64,000 bases of DNA from Nemophila menziesii (Eukaryota > Streptophyta > Magnoliopsida > Boraginales > Hydrophyllaceae), in NCBI GenBank assembly GCA_029959085.1, contig JARWIR010000017.1, positions 22,185,507 through 22,249,506 of the forward strand. Direction: 5' to 3'. The notes below the pieces were generated by a model that saw only the letters and a list, made by a program, of their open reading frames with translations, was not told the DNA's origin and ran no database searches. The position numbers and the translations under genes were made by a program. Positions within the stretch are counted from its first letter, which is position 1. Every line of letters begins with the position of its first letter. This document shows positions 1 to 64,000 of this stretch, in pieces.

Positions 1-38
1 CTTAATACAATGGAGATTTGAAGACCATATAAAACGAC

Positions 39-740
39 CTATTTCATGTTCAAAACATCTATTAACTCCGACGTGAATATTCTCTGATGACCTTTCCATT
101 CGAAACCGTTTATTATAAGAACTACCAAAATTTCATTGAATGATGAATAATCACTTGATTGCCTAAGTCTTGATCGTGCTAAACAATGAGCACATACATT
201 TACTTCTTTATATATACCTTTAATTTTGAACGAGACATTATTTTCCAACAACACCTGAATCCCATCTATCCAAAAAGCCACTGAACCTCTTCCCCACTCC
301 ACATGATTAATCGTGCATATAACCTCATGAGAATCCACTTTCACCCATAGCTCTCTCACTCCCATACCCATAACTATGTGGAGTCCCTCCCGAATAGCAT
401 TAACTCTGAGACTACCGCCGAGTATCCCCTTATAATCATGGTAAAAACTTTCCCCCAATTTCGCTCCTTGTCCCTCAAGACAACATATGCACTTCCTTTC
501 GCTTGATCCTCGCTCCAACTCCCATCTATGTTAAGTTTATATCCATGAATCGATTAATTCCACCCAATCCATTCGACATGATCATTATGCTTAACGGTTT
601 TCTTTTTATGTCATCACAGGCATTCAAATAATTGACGGCAAACCATTTCGCCTTTTTAATTAAAATTTCTACACCCGGGGATGGCCCACTATTAAACACC
701 ATCTCATTGTGTTCCTTCTAATCCACAACTACTAAAGAGG
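39..740 (-). pseudogene. LINE-type RNase H domain fragment, unit 1
   Basis: The minus strand encodes the RNase H-like (RVT_3) domain found at the end of plant LINE polyproteins and related domesticated proteins. Read from right to left there is a linker containing HVEWIGWN, an in-frame stop, then KLNIDGSWSEDQAKGSAY with the first catalytic Asp region. The frame then shifts, and the rest lies in the 39-518 frame: NAIREGLHIVMGMGVRELWV, then KVDSHEVICTIN (a VDS Asp motif), then IYKEVNVCAHCLARS. At least one stop and one frameshift separate the catalytic halves, so no working RNase H can be made. Reverse transcriptase and endonuclease domains are not visible. It could also be a decayed domesticated RNase H-like gene. 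Confidence 0.8.
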
Positions 741-2330
741 GGAAAAACACATTCCAACTCAGCGTTCTAGCCTAGATTTTTATTCTACCACATCACGTCA
801 CTCAGCCTCCTAGATTTGTCTCGAGATTGCAGGTGAAGTCACCCGGGGCCTCCTGGATATTGTGCACCTCTTCAGAACCCTGCCACTATTCACAGCCCTG
901 TTGCCGCTGCTGATGGATGTGCTTTCCTCATGTTTGGTAATACCACTATAGTCCTTGTTCTCTTGTAAACTTGGACCCCTAAATGTTGTGAAATTGTAGC
1001 CACAGTTTCCTACTCTACTCTATGTTCTGCAATATGGCGACAGAGTACCTCATCGAAAACTGCAATTTCTGCAGCAAATTTGGCATAAGTTGGTATCCGC
1101 TCCCGACCCGCCGATCTTCTAACCCTAGAGACATATATCCTGCGTTATTGGGCCGATTTTTGTCCACTTTATATCAAAACGACCACAACCAAAAAATGTT
1201 TTCCTTCAAAATATTAAGAATCTCTCAAAGATAGAGCTAAAAGAGTTGTACCAAACATGTAATTTATGTCTCATAAAAGATTATATTTTTGTTCATGCAT
1301 ATAATAACGTGTTTGGAATTTACAGAAAAATGATTATTGGTCATGATAATTTAAAAAACAAAAGAACATTTATTGGATGTGTAGCATCTTTCATTGATTT
1401 CCCATTCAAGGTATGTCCCTAGAGTTGGTTCATCTAATTTTTTGGTTTCTTTAATGATGGGATAGGATTTTCTTACCTCGTTGTACTCTGTTGGTTCATA
1501 TTGCTCACTTGTGATGTTTAATAAAAAATGGTCAATGGTTAATGTTTAACTTATTGTTCTAAAGGTGGTAATTTTAGTTTTCAAGTGGTGTGTTCAATTA
1601 TGATTAAAAGAGTAAAAGCAAGTATTTGTGTTATGCTATTATACTAATTGAAGATCTCCAATCAAATTGCGTGGGGAGAAATAAACATCACGTAGACAAA
1701 ATTAAACATCTAACAAACTATTAAAGATTATGTAAAAAAATATTGAATGGGCGTAATGAATAACAAGTTTAGTATTTAAACTTAAACTGAACATATTTAG
1801 CATGTTTTTTGTTTGTAGATCATAAATACTTTAAAGTAATTTCTAGAAGACACTATATATAAATACAATATAAAAGAAGTATATTAACTATGGTGATCAT
1901 AGGTTGGATCAATAATTCTTCTAGAAAGACTAGGAAGTGGGGAAAGTTTTGTTTTAATTGGAGAACACTCATTAAGTGGGGGTTTTGGAGATTCAAATGA
2001 AGCCTAGAATGCAATTACTACCATTTCAGCATCATCAGGATAAAGAAAAAGGGAGATCATAAGGGTTAATATATGACTATCAGCTATGGTTACCATTTAG
2101 TATCACCAGGACAAAATTATAGATGAAATTAATAACAAAAATTAAAGAGAAAATCTCCCAGGCAAAGAGGCTTTGTTACCCCTTCCATACAAACATCTGA
2201 CAACAATATTGATGATACAACACATTAAATTCTTATGTATTTAACAAAAAAAAATCAATCTGAGACAAAAACCATAGCTAACGACCTTGTAATATACCAT
2301 TGTACATTATCATTTTGTTTGCAATATAAC
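741..2330. other. Unit 1: conserved stretch, no gene recognised
   Basis: No convincing gene. The 780-1400 part is conserved in all units that reach it, and at 1319-1326 it has a splice-acceptor-like end before a short GATTATTGGTCATGATAA stretch. From ~1500 to 1850 it is paralogous to 9900-10130 plus 10755-10860 of the same unit (shared motif around TTGAATGGGCGTAA.GAATAAC and a T-rich run ending in TAGATC). The unit therefore contains two old copies of one module. The equivalent in unit 2 is 12670-14259. Confidence 0.5.
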
Positions 2331-2453
2331 TTATAGTTATCATTTTCTGCAGGCTGCTTAACCTGATACACACAGATTGATTGTGGAGTTAATCTTTTGG
2401 TTCCATCATAGTTAAAAGTTATTATCTAATAACGGCTTTGAAAGATTTTATAT

Positions 2454-2645
2454 GTGAGCATGGGACTCTTCTCGACGAAAAGAAATGAAAACTTAGATAT
2501 CAGTGACAAGGTTATGAGCACTGGCTTTAACCGCCTTAGATACCATGTAGCTGGCAGTCATGAAGATGTTGTCAGTTGTAAGAATGTACCTACACATGTT
2601 AAGTATGTTTGTGTAAATGAGCTACTCGATAATAGAGATAATTAG
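2454..2645 (+). pseudogene. hAT transposase BED-finger fragment, unit 1
   Basis: The 63-residue frame contains GFNRLRYHVAG, then EDVVSCKNVPTHVK. This is the second half of the BED-type zinc finger of plant hAT (DUF659-type) transposases, where the usual pattern is G-x-N-R-L/F-K-x-H-L-A-G followed by D-V-x-x-C-x-x-V-P. The first Cys pair of the finger and the whole catalytic domain are missing or unreadable. An intron-like acceptor (TTTTCTGCAG) lies ~100 bp upstream. It cannot encode a transposase. Recognition rests on the motif only. Confidence 0.6.
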
Positions 2646-3049
2646 TCAAGGAAGATTAGAAGCTCTATACTCCTCTAAAGAGAAAGAGAGTGCTTACTCA
2701 TGCATCCATTTCAGGGACTAAGATTTTGTCAGGAGAGTTTAAAGTCGGTTGTAGAATCTAGTTAGAGGAATGTGTAGATAATTTAAATAGGTCCATATTG
2801 AATATTTTTGTTGATCACTTTGCAGAAGTTAAAGCATTTATCAGTGAAGTAATTAAACCACTTGATTCAGTCACCACGATTATTGGTCATAGTTTTCGAA
2901 ATATATCCTTTTGATTTGGACATTCCTTAAAGTCAGGGATACTTGATAAGTAACGGAAGTCAATTAGGAGTTGAGATTAAGAAGTTATGCTAATGCCTCC
3001 ACTGTGGCTCGAACTAGTCTGACAATAAGTAAAAACGAGTTAGGCTATT

Positions 3050-4323
3050 TTACTCCATCTAAGTAGGCCCATTTGTACCCAAACGTTTTTAGGATGCTAT
3101 AGAAGTTTTTTAGAAGCTCATAACATATGACTACACAATTTTGGAGAGCTAAAAAATGCTGGAGTAGAAGCAAGACGTAAGAAGAAGGAGAAGAAGGGTT
3201 CCACCATTCTTTAACATTCCAAATCCGTTTTCGAATTCCGACTAGTGTGAAAAGACTAATTATCCGTGTGTGAAAAAACTAATTTTCCCTTACATTTATA
3301 AACATCTAATTACTTACCTTTGAGAGTTACTAGAAATACTTAAATATATTTCTTCCATATTCAAATCGTTTAGTAGTTTAAATTGCAATTCAATCTTAGA
3401 TTTTACTTTTCGTTCTTTATCAACAATCCTAGTTAATCTTTATTTACCGTACTTTTGTTTTTATAATCATAAACCCATCAAATATATATAGTAAATTACT
3501 TTTATTCGAATCTCAATCTACCATACTTGTAAAAACAATATCTTAACTTTCATAGTGCATGTGGAAACGATAACCCCTTCATATATTTATTATTACTTTT
3601 CAATATCATGTACACTTGCGGGTAGTAAAACTTTCCTATACTATATACTTATTTATCACACTCTTGGGTATTACAATAACCGACACCACTGCCGGAGGTG
3701 GCACTAATCCTGTTCAGAGAGTCTTTGAGTGAAACGTCTCCTAGCATGAAAGTCTATGAAAATGTGAATTATCTAAGAGTGCAAAATTATTTGATTGACA
3801 AGTGGGTAGGCATATATAATGCATAAAAAGGGAATAATTGAGTACATATTAGAGTGTAAATTCAAATTCTTAGACAATTATTTGTTTAGTTAGTGAGGAG
3901 AGACCCAAAAGCTCAGTCTTAATTGTTCAGATATACATACTATCTTACCATAAGCCTACTTTATACTAAAAAACCTTAAGATTAATATATATGTGGTTTA
4001 ATAAAAAAGAGTGAAAAAGAAGTTAGTAAGTAGGTCATTAAAATTTCATGCATTTGTAGAGGATCGCCCTATACCAACCACTTTAAGGTTGGTATTTTAG
4101 TCTCTCTTTTTGTATCGTGAAAGTTAATCGTTTTTTACATTATAATATTGTGAGGTTTTACATAAAAAGTATTTTTGTGGATTAACTTTTAGAGTATGAA
4201 TTTATGAGAAGTGTTTGTTCATTACTTGAGATTATAACATGCTTCTTCCTTGGAAAACATTTGAACATTAGGCCTAGTTTGTGTTTACTTTGTCGAGACG
4301 ATAAAGATTTGAGTTGGGGGTCC
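3050..4323 (+). mobile_element. Ty3/gypsy remnant interior, unit 1
   Basis: Remains of a gypsy element upstream of a clear LTR. A probable 5' LTR tail ends at TATTTATCACAC (about 3650-3663). It is followed at 3681-3699 by GACACCACTGCCGGAGG, a decayed version of the GCCGGGG primer-site core seen intact at 49618. From about 3740 to 4323 the sequence matches the 3' interior of the element at 53500-53994, for example AGTGAGGAGAGACCCAAAAG against AGTGAGGAGAGAGCCAAAAG. No gag or pol remains, so nearly the whole coding interior has been deleted. Confidence 0.6.
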
Positions 4324-5797
4324 TGATGTCTCGCATTTTGTGATCAATAGAGACTCACGAAACATACTTTAGGGAAATGTTTTAGAATTATTGTGGGATT
4401 TATCCCTTTATTTTGCATGATTTGAGTCTATAGCAAATCTTGGATATATATGTATTTTTGGTGCAATTAGAGATGATTTTTGTGTTAAGTGTATAGATCC
4501 TAGGACCAGGGATGATACTAGACACCATCATGAAGCTAAGAATTTACAAGCTAAGGACGGACACAAGTCAAGTCGCGAAGGAGCCAAAAGTTTCTCTAGA
4601 AGCTCAACAAAAATTGTCGATAAAACATCTACACCAATTTTGGAAACTCACGTTAGATAATTTTGAGGAGTTTGATCATGAAATAAAATCTCAATGTATA
4701 CCTTTGAGTCTAGGTTGCGTGATAATAAAAGGTTTGAAAATCAGAGTTGAAATGAGAAAGTTATGGACATTTTTCTACAAAGGCCCAAGATGTCCAACTT
4801 CAACAAAGAGTCCACTAAGCCACTTATGACTTATTTAAGTGGGCCCAACTAGTCCAAACGTCTTTATGGGTATAAAAATTTGTTTTTAGCGTTAAAACAA
4901 ACCACTTATAATTGTATAGAGTTGTGAAAATATCGACAAAGATTTAGAGCAAAAGAAGCAATAACACACACCTTCTTTCACTTTATTTTCATATTAAATA
5001 ATGTAATTTATTTTTTACCTTTATTTATTGGAATTATGAATTAATTATATTTTATTTCTTTATCTAAGCATGAGTTGAAGATATTTAGCTTGATATTTCA
5101 TATATATGAACTCTAGATTTCATTTAGGATTATTTTCCATGAAATTTGGAATTGCATGCATACTTATGTTCCATGTAGTTATTTTTCTTGATCACATATT
5201 GAGTTGTGATAGATTAAAGTACCCCCAGGCTAGGAGAGTTTACTGTTTAGAAAATAAATTATAAATGTTTAGTTGAGTTTGAGAACCGGGAGATCTACTC
5301 TAGCTAGATAAATAATTTAGGATTTGAACTTAGATATTATCTAATTTTGTCGGATTAATCGGAAGAGGTTTCTAGGATTAGTTAGTATCCCCTACTTCCC
5401 AGGAGCAACTTATGGTGTACCTTAGAATTTTGGTTAGCAACTGAAATTTCCAATTTATCCTTTAATCAAAGAATTGTCCTAAAGCATGCTAGTGGTGAGA
5501 ATGCAATCTTGAGATATTCATTTATACATCGTATCTTAAGCTTTATTATTATAGTTCTTTGATTTTGTTTTAGTAATCCTTAGTTTTGTGTTTCCTAGTA
5601 GTACTTAATCTCTCAAAAATAAATTAAAAATACTTTTTGTTTTAGTTGTAGTTTTTCCAACGATATCTAAATTAGAATTAAAATCACGTGTTTAACTTCT
5701 ACTTCCTTGTGGGGACAGTAACTTATCACTTTTTATTACTTATGACAACTCGTACACTTGCACGGAGTCTTCAACAAATGTTAATTTTTATATCACA
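4324..5797 (+). mobile_element. Gypsy 3' LTR, unit 1
   Basis: LTR of about 1.47 kb that begins TGATGTCTCGCA directly after a purine-rich tract (GATTTGAGTTGGGGGTCC) and ends TTTTTATATCACA. It is preceded by a hairpin (4288-4306) also found before the LTR at 53995. A 105-codon ORF at 4512-4829 lies wholly inside the LTR and has no recognisable domain, so it is not called as a gene. A reverse-strand relative lies at 55600-57093. Confidence 0.75.
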
Positions 5798-6784
5798 CCT
5801 CGTAAAAAATCAATCATTTATACTTGCACTATAGTTCCCTCAGTTTTTGAAACTATAACATAGTTTAGTTAGAAGGTTATTTTAAACTCATTGATCCCAC
5901 TGGCCAGATGTTTAATTGAAATATATGCATTTTTAAACATGTGTTAGTTATATCTTATATCAAGTGTTCTTTTCTAGTTATTCGATATAAAGGGTCCTTT
6001 TTATTTTCATGGATGGAGAGGATAAATATCTATCCTTGATGCACTTGTATAGTGTAACACAATGGGAGGATGTGCGTCCATTGCAACAGAATAAGATTTC
6101 ACAACAAGACATCTTTGCGGGCTCCTTTATAATATTTTTCATGTATCACCATATATGTAAGCAGTTTTTATGTTGAGGTCAAGTCATATTGTTACCAATT
6201 CATCTATGAAGGGGTATAAAACCATTAATATATGAATTGTAAAGCATTAAATTTAAACTGATATGTTGGCTTTAATAGTGTTGTATTGTAACCCTTAATG
6301 TATTAACAGTGGTATATTATTATTTTTATATGCATGATTTTAATATATATGAACACATTGTTATGAGATCTTGATTTTTAGAACCCTTATCGTAATCCTT
6401 GTCTTTTTAATGTGTAATTAATTTACCGGTAAGTTAAAAGGTATTGCGTGAGATGGTATATACCCATAATCCGTGTGACATAAGTATATAACACGCCCTA
6501 AAAATGCTATCATTGCGGATTACGCAAGGAAGATGTTAAAGGTTTAATTTACATGTAATGCAGTGGGTATATGCCACCATAGATAATCAGGTTTTTATTT
6601 TAAACTCTCACATATTAAGTTTAGTCTTTATTGAGTTTATAAAGTGATTAACATAGTTTATTTGGGGTTTACATAATGCTTAATGGTTAAAGTGTAGGAA
6701 TTTACATATTAATTATTGTTTATAGGTCCTTGGTCGGTAACAATTGTGGGTGTTGAACATCCACACTCATCATAAAAACCAAAT
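5798..6784. other. Unit 1: no gene seen; one small ORF
   Basis: AT-rich spacer. The only readable frame is a 55-codon ORF at 6009-6176 beginning MDGEDKYLSLMHLYS. It is identical in unit 2 and not recognised; too short to support a gene. The unit 2 equivalent is 17727-18717. Confidence 0.4.
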
Positions 6785-7080
6785 TTGTAATAAAAACTGC
6801 TACAAGATGTGTAATATATTGCAAAAATAAGGGTAAACAATTGTATCCTTGCACAAGACAATAAAAAAAGGTAACATTCTTAATCATTTGCGTCACATAG
6901 GTTTAAAAATATCCAAAAGTATTAAAGTGCATTAAAAAGATTCAAGCTGGTAATAAACACTACTACAAGATGTCTAATACATTACAAAAACAAGAGTAAC
7001 CAATTCATCCTTACACATGACGATATAAAAGGGCATATTCTTAAATATTTGCCTCACATAGGCTTACAAAATTCCATTAT
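6785..7080. repeat. Two-copy ~160-bp direct repeat, unit 1
   Basis: The stretch TAATAAAAACTGCTACAAGA at 6788 recurs in altered form at 6950 (TAATAAACACTACTACAAGA). The match continues for about 125 bp through TTGCGTCACATAGG against TTGCCTCACATAGG. Confidence 0.7.
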
Positions 7081-7159
7081 ATTAGAAAATTAGTAAAAAT
7101 AATTCGAGCCTTTCCCACCTTCCAATATGGGGAGAAGATAGACAATGATCTATATCGTA

Positions 7160-7495
7160 ATTAACTTTGTTATCAAATTGCGTTATAAGTATCTTGGAAT
7201 TCTATGTCACATACCCAGCACTGCAACTACATGGACTTTTGTTATCAAATTGCACTATAGGTCCCTAAAAGATTTTTGGAGGTATAAACCCCATAAAAAG
7301 AAAGTGGCTAATAGCCTACCACGTAAATGGGTAAAACCCACCATTGAAACTGCAGACCTTTGTTTTAAAATGTCACTATAGACATCTTAAAATCTATTTC
7401 ACATATAAAAATGGGTATAACCCCCACCTCTACAATTGCAGGGACTTTTTTTATCAAATTGCATTATAGGTCCTTGAAAATTCTATATCACATAC
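7160..7495. repeat. Degenerate four-copy repeat, unit 1
   Basis: A motif of the form TTTGTTATCAAATTGCACTATAGGTCC recurs, with changes, starting near 7166, 7237, 7358 and 7445. Each copy is followed by a diverged TCTATxTCACATAxA stretch. A 78-codon ORF at 7145-7381 runs across these repeats and is not taken as a gene. The unit 2 copy is 19093-19428. Confidence 0.6.
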
Positions 7496-8174
7496 ATAAA
7501 ACGGGTACATATTAACATAATCAGAATACATAACATTATGCGTAAATTACTACCTATATATACATAAATTATAAACAAAACACACATATCTAAACCCAAT
7601 ACTAAACAATACACACATACAACCAATAATATTACATAAAACTACATAAATCATTAATTTGTGAATAAGTTCAAATACCAAATATAAGACGTACTAATTT
7701 ATACAACATAATAAATAATTAGAGTTAATAAAAACACTTTATATCAACCAATAAAGGATAAAAAAATTAGGTGTTACTCAATAATTTTAGGAAAAAAAAC
7801 AAAATTTAATACAATCCCTATAAGAGGGTCTTATTCAACCTATAAAATAAATTTTCATTTAGTATCTTTGAAAATATTATTTCTAGTGAATTAAAACTCT
7901 CCAATGGCCAAACTATTTTTCTCTTTAAATATAAAATTTTACTTGTCATAAAAATAGAGTGTTATTGTTAAGTGGGCTAGAAACAAAATAAGCCCAAATC
8001 ACATGATTGTCAAGTAGGCATCATTTTTTTTTATCTTTAATCTCAATTTAGTTTGTACATGACCAATCCATAACACACGGGCTTATAATATAACACTTAC
8101 ACACACTAGTATATCTTAAAAAAATTTAACCTAAAAAATAAAGACGGCCACCGAAATCAAACTTCTCTGTTCAA

Positions 8175-8982
8175 GGTTTCCTTCTATATAGCCTCCTGGA
8201 TTAGGAAGACATTGTTAGTCTGTTAATAGCAAGCAATATAGATGGCACTTTCTTAAAGGTACTTACTTACTTGTTTAATACTTGGAAAAATTAGTTTGGA
8301 CTAATCTTGTTTTTTGTCATTTGGTGTGCAGGTTGTATGAGGTTCCACTGATAAATACATAGAGAAAAGTGCAATATTGATTAGTGAAATGTTCAATTAT
8401 GCACGTGATTATCAAGTAAGAAAGGACATATTAGATGTTTATTATACGCACGCTTTTGATATATGATAAATATTTAAATCTTGTTTTTCTTATCCATCCA
8501 GACTTGCATAATCTTTATAGATGAGATTGATGTGATTGGTGGACGTAAATTCAGTGAAAAAACAATTGTTGATCGTGAAATCTAGAGAATTTGAATGGAG
8601 GTAGGAAAGGTACCTCAATTAAATAAAAAATAAATTAGTACTTTACATGTTGAGATAAATTATATTGGTATATATATCCAGGAAAAAATGATGTAGTGGT
8701 CCCGGGTCTTCTTTGTCTAAGTAGATTAGATAGAAAAATCGAGATACCTGAGCAATAAGGATTGAAAAATCTCAAGATTCATTTCGTTTTGAAATTTAAA
8801 CTTGCCGAGTTACTACACTAATATTTTTATTAAGTTATTTCGTGAATCATCAAAGTATTTATTGAAAACTAGTTTGTGCACAGGGTTCCAATTGAGCCGA
8901 TTTTTGTAATATTTTTACGTAAATCGGTATGGAAGCTAATCCTGCAAAGTTTGATTATGTCATCCATCAAGATTTAGTGAAG
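8175..8982 (+). pseudogene. RPT4: RPT4 (26S proteasome ATPase) fragment, unit 1
   Basis: Exon-intron fragment of RPT4 (subunit 10B), one of the six AAA+ ATPases of the 26S proteasome base. Exon a (to 8258) reads LLYS.., a decayed Walker A, then LIASNIDGTFLK. Exon b (8332-8415) follows a GTGTGCAG acceptor: VV-stop-GSTDKYIEKSAILISE, then MFNYARDYQ. Exon c (8502-8600) reads [19 protein letters not shown] with an intact Walker B DEID, then stops. A later piece reads GLLCLSRLDRKIEIPEQ (arginine-finger region). The last piece (about 8912-8982) reads KFDYVIHQDLVK. In RPT4 the matching order is ..ASNIDANFLK, VVSSAIIDKYIGESARLI, CIIFMDEIDAIGG, LDRKIEIPLP, DYVIHEDFMK. Introns are kept, so it is not a processed copy. 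N-terminal coiled coil and C-terminus are absent. Several stops make it dead. Confidence 0.88.
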
Positions 8983-10118
8983 GTAAAATTTAATTATCGG
9001 TTCGATTATTAGTGCAATTAACTTAAAAAATGTATTTCAAGAAACGAATCGTTTGTATTTTTTTGTACATGTATATCATAAGTATTATTCAATTTACAGG
9101 AAAAGATAGTTGGTCATAATATTTCAAAAATAAAAATATTCTTTATAATTAGGGTATAGCCCTCCTAATTATAATGGCAAAAGCATAAATAACGAGATTT
9201 CGAAGGTGATTGATATGAGAGCAGCCACGATCTTATTAGTTGCTTCATAAAATTGCTGCTATATTCTATGAATTCACGTCTTCAAAATCATCATCACACT
9301 GGAGCTACTGTGAATGAAATTCAACAGAAAGTGGGTAATGCGACGGTACTAGTTCATGTTCAAGAAGTTGTTCCGATTCAAATCCTGGATGATGAAAATC
9401 AAATGCACGGTGTGGAAAATTGGCATAAGAAACCACCATAGTAAAGGTTATAATATTAATTTTTTTTGTCTAATTAATTTAAGTTCTTTTTGGTTATAAT
9501 TATGTTGTTTTGATTTTAGGTTTGAGTTAATGTTTAGAGGAGAGTTTTTGTGGGAAGAAAGAGAAATGCAGAGGCGTGTTATGTGTAAATCTTTTGTGTA
9601 AGTAGAAAAAGTCGAATCACAATTGATGTAGTTATTTAGAGAATTTAGTTTGAACAACAAAAAAAAAATTTAGATTTCATTTTCTTTGTTTAGAGTTGTT
9701 AAAATTCTTTGCTATAGAATGTTAAAATGTTGGAATTTTGTATTATTGAATGAAATTTTAACAACTTATTAGCTTTTTGTTTCCTCCATTATTGAAGATT
9801 TCAAACATTCAAACATTAAAAAAAAATTTAGTTAGAGACTATGACGACGAAGACGGTTGGCGCTGACGTGGCGGTGACATGGCGTCATGTTGCATTGACT
9901 AACGATCAACCAACGGTGTAAATTTTATTTTGACAATGGATGTGTTCAAAATTGGATTAGAGGAGTAAAAGAAAGTATTGGCGTTATGCTATTATATTAA
10001 AAGAAGACATATCCAATATAATTGTCTATGGAGGATATAACATCCTGTATATACAATTTAAATTTACCACATTATTAAAGATTATGTAGATAGATATTGA
10101 ATGGGCGTAAAGAATAAC
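8983..10118. other. Unit 1: AT-rich stretch with small ORF
   Basis: Contains a 62-codon ORF at 9253-9441, beginning MLLYSMNSRLQNHHHTGATV. It is identical in unit 2 (21186-21374) and not recognised. The ORF is preceded by a short stretch with a GGTCATAATATTTC element paralogous to 1336-1350. From 9900 onward lies the second copy of the internal module also seen at 1560-1830. The unit 2 equivalent is 20916-22050. Confidence 0.4.
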
Positions 10119-10787
10119 ATGTTAAATATGTGTAGATAAATTCTGTTACATACTAACCCTAAATATGTGCATATAGATTCATTAAAAATATTTTTAGGCC
10201 ATAGGTAATAGCCTAAAAATAGAATTTATTAGGAATAATATAACAATTTTAGACTTGTACCTGCAATAAAATGTGTACAAGCTCTGTGCTACCAAAACGT
10301 GAAGCTTCGAGAAAGCATTAATTAACATTATCGGCCCCACCTTCAAATAATATACCGAGTAAACCTTGAATTGCAGTTACAGATATACCTGGAAGCCCAA
10401 ACAGGGGCAAATGAACTAGATAAAAGTGTGAGTGGAAAACAAGATGCATTGTGAGTGGAAAAATGCAGCTTGTATTCCACCTACACTTTTCTCTAGTTCA
10501 TTTGACCCTGGTTGGGCTTCAGGTATATCTGCAATTGAAGGTTAACTCGGTATGTTAGTTGAAGGTGGGGCCGATAATGTTAATCAATTCTTTCTTGAAG
10601 TTTCACGTTTTGGTAACACCGAACTTGTACGCATTTTATTGCAGGTACAAGTCTAAAGTTGTTATATTATTCCTAGTAAATTCCATTTCTAGGGTATTAC
10701 CTATGGCATAAAAACATTTTTAATGAATCTATCTACACATTTTTAGGTTTAGTATGTAACTGAATCTATCTACACATATTTGGCATG
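10119..10787. repeat. Large inverted repeat (hairpin), unit 1
   Basis: Two arms of about 330 bp, 10119-10449 and 10463-10787, are reverse complements with scattered mismatches, separated by a 13-nt loop (10450-10462). Each arm carries the same ankyrin-protein exon, in opposite direction. The outer arm ends repeat the flanking ..TATCTACACATATTTGGCATG sequence in inverted form, so the flank was included in the inversion. Unit 3 has the empty site near 28226. No clear target duplication flanks it. Confidence 0.9.
10499..10654 (+). pseudogene. Ankyrin-protein exon fragment in hairpin arm, unit 1
   Basis: Same exon as at 22431 but more decayed: 6 bp are missing after SGISA and a TAA stop follows where unit 2 has GGT TTA. 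The inverted copy lies at about 10255-10415. It ends at the same GTACAAG donor. Confidence 0.5.
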
Positions 10788-11125
10788 TTTTTTGTTTCTA
10801 GATCGTAAAACGTGTAGCTAACAAAGTTGGAAGTATTTATTAGGGTGCTTGTTATCATGTTCCATTTTTAATTGCTTGACTTGTTTTAACATTGGTAAAA
10901 ACCTTGTGAATGACTATAACATATGCATCTTTTGTACCTGTAATATATACATATCAATCATGATTGTATATTGTTAAGTATGGGTTACATTGTTAATTAT
11001 GAGTTACAGCTGTTAAATAAAGATATAGGACATCTAATATACTAACAATAGTTAAGTAATTGATAGGTGGAGAAGTATGTTAAGTCTTCTCCTTAACATC
11101 CCACTCAAGATTAGCACATAATTAT

Positions 11126-11431
11126 TTAGCCACTAGACTCGATCGTATCTCTTATTTTCATAGATTCAAGCTTCATATATGTTCAAGACTCGGTTTTTTA
11201 GCTCCTACTATGAATCTTTGGATCAACACGGTAATTAGTAAAAATGTGCAAGAGAATGATATTCATTTGCATGATCAAAACAGTCATTATCGATTACCTA
11301 AAGTGGTTTACTTTAGTAAAACTTTAACCTCATTAAAGCTATATAACACATGGTTTGAAGAATCTAGAGAGATATATCTAGTTAATGAATCTTGTGAAGA
11401 AAATTTAATCAAAAGGGAAAAGAGTGAGTAA
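11126..11431 (+). pseudogene. F-box/LRR protein fragment, unit 1
   Basis: The frame 11210-11431 reads NVQENDIHLHDQNSHYRLPK, then VVYFSKTLTSLKLYNTWFEE. This is the LRR entry typical of plant F-box/FBD/LRR proteins (..LP..V..S.TLTSLKL..). A preceding stretch matches the ATRLHYISY..IKLHICS region seen in unit 3 but is out of frame. The F-box itself is absent: the sequence jumps from ..ACATCCCACTCAAGA (11105) straight to ..TTAGCCACTAGACT, so the 5' half of the gene was lost in the lineage of units 1 and 2. Confidence 0.75.
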
Positions 11432-11606
11432 TGCTTAATTTTTATTTATTTTAGTGTTGTTTGTGATTTTAATTCATTTTTTTTATTATTTATTAGTATT
11501 TAATCACATATCTTAGCTCAATGTTATGTATTATGCAAAAATTGCTAGGTCTACGAACCTTGAGACGGTGAACTAACAAGCTATATACATCTTTGTTTTT
11601 TATTAG

Positions 11607-11742
11607 GTCATCGTGGAAAACTTGAACAAGGCAAGAAGGTAAAAAATTTCACTCATATTACCTTATTTTTAAAGAAATTACACAATTTCTTTTAACTAAT
11701 TTACCAATTGATTTTATAGTAAGAAAAAGAGGGTCACAATTA
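11607..11742 (+). pseudogene. B3-like exon pieces, unit 1, truncated
   Basis: The 32-nt exon (11607-11638) and the first ~23 nt of the next exon (from 11720, KKRVTIS) are present. The sequence then switches at about 11743 to the ~190 bp that precede each unit start. The equivalent in unit 2 is 23623-23760. This is the joint at which the B3-like gene was fused to the RNase H end of the next unit. Confidence 0.55.
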
Positions 11743-11967
11743 GTGTAGATTTTTTTTAAACTTCTTTTGATGTGTCAATTTTTTCAACTCCGAAAATATT
11801 TTATCTATTTACAGATTTTGTCAACTATTGATTGTATTTGTCAACTGAATCTCTTCATTTTATGTCTAACTTGGAAAACTCTTATTGTTTTAAAGTATGA
11901 TGTTTTCTTGTATTTCTAAAGCTAGTTTACTTAATACAATGGAGATTTGAAGACCATATAAAACGAC

Positions 11968-12669
11968 CTATTTCATGTTCAAAACATCTATTAACTCCGA
12001 CGTGAATATTCTCTGATGACCTTTCCATTCGAAACCGTTTATTATAAGAACTACCAAAATTTCATTGAATGATGAATAATCACTTGATTGCCTAAGTCTT
12101 GATCGTGCTAAACAATGAGCACATACATTTACTTCTTTATATATACCTTTAATTTTGAACGAGACATTATTTTCCAACAACACCTGAATCCCATCTATCC
12201 AAAAAGCCACTGAACCTCTTCCCCACTCCACATGATTAATCGTGCATATAACCTCATGAGAATCCACTTTCACCCATAGCTCTCTCACTCCCATACCCAT
12301 AACTATGTGGAGTCCCTCCCGAATAGCATTAACTCTGAGACTACCGCCGAGTATCCCCTTATAATCATGGTAAAAACTTTCCCCCAATTTCGCTCCTTGT
12401 CCCTCAAGACAACATATGCACTTCCTTTCGCTTGATCCTCGCTCCAACTCCCATCTATGTTAAGTTTATATCCATGAATCGGTTAATTCCACCCAATCCA
12501 TTCGACATGATCATTATGCTTAACGGTTTTCTTTTTATGTCATCACAGGCATTCAAATAATTGACGGCAAACCATTTCGCCTTTTTAATTAAAATTTCTC
12601 CACCCGGGGATGGCCCACTATTAAACACCATCTCATTGTGTTCCTTCTAATCCACAACTACTAAAGAGG
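11968..12669 (-). pseudogene. LINE-type RNase H domain fragment, unit 2
   Basis: Nearly identical copy of the unit 1 fragment, with the same frameshift between the DGSW segment and the NAIREGL segment. The shared lesion shows that decay came before the recent duplication. The 159-residue C-terminal frame (11968-12447) is identical in protein sequence to the unit 1 copy. Confidence 0.8.
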
Positions 12670-14382
12670 GGAAAAACACATTCCAACTCAGCGTTCTAGC
12701 CTAGATTTTTATTCTACCACATCACGTCACTCAGCCTCCTAGATTTGTCTCGAGATTGCAGGTGAAGTCACCCGGGGCCTCCTGGATATTGTGCACCTCT
12801 TCAGAACCCTGCCACTATTCACAGCCCTGTTGCCGCTGCTGACGGATGTGCTTTCCTCATGTTTGGTAATACCACTATAGTCCTTGTTCTCTTGTAAACT
12901 TGGACCCCTAAATGTTGTGAAATTGTAGCCACAGTTTCCTACTCTACTCTATGTTCTGCAATATGGCGACAGAGTACCTCATCGAAAACTGCAATTTCTG
13001 CAGCAAATTTGGCATAAGTTGGTATCCGCTCCCGACCCGCCGATCTTCTAACCCTAGAGACATATATCCTGCGTTATTGGGCCGATTTTTGTCCACTTTA
13101 TATCAAAACGACCACAACCAAAAAATGTTTTCCTTCAAAATATTAAGAATCTCTCAAAGATAGAGCTAAAAGAGTTGTACCAAACATGTAATTTATGTCT
13201 CATAAAAGATTATATTTTTGTTCATGCATATAATAACGTGTTTGGAATTTACAGAAAAATGATTATTGGTCATGATAATTTAAAAAACAAAAGAACATTT
13301 ATTGGATGTGTAGCATCTTTCATTGATTTCCCATTCAAGGTATGTCCCTAGAGTTGGTTCATCTAATTTTTTGGTTTCTTTAATGATGGGATAGGATTTT
13401 CTTACCTCGTTGTACTCTGTTGGTTCATATTGCTCACTTGTGATGTTTAATAAAAAATGGTCAATGCTTAATGTTTAACTTATTGTTCTAAAGGTGGTAA
13501 TTTTAGTTTTCAAGTGGTGTGTTCAATTATGATTAAAAGAGTAAAAGCAAGTATTTGTGTTATGCTATTATACTAATTGAAGATCTCCAATCAAATTGCG
13601 TGGGGAGAAATAAACATCACGTAGACAAAATTAAACATCTAACAAACTATTAAAGATTATGTAAAAAAATATTGAATGGGCGTAATGAATAACAAGTTTA
13701 GTATTTAAACTTAAACTGAACATATTTAGCATGTTTTTTGTTTGTAGATCATAAATACTTTAAAGTAATTTCTAGAAGACACTATATATAAATACAATAT
13801 AAAAGAAGTATATTAACTATGGTGATCATAGGTTGGATCAATAATTCTTCTAGAAAGACTAGGAAGTGGGGAAAGTTTTGTTTTAATTGGAGAACACTCA
13901 TTAAGTGGGGGTTTTGGAGATTCAAATGAAGCCTAGAATGCAATTACTACCATTTCAGCATCATCAGGATAAAGAAAAAGGGAGATCATAAGGGTTAATA
14001 TATGACTATCAGCTATGGTTACCATTTAGTATCACCAGGACAAAATTATAGATGAAATTAATAACAAAAATTAAAGAGAAAATCTCCCAGGCAAAGAGGC
14101 TTTGTTACCCCTTCCATACAAACATCTGACAACAATATTGATGATACAACACATTAAATTCTTATGTATTTAACAAAAAAAAATCAATCTGAGACAAAAA
14201 CCATAGCTAACGACCTTGTAATATACCATTGTACATTATCATTTTGTTTGCAATATAACTTATGGTTATCATTTTCTGCAGGCTGCTTAACCTGATACAC
14301 ACAGATTGATTGTGGAGTTAATCTTTTGGTTCCATCATAGTTAAAAGTTATTATCTAATAACGGCTTTGAAAGATTTTATAT

Positions 14383-14574
14383 GTGAGCATGGGACTCTTC
14401 TCGACGAAAAGAAATGAAAACTTAGATATCAGTGACAAGGTTATGAGCACTGGCTTTAACCGCCTTAGATACCATGTAGCTGGCATTCATGAAGATGTTG
14501 TCAGTTGTAAGAATGTACCTACACATGTTAAGTATGTTTGTGTAAATGAGCTACTCGATAATAGAGATAATTAG
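14383..14574 (+). pseudogene. hAT transposase BED-finger fragment, unit 2
   Basis: Copy of the unit 1 hAT scrap with one residue changed (Ile for Ser in the AG.HEDVV stretch). The same truncation is present. Confidence 0.6.
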
Positions 14575-14978
14575 TCAAGGAAGATTAGAAGCTCTATACT
14601 CCTCTAAAGAGAAAGAGAGTGCTTACTCATGCATCCATTTCAGGGACTAAGATTTTGTCAGGAGAGTTTAAAGTCGGTTGTAGAATCTAGTTAGAGGAAT
14701 GTGTAGATAATTTAAATAGGTCCATATTGAATATTTTTGTTGATCACTTTGCAGAAGTTAAAGCATTTATCAGTGAAGTAATTAAACCACTTGATTCAGT
14801 CACCACGATTATTGGTCATAGTTTTCAAAATATATCCTTTTGATTTGGACATTCCTTAAAGTCAGGGATACTTGATAAGTAACGGAAGTCAATTAGGAGT
14901 TGAGATTAAGAAGTTATGCTAATGCCTCCACTGTGGCTCGAACTAGTCTGACAATAAGTAAAAACGAGTTAGGCTATT

Positions 14979-17726
14979 TTACTCCATCTAAGTAGGCCCA
15001 TTTGTACCCAAACGTTTTTAGGATGCTATAGAAGTTTTTTAGAAGCTCATAACATATGACTACACAATTTTGGAGAGCTAAAAAATGCTGGAGTAGAAGC
15101 AAGACGTAAGAAGAAGGAGAAGAAGGGTTCCACCATTCTTTAACATTCCAAATCCGTTTTCGAATTCCGACTAGTGTGAAAAGACTAATTATCCGTGTGT
15201 GAAAAAACTAATTTTCCCTTACATTTATAAACATCTAATTACTTACCTTTGAGAGTTACTAGAAATACTTAAATATATTTCTTCCATATTCAAATCGTTT
15301 AGTAGTTTAAATTGCAATTCAATCTTAGATTTTACTTTTCGTTCTTTATCAACAATCCTAGTTAATCTTTATTTACCGTACTTTTGTTTTTATAATCATA
15401 AACCCATCAAATATATATAGTAAATTACTTTTATTCGAATCTCAATCTACCATACTTGTAAAAACAATATCTTAACTTTCATAGTGCATGTGGAAACGAT
15501 AACCCCTTCATATATTTATTATTACTTTTCAATATCATGTACACTTGCGGGTAGTAAAACTTTCCTATACTATATACTTATTTATCACACTCTTGGGTAT
15601 TACAATAACCGACACCACTGCCGGAGGTGGCACTAATCCTGTTCAGAGAGTCTTTGAGTGAAACGTCTCCTAGCATGAAAGTCTATGAAAATGTGAATTA
15701 TCTAAGAGTGCAAAATTATTTGATTGACAAGTGGGTAGGCATATATAATGCATAAAAAGGGAATAATTGAGTACATATTAGAGTGTAAATTCAAATTCTT
15801 AGACAATTATTTGTTTAGTTAGTGAGGAGAGACCCAAAAGCTCAGTCTTAATTGTTCAGATATACATACTATCTTACCATAAGCCTACTTTATACTAAAA
15901 AACCTTAAGATTAATATATATGTGGTTTAATAAAAAAGAGTGAAAAAGAAGTTAGTAAGTAGGTCATTAAAATTTCATGCATTTGTAGAGGATCGCCCTA
16001 TACCAACCACTTTAAGGTTGGTATTTTAGTCTCTCTTTTTGTATCGTGAAAGTTAATCGTTTTTTACATTATAATATTGTGAGGTTTTACATAAAAAGTA
16101 TTTTTGTGGATTAACTTTTAGAGTATGAATTTATGAGAAGTGTTTGTTCATTACTTGAGATTATAACATGCTTCTTCCTTGGAAAACATTTGAACATTAG
16201 GCCTAGTTTGTGTTTACTTTGTCGAGACGATAAAGATTTGAGTTGGGGGTCCTGATGTCTCGCATTTTGTGATCAATAGAGACTCACGAAACATACTTTA
16301 GGGAAATGTTTTAGAATTATTGTGGGATTTATCCCTTTATTTTGCATGATTTGAGTCTATAGCAAATCTTGGATATATATGTATTTTTGGTGCAATTAGA
16401 GATGATTTTTGTGTTAAGTGTATAGATCCTAGGACCAGGGATGATACTAGACACCATCATGAAGCTAAGAATTTACAAGCTAAGGACGGACACAAGTCAA
16501 GTCGCGAAGGAGCCAAAAGTTTCTCTAGAAGCTCAACAAAAATTGTCGATAAAACATCTACACCAATTTTGGAAACTCACGTTAGATAATTTTGAGGAGT
16601 TTGATCATGAAATAAAATCTCAATGTATACCTTTGAGTCTAGGTTGCGTGATAATAAAAGGTTTGAAAATCAGAGTTGAAATGAGAAAGTTATGGACATT
16701 TTTCTACAAAGGCCCAAGATGTCCAACTTCAACAAAGAGTCCACTAAGCCACTTATGACTTATTTAAGTGGGCCCAACTAGTCCAAACTTCTTTATGGGT
16801 ATAAAAATTTGTTTTTAGCTTCAAAACAAACCACTTATAATTGTATAGAGTTGTGAAAATATCGACAAAGATTTAGAGCAAAAGAAGCAATAACACACAC
16901 CTTCTTTCACTTTATTTTCATATTAAATAATGTAATTTATTTTTTACCTTTATTTATTGGAATTATGAATTAATTATATTTTATTTCTTTCTCTAAGCAT
17001 GAGTTGAAGATATTTAGCTTGATATTTCATATATATGAACTCTAGCTTTCATTTAGGATTATTTTCCATGAAATTTGGAATTGCATGCATACTTATGTTC
17101 CATGTAGTTATTTTTCTTGATCACATATTGAGTTGTGATAGATTAAAGTACCCCCGGGCTAGGAGAGTTTACTGTGTAGAAAATAAATTATAAATGCTTA
17201 GTTGAGTTTGAGAACCGGGAGATCTACTCTAGCTAGATAAATAATTTAGGATTTGAACTTAGATATTATCTAATTTTGTCGGATTAATCGGAAGAGGTTT
17301 CTAGGATTAGTTAGTATCCCCTACTTCCCAGGAGCAACTTATGGTGTACCTTAGAATTTTGGTTAGCAACTGAAATTTCCAATTTATCCTTTAATCAAAG
17401 AATTGTCCTAAAGCATGCTAGTGGTGAGAATGCAATCTTGAGATATTCCTTTATACATCGTATCTTAAGCTTTATTATTATAGTTCTTTGATTTTGTTTT
17501 AGTAATCCTTAGTTTTGTGTTTCCTAGTAGTACTTAATCTCTCAAAAATAAATTAAAAATCCTTTTTGTTTTAGTTGTAGTTTTTCCAACGATATCTAAA
17601 TTAGAATTAAAATCACGTGTTTAACTTCTACTTCCTTGTGGGGACAGTAACTTATCACTTTTTATTACTTATGACAACTCGTACACTTGCACGGAGTCTT
17701 CAACAAATGTTAATTTTTATATCACA
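14979..17726 (+). mobile_element. Gypsy remnant with 3' LTR, unit 2
   Basis: Unit 2 copy of the element described at 3050-5797, with the LTR at 16253-17726. It differs by only scattered substitutions (for example around 16788 and 16820). The two LTRs in units 1 and 2 were copied with the unit and are not a 5'/3' pair. Confidence 0.75.
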
Positions 17727-18717
17727 CCTCGTAAAAAATCAATCATTTATACTTGCACTATAGTTCCCTCAGTTTTTGAAACTATAACATAGTTTAGTTA
17801 GAAGGTTATTTTAAACTCATTGATCCCACTGGCCAGATGTTTAATTGAAATATATGCATTTTTAAACATGTGTTAGTTATATCTTATATCAAGTGTTCTT
17901 TTCTAGTTATTCGATATAAAGGGTCCTTTTTATTTTCATGGATGGAGAGGATAAATATCTATCCTTGATGCACTTGTATAGTGTAACACAATGGGAGGAT
18001 GTGCGTCCATTGCAACAGAATAAGATTTCACAACAAGACATCTTTGCGGGCTCCTTTATAATATTTTTCATGTATCACCATATATGTAAGCAGTTTTTAT
18101 GTTGAGGTCAAGTCATATTGTTACCAATTCATCTATGAAGGGGTATAAAACCATTAATATATGAATTGTAAAGCATTAAATTTAAACTGATATGTTGGCT
18201 TTAATAGTGTTGTATTGTAACCCTTAATGTATTAACAGTGGTATATATATTATTATTTTTATATGCATGATTTTAATCTATATGAACACATTGTTATGAG
18301 ATCTTGATTTTTAGAACCCTTATCGTAATCCTTGTCTTTTTAATGTGTAATTAATTTACCGGTAAGTTAAAAGGTATTGCGTGAGATGGTATATACCCAT
18401 AATCCGTGTGACATAAGTATATAACACGCCCTGAAAATGCTATCATTGCGGATTACGCAAGGAAGATGTTAAAGGTTTAATTTACATGTAATGCAGTGGG
18501 TATATGCCACCATAGATAATCAGGTTTTTATTTTAAACTCTCACATATTAAGTTTAGTCTTTATTGAGTTTATAAAGTGATTAACATAGTTTATTTGGGG
18601 TTTACATAATGCTTAATGGTTAAAGTGTAGGAATTTACATATTAATTATTGTTTATAGGTCCTTGGTCGGTAACAATTGTGGGTGTTGAACATCCACACT
18701 CATCATAAAAACCAAAT

Positions 18718-19013
18718 TTGTAATAAAAACTGCTACAAGATGTGTAATATATTGCAAAAATAAGGGTAAACAATTGTATCCTTGCACAAGACAATAAAAA
18801 AAGGTAACATTCTTAATCATTTGCGTCACATAGGTTTAAAAATATCCAAAAGTATTAAAGTGCATTAAAAAGATTCAAGCTGGTAATAAACACTGCTACA
18901 AGATGCCTAATACATTACAAAAACAAGAGTAACCAATTCATCCTTACACATGACGATATAAAAGGGCATATTCTTAAATATTTGCCTCACATAGGCTTAC
19001 AAAATTCCATTAT
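18718..19013. repeat. Two-copy ~160-bp direct repeat, unit 2
   Basis: Unit 2 copy of the repeat at 6785-7080, with the same arrangement. Confidence 0.7.
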
Positions 19014-19092
19014 ATTAGAAAATTAGTAAAAATAATTCGAGCCTTTCCCACCTTCCAATATGGGGAGAAGATAGACAATGATCTATATCGTA

Positions 19093-19428
19093 ATTAACTT
19101 TGTTATCAAATTGCGTTATAAGTATCTTGGAATTCTATGTCACATACCCAGCACTGCAACTACATGGACTTTTGTTATCAAATTGCACTATAGGTCCCTA
19201 AAAGATTTTTGGAGGTATAAACCCCATAAAAAGAAAGTGGCTAATAGCCTACCACGTAAATGGGTAAAACCCACCATTGAAACTGCAGACCTTTGTTTTA
19301 AAATGTCACTATAGACATCTTAAAATCTATTTCACATATAAAAATGGGTATAGCCCCCACCTCTACAATTGCAGGGACTTTTTTTATCAAATTGCATTAT
19401 AGGTCCTTGAAAATTCTATATCACATAC
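19093..19428. repeat. Degenerate four-copy repeat, unit 2
   Basis: Unit 2 copy of the array at 7160-7495, with a single substitution noted in the fourth copy. Confidence 0.6.
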
Positions 19429-20107
19429 ATAAAACGGGTACATATTAACATAATCAGAATACATAACATTATGCGTAAATTACTACCTATATATACATAA
19501 ATTATAAACAAAACACACATATCTAAACCCAATACTAAACAATACACACATACAACCAATAATATTACATAAAACTACATAAATCATTAATTTGTGAATA
19601 AGTTCAAATACCAAATATAAGACGTACTAATTTATACAACATAATAAATAATTAGAGTTAATAAAAACACTCTATATCAACCAATAAAGGATAAAAAAAT
19701 TAGGTGTTACTCAATAATTTTAGGAAAAAAAAACAAAATTTAATACAATCCCTATAAGAGGGTCTTATTCAACCTATAAAATAAATTTTCATTTAGTATC
19801 TTTGAAAATATTATTTCTAGTGAATTAAAACTCTCCAATGGCCAAACTATTTTTCTCTTTAAATATAAAATTTTACTTGTCATAAAAATAGAGTGTTATT
19901 GTTAAGTGGGCTAGAAACAAAATAAGCCCAAATCACATGATTGTCAAGTAGGCATCATTTTTTTTATCTTTAATCTCAATTTAGTTTGTACATGACCAAT
20001 CCATAACACACGGGCTTATAATATAACACTTACACACACTCGTATATCTTAAAAAAATTTAACCTAAAAAATAAAGACGGCCGCCGAAATCAAACTTCTC
20101 TGTTCAA

Positions 20108-20915
20108 GGTTTCCTTCTATATAGCCTCCTGGATTAGGAAGACATTGTTAGTCTGTTAATAGCAAGCAATATAGATGGCACTTTCTTAAAGGTACTTACT
20201 TACTTGTTTAATACTTGGAAAAATTAGTTTGGACCAATCTTGTTTTTTGTCATTTGGTGTGCAGGTTGTATGAGGTTCCACTGATAAATACATAGAGAAA
20301 AGTGCAATATTGATTAGTGAAATGTTCAATTATGCACGTGATTATCAAGTAAGAAAGGACATATTAGATGTTTATTATACGCACGCTTTTGATATATGAT
20401 AAATATTTAAATCTTGTTTTTCTTATCCATCCAGACTTGCATAATCTTTATAGATGAGATTGATGTGATTGGTGGACGTAAATTCAGTGAAAAAACAATT
20501 GCTGATCGTGAAATCTAGAGAATTTGAATGGAGGTAGGAAAGGTACCTCAATTAAATAAAAAATAAATTAGTACTTTACATGTTGAGATAAATTATATTG
20601 GTATATATATCCAGGAAAAAATGATGTAGTGGTCCCGGGTCTTCTTTGTCTAAGTAGATTAGATAGAAAAATCGAGATACCTGAGCAATAAGGATTGAAA
20701 AATCTCAAGATTCATTTCGTTTTGAAATTTAAACTTGCCGAGTTACTACACTAATATTTTTATTAAGTTATTTCGTGAATCATCAAAGTATTTATTGAAA
20801 ACTAGTTTGTGCACAGGGTTCCAATTGAGCCGAATTTTGTAATATTTTTACGTAAATCGGTATGGAAGCTAATCCTGCAAAGTTTGATTATGTCATCCAT
20901 CAAGATTTAGTGAAG
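20108..20915 (+). pseudogene. RPT4: RPT4 fragment, unit 2
   Basis: Copy of the unit 1 RPT4 fragment. It has the same internal stops in exon b (20265-20348) and exon c (20435-20533), the same Walker B DEID and the same intron borders. Shared lesions show that it was already a pseudogene when the unit was duplicated. A few private substitutions are present, for example near 20500. Confidence 0.88.
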
Positions 20916-22430
20916 GTAAAATTTAATTATCGGTTCGATTATTAGTGCAATTAACTTAAAAAATGTATTTCAAGAAACGAATCGTTTGTATTTTTTTGTA
21001 CATGTATATCATAAGTATTATTCAATTTACAGGAAAAGATAGTTGGTCATGATATTTCAAAAATAAAAATATTCATTATAATTAGGGTATAGCCCTCCTA
21101 ATTATAATGGCAAAAGCATGAATAACGAGATTTCGAAGGTGATTGATATGAGAGCAGCCACGATCTTATTAGTTGCTGCATAAAATTGCTGCTATATTCT
21201 ATGAATTCACGTCTTCAAAATCATCATCACACTGGAGCTACTGTGAATGAAATTCAACAGAAAGTGGGTAATGCGACGGTACTAGTTCATGTTCAAGAAG
21301 TTGTTCCGATTCAAATCCTGGATGATGAAAATCAAATGCACGGTGTGGAAAATTGGCATAAGAAACCACCATAGTAAAGGTTATAATATTAATTTTTTTT
21401 GTCTAATTAATTTAAGTTCTTTTTGGTTATAATTATGTTGTTTTGATTTTAGGTTTGAGTTAATGTTTAGAGGAGAGTTTTTGTGGGAAGAAAGAGAAAT
21501 GCATAGGCGTGTTATGTGTAAATCTTTTGTGTAAGTAGAAAAAGTCGAATCACAATTGATGTAGTTATTTAGAGAATTTAGTTTGAACAACAAAAAAAAA
21601 ATTTAGATTTCATTTTCTTTGTTTAGAGTTGTTAAAATTCTTTGCTATAGAATGTTAAAATGTTGGAATTTTGTATTATTGAATGAAATTTTAACAACTT
21701 ATTAGCTTTTTGTTTCCTCCATTATTGAAGATTTCAAACATTCAAACATTAAAAAAAAATTTAGTTAGAGACTATGACGACGAAGACGGTTGGCGCTGAC
21801 GTGGCGGTGACATGGCGTCATGTTGCATTGACTAACGATCAACCAACGGTGTAAATTTTATTTTGACAATGGATGTGTTCAAAATTGGATTAGAGGAGTA
21901 AAAGAAAGTATTGGCGTTATGCTATTATATTAAAAGAAGACATATCCAATATAATTGTCTATGGAGGATATAACATCCTGTATATACAATTTAAATTTAC
22001 CACATTATTAAAGATTATGTAGATAGATATTGAATGGGCGTAAAGAATAACATGTTAAATATGTGTAGATAAATTCTGTTACATACTAACCCTAAATATG
22101 TGCATATAGATTCATTAAAAATATTTTTAGGCCATAGGTAATAGCCTAAAAATAGAATTTATTAGGAATAATATAACAATTTTAGACTTGTACCTGCAAT
22201 AAAATGTGTACAAGCTCTGTGCTACCAAAACGTGAAGCTTCGAGAAAGCATTAATTAACATTATCGGCCCCACCTTCAAATAATATACCGAGTAAACCTT
22301 GAACTGCAGTTGCAGATATACCTGGAAGCCCAAACAGGGGCAAATGAACTAGATAAAAGTGTGAGTGGAAAACAAGATGCATTGTGAGTGGAAAAATGTA
22401 GCTTGTATTCCACCTACACTTTTCTCTAGT

Positions 22431-22595
22431 TCATTTGACCCTGGTTGGGCTTCAGGTATATCTGCAACTGCAGTTCAAGGTTTACTCGGTATGTTAGTTG
22501 AAGGTGAGGCCGATAATGTTAATCAATTCTTTCTCGAAGCTTCACGTTTTGGTAACACCGAACTTGTAAGCACTTTATTGCAGGTACAAGTCTAA
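22431..22595 (+). pseudogene. Ankyrin-protein exon fragment in hairpin arm, unit 2
   Basis: An open stretch reads DPGWASGISATAVQGLLGML, then VEGEADNVNQFFLEASRFGN, then TELVSTLLQ, and ends at a GTACAAG donor. The pattern, with an internal ..NTELVS.LLQ, resembles a plant ankyrin-repeat protein; my best guess is the SKIP35 type (an SKP1-interacting ankyrin protein), from memory of the family and not proven. A 76-codon frame starting at 22365 runs through it. The opposite arm carries the same exon inverted (about 22190-22350). No other exon of the gene is visible, so it is a captured exon and not a gene. Confidence 0.5.
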
Positions 22596-22638
22596 AGTTG
22601 ATATATTATTCCTAGTAAATTCCATTTCTAGGATATTA

Positions 22639-22750
22639 TGATGGCTTCGATTCGCCTCTCTTGCAGTGGAAGTGGCCCAAGCTTGCCTTATTATTAGAGA
22701 AAGAAAGGGGAGTGTTCAGTGCTCTTGGCTTTGTGTGCTTTCCCGCTAGT
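22639..22750. other. Filler sequence in unit 2 hairpin arm
   Basis: About 112 bp replace ~36 bp of unit 1 sequence (ACCTATGG..CTATCT) between ..TTTCTAGGATATTA and ACACATTTTTAGG. The filler is visibly richer in G+C than its surroundings and has no match elsewhere in the window that I could see. It may be DNA copied from elsewhere during break repair. Confidence 0.6.
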
Positions 22751-23141
22751 ACACATTTTTAGGTTTAGTATGTAACTGAATCTGTCTACACATATTTGGC
22801 ATGTTTTTTGTTTCTAGATCGTAAAACGTTAAGCTAACAAAGTTGGAAGTATTTATTAGGGTACTTGTTATCATGTTCCATTTTTAATTGCTTGACTTGT
22901 TTTAACATTGGTAAAAACCTTGTGAATGACTATAACATTTGCATCTTTTGAACCTGTAATATATACATATCAATCATGAATCTATATTGTTAAGTATGGG
23001 TTACATTGTTAAGTATGAGTTACAGCTGTTAAAGAAAGATATAGGACATCTAATATACTAACAATAGTTAAGTAATTGACAGGTGGAGAAGTATGTTAAG
23101 TCTTCTCCTTAACATCCCACTCAAGATCAACACATAATTAT

Positions 23142-23440
23142 TTAGCCACTAGACTCGATCGTATCTCTTATGTTCAAAGATTCAAGCTTCATATATGTTC
23201 AAGGCTCGGTTTTTTAGCTCCTACTATGAATCTTTGGATCAACACAGTAATTAGTAAAAATGTGCAAGAGATTGATATTCATTCGCATGATCAAAACAGT
23301 CATTATCGATTACCTAAAGTGGTTTACTTTAGTAAAACTTTAACCTCATTAAAGCTATATAACACATGGTTTGAAGAATCTAGTGAGATAAATCTAATTA
23401 ATTAATCTTGTGAAGAAAATTAAATCAAAAGGGAAAAAAG
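23142..23440 (+). pseudogene. F-box/LRR protein fragment, unit 2
   Basis: Copy of the unit 1 fragment with several private substitutions. The same 5' deletion is present. A stop early after the ..FEESSEINL stretch ends the frame. It is more diverged from unit 1 than the rest of the unit is. Confidence 0.72.
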
Positions 23441-23622
23441 TGAATAATGCTTAATTTTTATTTATTTTAGTGTTGTTATTTATTTTAATTCATTTTTTTA
23501 TTATTTATTAGAATTTAATCACATATCTTAGCTCAATATTATGTGTTATGCAAAAAATCTCTAGGTTTACAAACTTTGAGATGGTGAACTAACGAGCTAT
23601 ATACATCTTTGTTTTTTATTAG

Positions 23623-23760
23623 GTCATCGTGGAAAACTTGAACAAGGCAGGAAGGTAAAAAATTTCACTCATATTACCTTATTTTTAAGGAAATTACACA
23701 ATTTCTTTTAACTAATTTACCAATTGATTTTACAGTAAGAGAAAGAGGGACACAATTAGT
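23623..23760 (+). pseudogene. B3-like exon pieces, unit 2, truncated
   Basis: Exon 23623-23654 and the start of the next exon from 23736, ending in the same kind of joint as in unit 1. The short exon is one base closer to unit 3 than the unit 1 copy. Confidence 0.55.
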
Positions 23761-23984
23761 GTAGATTTTCTTAGAACTTCTTTTGATGTGTAAATTATCT
23801 CAACTCCGGAAATATTTTATCTATTTACAGATTTTGTCAAATATTGAATGTATTTGTCAATTGAATCTCTTCACTTTATGTCTAAGTTGGAAAACTCTTA
23901 TTGTTTTAAAATATGATGTTTTCTTGTATTTGTAAAGCTAGTTATCTTAATACAATTGATTTTTAAGACCATATAAAACGACCT

Positions 23985-24720
23985 ATTACATGTTCAAAAC
24001 ATCTATTAATTCCGACGTGAATATTCTCATATGAGCTTTCCATTCGAAGCTGTTTATTAAAAGAACTCCCAAAATGTCAATGAATGATGAATAACCACTT
24101 GATTGCCTAAGTCTCATTCTTGCTAAACAGTGGGCACATACATTTACTTCTCGATAAATACCTTTAATTTTGAACGATATTTTCCAACAACACCCGAATC
24201 ACATCAATCACATCAATCCAAAAAGCCACTGAACCTCTTCCCCACTCCACATGATTAATCGTGCTTATGACCTCATGATAATCCACTTTCACCCATAGCT
24301 CTCTCACTCCCATACCCATAACCGTTTGGAGTCCCTCGTAAATAGCATTAACTTCGATACTACCGCTGAGTATCCCCTAATATTCATGGTAAAAACTTTC
24401 ACCCAATTTCCCTCCTTGCCCCTTAAGACACCACATGCACCTCATTTCCCTTGATTCTCGCTCCAACTCCCATCTATGTTAAGTTTATATCCATGAATCT
24501 GTTATTTCCACCCAATCCATTCCACGTGATCATTATGCTTAACGGTTTTCTTTTTATGTCATCACCACGCTCAAATAATTGACGGCAAACCATTTCGCCT
24601 TTTCAATTAAAATTTCTCCACCCGGGAATGGCCTTATATTAAACACCATCTCATTGTGTTCCTTCAAATCCACAACTACTAAAGAGGCGAAAAACACATT
24701 CTAACTCAGCGTTATCACCT
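23985..24720 (-). pseudogene. LINE-type RNase H domain fragment, unit 3
   Basis: Diverged copy of the same minus-strand fragment, recognised by nucleotide colinearity with units 1 and 2. It has additional indels, for example a short repeated stretch near 24200-24220 and a small deletion near 24170, and no ORF survives over 60 codons. It decayed independently. Confidence 0.7.
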
Positions 24721-26369
24721 AGATTTTTTATTCTACCACATCACGTCACTCAGCCTCCTATATATGTCTCGATATTGCAGGTGAAGTCACCCGGGCTGTT
24801 GCAGCGCCTCCTAGATATTGTGCACCTATTCTGGAACCCTCAACTATTCACTAACATGCTTCTGCTGTTGACGGATGTGCTTTCCTCATGTTTGGTAATA
24901 CCACTATAGTCCTTGTTCCCTTGTAAACTTGGACCCCTAAATGTTTTAAAATTGTAGCCACAGTTTCCTACCCAAATCTCTACACTATGTTCTGCATTTT
25001 ATGCAGTGGCTTACGTTTGGTATCCGCTCCTGACCCGCCAATCTTTTATCCCTAGAGTCATATATCGTGGTTATTGGGCCGGTTTTTGTCCACCTTATAT
25101 CAAAACGACCGCAAGCAAAAAATATTTTCCTTCACAATATTAAGAATCTCTCAAAGAAAGAGGTTCGAGAGTTGTACCAAACATGTTATTTATGTCTCAT
25201 AAAAGATTATATTTTGTTCATGCATATAATAATGTGCTATTTAATTTACAGGAAAATGATTGTTGTTCATGATAATTAAAAAAATAGAACATTTATTGGA
25301 TGTGTAGCTTCTTTCATTGATTTCCCATTCAAGGTATGTGCCTAGAGTTGGTCCATCTAATTTTTCGGTTTCTTTAATGATGGGATTGGATTTTCTTACC
25401 TTGTTGTACTCTATTGGTTCATATTGCTCACTTGTGATGTTTAATAAAAAATGGTCAACACTTAATGTTTAACTTATTGTTCTAAAGGTGGTAATTTTAG
25501 TTTTCAAGTGGTGTGTTCAATTTTGATTAAAAGAGTAAAAGCAAGTATTTGTGTTATGCTATAATACTAATTGAAGATCTCCAATCAAATTGCATGGGGA
25601 GAATTAAACATCATGTAGACACAATTTAACATCTAACACACTATTAAATATTATGTAGAAAAATATTGAATGGGCTTAAAGAATAACAAGTTTAGTATGT
25701 AAACTGAACTGAACAAATTTAGCATGTTTTTTGTTTGTAGATCATAAATATTTTAAAGTAATTTTTAGAAGTCATTATATATGAATACAATAAAAAAAAT
25801 TATATAAACTATGGTGATCATAGGTTGGATCAATAATTCTTCTAGCAAGACTAGGAAGTGGGAAAAGTTTTGTTTTAATAGGAGAGACTCATTAAGTGGG
25901 GTTTTTGGAGGTTCAAATGAAGCCTAGAATGCAATTACTACCATTTCAGCATCACCCGGATAAAAAAAAGGGAGATCATAAGGGTTAATATATGACTATC
26001 AGATATGGTTACCATTTAGTATCGCCAAGATAAAATTATAGATGAAATTAATAAAAAAAATTAAAGAGAAAATCTCCCAGGCAAAGAGGCTTTGTTACCC
26101 CTTCCATACAACAATCCGATAACAATATTGATGATACAACACATTAAATTGTTATGTATCTAACCAAAAAAATCAATCTGAGACAAAAACCTTAGCTAAT
26201 GACCTTGTAATATACCATTGTGCATTATCATTTTGTTTGCAATATAACTTATGGTTATCTTTTTCTGCAGGCTGCGTAGCCTAATACACACAGATTGATT
26301 ATGGACTTAATCTTCTGGTTCCATCATAGTTAAAAGTTATAATCTAATAACGGCTTTGAAAGATTTTAT

Positions 26370-26437
26370 ACGTGAGCATGAAATGAAAACTTAGATGTTA
26401 GTGACGAGTTTATGAGCACGGGCTTTAATCGCCTTAG
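26370..26437 (+). pseudogene. hAT BED-finger scrap, unit 3
   Basis: Only FMSTGFNRLR is left of the finger. The sequence then jumps at about 26438-26445 to material that lies 5.3 kb further on in units 1 and 2. This marks the left breakpoint of the large deletion in unit 3, or of the insertion in units 1 and 2. Confidence 0.5.
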
Positions 26438-26785
26438 ATGCATATTGAACCTATAAAATAAATTTCTATTTAGTATCTTTGAAAATATTGTTTCTACTGA
26501 ACTAAACTCCTCCAATGGCCAAACTATTTTTATCTTTGAATATAATACTTTACTTGTAATAAAAAAATACTGTCATTGTTAAGTGGGCTAGATAAATAAA
26601 TAATCCCAAATCACATCATTGTCGAGTAGACACCATTTTTTGTACATGACCAGTCCATATAGTATCTGCCTTATAACATAACACTTACCCACACTCGTAC
26701 ACCTTAAGAAAAATTAACCTAAAAACTAAAGAGACGCCAAATTCTAACATCTTTTGGTCTAATCTAACAAAGATTAAGATATTAT

Positions 26786-27711
26786 GGTGTTCTTCTATAT
26801 AGTTTCCTGTACTGGGAAGACATTGTTAGCCTGGAAATAGCTAAATGAAAATTTCTTAGAGGTAATTACTTAATTGTTTAAGATTGATAGTTGGCCTAGT
26901 GGTTAGGCTACTCCGCAGAGACCGAGAGGTCCTAGGATCGAATCTTATCGGAGTCAAAATGATTCCCGAGTCCAAAGTGGCTCTCATATGTATTCAAAAA
27001 AAATTACTTAATTGTTTAATACTTGGAAAAATCATATTGGACTAATCTTGTTTTTTTTCATTTTGTGTGCAGGTTGTATCAAGTGCGACTGATAAATACT
27101 GATAAATACATAGGGGAAAGTGCAAGATTGATTTGTGAAATATTCAATTACGCACATGATCATCAAGTAAGAAAGGACACATTAGATCTGTATTGTAGGC
27201 AAGCTTTTGATATATAATAATTATTTACATCTTGTTGTTCTTGTTCATCCAGACTTGCATAATCTTTACAAATGAGATTGATGTGATTGGTGGGTGTAGA
27301 TTTAGTAAAAGAACAATTGTTGATCGTAACATCCAAAGAACTTCGATGGAGGTCGGAAAGGTACCTTAATTAAATTAAAAAATAATTTAGTACTTTACAT
27401 GTTAAGATAAATAATATTGGTATATATATCCAGGTAAAAATGGTAATGACTACTAACAAACCTGATGTAGTGGACCCGGGTCTTCTTCGTTTAGGCAGAT
27501 TAGATAGAAAATTTGAGATACCTATGAAAAAGTCTCCAGATTCATTCTGTTGTGAAATTTAAACTTGTCGTGGTACTATACTTATATTTGTTATTAAGTT
27601 ACTTCATAAATCATCAAAGTATTGTATGGAAGCTGGTATGGCAGCTATTCGTGCAAAGTTTTATTATGTCATCCATGAAGATTTCATGAATCCATGAAGA
27701 TTTCATGAAGG
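26786..27711 (+). pseudogene. RPT4: RPT4 fragment, unit 3 (least decayed)
   Basis: The best-preserved RPT4 fragment. Exon a (to 26861) keeps TGKTLLA of the Walker A loop. Exon b (27073-27166) reads VVSSATDKY, then IGESARLICEIFNYAHDHQ, but a 10-bp tandem duplication (ACTGATAAAT twice, near 27089) shifts the frame between them. Exon c (27253-27351) reads [14 protein letters not shown], so the Walker B Asp-Glu pair is changed to Asn-Glu. Exon d (27434 on) reads [20 protein letters not shown], then [10 protein letters not shown], the arginine-finger and sensor region missing upstream of GLL in units 1 and 2. Exon e (to 27711) reads MEAGMAAIRAKFYYVIHEDF and holds a short tandem duplication before the GT donor. 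A SINE sits in the intron between exons a and b. Confidence 0.9.
26882..27001 (+). mobile_element. tRNA-derived SINE with target duplication
   Basis: A 120-bp insertion is present in unit 3 and absent at the same place in units 1 and 2. It is flanked by an exact 18-bp direct repeat AATTACTTAATTGTTTAA (26864-26881 and 27002-27019). It starts with a pol III A-box-like TGGCCTAGTGGTTAGG (from about 26893), has a B-box-like GGATCGAATC (26935-26944), and ends in an A-rich tail. The empty sites in units 1 and 2 confirm the borders. Confidence 0.92.
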
Positions 27712-28530
27712 TAAAATTTAATTTTCGATGTGATTAATAGTGCAATCAACTTAGAAATGTATTTCAAGAAACAATTGTTTGTATTTTTGTTTTTGTTCAT
27801 GCATATCATAAAGTACTATTTAATTTACAGAAAAAAGATCGATGGTCATGACATTTCAAGAAGAGATAATATTCATTATAATTAACTTGGTTAGTCTATT
27901 GATTTTGCTATTTTTTTATATATGGGGTTAGATTTTCTTGACTCAAACTGTACTCTGTAGATTCAATTAGCGGGTTGATAACAAATGGTCAACCATTGAG
28001 GATTAAGTTATTATTCTAAATATGGAAAATTTTAGTTTGACCATTGATGTGTTCAAATTGGATTATAGGAGTAAAAGAAATCATTTGTGTTATGATATTA
28101 TATTACACGAAGATATATCTAATCTAATTGAGTGGGAGGATAAAACATCATGTAGACATAATTTAAAATCTGACACATTATTAAAGATTGTATAGACAAA
28201 TATTGAATGGGTGTAAAGAATAACAGTTTTAGTATGTAACTAAATCTATCTGCACATATTCGGCCTGTTTTTTATTTTTAGATCGCAAAATGTTTAGCTA
28301 ACAAAGTTGGAAGCATTTGTTAGGGTATTTGCTATCATGTTCCATTTTTAGTTGCTTGACTTGTTTTAACATTGGTAATCACAAACAATTCTTTATCCTC
28401 AGTTTGTAAAAAAAACCTTGTGAACGAATATAGATATAGGATAGCTAATTTACTAACAGAATATAGTTAAGTAAGTAATTGACAGTTGAAATAGTATGTT
28501 GAGTCTTCTCCGTAACATCCAACTCAATAA
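27712..28530. other. Unit 3: no gene seen
   Basis: AT-rich sequence colinear with 8983-10118 and 10788-11105 of unit 1. At about 28226 it runs directly from ..AAAGAATAACAG into TTTTAGTATGTAAC, which is the empty site of the inverted repeat. Confidence 0.6.
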
Positions 28531-28589
28531 AAGTTTGCATAGAAGATAGCCAAGGCATATAAAATGAGCCACTTATTCTAATGTGGGCA

Positions 28590-28745
28590 TGTATTAGGAA
28601 CGAAACTAGGATTTTATATTTAGGAGGCCAAGATAAAAGTCTAAAAAAATTGGGGGGCCGGACCTTATTAATTATTTTTATAAACGTGAAAAAAATCTTT
28701 TTGGAAAATTTGGGGAGGCCTGACCCCCAAACCTTATAAGGTGAG
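28590..28745. mobile_element. Possible small non-autonomous element
   Basis: A stretch with GGAGGCCAAGATAAAAG, then GGGGGGCCGGACC, then GGGGAGGCCTGACCCCC looks like one of the short dispersed plant elements with G-rich gGGGGCC motifs. It is absent from units 1 and 2. I cannot fix its borders or class. Confidence 0.3.
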
Positions 28746-29232
28746 TATGTTCCTTTATGTGTTTAAGCTTTAAAAAAACTTTAAGAGCAACCTGATCTCT
28801 AACGAAGTGTATGCTTTATTTTTGAGAAATATCGGATTCGTGGCCAATATAAGAGCTGACTTGTTATAACAAGCTAGAAGAGAAATGACAAGAGGTACTT
28901 TGAGATCAGGCCTTGTAATATTTCACTATATTTATAGATTTAAAAGTAGATGAGAGTTTAACAGGTCAGAGGATCTTGATGAGCCTTTGAATTTATTTAT
29001 TGACGTTTTCTTTTCGATGTTGTAATTTGCATTTTAGATTTGATAGAAGTTGATTGTGCCGGTTTCCATACAATTTCTTACATGATCGCAATTAGTCCCA
29101 GTTAAAGGATTTTGTTACTGGAACTAACAAGCAAAAATTGATAGTTCAAGGAACGTTTGATAATCGTTTGAATTTCAAGTCCCAAGAGGGAGAATTACCT
29201 ATATGTTATGGACCATTTAGAAAACTTCTAAC

Positions 29233-29280
29233 TAAAGTGATCGATTTCAATAAGTTAACATATTGAAATCGATCACTTTA
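29233..29280. repeat. Perfect 20-bp hairpin
   Basis: Arms 29233-29252 and 29261-29280 are exact reverse complements around an 8-nt loop AGTTAACA, and contain AAAGTGATCGATTTC. It lies about 30 bp before the 5'-UTR-like stretch of the F-box pseudogene. Confidence 0.9.
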
Positions 29281-29600
29281 AGGCGGTACTATCATTCACA
29301 CCAGAAACCAGAAACCCTAGATTACGCCTTTCATCGGCAACTTTCCCGTTTAATAGGTATATTATTTCCTGCATTTCGTTATACATACTATATTAATTAA
29401 ATATCATACCTGTTTCATTTATTATGTGTATGTGTTCATTAATTTATACATGCATTCTGTATTTATCATGAATATCGAACCCATTAGTTTTACTCGTTTG
29501 ATTAAATAATGTTTATATATGGGTAAATTGCACATTTATTATGCACGTTTCTAAAGTAGTTAAAATTACCCTTGTATGATACAGAGGTGTTAAATTAGCA

Positions 29601-30260
29601 ATGATGAAGGCTAATTTAAAGAATAGAGTTTTAAATTCAGGTTGTTTAAAGCGAATAGTTCTAACTAAAGCACCAAAAAGCAATAATTTGGGGGATTCAT
29701 TAGATGTGAAGGGACTTGAAGTGCAAAAAAAGAAAGGTCTTAAAAGAAAAAGACAAAAAATCAAAGAATCTCCATCAATCATATCATAGATTGTTTCTCT
29801 CACTTACCCGAACATATAGTTCACCCTGTACTCAGTCTAATTCGATCCCAAAAAGACGTCACACGAAGAAGTATCTTCTCAAAAAAATGGAAAAATATAT
29901 TCAATTCATTCCCAATTTTGGATAATGATGAAAAAAGCTTCAAGCCACAATATGAATACAAAAAACGAGGTAAATATCACGCTAAAGGATATAGCGAATT
30001 TCTCAAGATTAGCAGAGAAATATTTAGCCACTAGACTTCACTATATCTCTTATGCTCAAAGTATCAAGCTTCATATATGTTCGATAATTGGTTTTTTAGC
30101 TCTTACTATGAATAGTTGGATCAATAAAAACGTGCAAGAGATTGATATTCATTTGCATGATCGATACTCTAGTAAAACTTTAACCTCATTAAAGCTTTAT
30201 AACACATGGTTTGAAGAATCTAGTTAGATAAATCTAGTTAATGAATCATGTGAAGAAAAT
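29601..30260 (+). pseudogene. F-box/LRR pseudogene, unit 3, with F-box
   Basis: Frame 1 of the region reads ISINHIIDCFSHLPEHIVHP, then VLSLIRSQKDVTRRSIFSKK, then WKNIFNSFPILDND. This is a full F-box of the plant F-box/FBD/LRR type (LP..I...L......V.RS..SK.W). The lead-in at 29601-29786 (MMKANLKNRV..KRKRQK) and the LRR part at 29925-30227 (LATRLHYISYAQSIKLHICS, then SKTLTSLKLYNTWFEESS) lie in a different frame. Two opposite frameshifts, one near the A-run at 29750 and one before 29990, therefore bracket the F-box. F-box proteins are substrate receptors of SCF ubiquitin ligases. A 5'-UTR-like stretch with AAACCCTAG (29310-29318) lies upstream. Confidence 0.82.
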
Positions 30261-30465
30261 TAAATCAAAAGCAAAAAAAGTGAGTAGTCTTTAATTTTTA
30301 TTTATTTTAGTGTTATTTGTGATTTTAATTTGTTTGTATATTATTTATTAGCATTTAATCACATATCTTAGCTCAGTTATGTAGTGCAAATATGTGAAAA
30401 TTGCTAGGTTTACGAATTTTGAAACAATTAACTAACGAGCGATATACATCATCGTTTTTTATTAG

Positions 30466-30497
30466 GTAATCGCGGAGAACTCGAACAAGGCAGGAAG
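30466..30497 (+). pseudogene. B3-domain-like gene, exon 1 piece
   Basis: A 32-nt exon between TTATTAG and GTAAAA. It reads VIAENSNKAG and, spliced to 30580, continues in frame. The same exon occurs at 11607-11638 (unit 1) and 23623-23654 (unit 2). Confidence 0.5.
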
Positions 30498-30704
30498 GTA
30501 AAAAAATTTACTTATACTATTCTTATCTCGAAGGAAAATTACACAATTTTTTTAACTAATTTACCATTTAATTTTACAGTAAGAGAAAGAGGGTCACAAT
30601 TAATGACGTATATGATGCTCTCGAAGCTAAGTTTTGTGTGATGGAGCGAGCTGGAAAACTTTTGTCCTGTGTAAAAGATGAAGCCCCGAGCTTAGTGAAG
30701 TGTA

Positions 30705-32387
30705 TGAAGGAATCGCAATACCTGTAATATCAAATATACACAGCGGAAAGGTAATATTGCAATCCTAAAACCATCTAGTTGCGATTTAAGAATTTAAACA
30801 GAAACAAAAATCGATTACATACCTTAAGCCTTTGTATGAGAATCGAATTGACTTGTGACCGAGCTTCAAAATTCTTGAAGCCTCCACGCTTTGCACACCG
30901 AGGATTTGAGCCTTGCTTTCAGAAACAAATTCTGACTTGGAGACAAAAGACTTCTTATTTTCCTTGTGGGTTTTTTTTCTTGGAAGAAAAACTGATGGAA
31001 GAGTTATTCTTGTATAATGACTTTCATTATCTTATAAAACCCCAACATAAGAAAATGAAAAGACAAGAATAGGAAAAGTCAGGAACGTATAATGAAATTG
31101 ATTATCTTAATAATCTAGTCCATTACCACTTGTGAAGTGGATTTGGACCTTCTACATTACACAAAAACAATTTACTAGCCTAGCGGTTAGTGACACATTT
31201 CACACTACTAGAGGTCCGTGGTTCGATCCACAAACTTGTCAATTTTTTCCTTTTCCTTTTTGTCTTAGTTCGGTCTTATATTAAAATATTAAATTGTGCT
31301 AGCAAATTAATATACCAATATTCCAAGTATATATTTAATTAATATTTATTATCTAATAATAAAATTAATTAACGACATGAAGCAAGATTAATACACTCGT
31401 TAGTGTGCGACTACGTGGGTTCATCGTTAAACCGGTAGTATTTAACTCAATTAACTACTAATCGAGGTTGGCGTCTAACAACACTCCCCAACGACCGGAT
31501 AACGTAAAGTAACTCTATACAAAGAACCCGGTAAAGGATCATACATGTACTCCCTCTATCTTTACAGCTCCGGATCATCCTGGGATATGGTACAACTGTC
31601 AAATCCCATTAGAAAATCAACTACGTTACACGTCGATTATCAACGATTGACGAATGACCTAAGAAACTCCTTTCTTCATTCATTCTATCACCTTGGCCAA
31701 GATTCGATACAATCGTTATAATCTTATGACATCGTAGAGCTCAAACTCTTTACCTAGAGTTGATAGATTCCATCTTGACTCATCCCTAGGAGCATATATA
31801 CTTAGCTACGTCCAATATCCTTTCGACTAGCATTATGACACACTAGTAGTCCAGTATCAAAACATAACAAGCACATACACAACTACAGTGATGATCTCAG
31901 GTCAAAGGATTACAAGTATAAAAATCCTTATAGAGATTAACCTACTTGACAGTTAAGGTAATTAACCATTAGGAATCTCTAGTTTTAGTCGGTTCGATAA
32001 TCACATCTCTATGTGCATTACCTATGCACCTAACTCGGTAAACGAGAACTACCGATATTTATCCAATAAATACTTGTTAGCTACATATTAATCTAACTGG
32101 ATCATCGAGGTCCCAGCTCGATGATCCTACGATTAAGAACAAGCTTAGATTAAGTCATATGAGCTAGATTCTCATTATCATAACACCTTATGATATCTAG
32201 TTCGTAACTTAATCGAGGATCTGCCTTTATGTATATATAAATGAATACCATAAACATAAAAGCTTGCCATAGATTCAAGAAAACAATTCTCTTTAATCAC
32301 TACTGTAGGGATAACTATTATCGTGTACGGTAAACAATTGTGTTCAATTCATTACAAGACGATCAGGGCTAGGGCAAAATTCTAACA
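30705..32387 (-). repeat. Copia 3' LTR (left copy)
   Basis: 1683-bp LTR, on the plus strand TGAAGGAATCGC..TTCTAACA. It differs from the right LTR by roughly 28 substitutions and a few short indels by eye. A short tRNA-like segment (31176-31229) and a 97-codon frame (30779-31072) without recognisable domain lie within it. Confidence 0.92.
31176..31229 (+). repeat. tRNA-like segment in copia LTR (left)
   Basis: An A-box-like TAGCCTAGCGGTTA (31176-31189) and a B-box-like GGTTCGATCC (31220-31229), 44 bp apart, resemble the head of a tRNA-derived SINE. No cloverleaf is kept. The same segment is in the right LTR at 38298-38350, so it was carried by the element. Confidence 0.55.
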
Positions 32388-32790
32388 ATCTCCCACTTGG
32401 CCTAGACCCAATTGTTCAAGTACCATAATTCATAAACAGTTTGTTCTCATCAGACTCTTCTGATAGACAACTTAGATGAATAGATATACATCGTGTTCCT
32501 TCTTCTACCTATTGAATGTGAACGTCTTCACGTTCAATTATATCTCGAATCAAGCGGTACTATTGCAGAATTTGTTTGGATCTATAGTTTATTCTAGGTT
32601 TCTTTAATCATACAATATCTCAAATATTGTAATTGTATAAAGAAACAAAATCTACATTGTGAAACCACACTATGTATATATAAAGAACTATGTTATCCAA
32701 ACCACTGGCATAGTTGCATCTTATGCTCCTATGTATTCTACTTCTAGTAACCGAAATCTGCTACAGTGTCTTGATTGGAACTATTCCAAT

Positions 32791-33087
32791 TTACTTCTCC
32801 TCTATATAGACACAACCATATCTTGATTTTCTATCATCCACGTTTGAAGCAAAACAAGCATCTATATACCCAATTAGCTTCAACTTATATTCTCCACATA
32901 TGAGGAATTGGTCCTTAATACTTCTTAAGTACTTAAGGATAGTCTTTACTACTTTCCAACATTCCTCATCAAGGTTACCTTCATACCTACTCGCTACTCC
33001 TAGCGTGTAGTGTACTTTAGGTCTTATACATTTTTCATGGTGTGTTAGATAGATCCTTATTGTTTTAACAAATAGGACTATACACAT
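32791..33087 (-). pseudogene. Copia RT/RNase H fragment
   Basis: The 98-codon frame reads KVHYTLGVASRYEGNLDEEC, then WKVVKTILKYLRSIKDQFLI, then GYIDACFASNVDDRKSRYGC. This is the start of the RNase H domain of copia polyproteins, where the usual form is RPD..YA.G..SRY..NP...HW.AVK.ILRYL..T.D..L and GY.DAD.A.D.D.RKST.GY. The Asp in GYIDACF is kept. The frame ends in ..VYIEEK and has no continuation, and the polyprotein is broken on both sides. Confidence 0.85.
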
Positions 33088-33339
33088 TCATTCTCTTACT
33101 TTTTGGGTCCTAGAACAAACCCTAACATTAAGAGTAACTCCAAAGCCTATTGTCGAATAGATCCTCTTGGAATTTCCATGCGATACTTCTAAAAAAGTAT
33201 AAATGTAGTAAGATTGATATAGGTCAAGTAGCTTCTTTGATCTATCTCTGTAGATCCCAATTCAAAGAATATAAGCTACTATCCTAAATATTTCATGGAT
33301 AACTATTTAACAATCAAAAACTTGGTTAATTGCTTGGTT

Positions 33340-33420
33340 GGTATATCATATCCCTATGTGATAATATGTCATCTACATATAACATTAGGAAGATAAGTTT
33401 ACTCCCACTAGTCCTTTGTA
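33340..33420 (-). pseudogene. Copia RT catalytic motif remnant
   Basis: The minus strand reads KLIFLMLYVDDILSHRDMIY. YVDD (33369-33380) is the catalytic box of copia reverse transcriptase. The surrounding frame is short and interrupted. Confidence 0.75.
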
Positions 33421-34099
33421 CTCTTATGACTCTTATTCTAAAATCATAAAATCAAACTATTTGATTGTATGAAAGAGAATAACCCAACTTAGTGACATTT
33501 GCTGAACCCATTAAATGTATTTTGGAACTTACATATTTTATTATGAGTAAATGGAAATATTAGACCTTTAGGATTGGTCTTAAGGACGTCATAAACTCCC
33601 ATTTAGTGAAAACTATTTTTCACATGATATTACCATATCTCAAAATAATAGTATGTAGTTACCAATCGAAGAATATGAAATGAACTAAGCATTACTATGA
33701 GAAAAGGAATTCACCATAACTGATGTTTTCCTTTTGATTTAAACGCTTAGCAATTAGAAGGACGTTATGGGTCTTTACCTTACCGTCTACTCCAATCATT
33801 TCCCTAGCACCCATTTACTATAAATGGATCTTATATCTATTAAAGATTCAACCAAAGTTCTATACTTTGTTGATCCTTATAGATATTAATTCAGATTCTA
33901 TGGTTCTTAACCACTTGTCACTATCTAGACTAGTCATAGCCTCTTCATAGGGAATTAGGATCATCACTTGATGGGGTTTTCATCTATATGATTTCCTCAT
34001 CAAACTATCACCATTATTACAATTGATTTTGGTGTATGATGATATCTATATAACCTATAGGAGGCTTGTGTACAATAAATTCTTCTTTCTCTTGATTTG

Positions 34100-34306
34100 T
34101 TAACTTCCTTTTTCCAAGAAAGGTTCATTAATCGTCCCTAATTCCTCAAAGTGTGAGACTTGAACCTTAAATGAAACTATTAACTCATCAAGGAAAGAAA
34201 GATTGGCATGCATCAGATGCTCTTTAGCTTGTATAAATAACTCTGAAATCTTTATTTCATTATGATCTATTTCCACATTATGAATTCCTTCAATATGGAA
34301 TTCCAA
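34100..34306 (-). pseudogene. Copia interior, unassigned short frame
   Basis: A 68-codon minus-strand frame, MEFHIEGIHNVEIDHNEIK.., lies where the integrase-to-RT region of the polyprotein should be. I see no diagnostic motif. The remaining interior from 34307 to about 35950 has only stop-ridden scraps. Confidence 0.35.
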
Positions 34307-35964
34307 TCTATAAAAGTTGTCTGCCTTACCACAAACCCTTTGTGTTCAGAATGGTGTGGAAATATTATCTCGTTATTTTCTTTGGGTATCCAACAAATCT
34401 ATATTTGAAAGATTTCAACTCAAGCTTAGCCATTATAAGTCGTTTAGTATAAATCAAACATTTCAAATTCTACATTTTAAAGTTTGATTTATATCATCTC
34501 CATACCACATATGGATTTCATCGACTGTTTAGTGGGACCTAAGAGTTCATTAAATATGCAACTGACTCTAAAACATAATCCCATAGGAATATTTAAAACT
34601 TAGTGAATCACTGAGACAAAATCTAATTTTGTCATAGATAATCTATTAATTCATTGCTAAGATATTCACCTATACAGGTTGATATCTTACTTCCTTCATA
34701 CTCTTATATACTTGCTTTCAACTTCACTCAATAGCAATTTGAACATTTCAAATTATTTATATTGGTGTTACATTTGGTAAACACATATATATCTGTTATA
34801 TAGTTTGTGAAGGAGATGAAGTAAGAATATCTATCTTTGGCTAAAGTTTAGAGTGACCACATACATCAATATATAGTGGACAAAGAACTCATTAACATTG
34901 TCTCCATTTTCATCAAAATGAGATTTAGTCATATTTCATTGAGATAAGTCTCACAAGTTTCATATGATTCAAAGTCATATTCTTCAAGGAAATCTTCCTT
35001 GTGAAACTAGTAAACTTTTTCTCACAATTTATGACTTAGTCTATAACACCAAAGATAAGTTTTGATTAGTACGATTATCTATTTCGATTTATGACCAGAA
35101 ACAATTCTAACACTGTTACGTAGTTACTTTAGGCAATTATAATCACCATATTGTAAGTATCCAATGGGGTGTAATTCATCACTATGAAAAACTCCATTGG
35201 TCATTTTATATTACATTAATACACCATAACTATCTTATGATCAAATGACCAATTTTTCGAAAACAAGTTTAGGAACAAAAACAGTTTTCTTACAATATGT
35301 TCTGCCATATGCATCTTAAAAGAATTAGTTATTACAATTGTGGTTGCTACAATTGCTCTATTACCGAAATTATAATTTAACTTCTCTTATTCTTATTTGT
35401 CTATTAATCTTTAGAGTATGCAACATTTTGCATATTCCTAGACTACTACGAGTATCCAATACCCTTTTCGAGTAATTAATAGAAGTTCAAGAAATTACAG
35501 AAACAATTTCCATTAATGCCCTTACCTTGTTTCTTGGTATTAGATAACTGGTATCTAAAGGTCATACTAAGTTACTTATACATCTTCTAAAGATATTTAA
35601 GGATTCATGTGAATATCATGCTTAAAATATCACTTGGAGTTCATAACTCATGGATACAAGAATATAAACTTAGTACCATTACTAAGTTCTTATTACTTTA
35701 GACATGCATCACATACATTCTATGCATCCTCAAGAGATAATTTAGTCAACAACTCATTTAACATATCAATGAGTTTCATGTGCATAAGAAAGACTCTCAA
35801 GTTGCAGTCATAATCCTTGAGATTACCTAACCAACTTGGGATGATTTGAGAAGTGATTTAGCAGAAATACTGAGAAATCTAATCATTGGAAGGTATAGGA
35901 AACAATGCTTTAGGAACACTTTTATATAACTGTCAAAGATATGGACTATTATCTAAGAGATATA

Positions 35965-36345
35965 TAATTGGAAACTTTAATACATGAATGAGCCTCCTGG
36001 TAGTCAGGTCGTTTCTCATGCATAATTAAAGTGAATAAATGGAAACTTTAAAACATGAATGAGCCCCCTGGTAGTCAGGTCGTTTCTCACTCATAATTAA
36101 AGTGTGGTACATTACCAATTTTATCATATAAAATAAGAGACTCAAAACTATTTAGCCACCTGGTAGTCAGGTCGTTTCTAATTAGTTTTGTTGAGTTAAT
36201 CCATCCTATAATCGAATGTTATTAATCTCACATCCTCTGGGTTGTCCAGACTAAAAACGTGAAATTAATAAGTAAATTCTATTATCAAACAATCTAGGGT
36301 TTTTATAATTTGTACTCGAACTACAAGTCCACCTGGTAGTCAGAT
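35965..36345 (-). repeat. Repeated CCTGGTAGTCAGG element in copia leader
   Basis: The sequence CCTGGTAGTCAGGTCGTTTC occurs near 35996, 36068 and 36160, and a fourth copy (CACCTGGTAGTCAGATC) near 36331. The first two sit in a 72-bp direct repeat (AACTTTAAxACATGAATGAG..). Each core is a CCTG/CAGG inverted pair around 5 nt. The array lies between the primer site and the remnants of gag, that is in the leader of the element. Confidence 0.8.
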
Positions 36346-37266
36346 CAAAACATGTAAACTTAACAAAATTAAAACTCTACTTGCGATGGACAAGTCTCAC
36401 GAAATATCATATATATCGTTTAATAAACTCAATAATTTTTTTTTCAAGTGAGAATAGATTAGAATTCATAATCCTAAAATTTTGGAATGAAACTAAACGA
36501 TCACATCGAATGATTGACCGAAACCTGCAGTTTCAAAAACTACAATTCTTTTTCAAAATAAATAAATAAAGAGTTTAGCGACCGAATCGTAAAATCTTCT
36601 AAGTATAGAAAAAATAGCAAGTAATATAACCCTCAAAGAATTCACATATAACAATTATTTAATTGAATCTTAAAAGTTTATAAATATCTAATTAAAGGAA
36701 ATAACCATTATATCCCATATAAAATCACATTACATAAATATTTGTATCCTATATAAATCAACTTCAACATATAATGTGATAAAAAATAATTTTTACATAA
36801 CTCATTAAAAAAAAACTGATAAATAAAATTATTTCCAATTTCCATGACATAGAAATAAAAGCTAATATCATTTACCTTAGTGCAAATGTTAAAGCTTAAA
36901 AAAAACTTTCTCTTCGACGGTCAAACCATATAACTTGATAAAGTTATGTCACTAAAAATTGAATGATAGATGAAAATAAACCTTTTCTTTTCTTTTCGGT
37001 ACTATACGCCATACTCTAATCAGTAAATCATTTACTATCTGTTTCAAAGGAACACATTTTTTTTTTTAAAAACAATATTCCTCTTTTGTTCCTGTCTAGC
37101 CGGCAAACCAGCAGCATCTTCCTTTGGTTTTTTTTTTCATAAAATATCAAAAACAATTTTTTACTATTAATGAATTGAAATGAATTAAAAGAAAAACCAA
37201 GAAACACGTTTCCTTTTTTTTTTCTTTTGCAGTAAAAAAAATGTTTGGAAACATAAAGCAAACTTA

Positions 37267-37497
37267 GTGCCCGTTTGGGATTGTTTTTCAAAATAATCAC
37301 TTAAAGTGATTTTAGATCCATAACAATATTTTAGACTCTTAGAATCACTTTTTGGAAAAGCACTAGATTAATGATTATTAAAATAATCATTTAAAGTGAT
37401 ATTTAATGTCACAATATTTTTTAATATTTTTTACAAATGTTTAAATTTTAATCAAAAAGCGTTTTTAGCTCCAAAATAATCAATCCCAAACGGGTTC
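37267..37497. mobile_element. Tourist-like MITE nested in copia leader
   Basis: A 231-bp element with terminal inverted repeats of about 15 bp (CCCGTTTGGGATTG at the left, CAATCCCAAACGGG at the right). It is flanked by TTA on both sides (37264-37266, 37498-37500), the 3-bp target duplication of the PIF/Harbinger class. It is AT-rich inside, has no ORF, and has internal partial inverted repeats (AATCACTTAAAGTGATT). Confidence 0.88.
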
Positions 37498-37854
37498 TTA
37501 AACTCTTATCACAGTGACAATCACCCGACAGCCAAAAACAAATTTCTCTTTTGTTTGTTTAATCCTTTTGCTATCAACAATATATAATCTGTGGCCAATC
37601 CAATTAATCACCACAAGATGCCGCAACACACACTTGATAATAACAATATTATATGTTTATACAACTTAAAAAATAGCCGTCAGTAGAAGATCAGTAATAA
37701 ACATATTACCGATAAACCCATTAAGAATATATCTCACATAATCAAATAAAATATAAAACTTGCTTTTATATAAACCTTAGTAACAAAATCCATATATTAT
37801 CATATAATATCATGTTAAAAAACTTAAATCACAACAATTGGCTCTGATACCGAT

Positions 37855-39511
37855 TGAAGGAATCGCAATACCTGTAATATCAAATATACGCAGCGGAAAG
37901 GTAATATTGCAATCCTAAAACCATCTAGTTGCGATTTAAGAATTTGCATACCTTAAACCTTTGTATGAGAATCGAATTGACTTGTGACCGAGCTTCAAAA
38001 TTCTTGAAGCCTCCACGCTTTGCACACCGAGGATTTGAGCCTTGCTTTCAGAAACAAATTCTGACTTGGAGACAAAAGACTTCTTATTTTCCTTGTGGGT
38101 TTTTTTTCTTGGAAGAAAAACTGATGGAGGAGTTATTCTTGTATAATGACTTTCATTATCTTATAAAACCCCAACATAAGAAAATGAAAAGACAAGAATA
38201 GGAAAAGTCAGGAACGAAATTGATTATCTTAATAAACTAGTCCATTACCACTTGTGAAGTGGATTTGGACCTTCTACATTATACAAAAAGAATTGACTAG
38301 CCTAGCGGTTAGTGACACATTTCACACTACTAGAGGTCCGTGGTTCGATTCACAAACTTGTCAATTTTTTCCTTTTCCTTTTTATCTTAGTTCGGTCTTA
38401 TATTAGAATATTAAATTGTGCTAGCAAATTAATATACCAATATTCCAAGTATATATTTAATTAATATTTATTATCTAATAATAAAATTAATTAACGACAT
38501 GAAACAAGATCAATATACTCGTTAGTATGCGACTACGTGGGTTCATCGTTAAACCGGTAGTATTTAACTCAATTAACTACTAATCGATGTTGGCGTCTAA
38601 CAACACTCCCCAACGACCGGATAACGTAAAGTAACTCTATACAAAGAACCCGGTAAAGGATCATACATGTACTCCCTCTATCTTTACAGCTCCGGATCAT
38701 CCTGGGATATGGTACAACTGTCAAATCCCATTAGAAAATCAACTACGTTACACGTCGATTATCAACGATTGACGAATGACCTAAGAAAATCCTTTCTTCA
38801 TTCATTCTATCACCTTGGCCAAGGATTCGATACAATCGTTATAATCTTATGACATCGTAGAGCTCAAACTCTTTACCTAGAGTTGATAGATTCCATCTTG
38901 ACTCATCCCTAGGAGCATATATACTTAGCTACGTCCAATATCCTTTCGACTAGCATTATGACACACTAGTAGTCCAGTATTAAAACATAACAAGCACATA
39001 CACAACTATAGTGATGATCTCAGGTCAAAGGATTACAAGTATAAAAATCCTTATAGAGATTAACTTACTTGACAGTTCAAGGTAATTAACCATTAGGAAT
39101 CTCTAGTTTTAGTCGGTTCGATAATCACATCTCTATGTGCATTACCTATGCACCTAACTCGGTAAACGAGAACTACCGATATTTATCCAATAAATACTTG
39201 TTAGCTACATATTAATCTAACTGGATCATCGAGGTCCTAGTTCGATGATCTTACGATTAAGAACAAGCTTAGATTAAGTCCTATGAGCTAGATTCTCATT
39301 ATCATAACACCTTATGATATCTAGTTCGTAACTTAATCGAGGATCTGCCTTTATGTATATATAAATGAATACCATAAACATAAAAGCTTGCCATAGATTC
39401 AAGAAAACAATTCCCTTTAATCACTACTGTAGGGATAACTATTATCGTGTACGGTAAACACTTGTGTTCAATTCATTACAAGACGATCGGGGCTAGGGCA
39501 TAATTCCAATA
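37855..39511 (-). repeat. Copia 5' LTR (right copy)
   Basis: 1657-bp LTR. Compared with the left copy it lacks ~18 bp near 37945 and 7 bp near 38215. The terminal CA has become TA. The transcript of the element should start inside this copy, on the minus strand. Confidence 0.92.
38298..38350 (+). repeat. tRNA-like segment in copia LTR (right)
   Basis: Second copy of the A-box/B-box segment, with one change in the B-box (GGTTCGATT). Confidence 0.55.
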
Positions 39512-39548
39512 GTGTATGATGCCACCAAATGTTACTTACAGCTTGTTG

Positions 39549-40313
39549 GTAAGCTTAAAATATTTTACTAATTTTCTTATGATCCCTCAAATTTTCAGAA
39601 TCTTCATGTGGACTCTCTCGATTCTTTTTAAAAGTTTCTGTTTAGGGTTAGATATTTGTACAAAAAATAGTTGGTAGTATGAAAATGATATATGTTATAC
39701 TGTTACTTACTCAAAAAAGAATTTACTATAGGGACCTAAACTGCTTTTTTTGCATAATATAGGAACCTATATTGCAATTAACTACAAAATTTAGGGTGTT
39801 GACCTGTAACTCATATGGCCTATAGGAAACTACTTTTCAGTGTTTTCTCTTGGTCCCTCTGCTTTTTAAAATTATTTTTTCAGGGTTCAATTTATTTTGT
39901 TGTTTGTATGATAAAATATGGGTTTTATTGCTAGCAACTATTAAAAATTAATATACTACCTTAAGTGCAATATTAGCATTACATAGGGACCTAAACCCCC
40001 CACCCCCACCCCTTCCTCCTCAGACGGTGGTGCCTTCGTGTGAAAGGCGGGCGAGGTAGGAACCATTCAAAAGGCCGATAAATTGAGAAAAATGTCAAAG
40101 GTGTTCGATTTTTTAAATCTATTGAAACAAAATTTTACCATCAAAAGTTCCATTAAAAAAGACATTCTCTGTAGTATTAGTAAGGAGGACAGCTGTTTAG
40201 TTTAATGGAAGGAAAATAAAATACTATAAATATTTATTTTATTATGATACATAACTGGGTATCTCATTGATTAGGTTAATTTGAATGCAGGTAGGTAAAA
40301 TGAAGTAAGGTAG
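39549..40313. other. No gene seen; intron-like
   Basis: Begins with a GTAAGC donor of the B3-like exon. It contains three stretches of the form TATAGGGACCTAAA or GGAACCTATATTGCAATT (39727, 39768, 39985) related in reverse to the repeats at 7160-7495, and a C-rich run (39998-40022). No coding exon was recognised. Confidence 0.4.
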
Positions 40314-40516
40314 ATGTCTGAAAGTGGGCCCTCTTGTTTTGGAAAGGCTGTGAAGTGTAAGAAGCATCTTCTCCCTAGTTTTGGGTACTCGGTGAGAGCG
40401 AGGAAGGAATTGGGAGGCATCAGACAGGGGTTATTAATAGCAAGGAAAGGCTACAACAGTTTCTTGAATGCTCCACCTGCTGCTAATTCTATTCCTACTC
40501 CTACTCAACAAAATTA
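40314..40516 (+). pseudogene. Unrecognised exon of host-like gene
   Basis: A frame from ATG at 40314 reads MSESGPSCFGKAVKC.., then VRARKELGGIRQGLLIARKG, and stops at 40517. After the stop the same frame continues EESAPSLKVAEEEDLL for a short distance, which suggests a decayed acidic continuation. Codon content and low AT distinguish it from the flanks. I do not recognise the family. It may be the 3' part of the B3-like gene upstream. Confidence 0.4.
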
Positions 40517-40695
40517 AGAAGAATCAGCACCTTCACTCAAAGTAGCAGAAGAAGAAGACTTGCTCTCCAAGTTGTGCACACGTTGAAAGATGTTATTAAT
40601 AGTGTGATCTAAGACCCGTCACTGTTTATCTCTCACACTTATCAAGTAAGTCATTACATTTGCTTCATCTTTTTATTTTATTTCTTGTGTTTTCA

Positions 40696-40778
40696 GACAA
40701 TAATCCTTGTGCGTCTCAGGAAACACTTGTCTCTTCTCTCAATCAAAACGAGGATCCTCTTGCTCCTGCTGCAGGGTA
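40696..40778 (+). pseudogene. Unrecognised exon, host-like gene
   Basis: After a GTTTTCAG acceptor the sequence reads DNNPCASQETLVSSLNQNED, then PLAPAA, and ends at a GGGTAATTT donor-like site. It looks like a low-complexity Ser/Gln/Asp-rich linker of a nuclear protein. Confidence 0.4.
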
Positions 40779-40867
40779 ATTTTTCTTTTTCACTAAACAA
40801 TTTAATTAATTGTTTAAATGTGGTCCGATAATAATCGAATTTTTTTTTCGATTTTTTATTTTGACAG

Positions 40868-40949
40868 GAAAGTAGGAAGAAAGTCCTCATCAGCTAAATC
40901 CAAGCGCGGACATAGGAGAAAGAGGGAGGAGACCTCTGAGTTAGAGTCT
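40868..40949 (+). pseudogene. Basic exon interrupted by LTR-like insertion
   Basis: After a TTTTGACAG acceptor the frame reads KVGRKSSSAKSKRGHRRKRE, then ETSELES. This is a lysine/arginine-rich stretch like a nuclear localisation signal. It runs without a break into the insertion at 40950. Sequence after the insertion (42027 on, LTRMMKINWVFKTRRKNARA, then RAKRLLPK before GTATGT) is also basic and may be its continuation. Confidence 0.45.
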
Positions 40950-42026
40950 TGTTGGAAATTAAAGGCTTTTAAAGGGGTTTTCATTCTCTTAGAAAAAGAA
41001 AAAACCAATAGTCTTTTCCTTGAAAAGTCTCACATCGAAAAGGGAGATGGTTAAAATATTGGTTTATAATATTATCTCTCCCTATACATTTCAAAAGGCT
41101 TAAACATAGAGGTCCTAACTTAAATGAGAAAATAAGTCATGTGAAATGTAGACAACCAGGGTTTGAACCCTTATGAATACAATTTTGTGGATGAGTTTGC
41201 TTTACTACCCACAAAAAACTCTACCGCACCAATAGGCAGTGGCGCGGCGTGGTCGTGGGGGGTGTTAGGAAGTCCTTATAAAAATAAAACATATATTGGG
41301 AACGAGTATTTATTTTATCGGAACTTAGTCATCTCATACCTGGATTTATTTAGTCGGAACTGAGTCGTCTCGTACCCGCCGAAGATTTGTTGGTCATCTT
41401 CATGGCATTTACTTTTAACAGTCAGAAACTCGCGCATTAAAAGACCGTCATTATTGCTCCCACACTTATGACTCAGAAGTTACAAATTTTGACAAGAATG
41501 CTCTTAGTGGTGACTCCCGCATTTATGGCTCAGGAGTTACAAAGGCTAACCAGATTCATTTTGCCCTTGTTAAAGAATACGTCCAGGTTCTTGCCAGTTT
41601 TTAAGAAAAGAGAAACGGTTTTTTGGCTTTATGGAGAAATCCTTATGACGCCATTTATTGTTAACGTTATGAAACTCACATGACTAATATATAAAGAGGT
41701 TGAAGTCATATTCTTTAATACACCAAAAATTCATCTTCAACATCTAGAATTGAAAAGTTCTCTCATCTTCTCCAAAATATATATATTAGTTTAGAATAGA
41801 GTAGTAACAGTAATATCTTTGAGGATACCGGTCATACCCAAAATCCTTTTTTAACGAAGTGATGTTAGAAGTCACGCTATTACTCAATGGTTCTAGAATA
41901 TGTTGTAAGTTTTTTCTTATAATATTTATTTATCTACGTATAACTTGTTGTAAGTTTATTTAATAAATAAATATATAATTATTTATATTACCAATTTACG
42001 ATAAGTGTTTGTTAGTTTTCCCAACA
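40950..42026. mobile_element. Solo LTR-like insertion, 1.08 kb
   Basis: The segment begins TGTTGGAAATTAAAG and ends GTTTTCCCAACA, giving 6-bp inverted ends TGTTGG/CCAACA as in plant LTRs. It contains a TATAAAGAGG promoter-like box (41688-41697). I see no matching 5-bp target duplication (AGTCT against ACTGA), so it could be a recombined LTR or the call could be wrong. ORFs inside it (41163-41363, 41468-41683) have no recognised domain. Confidence 0.55.
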
Positions 42027-42111
42027 ACTGACAAGGATGATGAAGATTAATTGGGTTTTCAAAACCAGAAGAAAGAATGCTCGGGCAAGGGCCAAACGCC
42101 TACTACCCAAG
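42027..42111 (+). pseudogene. Basic exon continuation after insertion
   Basis: An open frame with FKTRRKNARARAKRLLPK ends at a GTATGT donor at 42112. It is not recognised. A further acceptor-like TTTTGCAG lies at 42299-42306, followed by a short open stretch of about 55 bp. From there to 42680 nothing else is readable. Confidence 0.4.
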
Positions 42112-42679
42112 GTATGTATCTCTCTACTTTTCCCAAATCTATTCTCATTCTCATGCAAATAACCCACAAACATCTCTCTCTGAGACACTTTACATGTAAC
42201 TGTTGATATATAACAATGAGCACTATTATAATTTTCTAAGTCTCTTTTCTTCACTAATAAATTTTCCTAGTCTTTATAAACATTGTTGTTAATTGCCCTT
42301 TTGCAGTAAGCTGGTTGGAAGGCACTTGGAATTCTGGAAGTATCGGAGGATTCTTTTGTTTCCAGATAAAAGGTGATATAAATATGAAATGATTAGGAAT
42401 GATATATAGCAATACTCTTTTTTATTGTTACTATTATAAACATGGAAGGAGAGACAAGATAATTTTTGTTGTTTTGAATACCTATCTTTTGTCCAATCGT
42501 AAATCATAAATATTCTAAAAGGTATATCTTATTGTTTTTTTCATTAAAACAAGAAAAATGAGACATTATCCAACCATTTTTACAAAGATTTAAAAGAACT
42601 AATTAGTGAAATGTCTTATCATCCTAAAATGTTGATATTTTGTCTAGTGCATTTAGCTAAGTTATCCACAACTTCATCA

Positions 42680-43975
42680 AAACTTTTTTTGATGTGTAAA
42701 TTTATTCAACTCGGAAAATATTTCATCTATTTTCAGATTTTGTCAACTATTGGCTGGATTTTTCAATTGATTCTCGTCATTTTATGTCTAACTTGGAAAA
42801 CTCTTATTGTCTTAATATATGATGTTTTCTTGTATTTGCAAAGCTAATTTTTTAAATACAATGGAGGTTCTAAAACTGCATAAAATGTCCTATTACATGT
42901 TCAAAACATCTATTAATTCCAACATGAATATTCTCCTACGAGCTTTCCATTCGAACCTGTTTCTTATAAGAACTCCCCAAATGTCATCAGGTGGGTCAAT
43001 GAAGGATGAATAACCACTTAATTTCCTAAATCCTGATCGTGCTAAACAATCGGCACATGCAATTACTTCTCGATAAATACCTTTAATTTTGAACGAGACA
43101 ATATTTTCCAACAACACCCGAATCCATCAATCCAAAAAGCCGTTAAACCTCTTCCCACTCCACATGATTAATCGCGCTTATGGCCTCATGTGAATCCACT
43201 TCCACCCAGAGCTTTCTCAATCCCATACCCTACAACCGTTCGAGTCCCTCGTAAATCGCAATTAACTCCGAGACTACCACCGAGTATCCCTTAATATTCA
43301 TGGTAAAAACTTTCACCCAATTTCCTTCCTTGTCCATCAAGACACCACATGCACCTCTTTTCCCATGATCCTCGCTCCAACTTCCATCTATGTTTAGTTT
43401 ATATCCATGAATCGGTTAATTTCACCCAATCCATTCAACATGATTATTATGCTTAACGGATTTCCTCGGATGCGATCATCACGCTTTCAAATAATCGACA
43501 GCAAACCATTTTTCCTTTTTAATTAAAATTTCTCCACCCAGGAATGGCCCACTATTGAAAACCATCTTATTGTGTTCCTTCCACACCACACCTACTAGAG
43601 AGGCGAAAACACATTCCAAATCAGCGTTCTCTTATAGATCTTTATTCTACCACATCATGTCACTCAGACTCCAAGATCTGTCTCGAGATTGCTGATGCAG
43701 TTGCCCAGGCTGTTGCAGCGCCTCCTGGATAATGTGTGTCTATTTTGGAATCCTGTCACTATTTTCTAACCCTGCTTCCCCTGCTGATGGATGTGTTTTC
43801 CTCATGTTCGGTAATACTACTATAGTCCTTGTTCTGTTGTAAACTTGGACCTCTAAATATTGTAAAATTGTAGCTGCTGGTCCCTTCCCTAATCTCTTAT
43901 TGTGTTATACAATATGGCGATAGTGTACCTCATTGAAAGCTGCAATTTCTACAACAATCTCGAGATAGATCCTTT
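42680..43975. repeat. Unit 4 start, truncated
   Basis: A fourth copy of the unit start. It includes the ~200 bp that precede position 1-type sequence in each unit, then the minus-strand RNase H fragment. It keeps a short stretch near 42979-42996 that is missing from units 1-3, so it is an independent older copy. It breaks off near 43975, where gypsy-derived sequence begins. Confidence 0.85.
42893..43560 (-). pseudogene. LINE-type RNase H domain fragment, unit 4
   Basis: Fourth copy. The C-terminal frame (42893-43117) reads FKIKGIYREVIACADCLARS and then continues through IDPPDDIW, an extra segment missing in units 1-3. Its closer fit to the usual RVT_3 C-terminus (basic patch, then ..CADCLA..) suggests less-altered sequence. 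Upstream parts are broken by frameshifts. Confidence 0.75.
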
Positions 43976-46900
43976 GTGCATTACAAAGCTAATTTGATCT
44001 TGAACTTAAAACGTGTTAATCATTTGTATGATAAGTGTGTGTGTATATATATAATTTAGTTTGTAAATATTATTACATAAAACTTGTTAGGTAGTTCCTT
44101 TGTGATTATTACCTATATTCTTCATTCTTCTTTTCATTATGCTTACTTGACTTAGCAGGTATATTTAGAGTCTTCCTCATGTTCTTATTTCTTATTGTTA
44201 GTTGCAACTTTGAGTTGGTGTTCGTGATGTCTCTATATTTGTGATAAAATAATTTAGTCACGAGACATCATTCTAGGTGTATTATGTGCTTAGCTGGGGG
44301 GGTTTTCCCTATTATTTGTTTAATCTTATTGTTTGCCTTGTTTTGGAGATTTGTTACTTTTAGAACATTTTTTGTGTAATTTATGTGTTAAATGTGAAAC
44401 TCTTAGGTGAAAAGATGATATTATATGCCAAAGCATGGAGAAGAAGTTGAGGAAAGAAGATCAAAAACGAAATCCACAATTAAAAGACAAAAGAAGTTGT
44501 TTTTAGAAAGTGCAAAAGCTGTCAGCCAGATGTGAAAAGTGTAGTATTTTGATTCCATGTAAAATTGACAGAGATTTGAAGGTTCCCTTTTATATACAAC
44601 TAGATACTGAATTAGGTACACGTGGCCACTAGCGTCTCATAATTTGGAGTTATAACGAAAAAATTGTTAGGCTTACAACTAATATGGGCCAACCAAACCC
44701 CATCTTAAGGAAAATAGGTTTGAGTTAGATACGGACTCTAAAACCTAGTGATGTCTCCTCATTTGTGATAATAAAATCTATTTCCGAGACATCATTTTAG
44801 GTGTATTTAATAGAGTATAGGTCGATTTTCTCATGATTTAGTACACTTTCCTATTTTGTGTCTTGAATTGATTATTTATTATTTTTAGAGCATATTTGGT
44901 TTAATTATTTATTTAGTGTGAAGCTTTAGAGATATATGGTAATTAATTAGAGTCCAAGTCAAAGTCTAAGAGCTAAAGGAAAGAGATAAACATGGGAATT
45001 GAAGATAAGGAAGTAAAAGCTAAAAACATGGAAAAGGAAAACCTGCCTTAAATCTGGATTTCTGCACCTACGACCACAAATCAGCTTATATCTTAAAAAC
45101 GGTTAGGAATTTGGAGAAACAGTGAAAATCAGAGTTGAAGATCTTTCCGAGACGGTGAATTTGGTGTACTCATACGCATCAATCGGATAAGTATTAAAGC
45201 TGTTAGGACCAAAAGAAAAAAAGGGTTGATTGCATGTTTTTAGGCTACGAATTTGAGTTGGGCTAGGAGCCCATATTTACCTTTTCCTTCAAGAAAACGA
45301 ATTAGGTCAACCTATACACTATAAATACAGCCTCTTAACAATAGAAAAACATCCTTGACCAAACCTTAAGGTCAGGAAGAAACTATAACACAAGAAGAGA
45401 AGTCTGGAAGGAGTTGTGCATCAATTATGTCTCCTTCAACCTTTAATTCTGTAATTCTTCTCTTTTCTCTTCTTAGTATGAACTAAATTCTATTTAGCTT
45501 GATTTTTAGCATATATGTATGAACCCTAGTTTTGATTGACATCTATCTAATTTGATTGAATTTATGTTTTGATTTCTCTGTTTATGTGTTGGATTTATAT
45601 TATGTGTTCTTTATGGTTGCAAACATATAGGATTACCATCATAATAGTTAGATAACCGGTATATTTGACTATAGGATTAGCACATAACGTCTAGAATAAG
45701 GTTTGATTAGACAACCCAGCCTAACTAGATAGTCAATGGTTTAGTGTATTTCTATTTTATATCAATTGCAGGAACAGTTTGCTTAGGTTCTTATTGACAC
45801 AGGTAAATCCTATTTGAAACTACCTAGCGCAATTGAAACCAGACTATTGAAATACTACATGATTCATACCTTACATGTTTAGAACGGAAAAACTAGTGGG
45901 GATTACATGCTAATTACTCAATCTAAACTTTCATACTATCTTCTTTTCCTTTCTTTTATTTATTTTCTGTCTTTTAATTTATTAGTTTAATTTTCTTTTA
46001 ACAAAAACCAAATAAAAATCTATCTTTCTCTTCTTTACTCTTGCGTATTATTATTCTAGCTTAATTATATACACTTTAATATTTGCATAAGTTCTTATTA
46101 ACCTTCGTAGTCCCTGAGGAACGAATTCTACTTATTCATTAAAACTTGCATACGATCTGTATACTTGCAGAACTGTGCTCAGCTTAGGGTTTTTATTTGC
46201 ACTTATTTATTACATTATTTTTTCACACCTTAGGCGACACCACCTAGTCCATGACCTAATTTTTTTTCAAACACTATACATATATATATATCATTTATTG
46301 ACTTAAGAAACAAGTTCTTGCCTTTAGAGCCTCCGAAATTCATTAGAGAGAGAGTAAGTTGACTTGAGAAGGAAGCAATAGAAGCTGGAGTATCACGACT
46401 TTTCTTCTCCCTCATTATCCTCTTACCATTAGTGTAATTTGTACAAGACTCTTAGATTAATTATGTTTTCAATCTATTTACTTTTATTTTCAATATTTTT
46501 ACTATCAACTTATTTTCCCATAGCTTGGGTTTACAATATGTATAATCTTTGAATCTTGTATTTCTATTTAATTATTATTTAGGATTGAATTTAATTGATT
46601 TGAGTTGGTTTCATAACTATATTTTGTGTTTGCATTTATTCGAGCCTTAACCTCGATTACGTTATGACTGTTTTTAGTAATTAAGTTTGTCACCCTAATG
46701 GGGAATTCAATTACATAAAACAACACATAATCGTCTAGTGTGCGGTAGTATTCCTGACGGGCTTGCCTAACTAGATAGTCATTAGGGTTTGAATTTTCAC
46801 CACTTATCTCTACGCAAGGTCCTCTTACCAATTCCCTTGGTAGTTTTGGGTTTGCCTTCTATGGTACCTTGACGGGAATTAGAGGTATTGTAGAATTTCG

Positions 46901-47260
46901 ACTACTTATATATGTTTAATTCACCCTTATAATTAGAATAGTGATTTAGAAAGATAGATGCATACTAGCATACCTAAACTATATATTATCTCCATTTATT
47001 TAGTTATTTTATTTGCATTAGTAGTTTAATTAATTTCTTTAATTCATATTTCGAAAACCAAACAAATATTTCCTTTTATTTATATTTTTAGTTTAAACAA
47101 TTAATCCTTTTATGCACTATCGGAACACGATTTTGTGCTAACCGATATCCTTGAGAACGGACTTTATTTATCATTAATTACTTGCGAATAATTTGTACAC
47201 TTGCTGTGAGTTTCTCGTAATGGTCTTAGGTGTGTTCTTTCTGATTGTTTATTTATCACA
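43976..47260 (+). mobile_element. Gypsy 3' end with outer LTR (interrupted)
   Basis: The part at 43976-44224 matches the end of the gypsy interior at 53790-53994 (for example TGATAAGTGTxTGTGTATAT). The LTR begins TGATGTCTC at 44225 after TTTGAGTTGGTGTTCG, is interrupted by the solo LTR and its target duplicate (44749-46247), and resumes to end ..TATTTATCACA at 47260. Its joined length is about 1.54 kb. The 5' part of the element is not present. Confidence 0.72.
44749..46242 (+). mobile_element. Solo gypsy LTR with CCTAG duplication
   Basis: A 1494-bp LTR, TGATGTCTCC..GGCGACACCA, flanked by an exact 5-bp direct repeat CCTAG (44744-44748 and 46243-46247). It closely matches the 5' LTR at 48123-49610 throughout. 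A solo LTR with an intact target duplication is the product of recombination between the two LTRs of one insertion. It lies inside another LTR. Confidence 0.93.
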
Positions 47261-47284
47261 CATTTGCCACCACCAAAATCATAC

Positions 47285-47752
47285 ATGTGAAATCTTAAGT
47301 TAATGATGTTCAGTTTATGCTTCAACTCTGATTTGTGAACCGTTCATCTCATGCAATCTATACTCTAAAACCTATTTTGTATGTAAGTATCATGATCAAA
47401 ATTATCACCAATTATTTTTCGTGAATTTTTAAAGTTGATATCGATGCTTGGCCAGTAATTTCTGTTGAGTTTCTCATGATATTGTTAGATCCTTTGCAAC
47501 TTGACTTGGATTTTTCCTTGACTATTTGAATTCTTAGTTTCACCTCGGGGTCTCATATCATCCATGTTTACTTGAGCGGTACACTTAGCATACAAATAAT
47601 CTCAAATTGGTCCAAAAACACATTTATATCCATAATTTGCTAACAATGCAAAACATGTAAAATAAAAGGGATAAATCCTACATTCACTCTCAAATACCCA
47701 CCTAAATTATATCTTGTATATCTCAAAATATATCATAAAAAGAGAGAAATCA
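47285..47752 (-). mobile_element. Partial gypsy LTR, reverse orientation
   Basis: Read on the minus strand from 47752 it begins TGATTTCTC, a decayed TGATGTCTC, and then follows the LTR at 57093-55600 (minus strand). Example: TAGCATACAAATAATCTCAAATTG on the plus strand is shared in two parts with 56934-56956. It is truncated at the far end. The 47753-48122 stretch is the interior 3' end plus AT-rich spacer. Confidence 0.7.
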
Positions 47753-48122
47753 CTTGGTCTCGATCCACGAGGTTTAAATTAATCAGATTTTCCCTCTAGT
47801 AACATACCAGTAGTACTCAATTTACCTTAATTGGCATAATCTCGTAAATTTCAAGCATCTAACTTAAATATTATCAACAATACCTAAATATTTTTTGAAC
47901 ATACCGAGTATAAAAGTTTCTAAACGTGCAAAAGTCTCTTAGAAAGTTCAGAAATAGTTAACAACTCTGAGCATTTTCAATATTATTTATTAATCGTGAT
48001 ATTTTTTTAGGAAAATTCTTCCATCCAATATTGGATGGTTCTACACCAATTATATTAATACACATATCTCATGTTTTAAACTTACAAAGTAACTCACTTA
48101 TTAATCTAATGACATGTGTTTT

Positions 48123-49610
48123 TTATGTCTCCTCATTTGTGATGATTTAATATATCTCGGAGACATCATTTTAGTTGTATTTATTAGTTTATAGGTCGAT
48201 TTTCTCATGATTTAGTACACTTTCCTATTTTGGGTCTTGAATTGATTATTTATTATTTTTAGAGCATATTGGGTTTAATTATTTATTTAGTGTGAAGCTT
48301 TAGAGATATATGGTAATTAATTAGAGTCCAAGTTGGTTCAAAGAGCTAAAGGAAAGAAGATAAACATGGGAATTGAAGATGAGGAAGTAAAAGCTAAAAA
48401 TATGGAAAAGGAAAAGCTGCCTTAAATATGAATTCCTGCACCTACGGCCACAAATCAGCTTATATCTTAAAATAAGTGTGGAATCTGGAGAAACTGTCAA
48501 GAGCAAAGTTAAAGATCTAACCGAGACGATGAATTTCGACTACTCATACGCGTCAATCTGATGAGTATTAGAGCTGCTAGGACCAAAACAAAAACGGTAC
48601 TGATTCCATGTTTTTGGGCTACGAATTTGAGTTGGGCTAGGAGCCCAATATTTACCTTTTCCTTCAAGAAAACGATTAGGTCAACCTATACACTATAAAT
48701 ACAGCCTCTTAACACTAGAAAATCATCCTTGGTTAAATATTAAGCCAAGAGGAAGCTTACAACACAAGAAAAGAATTCTGGAAGGAGCTGTTCATCATTA
48801 ATGTCTTCTTCAACCTTTGAATTTGTAACTTCTTTCCATATATGTATGAACCCTAGTTTTAGCATATATGTATAAACCCTAGTTTTGGTTGACATCTATC
48901 TAATTTGGGAATTCTATGTTTTAAATTGAATCATTGTTTTTATTCTCTGTTTATGTGTTTGGATTTATATTTTGTGTTCTTGTGGATCGCGACCATATAA
49001 AATTACCATCTAGTAGTTAGGTCACCATTGACAACAGTGTTTAATTACATGTTTAGCACATAACGTCTAGTGTACGGTTTAGATCTGACAAATCAACCTA
49101 ACTAGATAATCACCATGGTTTAGTGTATTGCTATTTTACCAATTGCAGGAACAATTTGCTTAGGACTCCTTATTGACACAGGTAAACCATATTTAAACTA
49201 CCTAGCACAATTGGAACCGATTATTGAAATACTACATAATTCGCCCTTACATGTTTAGAACGGAAAAACTAGTGGGGATTACATGCTATTTACTCAAGCT
49301 AAACTCTCATACTAACTTCTTCTCTTGCATTTAAATTTCTGTCTTTACTTTATTAGTTTAATTTAGTTAATTGAAAATCAAATAAAAATCTATTTGTCTT
49401 TTACTTTTCTGCGTTTTATTTGTTCTAGCTTTGAATATTTGCACTTGATTATTGCATAAGATTCCCCTAACCTTCGTAGTCTCTGCAGAACGAATCTTAC
49501 TTATTTATTAAAACTTGCATACGATCTGTATACTTGCAAAACCGTGCTAAACTAGGGTGATTAATTGCACTTATTTATCTTATATTTTTATCACACCCTA
49601 GGCGACACCA
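48123..49610 (+). mobile_element. 5' LTR of non-autonomous gypsy element
   Basis: A 1488-bp LTR of the same family as the solo LTR at 44749. It starts TTATGTCTCC (first G mutated) and ends GGCGACACCA. It is followed within 8 bp by a primer site. Numerous differences from the solo LTR show that neither is very recent. Confidence 0.85.
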
Positions 49611-49617
49611 AGTTTTT

Positions 49618-49634
49618 TGCGCTACTGCCGGGGA
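49618..49634 (+). promoter_or_regulatory. Gypsy primer-binding site
   Basis: TGCGCTACTGCCGGGGA resembles the plant gypsy primer site TGGCGCCGTTGCCGGGGA, which pairs with the 3' end of tRNA-Asp, with a few mismatches. Its place right after the LTR supports the call. Confidence 0.75.
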
Positions 49635-49772
49635 TTGCAGCGTGTGACCCGGGTGTTTAATCTTTAAGTAGTTTTAATTGTTTATTTATTTTTATTTTGC
49701 AGTTTTACGGTTGGTTTTTGTTTTTATTTTCTTTTACAGGTTCTTTATTCAGGTAATGATCAAGAGATTTTA

Positions 49773-50114
49773 TTGAAGATGTATAGAGGGCATTACCCAG
49801 ATCCCGATCCATATGATTATTGGGAAGATTCTTCGGGACAACAGCAATGGGGTAGTAACTTCTACCAACCTTATCAATACCCGCAAGAGAAAGAATGGAA
49901 CAACCAATGGATCGGGAATAATCAACAACAATTTCCGTATCACTATCATCAAGAACAACCATCTTATCACTATCAACAAGATCAAATATGGAACATTTCA
50001 CAACCTCCACATATTATTCTGGCCAATTTGAATGAAACACTTGCTAAATACATTCGCAACTGCGAGGAAAGCAGTGCAAAAATAGACCGGATGCTAGAAA
50101 GGGGTTCCATATAA
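49773..50114 (+). CDS. Gag-like N-terminal ORF of gypsy element
   Basis: A 113-codon ORF, MKMYRGHYPDPDPYDYWEDS.., rich in Gln, Tyr, His and Asn (for example QQQFPYHYHQEQPSYHYQQD), ending in LNETLAKYIRNCEESSAKID, a probable coiled segment. Gln/Tyr/Asn-rich N-termini of this kind are seen in gag of Athila- and Tat-like plant gypsy elements. It begins ~140 bp after the primer site, as gag should. The capsid core and zinc knuckle do not follow: after a stop at 50112 a different frame continues briefly (FKRKSQEMRKAMPE near 50200). It is probably a truncated gag and not functional. Confidence 0.6.
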   Translation: MKMYRGHYPDPDPYDYWEDSSGQQQWGSNFYQPYQYPQEKEWNNQWIGNNQQQFPYHYHQEQPSYHYQQDQIWNISQPPHIILANLNETLAKYIRNCEESSAKIDRMLERGSI

Positions 50115-50521
50115 TTCTCATGGCTTTTCCGCGAGCAATAGCAGGTCTTATGAAGACACCAAATTCGAATGCCGTTACGAAGAGAAAATCATGGGAAGAA
50201 TTCAAGAGAAAAAGTCAAGAGATGAGGAAAGCAATGCCAGAATGAGAAAAATAAAAACAGATGCTCGATGAACTGGCTTCCCAGTATGATTCTCCTGAAC
50301 ATGTCAAGAGTAGTAGCAAGTCTTATGAACTGGAATAAGTTGAGGAGGAAACATTGAAAGACAATGTTAGTGATAGTGATACGACCACCGTGCTGATTAT
50401 AAATGGGGACCACCATGTGGTTGAGAATCTTGTTAGCATGGTTGAAGAAGGAGTAGCAAAGCAATTCTTAGAAGTTAACACAGAAATTGCTATTCCTATG
50501 GTGTATGCGCATGATTAAGAT

Positions 50522-50932
50522 TTGGAACGCAAACAAGAAGAGGTGGTGATCGAGGTTATAGAAATTACAAAGCAAAAATATGACGAGGTAATAGTAGAAG
50601 ATTGGATTGACAGCGAAGACGAATCTGAAGTGGTCGGAGAATCAATTGAAGAAACCAAGGTTCACGCTAAAACAGAAGTTGAATCTCCACCACAAAAAGT
50701 TCACCAATTACCATCTCTACCCCGAATCATGAATAAGATTAGAGTTGAGAAATTCGAATCACCTCCACCACCACAAGCAAGGTGCCACACCGCGAGAGTA
50801 AAGCGGCAAGGAGGAGCACCTACCCACCACATTTTAAGGAGGAATGTGAGATTTAAACGAGGTATAAAAGAGAGTGTATACCATGGAAAACGGTCATCTA
50901 CTATTGTGTGGGGGAAAATGAGTTTTTCGTGA
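50522..50932 (+). CDS. Acidic ORF of gypsy element, function unknown
   Basis: A 136-codon ORF. Its first half is acidic (EEVVIEVIEITKQKYDEVIV, then DWIDSEDESEVV) and the second half basic (HTARVKRQGGAPTHHILRRN). It follows the gag-like ORF in the same element by ~400 bp. No protease, RT, RNase H or integrase motif is visible. After it comes the sequence TGCTTCTTGGGAGACAACCCA (split here at position 51123), a type of segment I associate with the region between coding part and 3' interior in such plant elements. It may be translated as part of a gag variant or not at all. Confidence 0.4.
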   Translation: MERKQEEVVIEVIEITKQKYDEVIVEDWIDSEDESEVVGESIEETKVHAKTEVESPPQKVHQLPSLPRIMNKIRVEKFESPPPPQARCHTARVKRQGGAPTHHILRRNVRFKRGIKESVYHGKRSSTIVWGKMSFS

Positions 50933-51318
50933 AAATAAGAAGGCGAAACGAAGTACTTACCAACCCCCTTTCAGAGATCGATTGAATAAAATTTTAAGGG
51001 GGAAGGTCCCAATGCTTACATGCCAAGGACGATGAGAATTCAAGCGGAGGAAAACCGCAAGGGCCTCAATACCATCTTCATGGAAGGTAACGCGTCGGAC
51101 TTAAAGACGTAATAAACAAAAGTGCTTCTTGGGAGACAACCCAAGCTTTAATTGCTTTCTTAGTTTAGTTTTTTTAGGGTATATTAGTTAGTTACGCAAT
51201 TTTCGTTAATTGATAGTGCATTATTGAGGAAGGTATTAGTGTTTTCAATGATCAGGTAGCATAGAAATCGAGTGTGGGAAGCAAAAACGGAATTATATGG
51301 AAGTATTCTGACCTGCCA

Positions 51319-51565
51319 CCGGTATACCGGGCCATACCGGCGGTATACCGCAGGTCAAAAAACCCAAGGCCACGGGTACTAGCCACGGGTTCTATGTCGA
51401 GAAGTAAAATTCGAAAGGAAGCAGATCCGGTATACCGGGCCATATCTCCGGTATACCGGACAGGACAAAAACCCGAGCCCACGGATTCGCAACACGGGTT
51501 TTTTGACGAAGCTTGGATCAGATGGAACAGTATCTCCGGTATACCGGGCCCTACGGCCGGTATAC
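51319..51565. repeat. Paired CCGGTATACCGG palindromes, period 108 bp
   Basis: Palindromes start at 51319, 51340, 51427, 51448, 51536 and 51557 (the last one broken). They form three pairs. Within a pair the spacing is always 21 bp, and pairs recur every 108-109 bp. A GGCC-containing spacer is kept within each pair, and flanks carry a recurring CCCACGG/CACGGGTT stretch. ORFs on both strands here (51252-51603) come from the repeats. Confidence 0.92.
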
Positions 51566-51621
51566 TTCTCAACCGCGCTGGAGAAAAAAAATCGCTTTTT
51601 TAAGGTTATAAGAAGGAAGAG

Positions 51622-51942
51622 GTGAGTTCTAGTCCGAATTTCTCAATCCTTAGACCTCACTTTCTTCCCCAAACCTCTCCCAACTCCATTAAAGCTTCAA
51701 CAAACCTCCACCTAACATTAAAACACAACCAAATCACCATGAATTCACATCCAAATCCTTCCCTACATCATTACAAAGAGGAACCAACCACCCAAATCAT
51801 ATCAAAACACCTAGAATCCATGAATCAAGAGCCTAAATTTTCAAAATTCATCCAAAAATCCTTAAACCCATATCATCAAAGCTTGATTCCATCATACCCA
51901 CATAGAGAATTGTCATTCGAAGACCTTTCCCAATCCAAATAA
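51622..51942 (+). other. Open frame in gypsy interior, unrecognised
   Basis: A 106-codon frame, MSSSPNFSILRPHFLPQTSP.., rich in Ser, Pro, His, Asn and Lys, lies right after the palindrome array. It has no recognised domain and low sequence complexity. It may be a product of the interior only by chance, so I do not call it a gene. Confidence 0.35.
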
Positions 51943-53994
51943 AGCCTGTACCACCTATGATCAAGAGTTACAAATTTCAAGAGTGTTCAAACTTTGAGTT
52001 GGGGGTCAAAAGAGATGATAGAGATGAAAGAGCTATTATCAAGTGTTAAGGGAGATGGAGTATCAATGCAAGGTATTGGGTAAATTCTAGAAGAAATCAA
52101 TTGAGATGGGTACTAGTTCAGGAATAAATTAAAAGATAATTCGAGTCAAGCAATTGGAGAGGAACCGGTTTTTGGTGGGTTCAAATCCTAAAAGCAAGCA
52201 ATTTTGATTAGGGAGTTGAAGATGCCAATACCTCTTCTAATCAAAGATTCCTATATCAGAGATGAATAAAAGCTTCTGGGACGCTAGTAGCTATGTTTAA
52301 AACATGTTCCTGGATGAGCACTATCACATGATAGAGTATTTGAGAGTTGGAAGAAGATGAGAAACAAGAGATCTCTAGAGTGTGATTGATTGGGATGGAG
52401 CAAAAGAGGATGTAAAGGAAATCAAAATTGGTGATACTAGAAGTTTACGTACAAGGCAATCACTGCACCCTATATTGGGTATTAATCAAGCGAGGCAATA
52501 GCCTCGAAGAGTATGTTTTCTTTCTTCCTTACCATTTCTCTATATGCACTATCTGATATTTTATTTCCTTGAGTCTTTTTCGAGTCGTGGGGACACGACT
52601 CATTTTTGAGTTTGGGGTGGGGTTCGTTGCCTCATCCCAATTTTATGTGTTTTACTGTTTTTTTTTTTAATTAGTTTGAGGCATGTTTTGACTTTAGAGT
52701 ATTTTAAATACCCCCATCAAGCATGATTTTTATGAATTAATGATAGAAAATAGTTGACTTTAGGAGTTAGTGTAAAACGCACTTTGATTGCATGCAAATA
52801 TGAGGTAATTGATAGGAAGAATTAATGAACAATGCAAAAGAAGTAAACTTGTGCTTAAGGACAATGGGTGGTTTGTCGAACGTGAGATCTAAATAAGTAG
52901 AGGACCCCACTTAGGTATGAACTAGAGGCAATCTGTGTAAATAGGAAGATGATAGAGACAGTTCTTTGTTAGCCCTTTGAATCCTTTTGGCCTTCTATCC
53001 CTGAATTAATTTTATCCTTCTTAGCCAAATTTTTAGCCTTTAAGCCTTTCTTTTATCGCCACATTATAAGCCAATATCCCTTTAGATTGTTAGGCATTAC
53101 CATATGACCCGCACTTGAATCACGATCCTGAGATTTCCTGTCTTGAGCTTGAGTTTGGGGTGGTGGGTCCACTATATGGGAATTTACATTGGGTTGGGAA
53201 TTTTGAGCTTATCAATTGTGCTCGTGCTATATTTTGATGATGATTCACAAGTTTATGATATTGTAACCCTTTGTCGGAGTAATAGTGAATGAAAAAGAAG
53301 TTACGAGCTAAAGTTATGGATAGGCATAACGTATAAAAAATAGCATGATATCTCAACATCAAAAAGAGAGTCATGACTATAGATTAGAAAAAATAAGTGA
53401 ATAAATGATTTGAAAAGAATATATATTCGGACCGGCAAAGTGGAATTTTATGTGAATCATCTTTAGTGCTTATTGGGTTAATTTGGGGACGCTACATTAG
53501 CGCATCAAATGGGTTGAGTGAGAATGTTATTCGAGTGTAAACTCAAGCTCTTGGACAGTTTGTTGATGGTAAGTGAGGAGAGAGCCAAAAGCTCACTTCA
53601 AATTTACCAAATATACATACCATGTCGTCCCTAAGCCTACACTAAAACCGTAAAGACCTCGTGATTCCTAGATGCACAGTGAGTTAATAGGGAGTATGTT
53701 AAGTGGAGTGTTCAAAGAAAGTAAAGATCGAGGAACACCCTATAGCCACCATCTTGAGATAAGTAATAAGCGTAACCTTCTAGCATTGTGAAATTAATTT
53801 TGGATTGATATTATTTTGTGTTAGATTTTGCATGATAAGTGTATGTGTATATTAATTCCTAGATTAGACTATATGATATTTGTTTTAAGTTGTGCTTTGG
53901 GAATATTTACCAGATTCTACCTTCTGCATTCACCTAAAAGGCCTTTGTCTTTATTTTCCTTTGTCGGGACGACAAAGGTTTGAGTTTGGGGTCT
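51943..53994 (+). mobile_element. Gypsy 3' interior, non-coding
   Basis: No coding motif. It contains an 8-bp perfect hairpin with loop GGGA (52582-52601) directly before a GAGTTTGGGGTGGGG tract, and near 53145-53165 a second GAGTTTGGGGTGG tract. Just before the 3' LTR lies a 9-bp perfect hairpin (53958-53978) followed by GTTTGAGTTTGGGGTCT, the likely polypurine region. Confidence 0.65.
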
Positions 53995-55599
53995 TGATGT
54001 CTCCCTATTTGTTCTAAATATTAGCCCTTTGGAGACATCCTTTCCGGTGAATAAAAGACGTATTTGATAGACTTTTGTGCTTATTTGATCATATTACACT
54101 TTCTCCCCTTGGAATTTAACTATTTGCGAGCTTTTGTGCGTTAATTTGACTATTTTTAGTGCAACGTTAAAAGGTTCTTGAATTTAATGAAAGACCAATC
54201 CAAGGAGGAGAAGTGAGAATTAGAGTCTTAGCTATTTTTAGTGTGTTAGGAAGTACTTTTACTCGAGCTTCTATTTTTAGAGTGCACTTTCCTATTTCTA
54301 TTACTTGAATTATTGATTTATTATTTTTAAAGCATATGCGGTTTAATTATTTATTTAATGTGAAGCTTTAAAAGATATATGGTAATTACTTAGAGACCAA
54401 GTCAAGATAAAGAAGTAAAGGAAAGAAGATTTACATGGAAATAAGAAGATTTTAGAAAGATATGTGCAAAGAAGGAAAAGATAAAGTTGTCTTATGAATC
54501 TGAAATTCCAGCCACGTTTCAAAGACAAGCTCATAACTTAAGATTGGCTAGGAATTTGGGCGAGTGGTCTGCAACAATATAAATCTCTTTCCAAGACAAG
54601 CAGTTTCCTATATTGGAACTCCTCAAACGGATAAGTATTGAAGGAGATATGACCAAAACAAATCAGCAGCAAAATCTTACCTTTCCTAGATTTTAGGGCT
54701 ACGAATTTAAGAGTTCTTGCCTTGTCTTCCACTCCAACAACAGTTCAAGCCAATTCCTCTATCTAGGTTCTTAATTTATTTCTGTTATTAGGAACATGTA
54801 TATTATTAATTTCTTTATTGTTTTTACTTTTAATATGAGCTAAACCTTAATTACTTGAGAATCGTAATGGGATGAACCCTAATTTGTTTAATTCATGTAT
54901 TTCAATTTGGGATTAGTTTCTAGTTTAATTTGAATTAGTTATTTCATATTGTTTCTTATTTTATATTAATTTCACTATCAATGAATTAGCTAATCGGAGA
55001 CAGGTCATAGTAATTAAGCTATTCACTTTGGTGGGGAAGTGATCGCCTTGACGGGGGGTTTAATTACTGAACTAGATAATAAACGTAAGGTAGAAATTAT
55101 TGATCATGACGGACTTAGTTAACCTTATAGCCAATTGGGTAAAATAGTATTCATTCGAAGGTGGATTATTATCGCCCTGACGGGGTTTGTAACACCTGAG
55201 AATAGCTCCTAGGTCCACCCTAACGGGGGCTAGGAGATTATAGAGTCCCGACTAATATAGAAATATCAGTTATGCCCTTAAAGAAAGCATTAGTTAGATA
55301 AGTTTAGGTGATTCCCTAGCGAGACTCAAGTATAACTCATATCTGCGTCTAGTCATTTAGTATTTATTTTCAGTAATTTGTTTCGTTGCGTCTAGTAGTT
55401 TAATAACTCGAAACCAAATAAATATTTCTTATCTTTTATTTTCTGTATTTGCAATTACTACTACTTGTTTATTGAACACTTGGGTTATACCAGTCCAATC
55501 CCTGAGAACGAAACCCGACTTGTCGGAGTATTACTTGGACAACCGTACACTTGCGGTATTGTGGTTCCTTTTATTTTCGCACTAATTTTATAACACACA
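53995..55599 (+). mobile_element. Gypsy 3' LTR, diverged type
   Basis: A 1605-bp LTR, TGATGTCTCC..ATAACACACA. It shares blocks with the LTR at 48123 (for example TTTAATTATTTATTTAATGTGAAGC at 54333 in a one-base-different form) but is otherwise clearly different in sequence and longer. The element at 48123-55599 is therefore either chimeric or made of two insertions. Confidence 0.7.
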
Positions 55600-57093
55600 A
55601 GGACCCACCATTTATTTAAGTGTATTTTAATACATGATCACCCATAAGTGTGGTAACCTCTTTGAAGAAGAACCTAGCCACATGTCCTCTATAGGTCACT
55701 AAGTTTACCTCCAATACCTCATAGGTCAATCACATGTGTATTTTTGTTTCCATCATAAATTATTTTTGGAAAACCTATTATAATTATAGTAACATAAATT
55801 GAATCATCTTACAAAAGAGAGACCAACATAAATATTTACCCCAAAACTATTAGCGTACTAGGATAAACTCCAAAGGTATGATGATCAACTCTCATAGAAG
55901 GATAACTTGCAAGTGTATGAGTCGTCACATGTAGTAGAAGTGATAAAAAATTTCACAGGAAATAAAAGTTTAAATACATACTTTTATCTTTAAACTAAAT
56001 TATATTGAAGGAAAACTAAAATAAACTATTAGTGGCCCTGTAGAATTATTAACGCCTAAAGTTCTAACCTATGTGATTATCTATCTAGTTTAGATCTTCT
56101 AATTCTCAAACTCAACTAGAAGTATATAGTTATAACTCCGAAAACTATTGCAACCTCCTCTCAGGTGTATTTTAATACCTAACACAATTCAATTAATTGG
56201 CCAAATCATATAAATAAATATTACACACAAGATTTATAACCAACAAGGCATCCACAATCTAATGAAATTAACATATAATCCCAAATTTCATAAAAATAAA
56301 TTCAAAATCATAGCCAAGATTCATAAATGTGAAATCTCAAGTTAAATATGGCTAGTTCATGCTTGGATAAAGAGAAAAATAATAAAGTTGTTGATAATTA
56401 AATGGAAGAAAAAGAATTAAGGTTAACACAAATTAAATTAGGGAAGATTTGATAAAATAGGTGTTGCCCTTGATTCCTTCCTTGCTCCAAGCGTTCATAG
56501 CTCTATAATAAGATAAGTGACCCACTTTAAGGCTAAAAACTGGTATATATGTTACCCAAAATGTTTCGCATCAGTTAGGCCAACTCAAATGAGTCAAAAG
56601 TGGCATAATGGATTATTTTGTAAATTCTAGATAGCTTGGTCTTCATATAAAACAACTACAACTTTATCAATTCAACTCCGATTTCTGAACAGTTCGTCTC
56701 ACGTGATATACACACCAATATCTATCTTGTGTGTAAGTATCATGATCATAACTCTCACCAATTATTTTTGTGAATTTTCAAAGTTGATGAAAACGTTTGG
56801 CTGGTAATTTTTGTTGAGTTCTCATGAATATTTTGGATTCTTTGCGACTTGACTTAGGTTTTCCTTGAAAATATGACTTCTTAAGTTCACCTTGGGGTCT
56901 CGTATTATCCATGTTCCCAAGAGTTTCACACTTAGCATACAAATAATCTCAAATTGCTCCAAAAACACAAATATATCCGGAATTAGCTAACAACTCAAAA
57001 CATGTCAAATAAAGCGATAAATCTCACATTCACTCTCATAAATCCACCTAAATGATATCATGTATATCTCAAAATTATCACGAAGATAGAGAC
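55600..57093 (-). mobile_element. Gypsy LTR, reverse orientation
   Basis: On the minus strand it begins TGATGTCTCTATCTTCGTG at 57093, and it follows the LTR type found in units 1 and 2 (4324-5797), for example TTGGAGCAATTTGAGATTAT against TTGGTGCAATTAGAGATGAT. The far end lies about 55600-55900 and is not sharply defined. The 57094-57200 stretch is its interior 3' flank. Confidence 0.7.
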
Positions 57094-57200
57094 ATCACTT
57101 ATCCTTGACCAACCATGTTTAAATTGGCCAGATTTCCCTCTAGTAGTACACTAGGCCGTGATAGTACTCAGACTACCTTAATTGGTTTTATGCATTACAG

Positions 57201-57482
57201 GTCTACCAAACTTCATGTGTTGGTTAGATGCATTACATGTTTGACACACTTCATGCTTTTGTTTGATACATTTGTTGGAATATTTGTTATATGTCTATAT
57301 GGGACAATAACCTATGTTGGAGCATTTACAACATAGTTTGGGATTTTGAAATATTCTACTTTAGAATGTATTAGGTATATTATTTGCAATACTTTTAAAA
57401 TAGAGTTCCTTTTAAATACAAGTTCCTATTATTTAGTTGTGGATATAAATGATATAATAAATTGTAATCTAACTTACATCAT
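57201..57482. other. No gene seen
   Basis: AT-rich sequence. Two short frames (57115-57336 and 57346-57528) have no recognisable domain. Confidence 0.4.
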
Positions 57483-60110
57483 GCAACTTCAAGTTGCCTT
57501 GTCTATATGTTACGCAACTTCAGGTTGACTTGTCTCTCCCCCTAATAAGGGGGTAGTCACTTGGTAAAATGAATCTTCTGGTTCTTTTAAGTAGATACCA
57601 AGTAAGTAATCTATTATTTGACGTATCATTACTGCACTAGGTGACCAATTCGGTCTTGTAATAATACAAAGTTATTTGGATTATGACATCTTTTCTTTTG
57701 CATAATGAGCGTTTCAACTGCTTGAATCTGTATATATATATAACCCCAAAGAAATAACATATTTTATTTTCATACACACTTCTGGTGAGACTTTTAGTAA
57801 ATAATGCAAAAGATATACATTGTTACGGACACTTGTGGCTTATACAAAATACTAATTTTGGATATTATCCTTTAAATTTAGTAAATTTCTTCGGGATTTA
57901 CTTTTAACATAATTTTACAATTCTGTACCACAAGGTAACATAACTTTTGAGCATCCAAAAACCTTTAATTAGATCAACGAAATGTCTTAGTATTCCACGA
58001 GTACGCGAACACTATATAATTCCACTTTATCGATAATATTCATGCTTATCATTTCGTGATGGCTTATTTACCGTGACGTTTTACTTTCAATATATTCCTT
58101 ATCATCCACTTTTGGTGGTAAGGATTTTTTTTCTTACCTTAACCTCGTCTGAAGTTTGGGTCACCAAGATGTTAATTTTAGACACATTAAAAGACATTGC
58201 ATTTTCCTTTAGAAACGCACTTCCATTTACTTCAAGGAATGGTTTTTAGTTAGAAAAATAATATTTAAGTCACTCCAGGTCAACTTTTGTAAAAGCTGGA
58301 AATAATGTATTTCCTTCAGAGAATAATGTGATTATGTATCTCCAGAGAATAATTTCCAATCATAGAATACAACATTAGTTCACTTGTTTTGTCATCGTCA
58401 CGTCTATTTATTTAGATAATGAAAACATTTACATTCACTTTAGGGAATGTAGCTCCACTCACTTCGAGGAATAAAATGTTATAGTTTACAAGGAAATAGA
58501 ATGCTAAACCCTAATATTGGGATAAAACTCTACTTATGATATTACTACTTTGGGAGTATTTACATGACATGAACTGTGTAAAAGGTCTTAATGTATCTTT
58601 CAAAAAAATCTACAGTTTTTAATTTTAATACATATTTGAAATTTATTGCATTCGTTATGAGAATATAATTCTAATCACTTCAGGGAATAGTATTATGTAA
58701 ATGGAACACGAATTGTGATTTTACGAGACAAACAATCTCATAGTATTTTGTAAAACTTTTATTCGTGCTATAACTGCTTCAGGAGTATATGCGTGATCTG
58801 CTACAAGGAGACGTATATTTGTTCCACTTGATAAAATTACATTTGCCCGATTGAAACCCTCACTAAATTTAGTAGTACCTGAATTGTACTAAGATTTTCT
58901 TGTGTCCAACTTACTAACAGATAATTATATTGTCCAAATGGTAAAACCCTTATTATTTATAAGGGAGGTTGCAAGTTCGAAACTTTTATCATGCAAACTT
59001 TGAACAAGATATCCAATAAAATTGTGCATTTCATAAAATTTTATTTAGTTCAACTTATCTCCCCCTAATTTTATGTCATTTTCATGAATAGAATTATTTT
59101 GTTAATGAACTTCTGGTTCATTATTTCAGGAATTATATATATGAAAAGACTTTTGGTTCATGAAAAGTATCTCCATTAATGTGTAATCAACGAACTCCGG
59201 GTTCATAAAAGTTGGAATAATTTCATCATCAAGTCTTTTAAAAGATAGTCTATATTATATTATGTGGGAAAAAAATTATCATTCTTAAATATTCATGAAA
59301 TTCACATGAGTTCTTCATCATTTATTTTTTTTGCTTCAAACCTAATCTTTTTTTTAAATTCTCGATCCACTAAATAGACTTCTGGTTTATTGAGATTTGT
59401 TACAACTTTCGTGTCAAAAATACTTAATTTATACTTCATGCATAAATATTTTTTTTGTTCAAGATTTTGGATCTAAATAATAATATTATGCTTCGGGCAT
59501 TTTTTTTTTGTCTTTAGTCATCGGGCCTATAACAATTTAGGCTTCATGCCTATAGGATTCATTTTATACTTTGGTATATGAGATTTTATCTTTAGGCTTC
59601 AAGCCTATAAAATTTCTTTTATGCTTCTAGCATATAAACTTCGTTGTAAGTTTTTCTTGAAAGAAATAATTATAATTTTATTGCACCCTTCATGGATCTC
59701 TAGTTAATTTCTCGATTTATTTCTTCAATGATTTTCCAATATTAAGGAAATTCATTAAAAATAGTCATTTAAATTTATATTAGCAATTATACTTTATTCC
59801 TTAATTCTTTTTGTGTAATTTTTTTTTAACAAAAACTGATACAGGCTTCTAGCCTTAAAAATTTGATCTACGCTTCAAGTCTTTAAATAAATAAATAAAA
59901 TTCATGCTTCAGGCATATAGATTGTATCAAAGCTTCAAGCCTATGAGATCTATTTTATTTTTCTGGCATATAAAATTTGTGATAGGTTTCCGGCCTATAA
60001 AATTTGTTATATACTTTTGGCATATAATTGAGTTCTAAGCTTCGGGCCTATAATTTTTGGTATATGCTCCCGATAATATAAAAATATATTTAGGTTTTGG
60101 GCCTATAAAT
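57483..60110. repeat. Hairpin array, left part
   Basis: At least 20 short stem-loops, read on the plus strand as stem-TTCNN-stem. Clear cases: 57483-57497 (GCAAC/GTTGC), 57515-57527, 57777-57787 (CAC/GTG), 57881-57901, 58106-58118 (CCAC/GTGG), 58223-58242, 58308-58325, 58431-58450 (ACATTC/GAATGT), 58546-58558 (TACT/AGTA), 59103-59123 (TAATGAAC/GTTCATTA), 59141-59161, 59192-59204 (GAAC/GTTC), 59373-59391, 59488-59500 (ATGC/GCAT), 59538-59552 (TAGGC/GCCTA), 59593-59607, 59620-59634 (TATGC/GCATA), 59843-59855, 59904-59916, 59982-59998. Stems differ yet remain paired, while the loop stays TTCGG, TTCAG, TTCTG, TTCAA or a near variant. No coding frame is present. Confidence 0.88.
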
Positions 60111-61261
60111 TGTAGAATGTGAATAATATATAACAAAATGTAGATGGGGGAATATTTTTATACAGCCCCACAACTGTGAATGTTCTAAACTAAAGCCTCC
60201 ATTACCTAGTAGTTGTATCCCAACCAAAACCCAACTAAAATAACAAATACCCCTTACTACACTGATAGAAACCAACAATCAAAACAAAGACCCCATTAGG
60301 GTATCATGCACATGCCTTCTCTCTCTCACTGTGCCCTCTCTTTGCTTCACTGTGCCATCGAACAGCAAAAACACATCCACTGCCACTCTTCTCACACAAC
60401 CTTCCACCTTCCACCTCCACCTTCCCACCGCTCCACCATGGCCTTCCACCACTGTTGCTGTTGCAGATCTGACGAAGCCACCACCAAAACTGCAACACTG
60501 CTTCGCGCCTGTTTCATCTTCTCCAGCCTCAGTTCGTGGACTAGACCGCTCCACGACGCCAGAACAGCACCACACAAACTCTGTTGCAGCAGCACTTCGT
60601 TCGTGGAGAAGAGCAGGAACAAGACCATTGCGAGGCCATCATCTTCGATAGGATCTCGCTGCGCCACCCCCTTCCAGATCCTTGATTCAAGAACTCCAAG
60701 AACTCTGATTCAATGACTCGCTGCGCCACCCCCTTCATCCCCCACCTTCAGATCTCTTCTGCGAACCTGCAACACCACAACCACGAAGATCTGCGCCGCT
60801 GTGACGAAGCCAGATCCGTAGCCACCATCTGCGCCGCCCTCTTTTCACTCTTCCCCATCACCATCGAGCTTCGACGAAGCCTGACCTCCATCGAGCAGTG
60901 CCTCCAGCGAACCATTCTCGCTGCCGCATCACCGGAGTCCACCAACACGTACCCAACTTGTCAATAGCCCAGCCCCTTGTGTCAAGCCCATTGGATATGG
61001 ATGTCCCAACCTTATGTTCCCTTGTTGTTGGTCCAGCCCATTAGGGGTTGTAGCTTGGTTTTATTATTTATTTTAAACTTTGTTGTCCAGCCCATTAGGG
61101 GCTATAGTTTTTTTTTAAAACTTGGGTGTATTTAGTGTGAGTGGGGTAAGGGGTCAGCCTATTTTATTAGTCTTGGGTGTATTAGGATAAATTGGGCTTG
61201 GGTATGGCCCTAGGGGTATAGTCTTAGATCATTTTTTACTTCATTGGACATGTGTTTTAGA

Positions 61262-61595
61262 CAAAAAGGCTTGGGTACAGCCCTATGGGTGCAGACTTGG
61301 GTAAATTTTGACTTGGACAAACCCGTATCTTGGGTAAATTTTGACTTGGACAAAAAAGAAGCTTGGGTACCGCCTTATATCCATGGACTTTAACATGTAT
61401 ATAACTTATAGCAATGCTACACTAAAATATAAAAAGGGTATAGCCCTATGGGTGCAGACTTGGACAAATTTTGACTTATACAAACCCGTAGCTTAGGTAC
61501 ATTTTGACTTGGACAAATACGCAGCTTAGGTACAGCCTATAGCCACGGACTTTAACATGGATATAAGGTAAAGAAACGCTACACAAAAATAATAG
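61262..61595. repeat. Two-copy ~163-bp tandem repeat
   Basis: CCCTATGGGTGCAGACTTGG starts at 61281 and again at 61444. Both copies continue through AAATTTTGACTT.., a second inner copy of that motif, and a GGACTTTAACATG stretch, ending at ..GCTACAC.AAAAT. Confidence 0.85.
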
Positions 61596-61848
61596 GTCCG
61601 TACCCGAGGGTACGGATTGGATACGGATTAGTGGAAATAACAAAAGAATAAAAAAATGAATTGTGTGTCAGGAAAAGTAAGAGAGAGACTATGCTTGTTT
61701 AGTTTGATTAGGCTTTTAAAAGAACAATTCTTAACTTAGGCTTTAAAATGGGGGTGGGAATGAAATTGGGCTGTAATTTGAAGTTTCCTCAATGTAGATA
61801 GTAGAGTATATTTTAAAAAAATTAATGTTATAAGACAAAATAAATGTA

Positions 61849-61902
61849 TAGCCTAGCGGTTATACCCAAATACTTTACTATCTAAAGTCTTAAGTTCAAA
61901 TC
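61849..61902 (+). repeat. tRNA-like (SINE head) segment
   Basis: TAGCCTAGCGGTTA (61849-61862), identical to the A-box-like stretch in the copia LTR, is followed 42 bp on by AAGTTCAAATCC, a B-box-like sequence. The remainder of a SINE is not clear. Confidence 0.5.
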
Positions 61903-62079
61903 CCCCATACTTCTCAAAGTTATACCAATTCTATTTTTTTTAACTTCGATATGATAAATAAATATACATATAGTATTATTTATATTAATCAAAATTGAGA
62001 CTTTGAGTCTACACCATTAATTTTTATAGTTTCGGGGTTTTGAATTTTATTAAGGGTTCGATCCCTTTGAAATAAATAA

Positions 62080-62451
62080 TTAGCTTTAGGCTTTCTAAAA
62101 ATGCATATAGGCTTCAAGCCTTTAAATTTCAGTATATGCTTCTGGCATATAGAATTTTGTTTTAGGCTTCGTACCTATAATTTAAAAATGCTTCGTATGT
62201 TACTCCATATGATATAATTTTCGCCCTTTATAGCGTTAGTTTCTGATTTTTTTATGCTTCGGGCATATAATTTATTTCCTAGGCTTCGGGCCTATAATAT
62301 AAAATTTAGGCTTCAGACCTATACGATTATTTTTCCATGCTTATACGGTTATTTTTCCATGCTTCGGGCATTGTAGGCTTCAAGCCTAGAAAAACATCTC
62401 GTTTCATTTTTAAGCCACTCAAAATTATATTTACAAATAGGCTTCATGCCT
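62080..62451. repeat. Hairpin array, right part
   Basis: Continuation of the array after the intervening block: 62109-62121 (AGGC/GCCT), 62133-62151 (TATATGC/GCATATA), 62253-62267 (TATGC/GCATA), 62280-62294 (TAGGC/GCCTA), 62359-62371, 62374-62388 and 62439-62451, plus decayed ones near 62163 and 62306. AGGC-type and ATGC-type stems roughly alternate. Confidence 0.9.
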
Positions 62452-62590
62452 CTTTTTTTCTAAAGTGATAACCGATTTATCTGCTTGAATAGTATAGGAG
62501 TATTGTATAGGATGCAATGGAAGTCCATCTAATATTTATTGGTTGCAATGGAAAGTCCATATAATACTCTCTCTTATTTTCTTTGTGAAA

Positions 62591-62594
<4 letters not shown>

Positions 62595-62635
<41 letters not shown>
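62595..62635. repeat. (AT)n microsatellite
   Basis: About 41 bp of uninterrupted AT dinucleotide repeat between the hairpin array and the primer site. Confidence 0.97.
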
Positions 62636-62638
<3 letters not shown>

Positions 62639-62689
62639 TAGAACAATATAAATCATACCTGGAAATATTCTTCCTTGATTCGATCGGCA

Positions 62690-62708
62690 GAGGCTCGTGC
62701 TGATAACG
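62690..62708 (-). promoter_or_regulatory. Copia-type primer site
   Basis: On the minus strand, directly after the LTR, the sequence reads CGTTATCAGCACGAGCCTC. A TTATCAGCACGA start next to the LTR is what I associate with Ale/Retrofit-like copia elements. It places the array downstream of the LTR, in the transcribed leader of a minus-strand element. Confidence 0.6.
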
Positions 62709-62937
62709 TGTTATAAACTAAAGAAAAGAAGAAGATAAAATCTAGGGAAGGACATTTTCTTGTATATTAACATAATCAACTAACTCTATTACAATGAAAG
62801 GGTCTTCTATTTATAGGAAAGGAATGACCCTTCACTTGCCACATTAAGAAGATATAAATAGGATGACCTTTGGCCTTTGGACATCCACCTTTATTAAAGT
62901 AAACTATTCATAATAAACTTGTTATATTTCTAACTCA
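62709..62937 (-). mobile_element. Short copia 5' LTR
   Basis: A segment of about 229 bp, on the plus strand TGTTATAAACTAAAG..TTTCTAACTCA, with short inverted ends (TGTTA / TAAC..CA). On the minus strand it ends ..TTTAGTTTATAACA just before the primer site. It includes TATTTATAGG on the plus strand. I found no second LTR to the left, so the element is incomplete or its 3' LTR is outside recognition. Confidence 0.6.
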
Positions 62938-63154
62938 ATTTTGTGTTTTATATATGTAGATTGTTTAACTAAATTTAATTTTTTTTCTATTTTTTATCCC
63001 GTTGTTAAATGTAGAGATTATTATCCAAAGGGTCTTGAAGAACCCCCTATAACCCAATAAGACCGGGTGAATTCCCTCTTCTTACTAAAGCTCACAATCA
63101 AATTTTAACACTAGGCTAAAATTCCAATTACTCTTTTACCCTTTTTTGTTTTAT

Positions 63155-63300
63155 TTTTCCTATATATACTTATTTAATCAGAATTATTATAAAAACCTAA
63201 TATTTATTCTTTCTCTCTCATCTCTCATCTCTCATCTCTCATCTCTCATCTCTCTAGCCTCCCCTCTCTCTCTCTCTCTCTCACGTGAAAGCTTCCGAAA
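63155..63300 (+). promoter_or_regulatory. TATA-like box and CT-rich leader
   Basis: CTATATATACTT (63161-63172) is followed about 40-50 bp later by a pyrimidine-rich stretch: six units of the heptamer CTCATCT (about 63213-63254) and a CT run (63262-63282). This resembles a plant promoter with a CT-microsatellite 5' UTR. Confidence 0.45.
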
Positions 63301-63323
63301 CTCTGAACCTCCAGCATATGAAA

Positions 63324-63690
63324 ACCTTAGCTCCGGCGGTTCGAGATCTGTGTCGTAACAACTCTGACGAGTACAAATGCACATATTTCTTCTAATTTAA
63401 GTGTTTTATCTCGTCCATTGAAGCTTCGACTGTGTAAAGCTGAAGATGAAAAGTCTTTACGAGACTACTCTTCAAATTTTAGCCTTATTGATCTGTTTAC
63501 AAGTTTGATAGCTGTTGAAGAGTAAAAATCCTAGCTTCGGCGGTTCGAGATCCGTGTCGTAACAACTCCGGCGAGTACAAATGCACATCTTTTTTCTAAT
63601 TTAAGTGTTTTATCTCAAGCTTTGACGGTGTAAAGTTGAAGGTTAAAAGTATTTACGAGACTACTCTTCAATTATCGCTCAATCTGTGCG
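63324..63690. repeat. 204-bp tandem duplication
   Basis: The stretch beginning CTCCGGCGGTTCGAGATC at 63331 recurs as CTTCGGCGGTTCGAGATC at 63535. The copies match for ~150 bp through GTAACAACTC.G.CGAGTAC, TTTAAGTGTTTTATCTC and GAGACTACTCTTCAA. Copy 2 has short deletions near 63620. Confidence 0.9.
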
Positions 63691-63735
63691 TGAAGACTCG
63701 TCAAAGATGGCAGTGAAGCCATGGATCTCTAATGC

Positions 63736-63957
63736 CTGCTCCTGCTGCCGGAGTTTGACAGTGAACTGATTCTGCCGTTCAGTTCCTTGATCAAATACTT
63801 GCTTAAGAATCTTAAGCTGGAGAGCAGTTTGCCGAAGAGCATTTTGTATTTTGAATTGGCCAAAGGTTTTCCGGCATCCAGGGAAGTCGTATCCACCGGC
63901 GGAGGAAGCAGTGAAGTTAGGAGTTGTGATAAGGTGGCGCGTGGTTCTAGTTTGTAA
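63736..63957 (+). CDS. Unrecognised short open frame
   Basis: After an in-frame TAA at 63730 the plus strand is open: LLLPEFDSELILPFSSLIKY, then LLKNLKLESSLPKSILYFEL, then AKGFPASREVVSTGGGSSEV, then RSCDKVARGSSL and a stop. It has no start codon of its own after the TAA; upstream a short MAVKPWISNACSCCRSLTVN frame begins at 63708 in another frame. The composition looks protein-like (amphipathic Leu/Lys part, Gly/Ser linker), but I do not recognise it. It may be a decayed gene or an exon. The 89-codon frame on the other strand (63729-63998) is considered its shadow. Confidence 0.35.
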   Translation: MLLLPEFDSELILPFSSLIKYLLKNLKLESSLPKSILYFELAKGFPASREVVSTGGGSSEVRSCDKVARGSSL

Positions 63958-64000
63958 TGTTTTTTATTTTTATTCTTTTTAATTGTAATACTCATCAACT

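Follow-up and report, generated by a model that had tools for sequence, protein, structure and literature searches.

In the genome of Nemophila menziesii, the sense RNA of an LTR retrotransposon can form about 30 mini-hairpins with the plan stem-C-NNGAA-G-stem, and the stems of this array are under constraint, as would fit selection on a folded single strand. The host element is truncated, dispersed and apparently non-coding, and lies on the minus strand of the window, by which we mean the whole 64,000-nucleotide stretch analysed (contig JARWIR010000017.1, positions 22,185,507 to 22,249,506). The hairpins probably serve as a handle for the recognition and copying of the element RNA, because a protein-coding relative has the same hairpins near its start. 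More specifically, our leading, still tentative, reading is that a Copia lineage has the array as a structured RNA signal, which spread in a LARD-like non-coding derivative and most likely would act in recognition and packaging by Gag.

To our knowledge, it is poorly understood how RNA is selected for packaging in LTR retrotransposons of plants and in derivatives of them that lack genes. The motif is short and countable: NN is free to vary, GAA is fixed, and the stems are paired but not the same in every hairpin. No description of such an array was found in the open-access literature, covered mainly through titles and abstract openings. Since one genome has the motif both in non-coding copies and in a pol-bearing relative, and since some of the copies arose very recently, a plant packaging code becomes testable.

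The remnant (Table 1) is colinear with a relative, L018, in four blocks (94.6, 80.0, 84.8 and 89.3%), and the homology of both L018 and a second relative, L024, to the window starts at 57182. The window copy has a single LTR, which contains a TATA-like CCTATAAATAG, and the original prediction, which tied the array to an LTR and primer site of Copia type, is supported on this point. The array had been drawn as one continuous span. Hairpins do lie on either side, but the 1,646-bp stretch between them is a foreign insert that holds only two cores, both unpaired, and is absent from the relatives compared that span that point. The body segment with A- and B-box motifs, which we take to be tRNA-derived and SINE-like, has matches that cover more than half of it in 19 of the 40 loci searched (L009-L048).

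Table 1. Features of the hairpin-bearing element in the window.
Feature	Position	Strand	Basis or remark
Non-coding LTR retrotransposon remnant: 5' LTR, ~3.9 kb body and nested insert	57182..62913	-	cut off at 57182
5' LTR, end TTTATAACA, degenerate start	62709..62913	-	sequence, LTR pairs in relatives, genome matches
Primer binding site CGTTATCAGCACGA	62695..62708	-	complementarity to host tRNA-Ile(AAT)
Right hairpin cluster: 7 perfect TTCNN hairpins, stems AGGC and ATGC	62081..62459	-	alignment of 16 copies
Body segment with A- and B-box motifs, presumably tRNA-derived and SINE-like, antisense to the element	61791..62080	+	sequence
Nested insert, 1,646 bp	60145..61790	.	flanking 8-bp target duplication AATGTAGA at 60137-60144 and 61791-61798
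Middle hairpin cluster: 6 perfect and diverged hairpins, spacing ~27-28 nt	59480..60110	-	hairpin counts
Left hairpins, dispersed: 3 perfect, stems CAAC, GAAC, CCAC; bulged TTCA/GAA and ACTA/AGT types	57483..59123	-	

The hairpin array is real. Positions 57400-62460 contain 16 perfect TTCNN hairpins with a stem of at least 4 bp, against a mean of 0.68 and a maximum of 4 in 200 dinucleotide shuffles, while window positions 1-57399 have 10 against 7.85 expected from 20 shuffles. The figure of at least 27 hairpins given originally could be reached only with bulged, imperfect and TTT-centred cases counted. The element parts of the window contain 31 CTTCNNG-centred cores and none in reverse orientation, and three further pairs were found at 16 of the 31, compared with 8/70 for the other 63 centres pooled. 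The single asymmetric centre TTC thus makes up 16 of the 24 paired cores among 64 possible centres. At window positions 1-57181, paired cores number 0/27 in one orientation and 1/47 in the other. A chance origin is rejected by the shuffle comparisons, the other-centre counts and the flank pairing given below. AGGC stems do alternate with ATGC stems, and this coincides with a diverged tandem repeat of ~27 bp; simple tandem repetition as a full account is rejected, as the left hairpins are dispersed and have other stems. A known Rfam RNA is also rejected as the identity of the array: Rfam 15 covariance models with E up to 1 gave no match in window positions 55000-64000, and in L018, L024 and a third relative, L011, they gave one sub-threshold match (L024:474-588), which lies outside the element.

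The array is not a feature of one locus. Its hairpin 16-mers have 270 exact matches genome-wide and their control has none. An LTR pair was present in four of the eight stretches tested (L011, L018, L022 and L024), and relatives with both LTRs are ~6 kb long. The LTR pairs are 100% identical in L018, 99.2% in L011 and 97.3% in L024, which indicates that these elements were recently mobile, and L018 is flanked by the target-site duplication GTTCC. The LTR termini are TGTTATG..TTATAACA, the polypurine tract CCAAGGGGGAG stands just before TGTTATG, and an inverted repeat (GGACATCC/GGATGTCC) surrounds the polypurine tract/3' LTR junction in four relatives. TG..CA LTRs, a 5-bp target duplication and this inverted repeat are features of Ty1/copia elements. 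The L018 body measures ~5.8 kb, its longest stop-to-stop ORF is 118 aa, and no Pfam family scored above cut-off in seven ORFs, so that no recognisable gene was found; its 38 cores are spread along positions 1,390-7,168 of L018. Reading of the diverged relative L050/L043 gave no clear gag remains. Scans of virus and prokaryote contig collections returned 0 matches, which, given the content of those collections, says little about other plants.

Coding relatives share the LTR end and the primer site. The 21-mers spanning these two have 376 exact matches in the genome (reversed control 0), and Copia pol-like sequence was found at ~+3.5 to +4 kb in 4 of 14 sampled loci; these 14 were hand-picked, away from hairpin 16-mers, from the 44 sites listed on C1, and the fraction is therefore no estimate of the pol-bearing share. 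A 139-aa pol piece has no Pfam match itself. Its relatives are proteins of plants, Prunus, Malus, Gossypium, Beta and Nicotiana among them; some contain PF25597 or bear the name retroviral polymerase SH3-like. The only pol-bearing leader examined, of which 900 bp were read, contains 10 CNNGAAG cores and 0 reversed, eight of them with three more pairs. Taken alone, this leader, with its 8 paired cores, does not surpass its shuffled versions, in which paired cores averaged 4.0 and reached at most 8, since few stem types occur in it. The same array, LTR end and primer site are thus common to the non-coding copies and one pol-bearing relative. The original suggestion of an RNA leader applies to that relative, but in the non-coding family the array runs throughout the body.

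These features resemble those of LARDs such as Sukkula, which, in the available parts of PMC7215508 and PMC9033089, have an LTR pair, a primer site, a polypurine tract and a body of >4 kb without protein product, are presumed to rely on a coding element, and are reported to have well-conserved RNA structure. Two LTRs are present in the four relatives named above, with the target-site duplication in L018, as are the primer site and the polypurine tract, and in L018 the internal domain exceeds 4 kb without a recognisable protein. Mobilisation in trans is presumed here as well, the pol-bearing loci that share the LTR end and primer site being candidate partners. What sets the Nemophila element apart from LARDs is that its structure is built from copies of a mini-hairpin whose loop motif is fixed and whose stems are of many types, and that one pol-bearing leader has this structure too.

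Under the reading that we favour, the array would be a structured cis signal kept from coding relatives and multiplied along the non-coding body. The GAA loop, on any stable stem, may be bound by a protein that the coding partner supplies, most likely Gag (nucleocapsid), and many weak sites would jointly mark the RNA for packaging. A non-coding element would need the partner's Gag, protease, integrase and reverse transcriptase, and could gain from more sites. The many hairpins found here combine a single loop motif with differing stems, as would a degenerate, dispersed packaging signal. According to the available part of its description, a helper-dependent viral RNA similarly has several small stem-loops in which a short motif (AxxA) sits in the loop and the context varies; its stem-loops bound capsid protein upon in vitro selection, but in-plant data speak against AxxA being a true packaging signal. 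That system is a virus, whereas the Nemophila element is a retrotransposon, described here from its sequence.

Rather unlikely, yet the best of the alternatives, is that the hairpins function at the RNA level with a different protein or at a different step (export, stability, translational control through the leader, dimerisation or reverse transcription). The pol-bearing relative has its array in the leader, where translation and export signals also occur, and a long structured leader before gag in the coding partner would suit translation control. The non-coding body further holds a second, structured-looking repeat and several GGGGGAG polypurine-like sites; in the one stretch of this 3' repeat tried, folding was no better than in shuffles (z 0.57). 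However, L018, in which no gene was recognised, has more cores (38) than the 900 bp of pol-bearing leader examined (10), and loop-loop dimerisation is disfavoured since the GAA loop is not self-complementary.

To assess the pairing across copies, 41 positions were picked by the core alone, with pairing disregarded. For these and the rate alignments, a copy was kept if it spanned 70% or more of the segment, positions with a core in <3 copies or <30% of copies were omitted, and the cluster alignments took in 16 and 17 of the matched copies. Flanks are paired at 30 of the 41 positions (24 directly, 6 with a bulge) against a shuffled mean of 4.25 and maximum of 12 (5,000 shuffles), and 11 pair in neither register. 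Relative to nearby flank, which we preferred because spacer rates may contain misaligned columns, the substitution ratio of the stems is 0.34 at A/T sites (95% interval 0.16-0.62) and 0.57 at C/G sites (0.38-0.85), whereas no slowing is seen at the two N positions (1.71, 0.93-2.69, and 1.18, 0.72-1.80). Choosing positions by their core enriches for conserved C, TTC and G. The invariance of GAA and of the closing pair between copies is thus in part a product of that choice, a bias from which the stem and NN rates alone escape. Pairing is also kept in related copies, with flank pairing above all 2,000 shuffles in 7/7 element bodies. Among 20 further 2.5-kb loci, three-pair counts exceeded all 500 shuffles in 12 and did not pass the shuffle maximum in 8; locus L036 has 3 cores, 0 paired. 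Selection on a folded single strand, as originally proposed, is thereby supported.

The proposal that changes in one arm are matched in the other stands between hairpins of the array, where the 41 positions show 11 types of direct stem and 4 of bulged stem. Between copies it is weak: same-position double changes number 7 against 2.2 shuffled, partly through shared ancestry, and stem changes are mostly one-sided. These observations bear on an origin at the DNA level, in which slippage or template switching would rewrite one arm of a quasi-palindrome from the other and leave matched stems as a by-product. Template switching is common in reverse transcription, and part of the array is the diverged ~27-bp repeat. 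We nevertheless consider this origin improbable, as the stems evolve more slowly than nearby flanks while the NN between them do not, one asymmetric centre predominates, and copies mostly retain one-arm changes without correction.

Least probable are double-stranded sites for a dimeric protein or small-RNA silencing marks: the arms form an inverted repeat with a 5-bp spacer, and the palindromic repeated motifs of Sireviruses are thought to be regulatory in the available part of PMC2829016, but a dimer would keep its half-site letters, whereas at least 11 half-site types occur with pairing kept and the asymmetric centre is kept on one strand. That source also describes repeated non-coding motifs and multiple polypurine tracts in Sireviruses, and an inverted repeat at the polypurine tract/3' LTR junction, which almost half of classic Copia elements have as well; the Nemophila element shares the repeated motifs, the inverted repeat and several polypurine-like copies. 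The CGG-CCG palindromes there lie in LTRs or before env, while the GAA-loop hairpins lie in the internal region.

The centre first written as TTCNN reads NNGAA on the minus strand, the sense strand of the element. Local folding is better than in shuffles, but on both strands, and neither folding energies nor the counts of G-U (50, of which 15 from one fixed position) and A-C (44) on the sense strand separate the folding strand.

A fuller scenario, which we regard as possible yet doubtful as a whole, would combine Copia RNA tagged by CNNGAAG mini-hairpins that Gag reads, a gene-less parasite that multiplies the tag and hijacks particles, and half-tRNA-Ile priming with the wobble inosine recorded as C in the primer site. 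Drosophila copia uses half-tRNA priming, with a primer site complementary to an internal tRNA stretch. The primer site described here likewise matches an internal stretch and not the 3' end, with 13 of its 14 bases complementary to the anticodon arm of the host's tRNA-Ile(AAT), in contrast to the initiator tRNA-Met of Drosophila copia, and its sole mismatch sits opposite the wobble base, A34.

In the window, the array takes up the greater part of a truncated LTR retrotransposon in minus-strand orientation. No second copy of its LTR was found within the 64-kb window, and no ORF of at least 150 aa lies in the part of the element present here. The body is interrupted by a later insert, which is absent from the relatives that match both of its flanks and run straight across. 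The insert has a GC-rich part, and the repeat on its two sides is an 8-bp target duplication, a length that points to a DNA transposon, which may have captured other sequence.

Features of the window element and LTR pairs of four relatives from the same genome (L018, L011, L024 and L022)
Feature	Position	Strand	Remark
LTR	62913-62709	-	ends TTTATAACA
Primer site CGTTATCAGCACGA	62708-62695	-	directly after the LTR end
Hairpin-bearing body	from primer site down to 57182	-	L018/L024 homology stops at 57182
Later insert, 1,646 bp	60145-61790		AATGTAGA on both sides in window copy
LTR pair, L018			100% identity over 207 bp
LTR pair, L011			99.2% identity over 253
LTR pair, L024			97.3% identity over 260
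LTR pair, L022			~89-92% identity, in two pieces

The array is structured well beyond chance. The original prediction had proposed a comparison with shuffled sequence, which bore it out: 16 perfect TTCNN-loop hairpins of at least 4 bp occur in 57400-62460, against 0.68 in shuffled sequence (maximum 4 of 200). The core with its closing pair, CTTCNNG, occurs 31 times in the element and never reversed (a count of 33 for the body includes two cores inside the insert). Three further pairs flank 16 of these 31 cores, compared with 8 of 70 for the other 63 centres together; at 1-57181 of the window they flank 0/27 cores in one orientation and 1/47 in the other. In each of seven bodies (window, L018, L024, L011, L022, L014 and L028), pairing scored over four flank positions was higher than in any of 2,000 shuffles. 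Among 20 shorter loci of 2.5 kb, three-pair counts surpassed all 500 shuffles in 12 and did not in eight; L036 has three cores, none paired.

To avoid selection by pairing, 41 positions were defined solely by the presence of the core in enough aligned copies. Judged by the majority state of each, 24 form direct pairs and six pair with a bulge (a single additional base, 5' on the plus strand), against 4.25 in total with shuffled flanks (maximum 12 in 5,000); the remaining 11 pair in neither register. When identical flanks are collapsed, 17 of 32 pair directly (1.6 shuffled, maximum 7), while the bulged class alone, with four pairing, stays within the shuffle range (0.59, maximum 5). The direct stems are AAT, AGA, AGG, ATG, CAA, CCA, GTA, GTG, GTT, TCT and TTT.

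The stems are also constrained. Their six positions change at 0.34 of the flank rate at A/T sites (95% 0.16-0.62) and at 0.57 at C/G sites (95% 0.38-0.85), with bases within 5-14 as the flank reference. The loop's two N positions show no such slowing (1.71 and 1.18, 1 lying inside both intervals), and the combination fits selection that keeps a stem paired and leaves part of the loop free. Change in the TTC is slow as well, a slowness that core selection favours. Watson-Crick pairs fill 914 of 1,051 cells when 17 hairpins are aligned over 16-17 copies. The expectation that changes in one arm are matched in the other held in part: doubly compensated cells number seven against 2.2 in shuffles (maximum 7 of 2,000), three of them at one position, but changes between copies are mostly one-sided. 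Since copies decay after insertion, few double changes are expected; within the family, direct compensation carries little weight as evidence. G-U cells (50) versus A-C cells (44) do not decide which strand folds. Local folding is better than in shuffles on both strands, and unrestricted folding of one segment gave z-scores of -3.4 (sense) and -2.5 (antisense).

Relatives were sought in the same 1.517-Gb genome. The 16-mer GGCTTCGGGCCTATAA from the hairpins occurs 270 times (reversed control 0), and ten relatives were sampled as pairs of 10-kb stretches and 20 further ones as 2.5-kb stretches. LTR pairs ~6 kb apart were present in four of eight stretches tested, and some of these copies are young. 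The reference relative L018 has termini TGTTATG..TTATAACA, a 5-bp duplication GTTCC and the polypurine tract CCAAGGGGGAG. It carries no recognisable genes: its longest stop-to-stop frame spans 118 aa, and no Pfam family reached its cut-off in the seven frames tested. A genome search with the LTR returned several matches paired 5.5-6.3 kb apart (40 scored of 1,348 first-look candidates). Together, these observations indicate a family that is scattered through the genome, apparently lacks coding capacity and includes young members.

A larger second repeat lies near the 3' end (about five copies at L018:1400-2400; also in L024, L011 and L022), with the form CCTT..CCAAG..CTTGG..AAGG then TTTTAACGAGGCA; its arms vary between copies and seem to keep pairing. 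The same four elements each have three to five polypurine-like GGGGGAG sites. On C1 (G000:C1:85410665-85765640), six pairs of the hairpin 16-mer alternate in orientation, the members of each pair lying 3.6 to 12.3 kb apart, a layout that resembles repeated duplication of one inverted pair.

A 21-mer across the junction of LTR end and primer site has 376 copies in the genome (reversed control 0). From 44 sites listed on C1, 14 lying away from hairpin 16-mers were hand-picked and 420 bases of each retrieved at ~+3.5 to +4 kb. Four contain pol-like coding sequence (L055, L058, L059 and L066), with frames open for 139 aa in L058 and L059; another four match the non-coding body of L018 (L056, L060, L061 and L068), two the diverged L050 type (L057 and L062), and four neither L018 nor L050, among them L063, which we read as having a LINE-like frame. 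A single weak match to L050, 43 bases long (E 5e-4), is present in three of the four pol-like pieces. Of 882 candidates for the L058 piece, 868 are relatives at E <=0.001. The named ones among those listed come mostly from plants (Prunus, Malus, Gossypium, Beta, Nicotiana and others), and some are annotated PF25597 or 'retroviral polymerase SH3-like'; Pfam gave no match on the piece itself.

The array is common to the non-coding family and this one pol-bearing relative. The first 900 bases of the L058 element (L069) contain ten CNNGAAG cores and none reversed, eight with three more pairs, two of these with six; in one further hairpin the closing pair is changed on both sides (TAGGTTTGAAACCTA). 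Because it has few stem types, this leader alone stays within the flank-shuffle range (8 paired; mean 4.0, maximum 8). About three antisense units with A/B-box motifs, which we take to be those of tRNA-derived SINE-like units, stand in a row at L069:575-900, and one such antisense unit forms a segment of the non-coding family (window 61791-62080).

The primer site recurs at L069:19-32 and elsewhere, and the letters after its 14 bases vary among copies. At 13 of its 14 bases it complements TCGTGCTAATAACG in the anticodon arm of the host tRNA-Ile(AAT) (positions 27-40), the sole mismatch being at A34. This tRNA has 57 exact 24-mer matches in the genome, and ARAGORN called it in all three fetched. 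Mature tRNA-Ile with an AAT anticodon carries inosine at position 34; as inosine pairs with C, copying of the tRNA into the primer site would be expected to leave a C there. Among the loci examined, C stands at the mismatch base in 19 distinct places and T in one (L039). Half-tRNA priming that records inosine as C is a possible reading of these sequences. Ice plant mcr-miR6, described as a novel small RNA/microRNA, is antisense to the same LTR-end/primer-site junction in its C form (PMC4977306; counterpart at window 62695-62712, minus strand), so a C-form primer site exists in another plant. This small RNA may derive from, or be directed against, a related Copia element.

The family anatomy agrees with the tested features of large retrotransposon derivatives (LARDs), non-coding elements presumed to depend on a coding partner, whose RNA secondary structures are said to be well conserved (PMC7215508). 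In the relatives, the inverted repeat GGACATCC/GGATGTCC surrounds the polypurine tract, in agreement with a feature described in nearly half of classic Copia elements (PMC2829016). A non-coding element has to retain its LTR, primer site and polypurine tract together with any signal admitting its RNA to the particle, and the array is the repeated internal feature that this one has in common with the pol-bearing leader. A partner protein, most likely Gag, may read the GAA loop, with packaging as the putative outcome. Searches limited to open-access papers showed no array of this kind. The closest worked example is satellite tobacco necrosis virus 1, where short stem-loops bearing a loop motif are numerous; the data obtained in plants speak against that motif being a true packaging signal (PMC6475782), which calls for caution in reading the array this way.

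Elsewhere in the window, 1-10699 and 11930-22638 form a near-identical tandem duplication (99.5%) of ~10.7 kb. A third copy, incomplete and at 88.5%, lies at 23946-26439, and an inverted repeat occupies 10113-10792. Direct repeats at 30705-32385 and 37855-39509, 96.5% identical, are likely the LTRs of another element.
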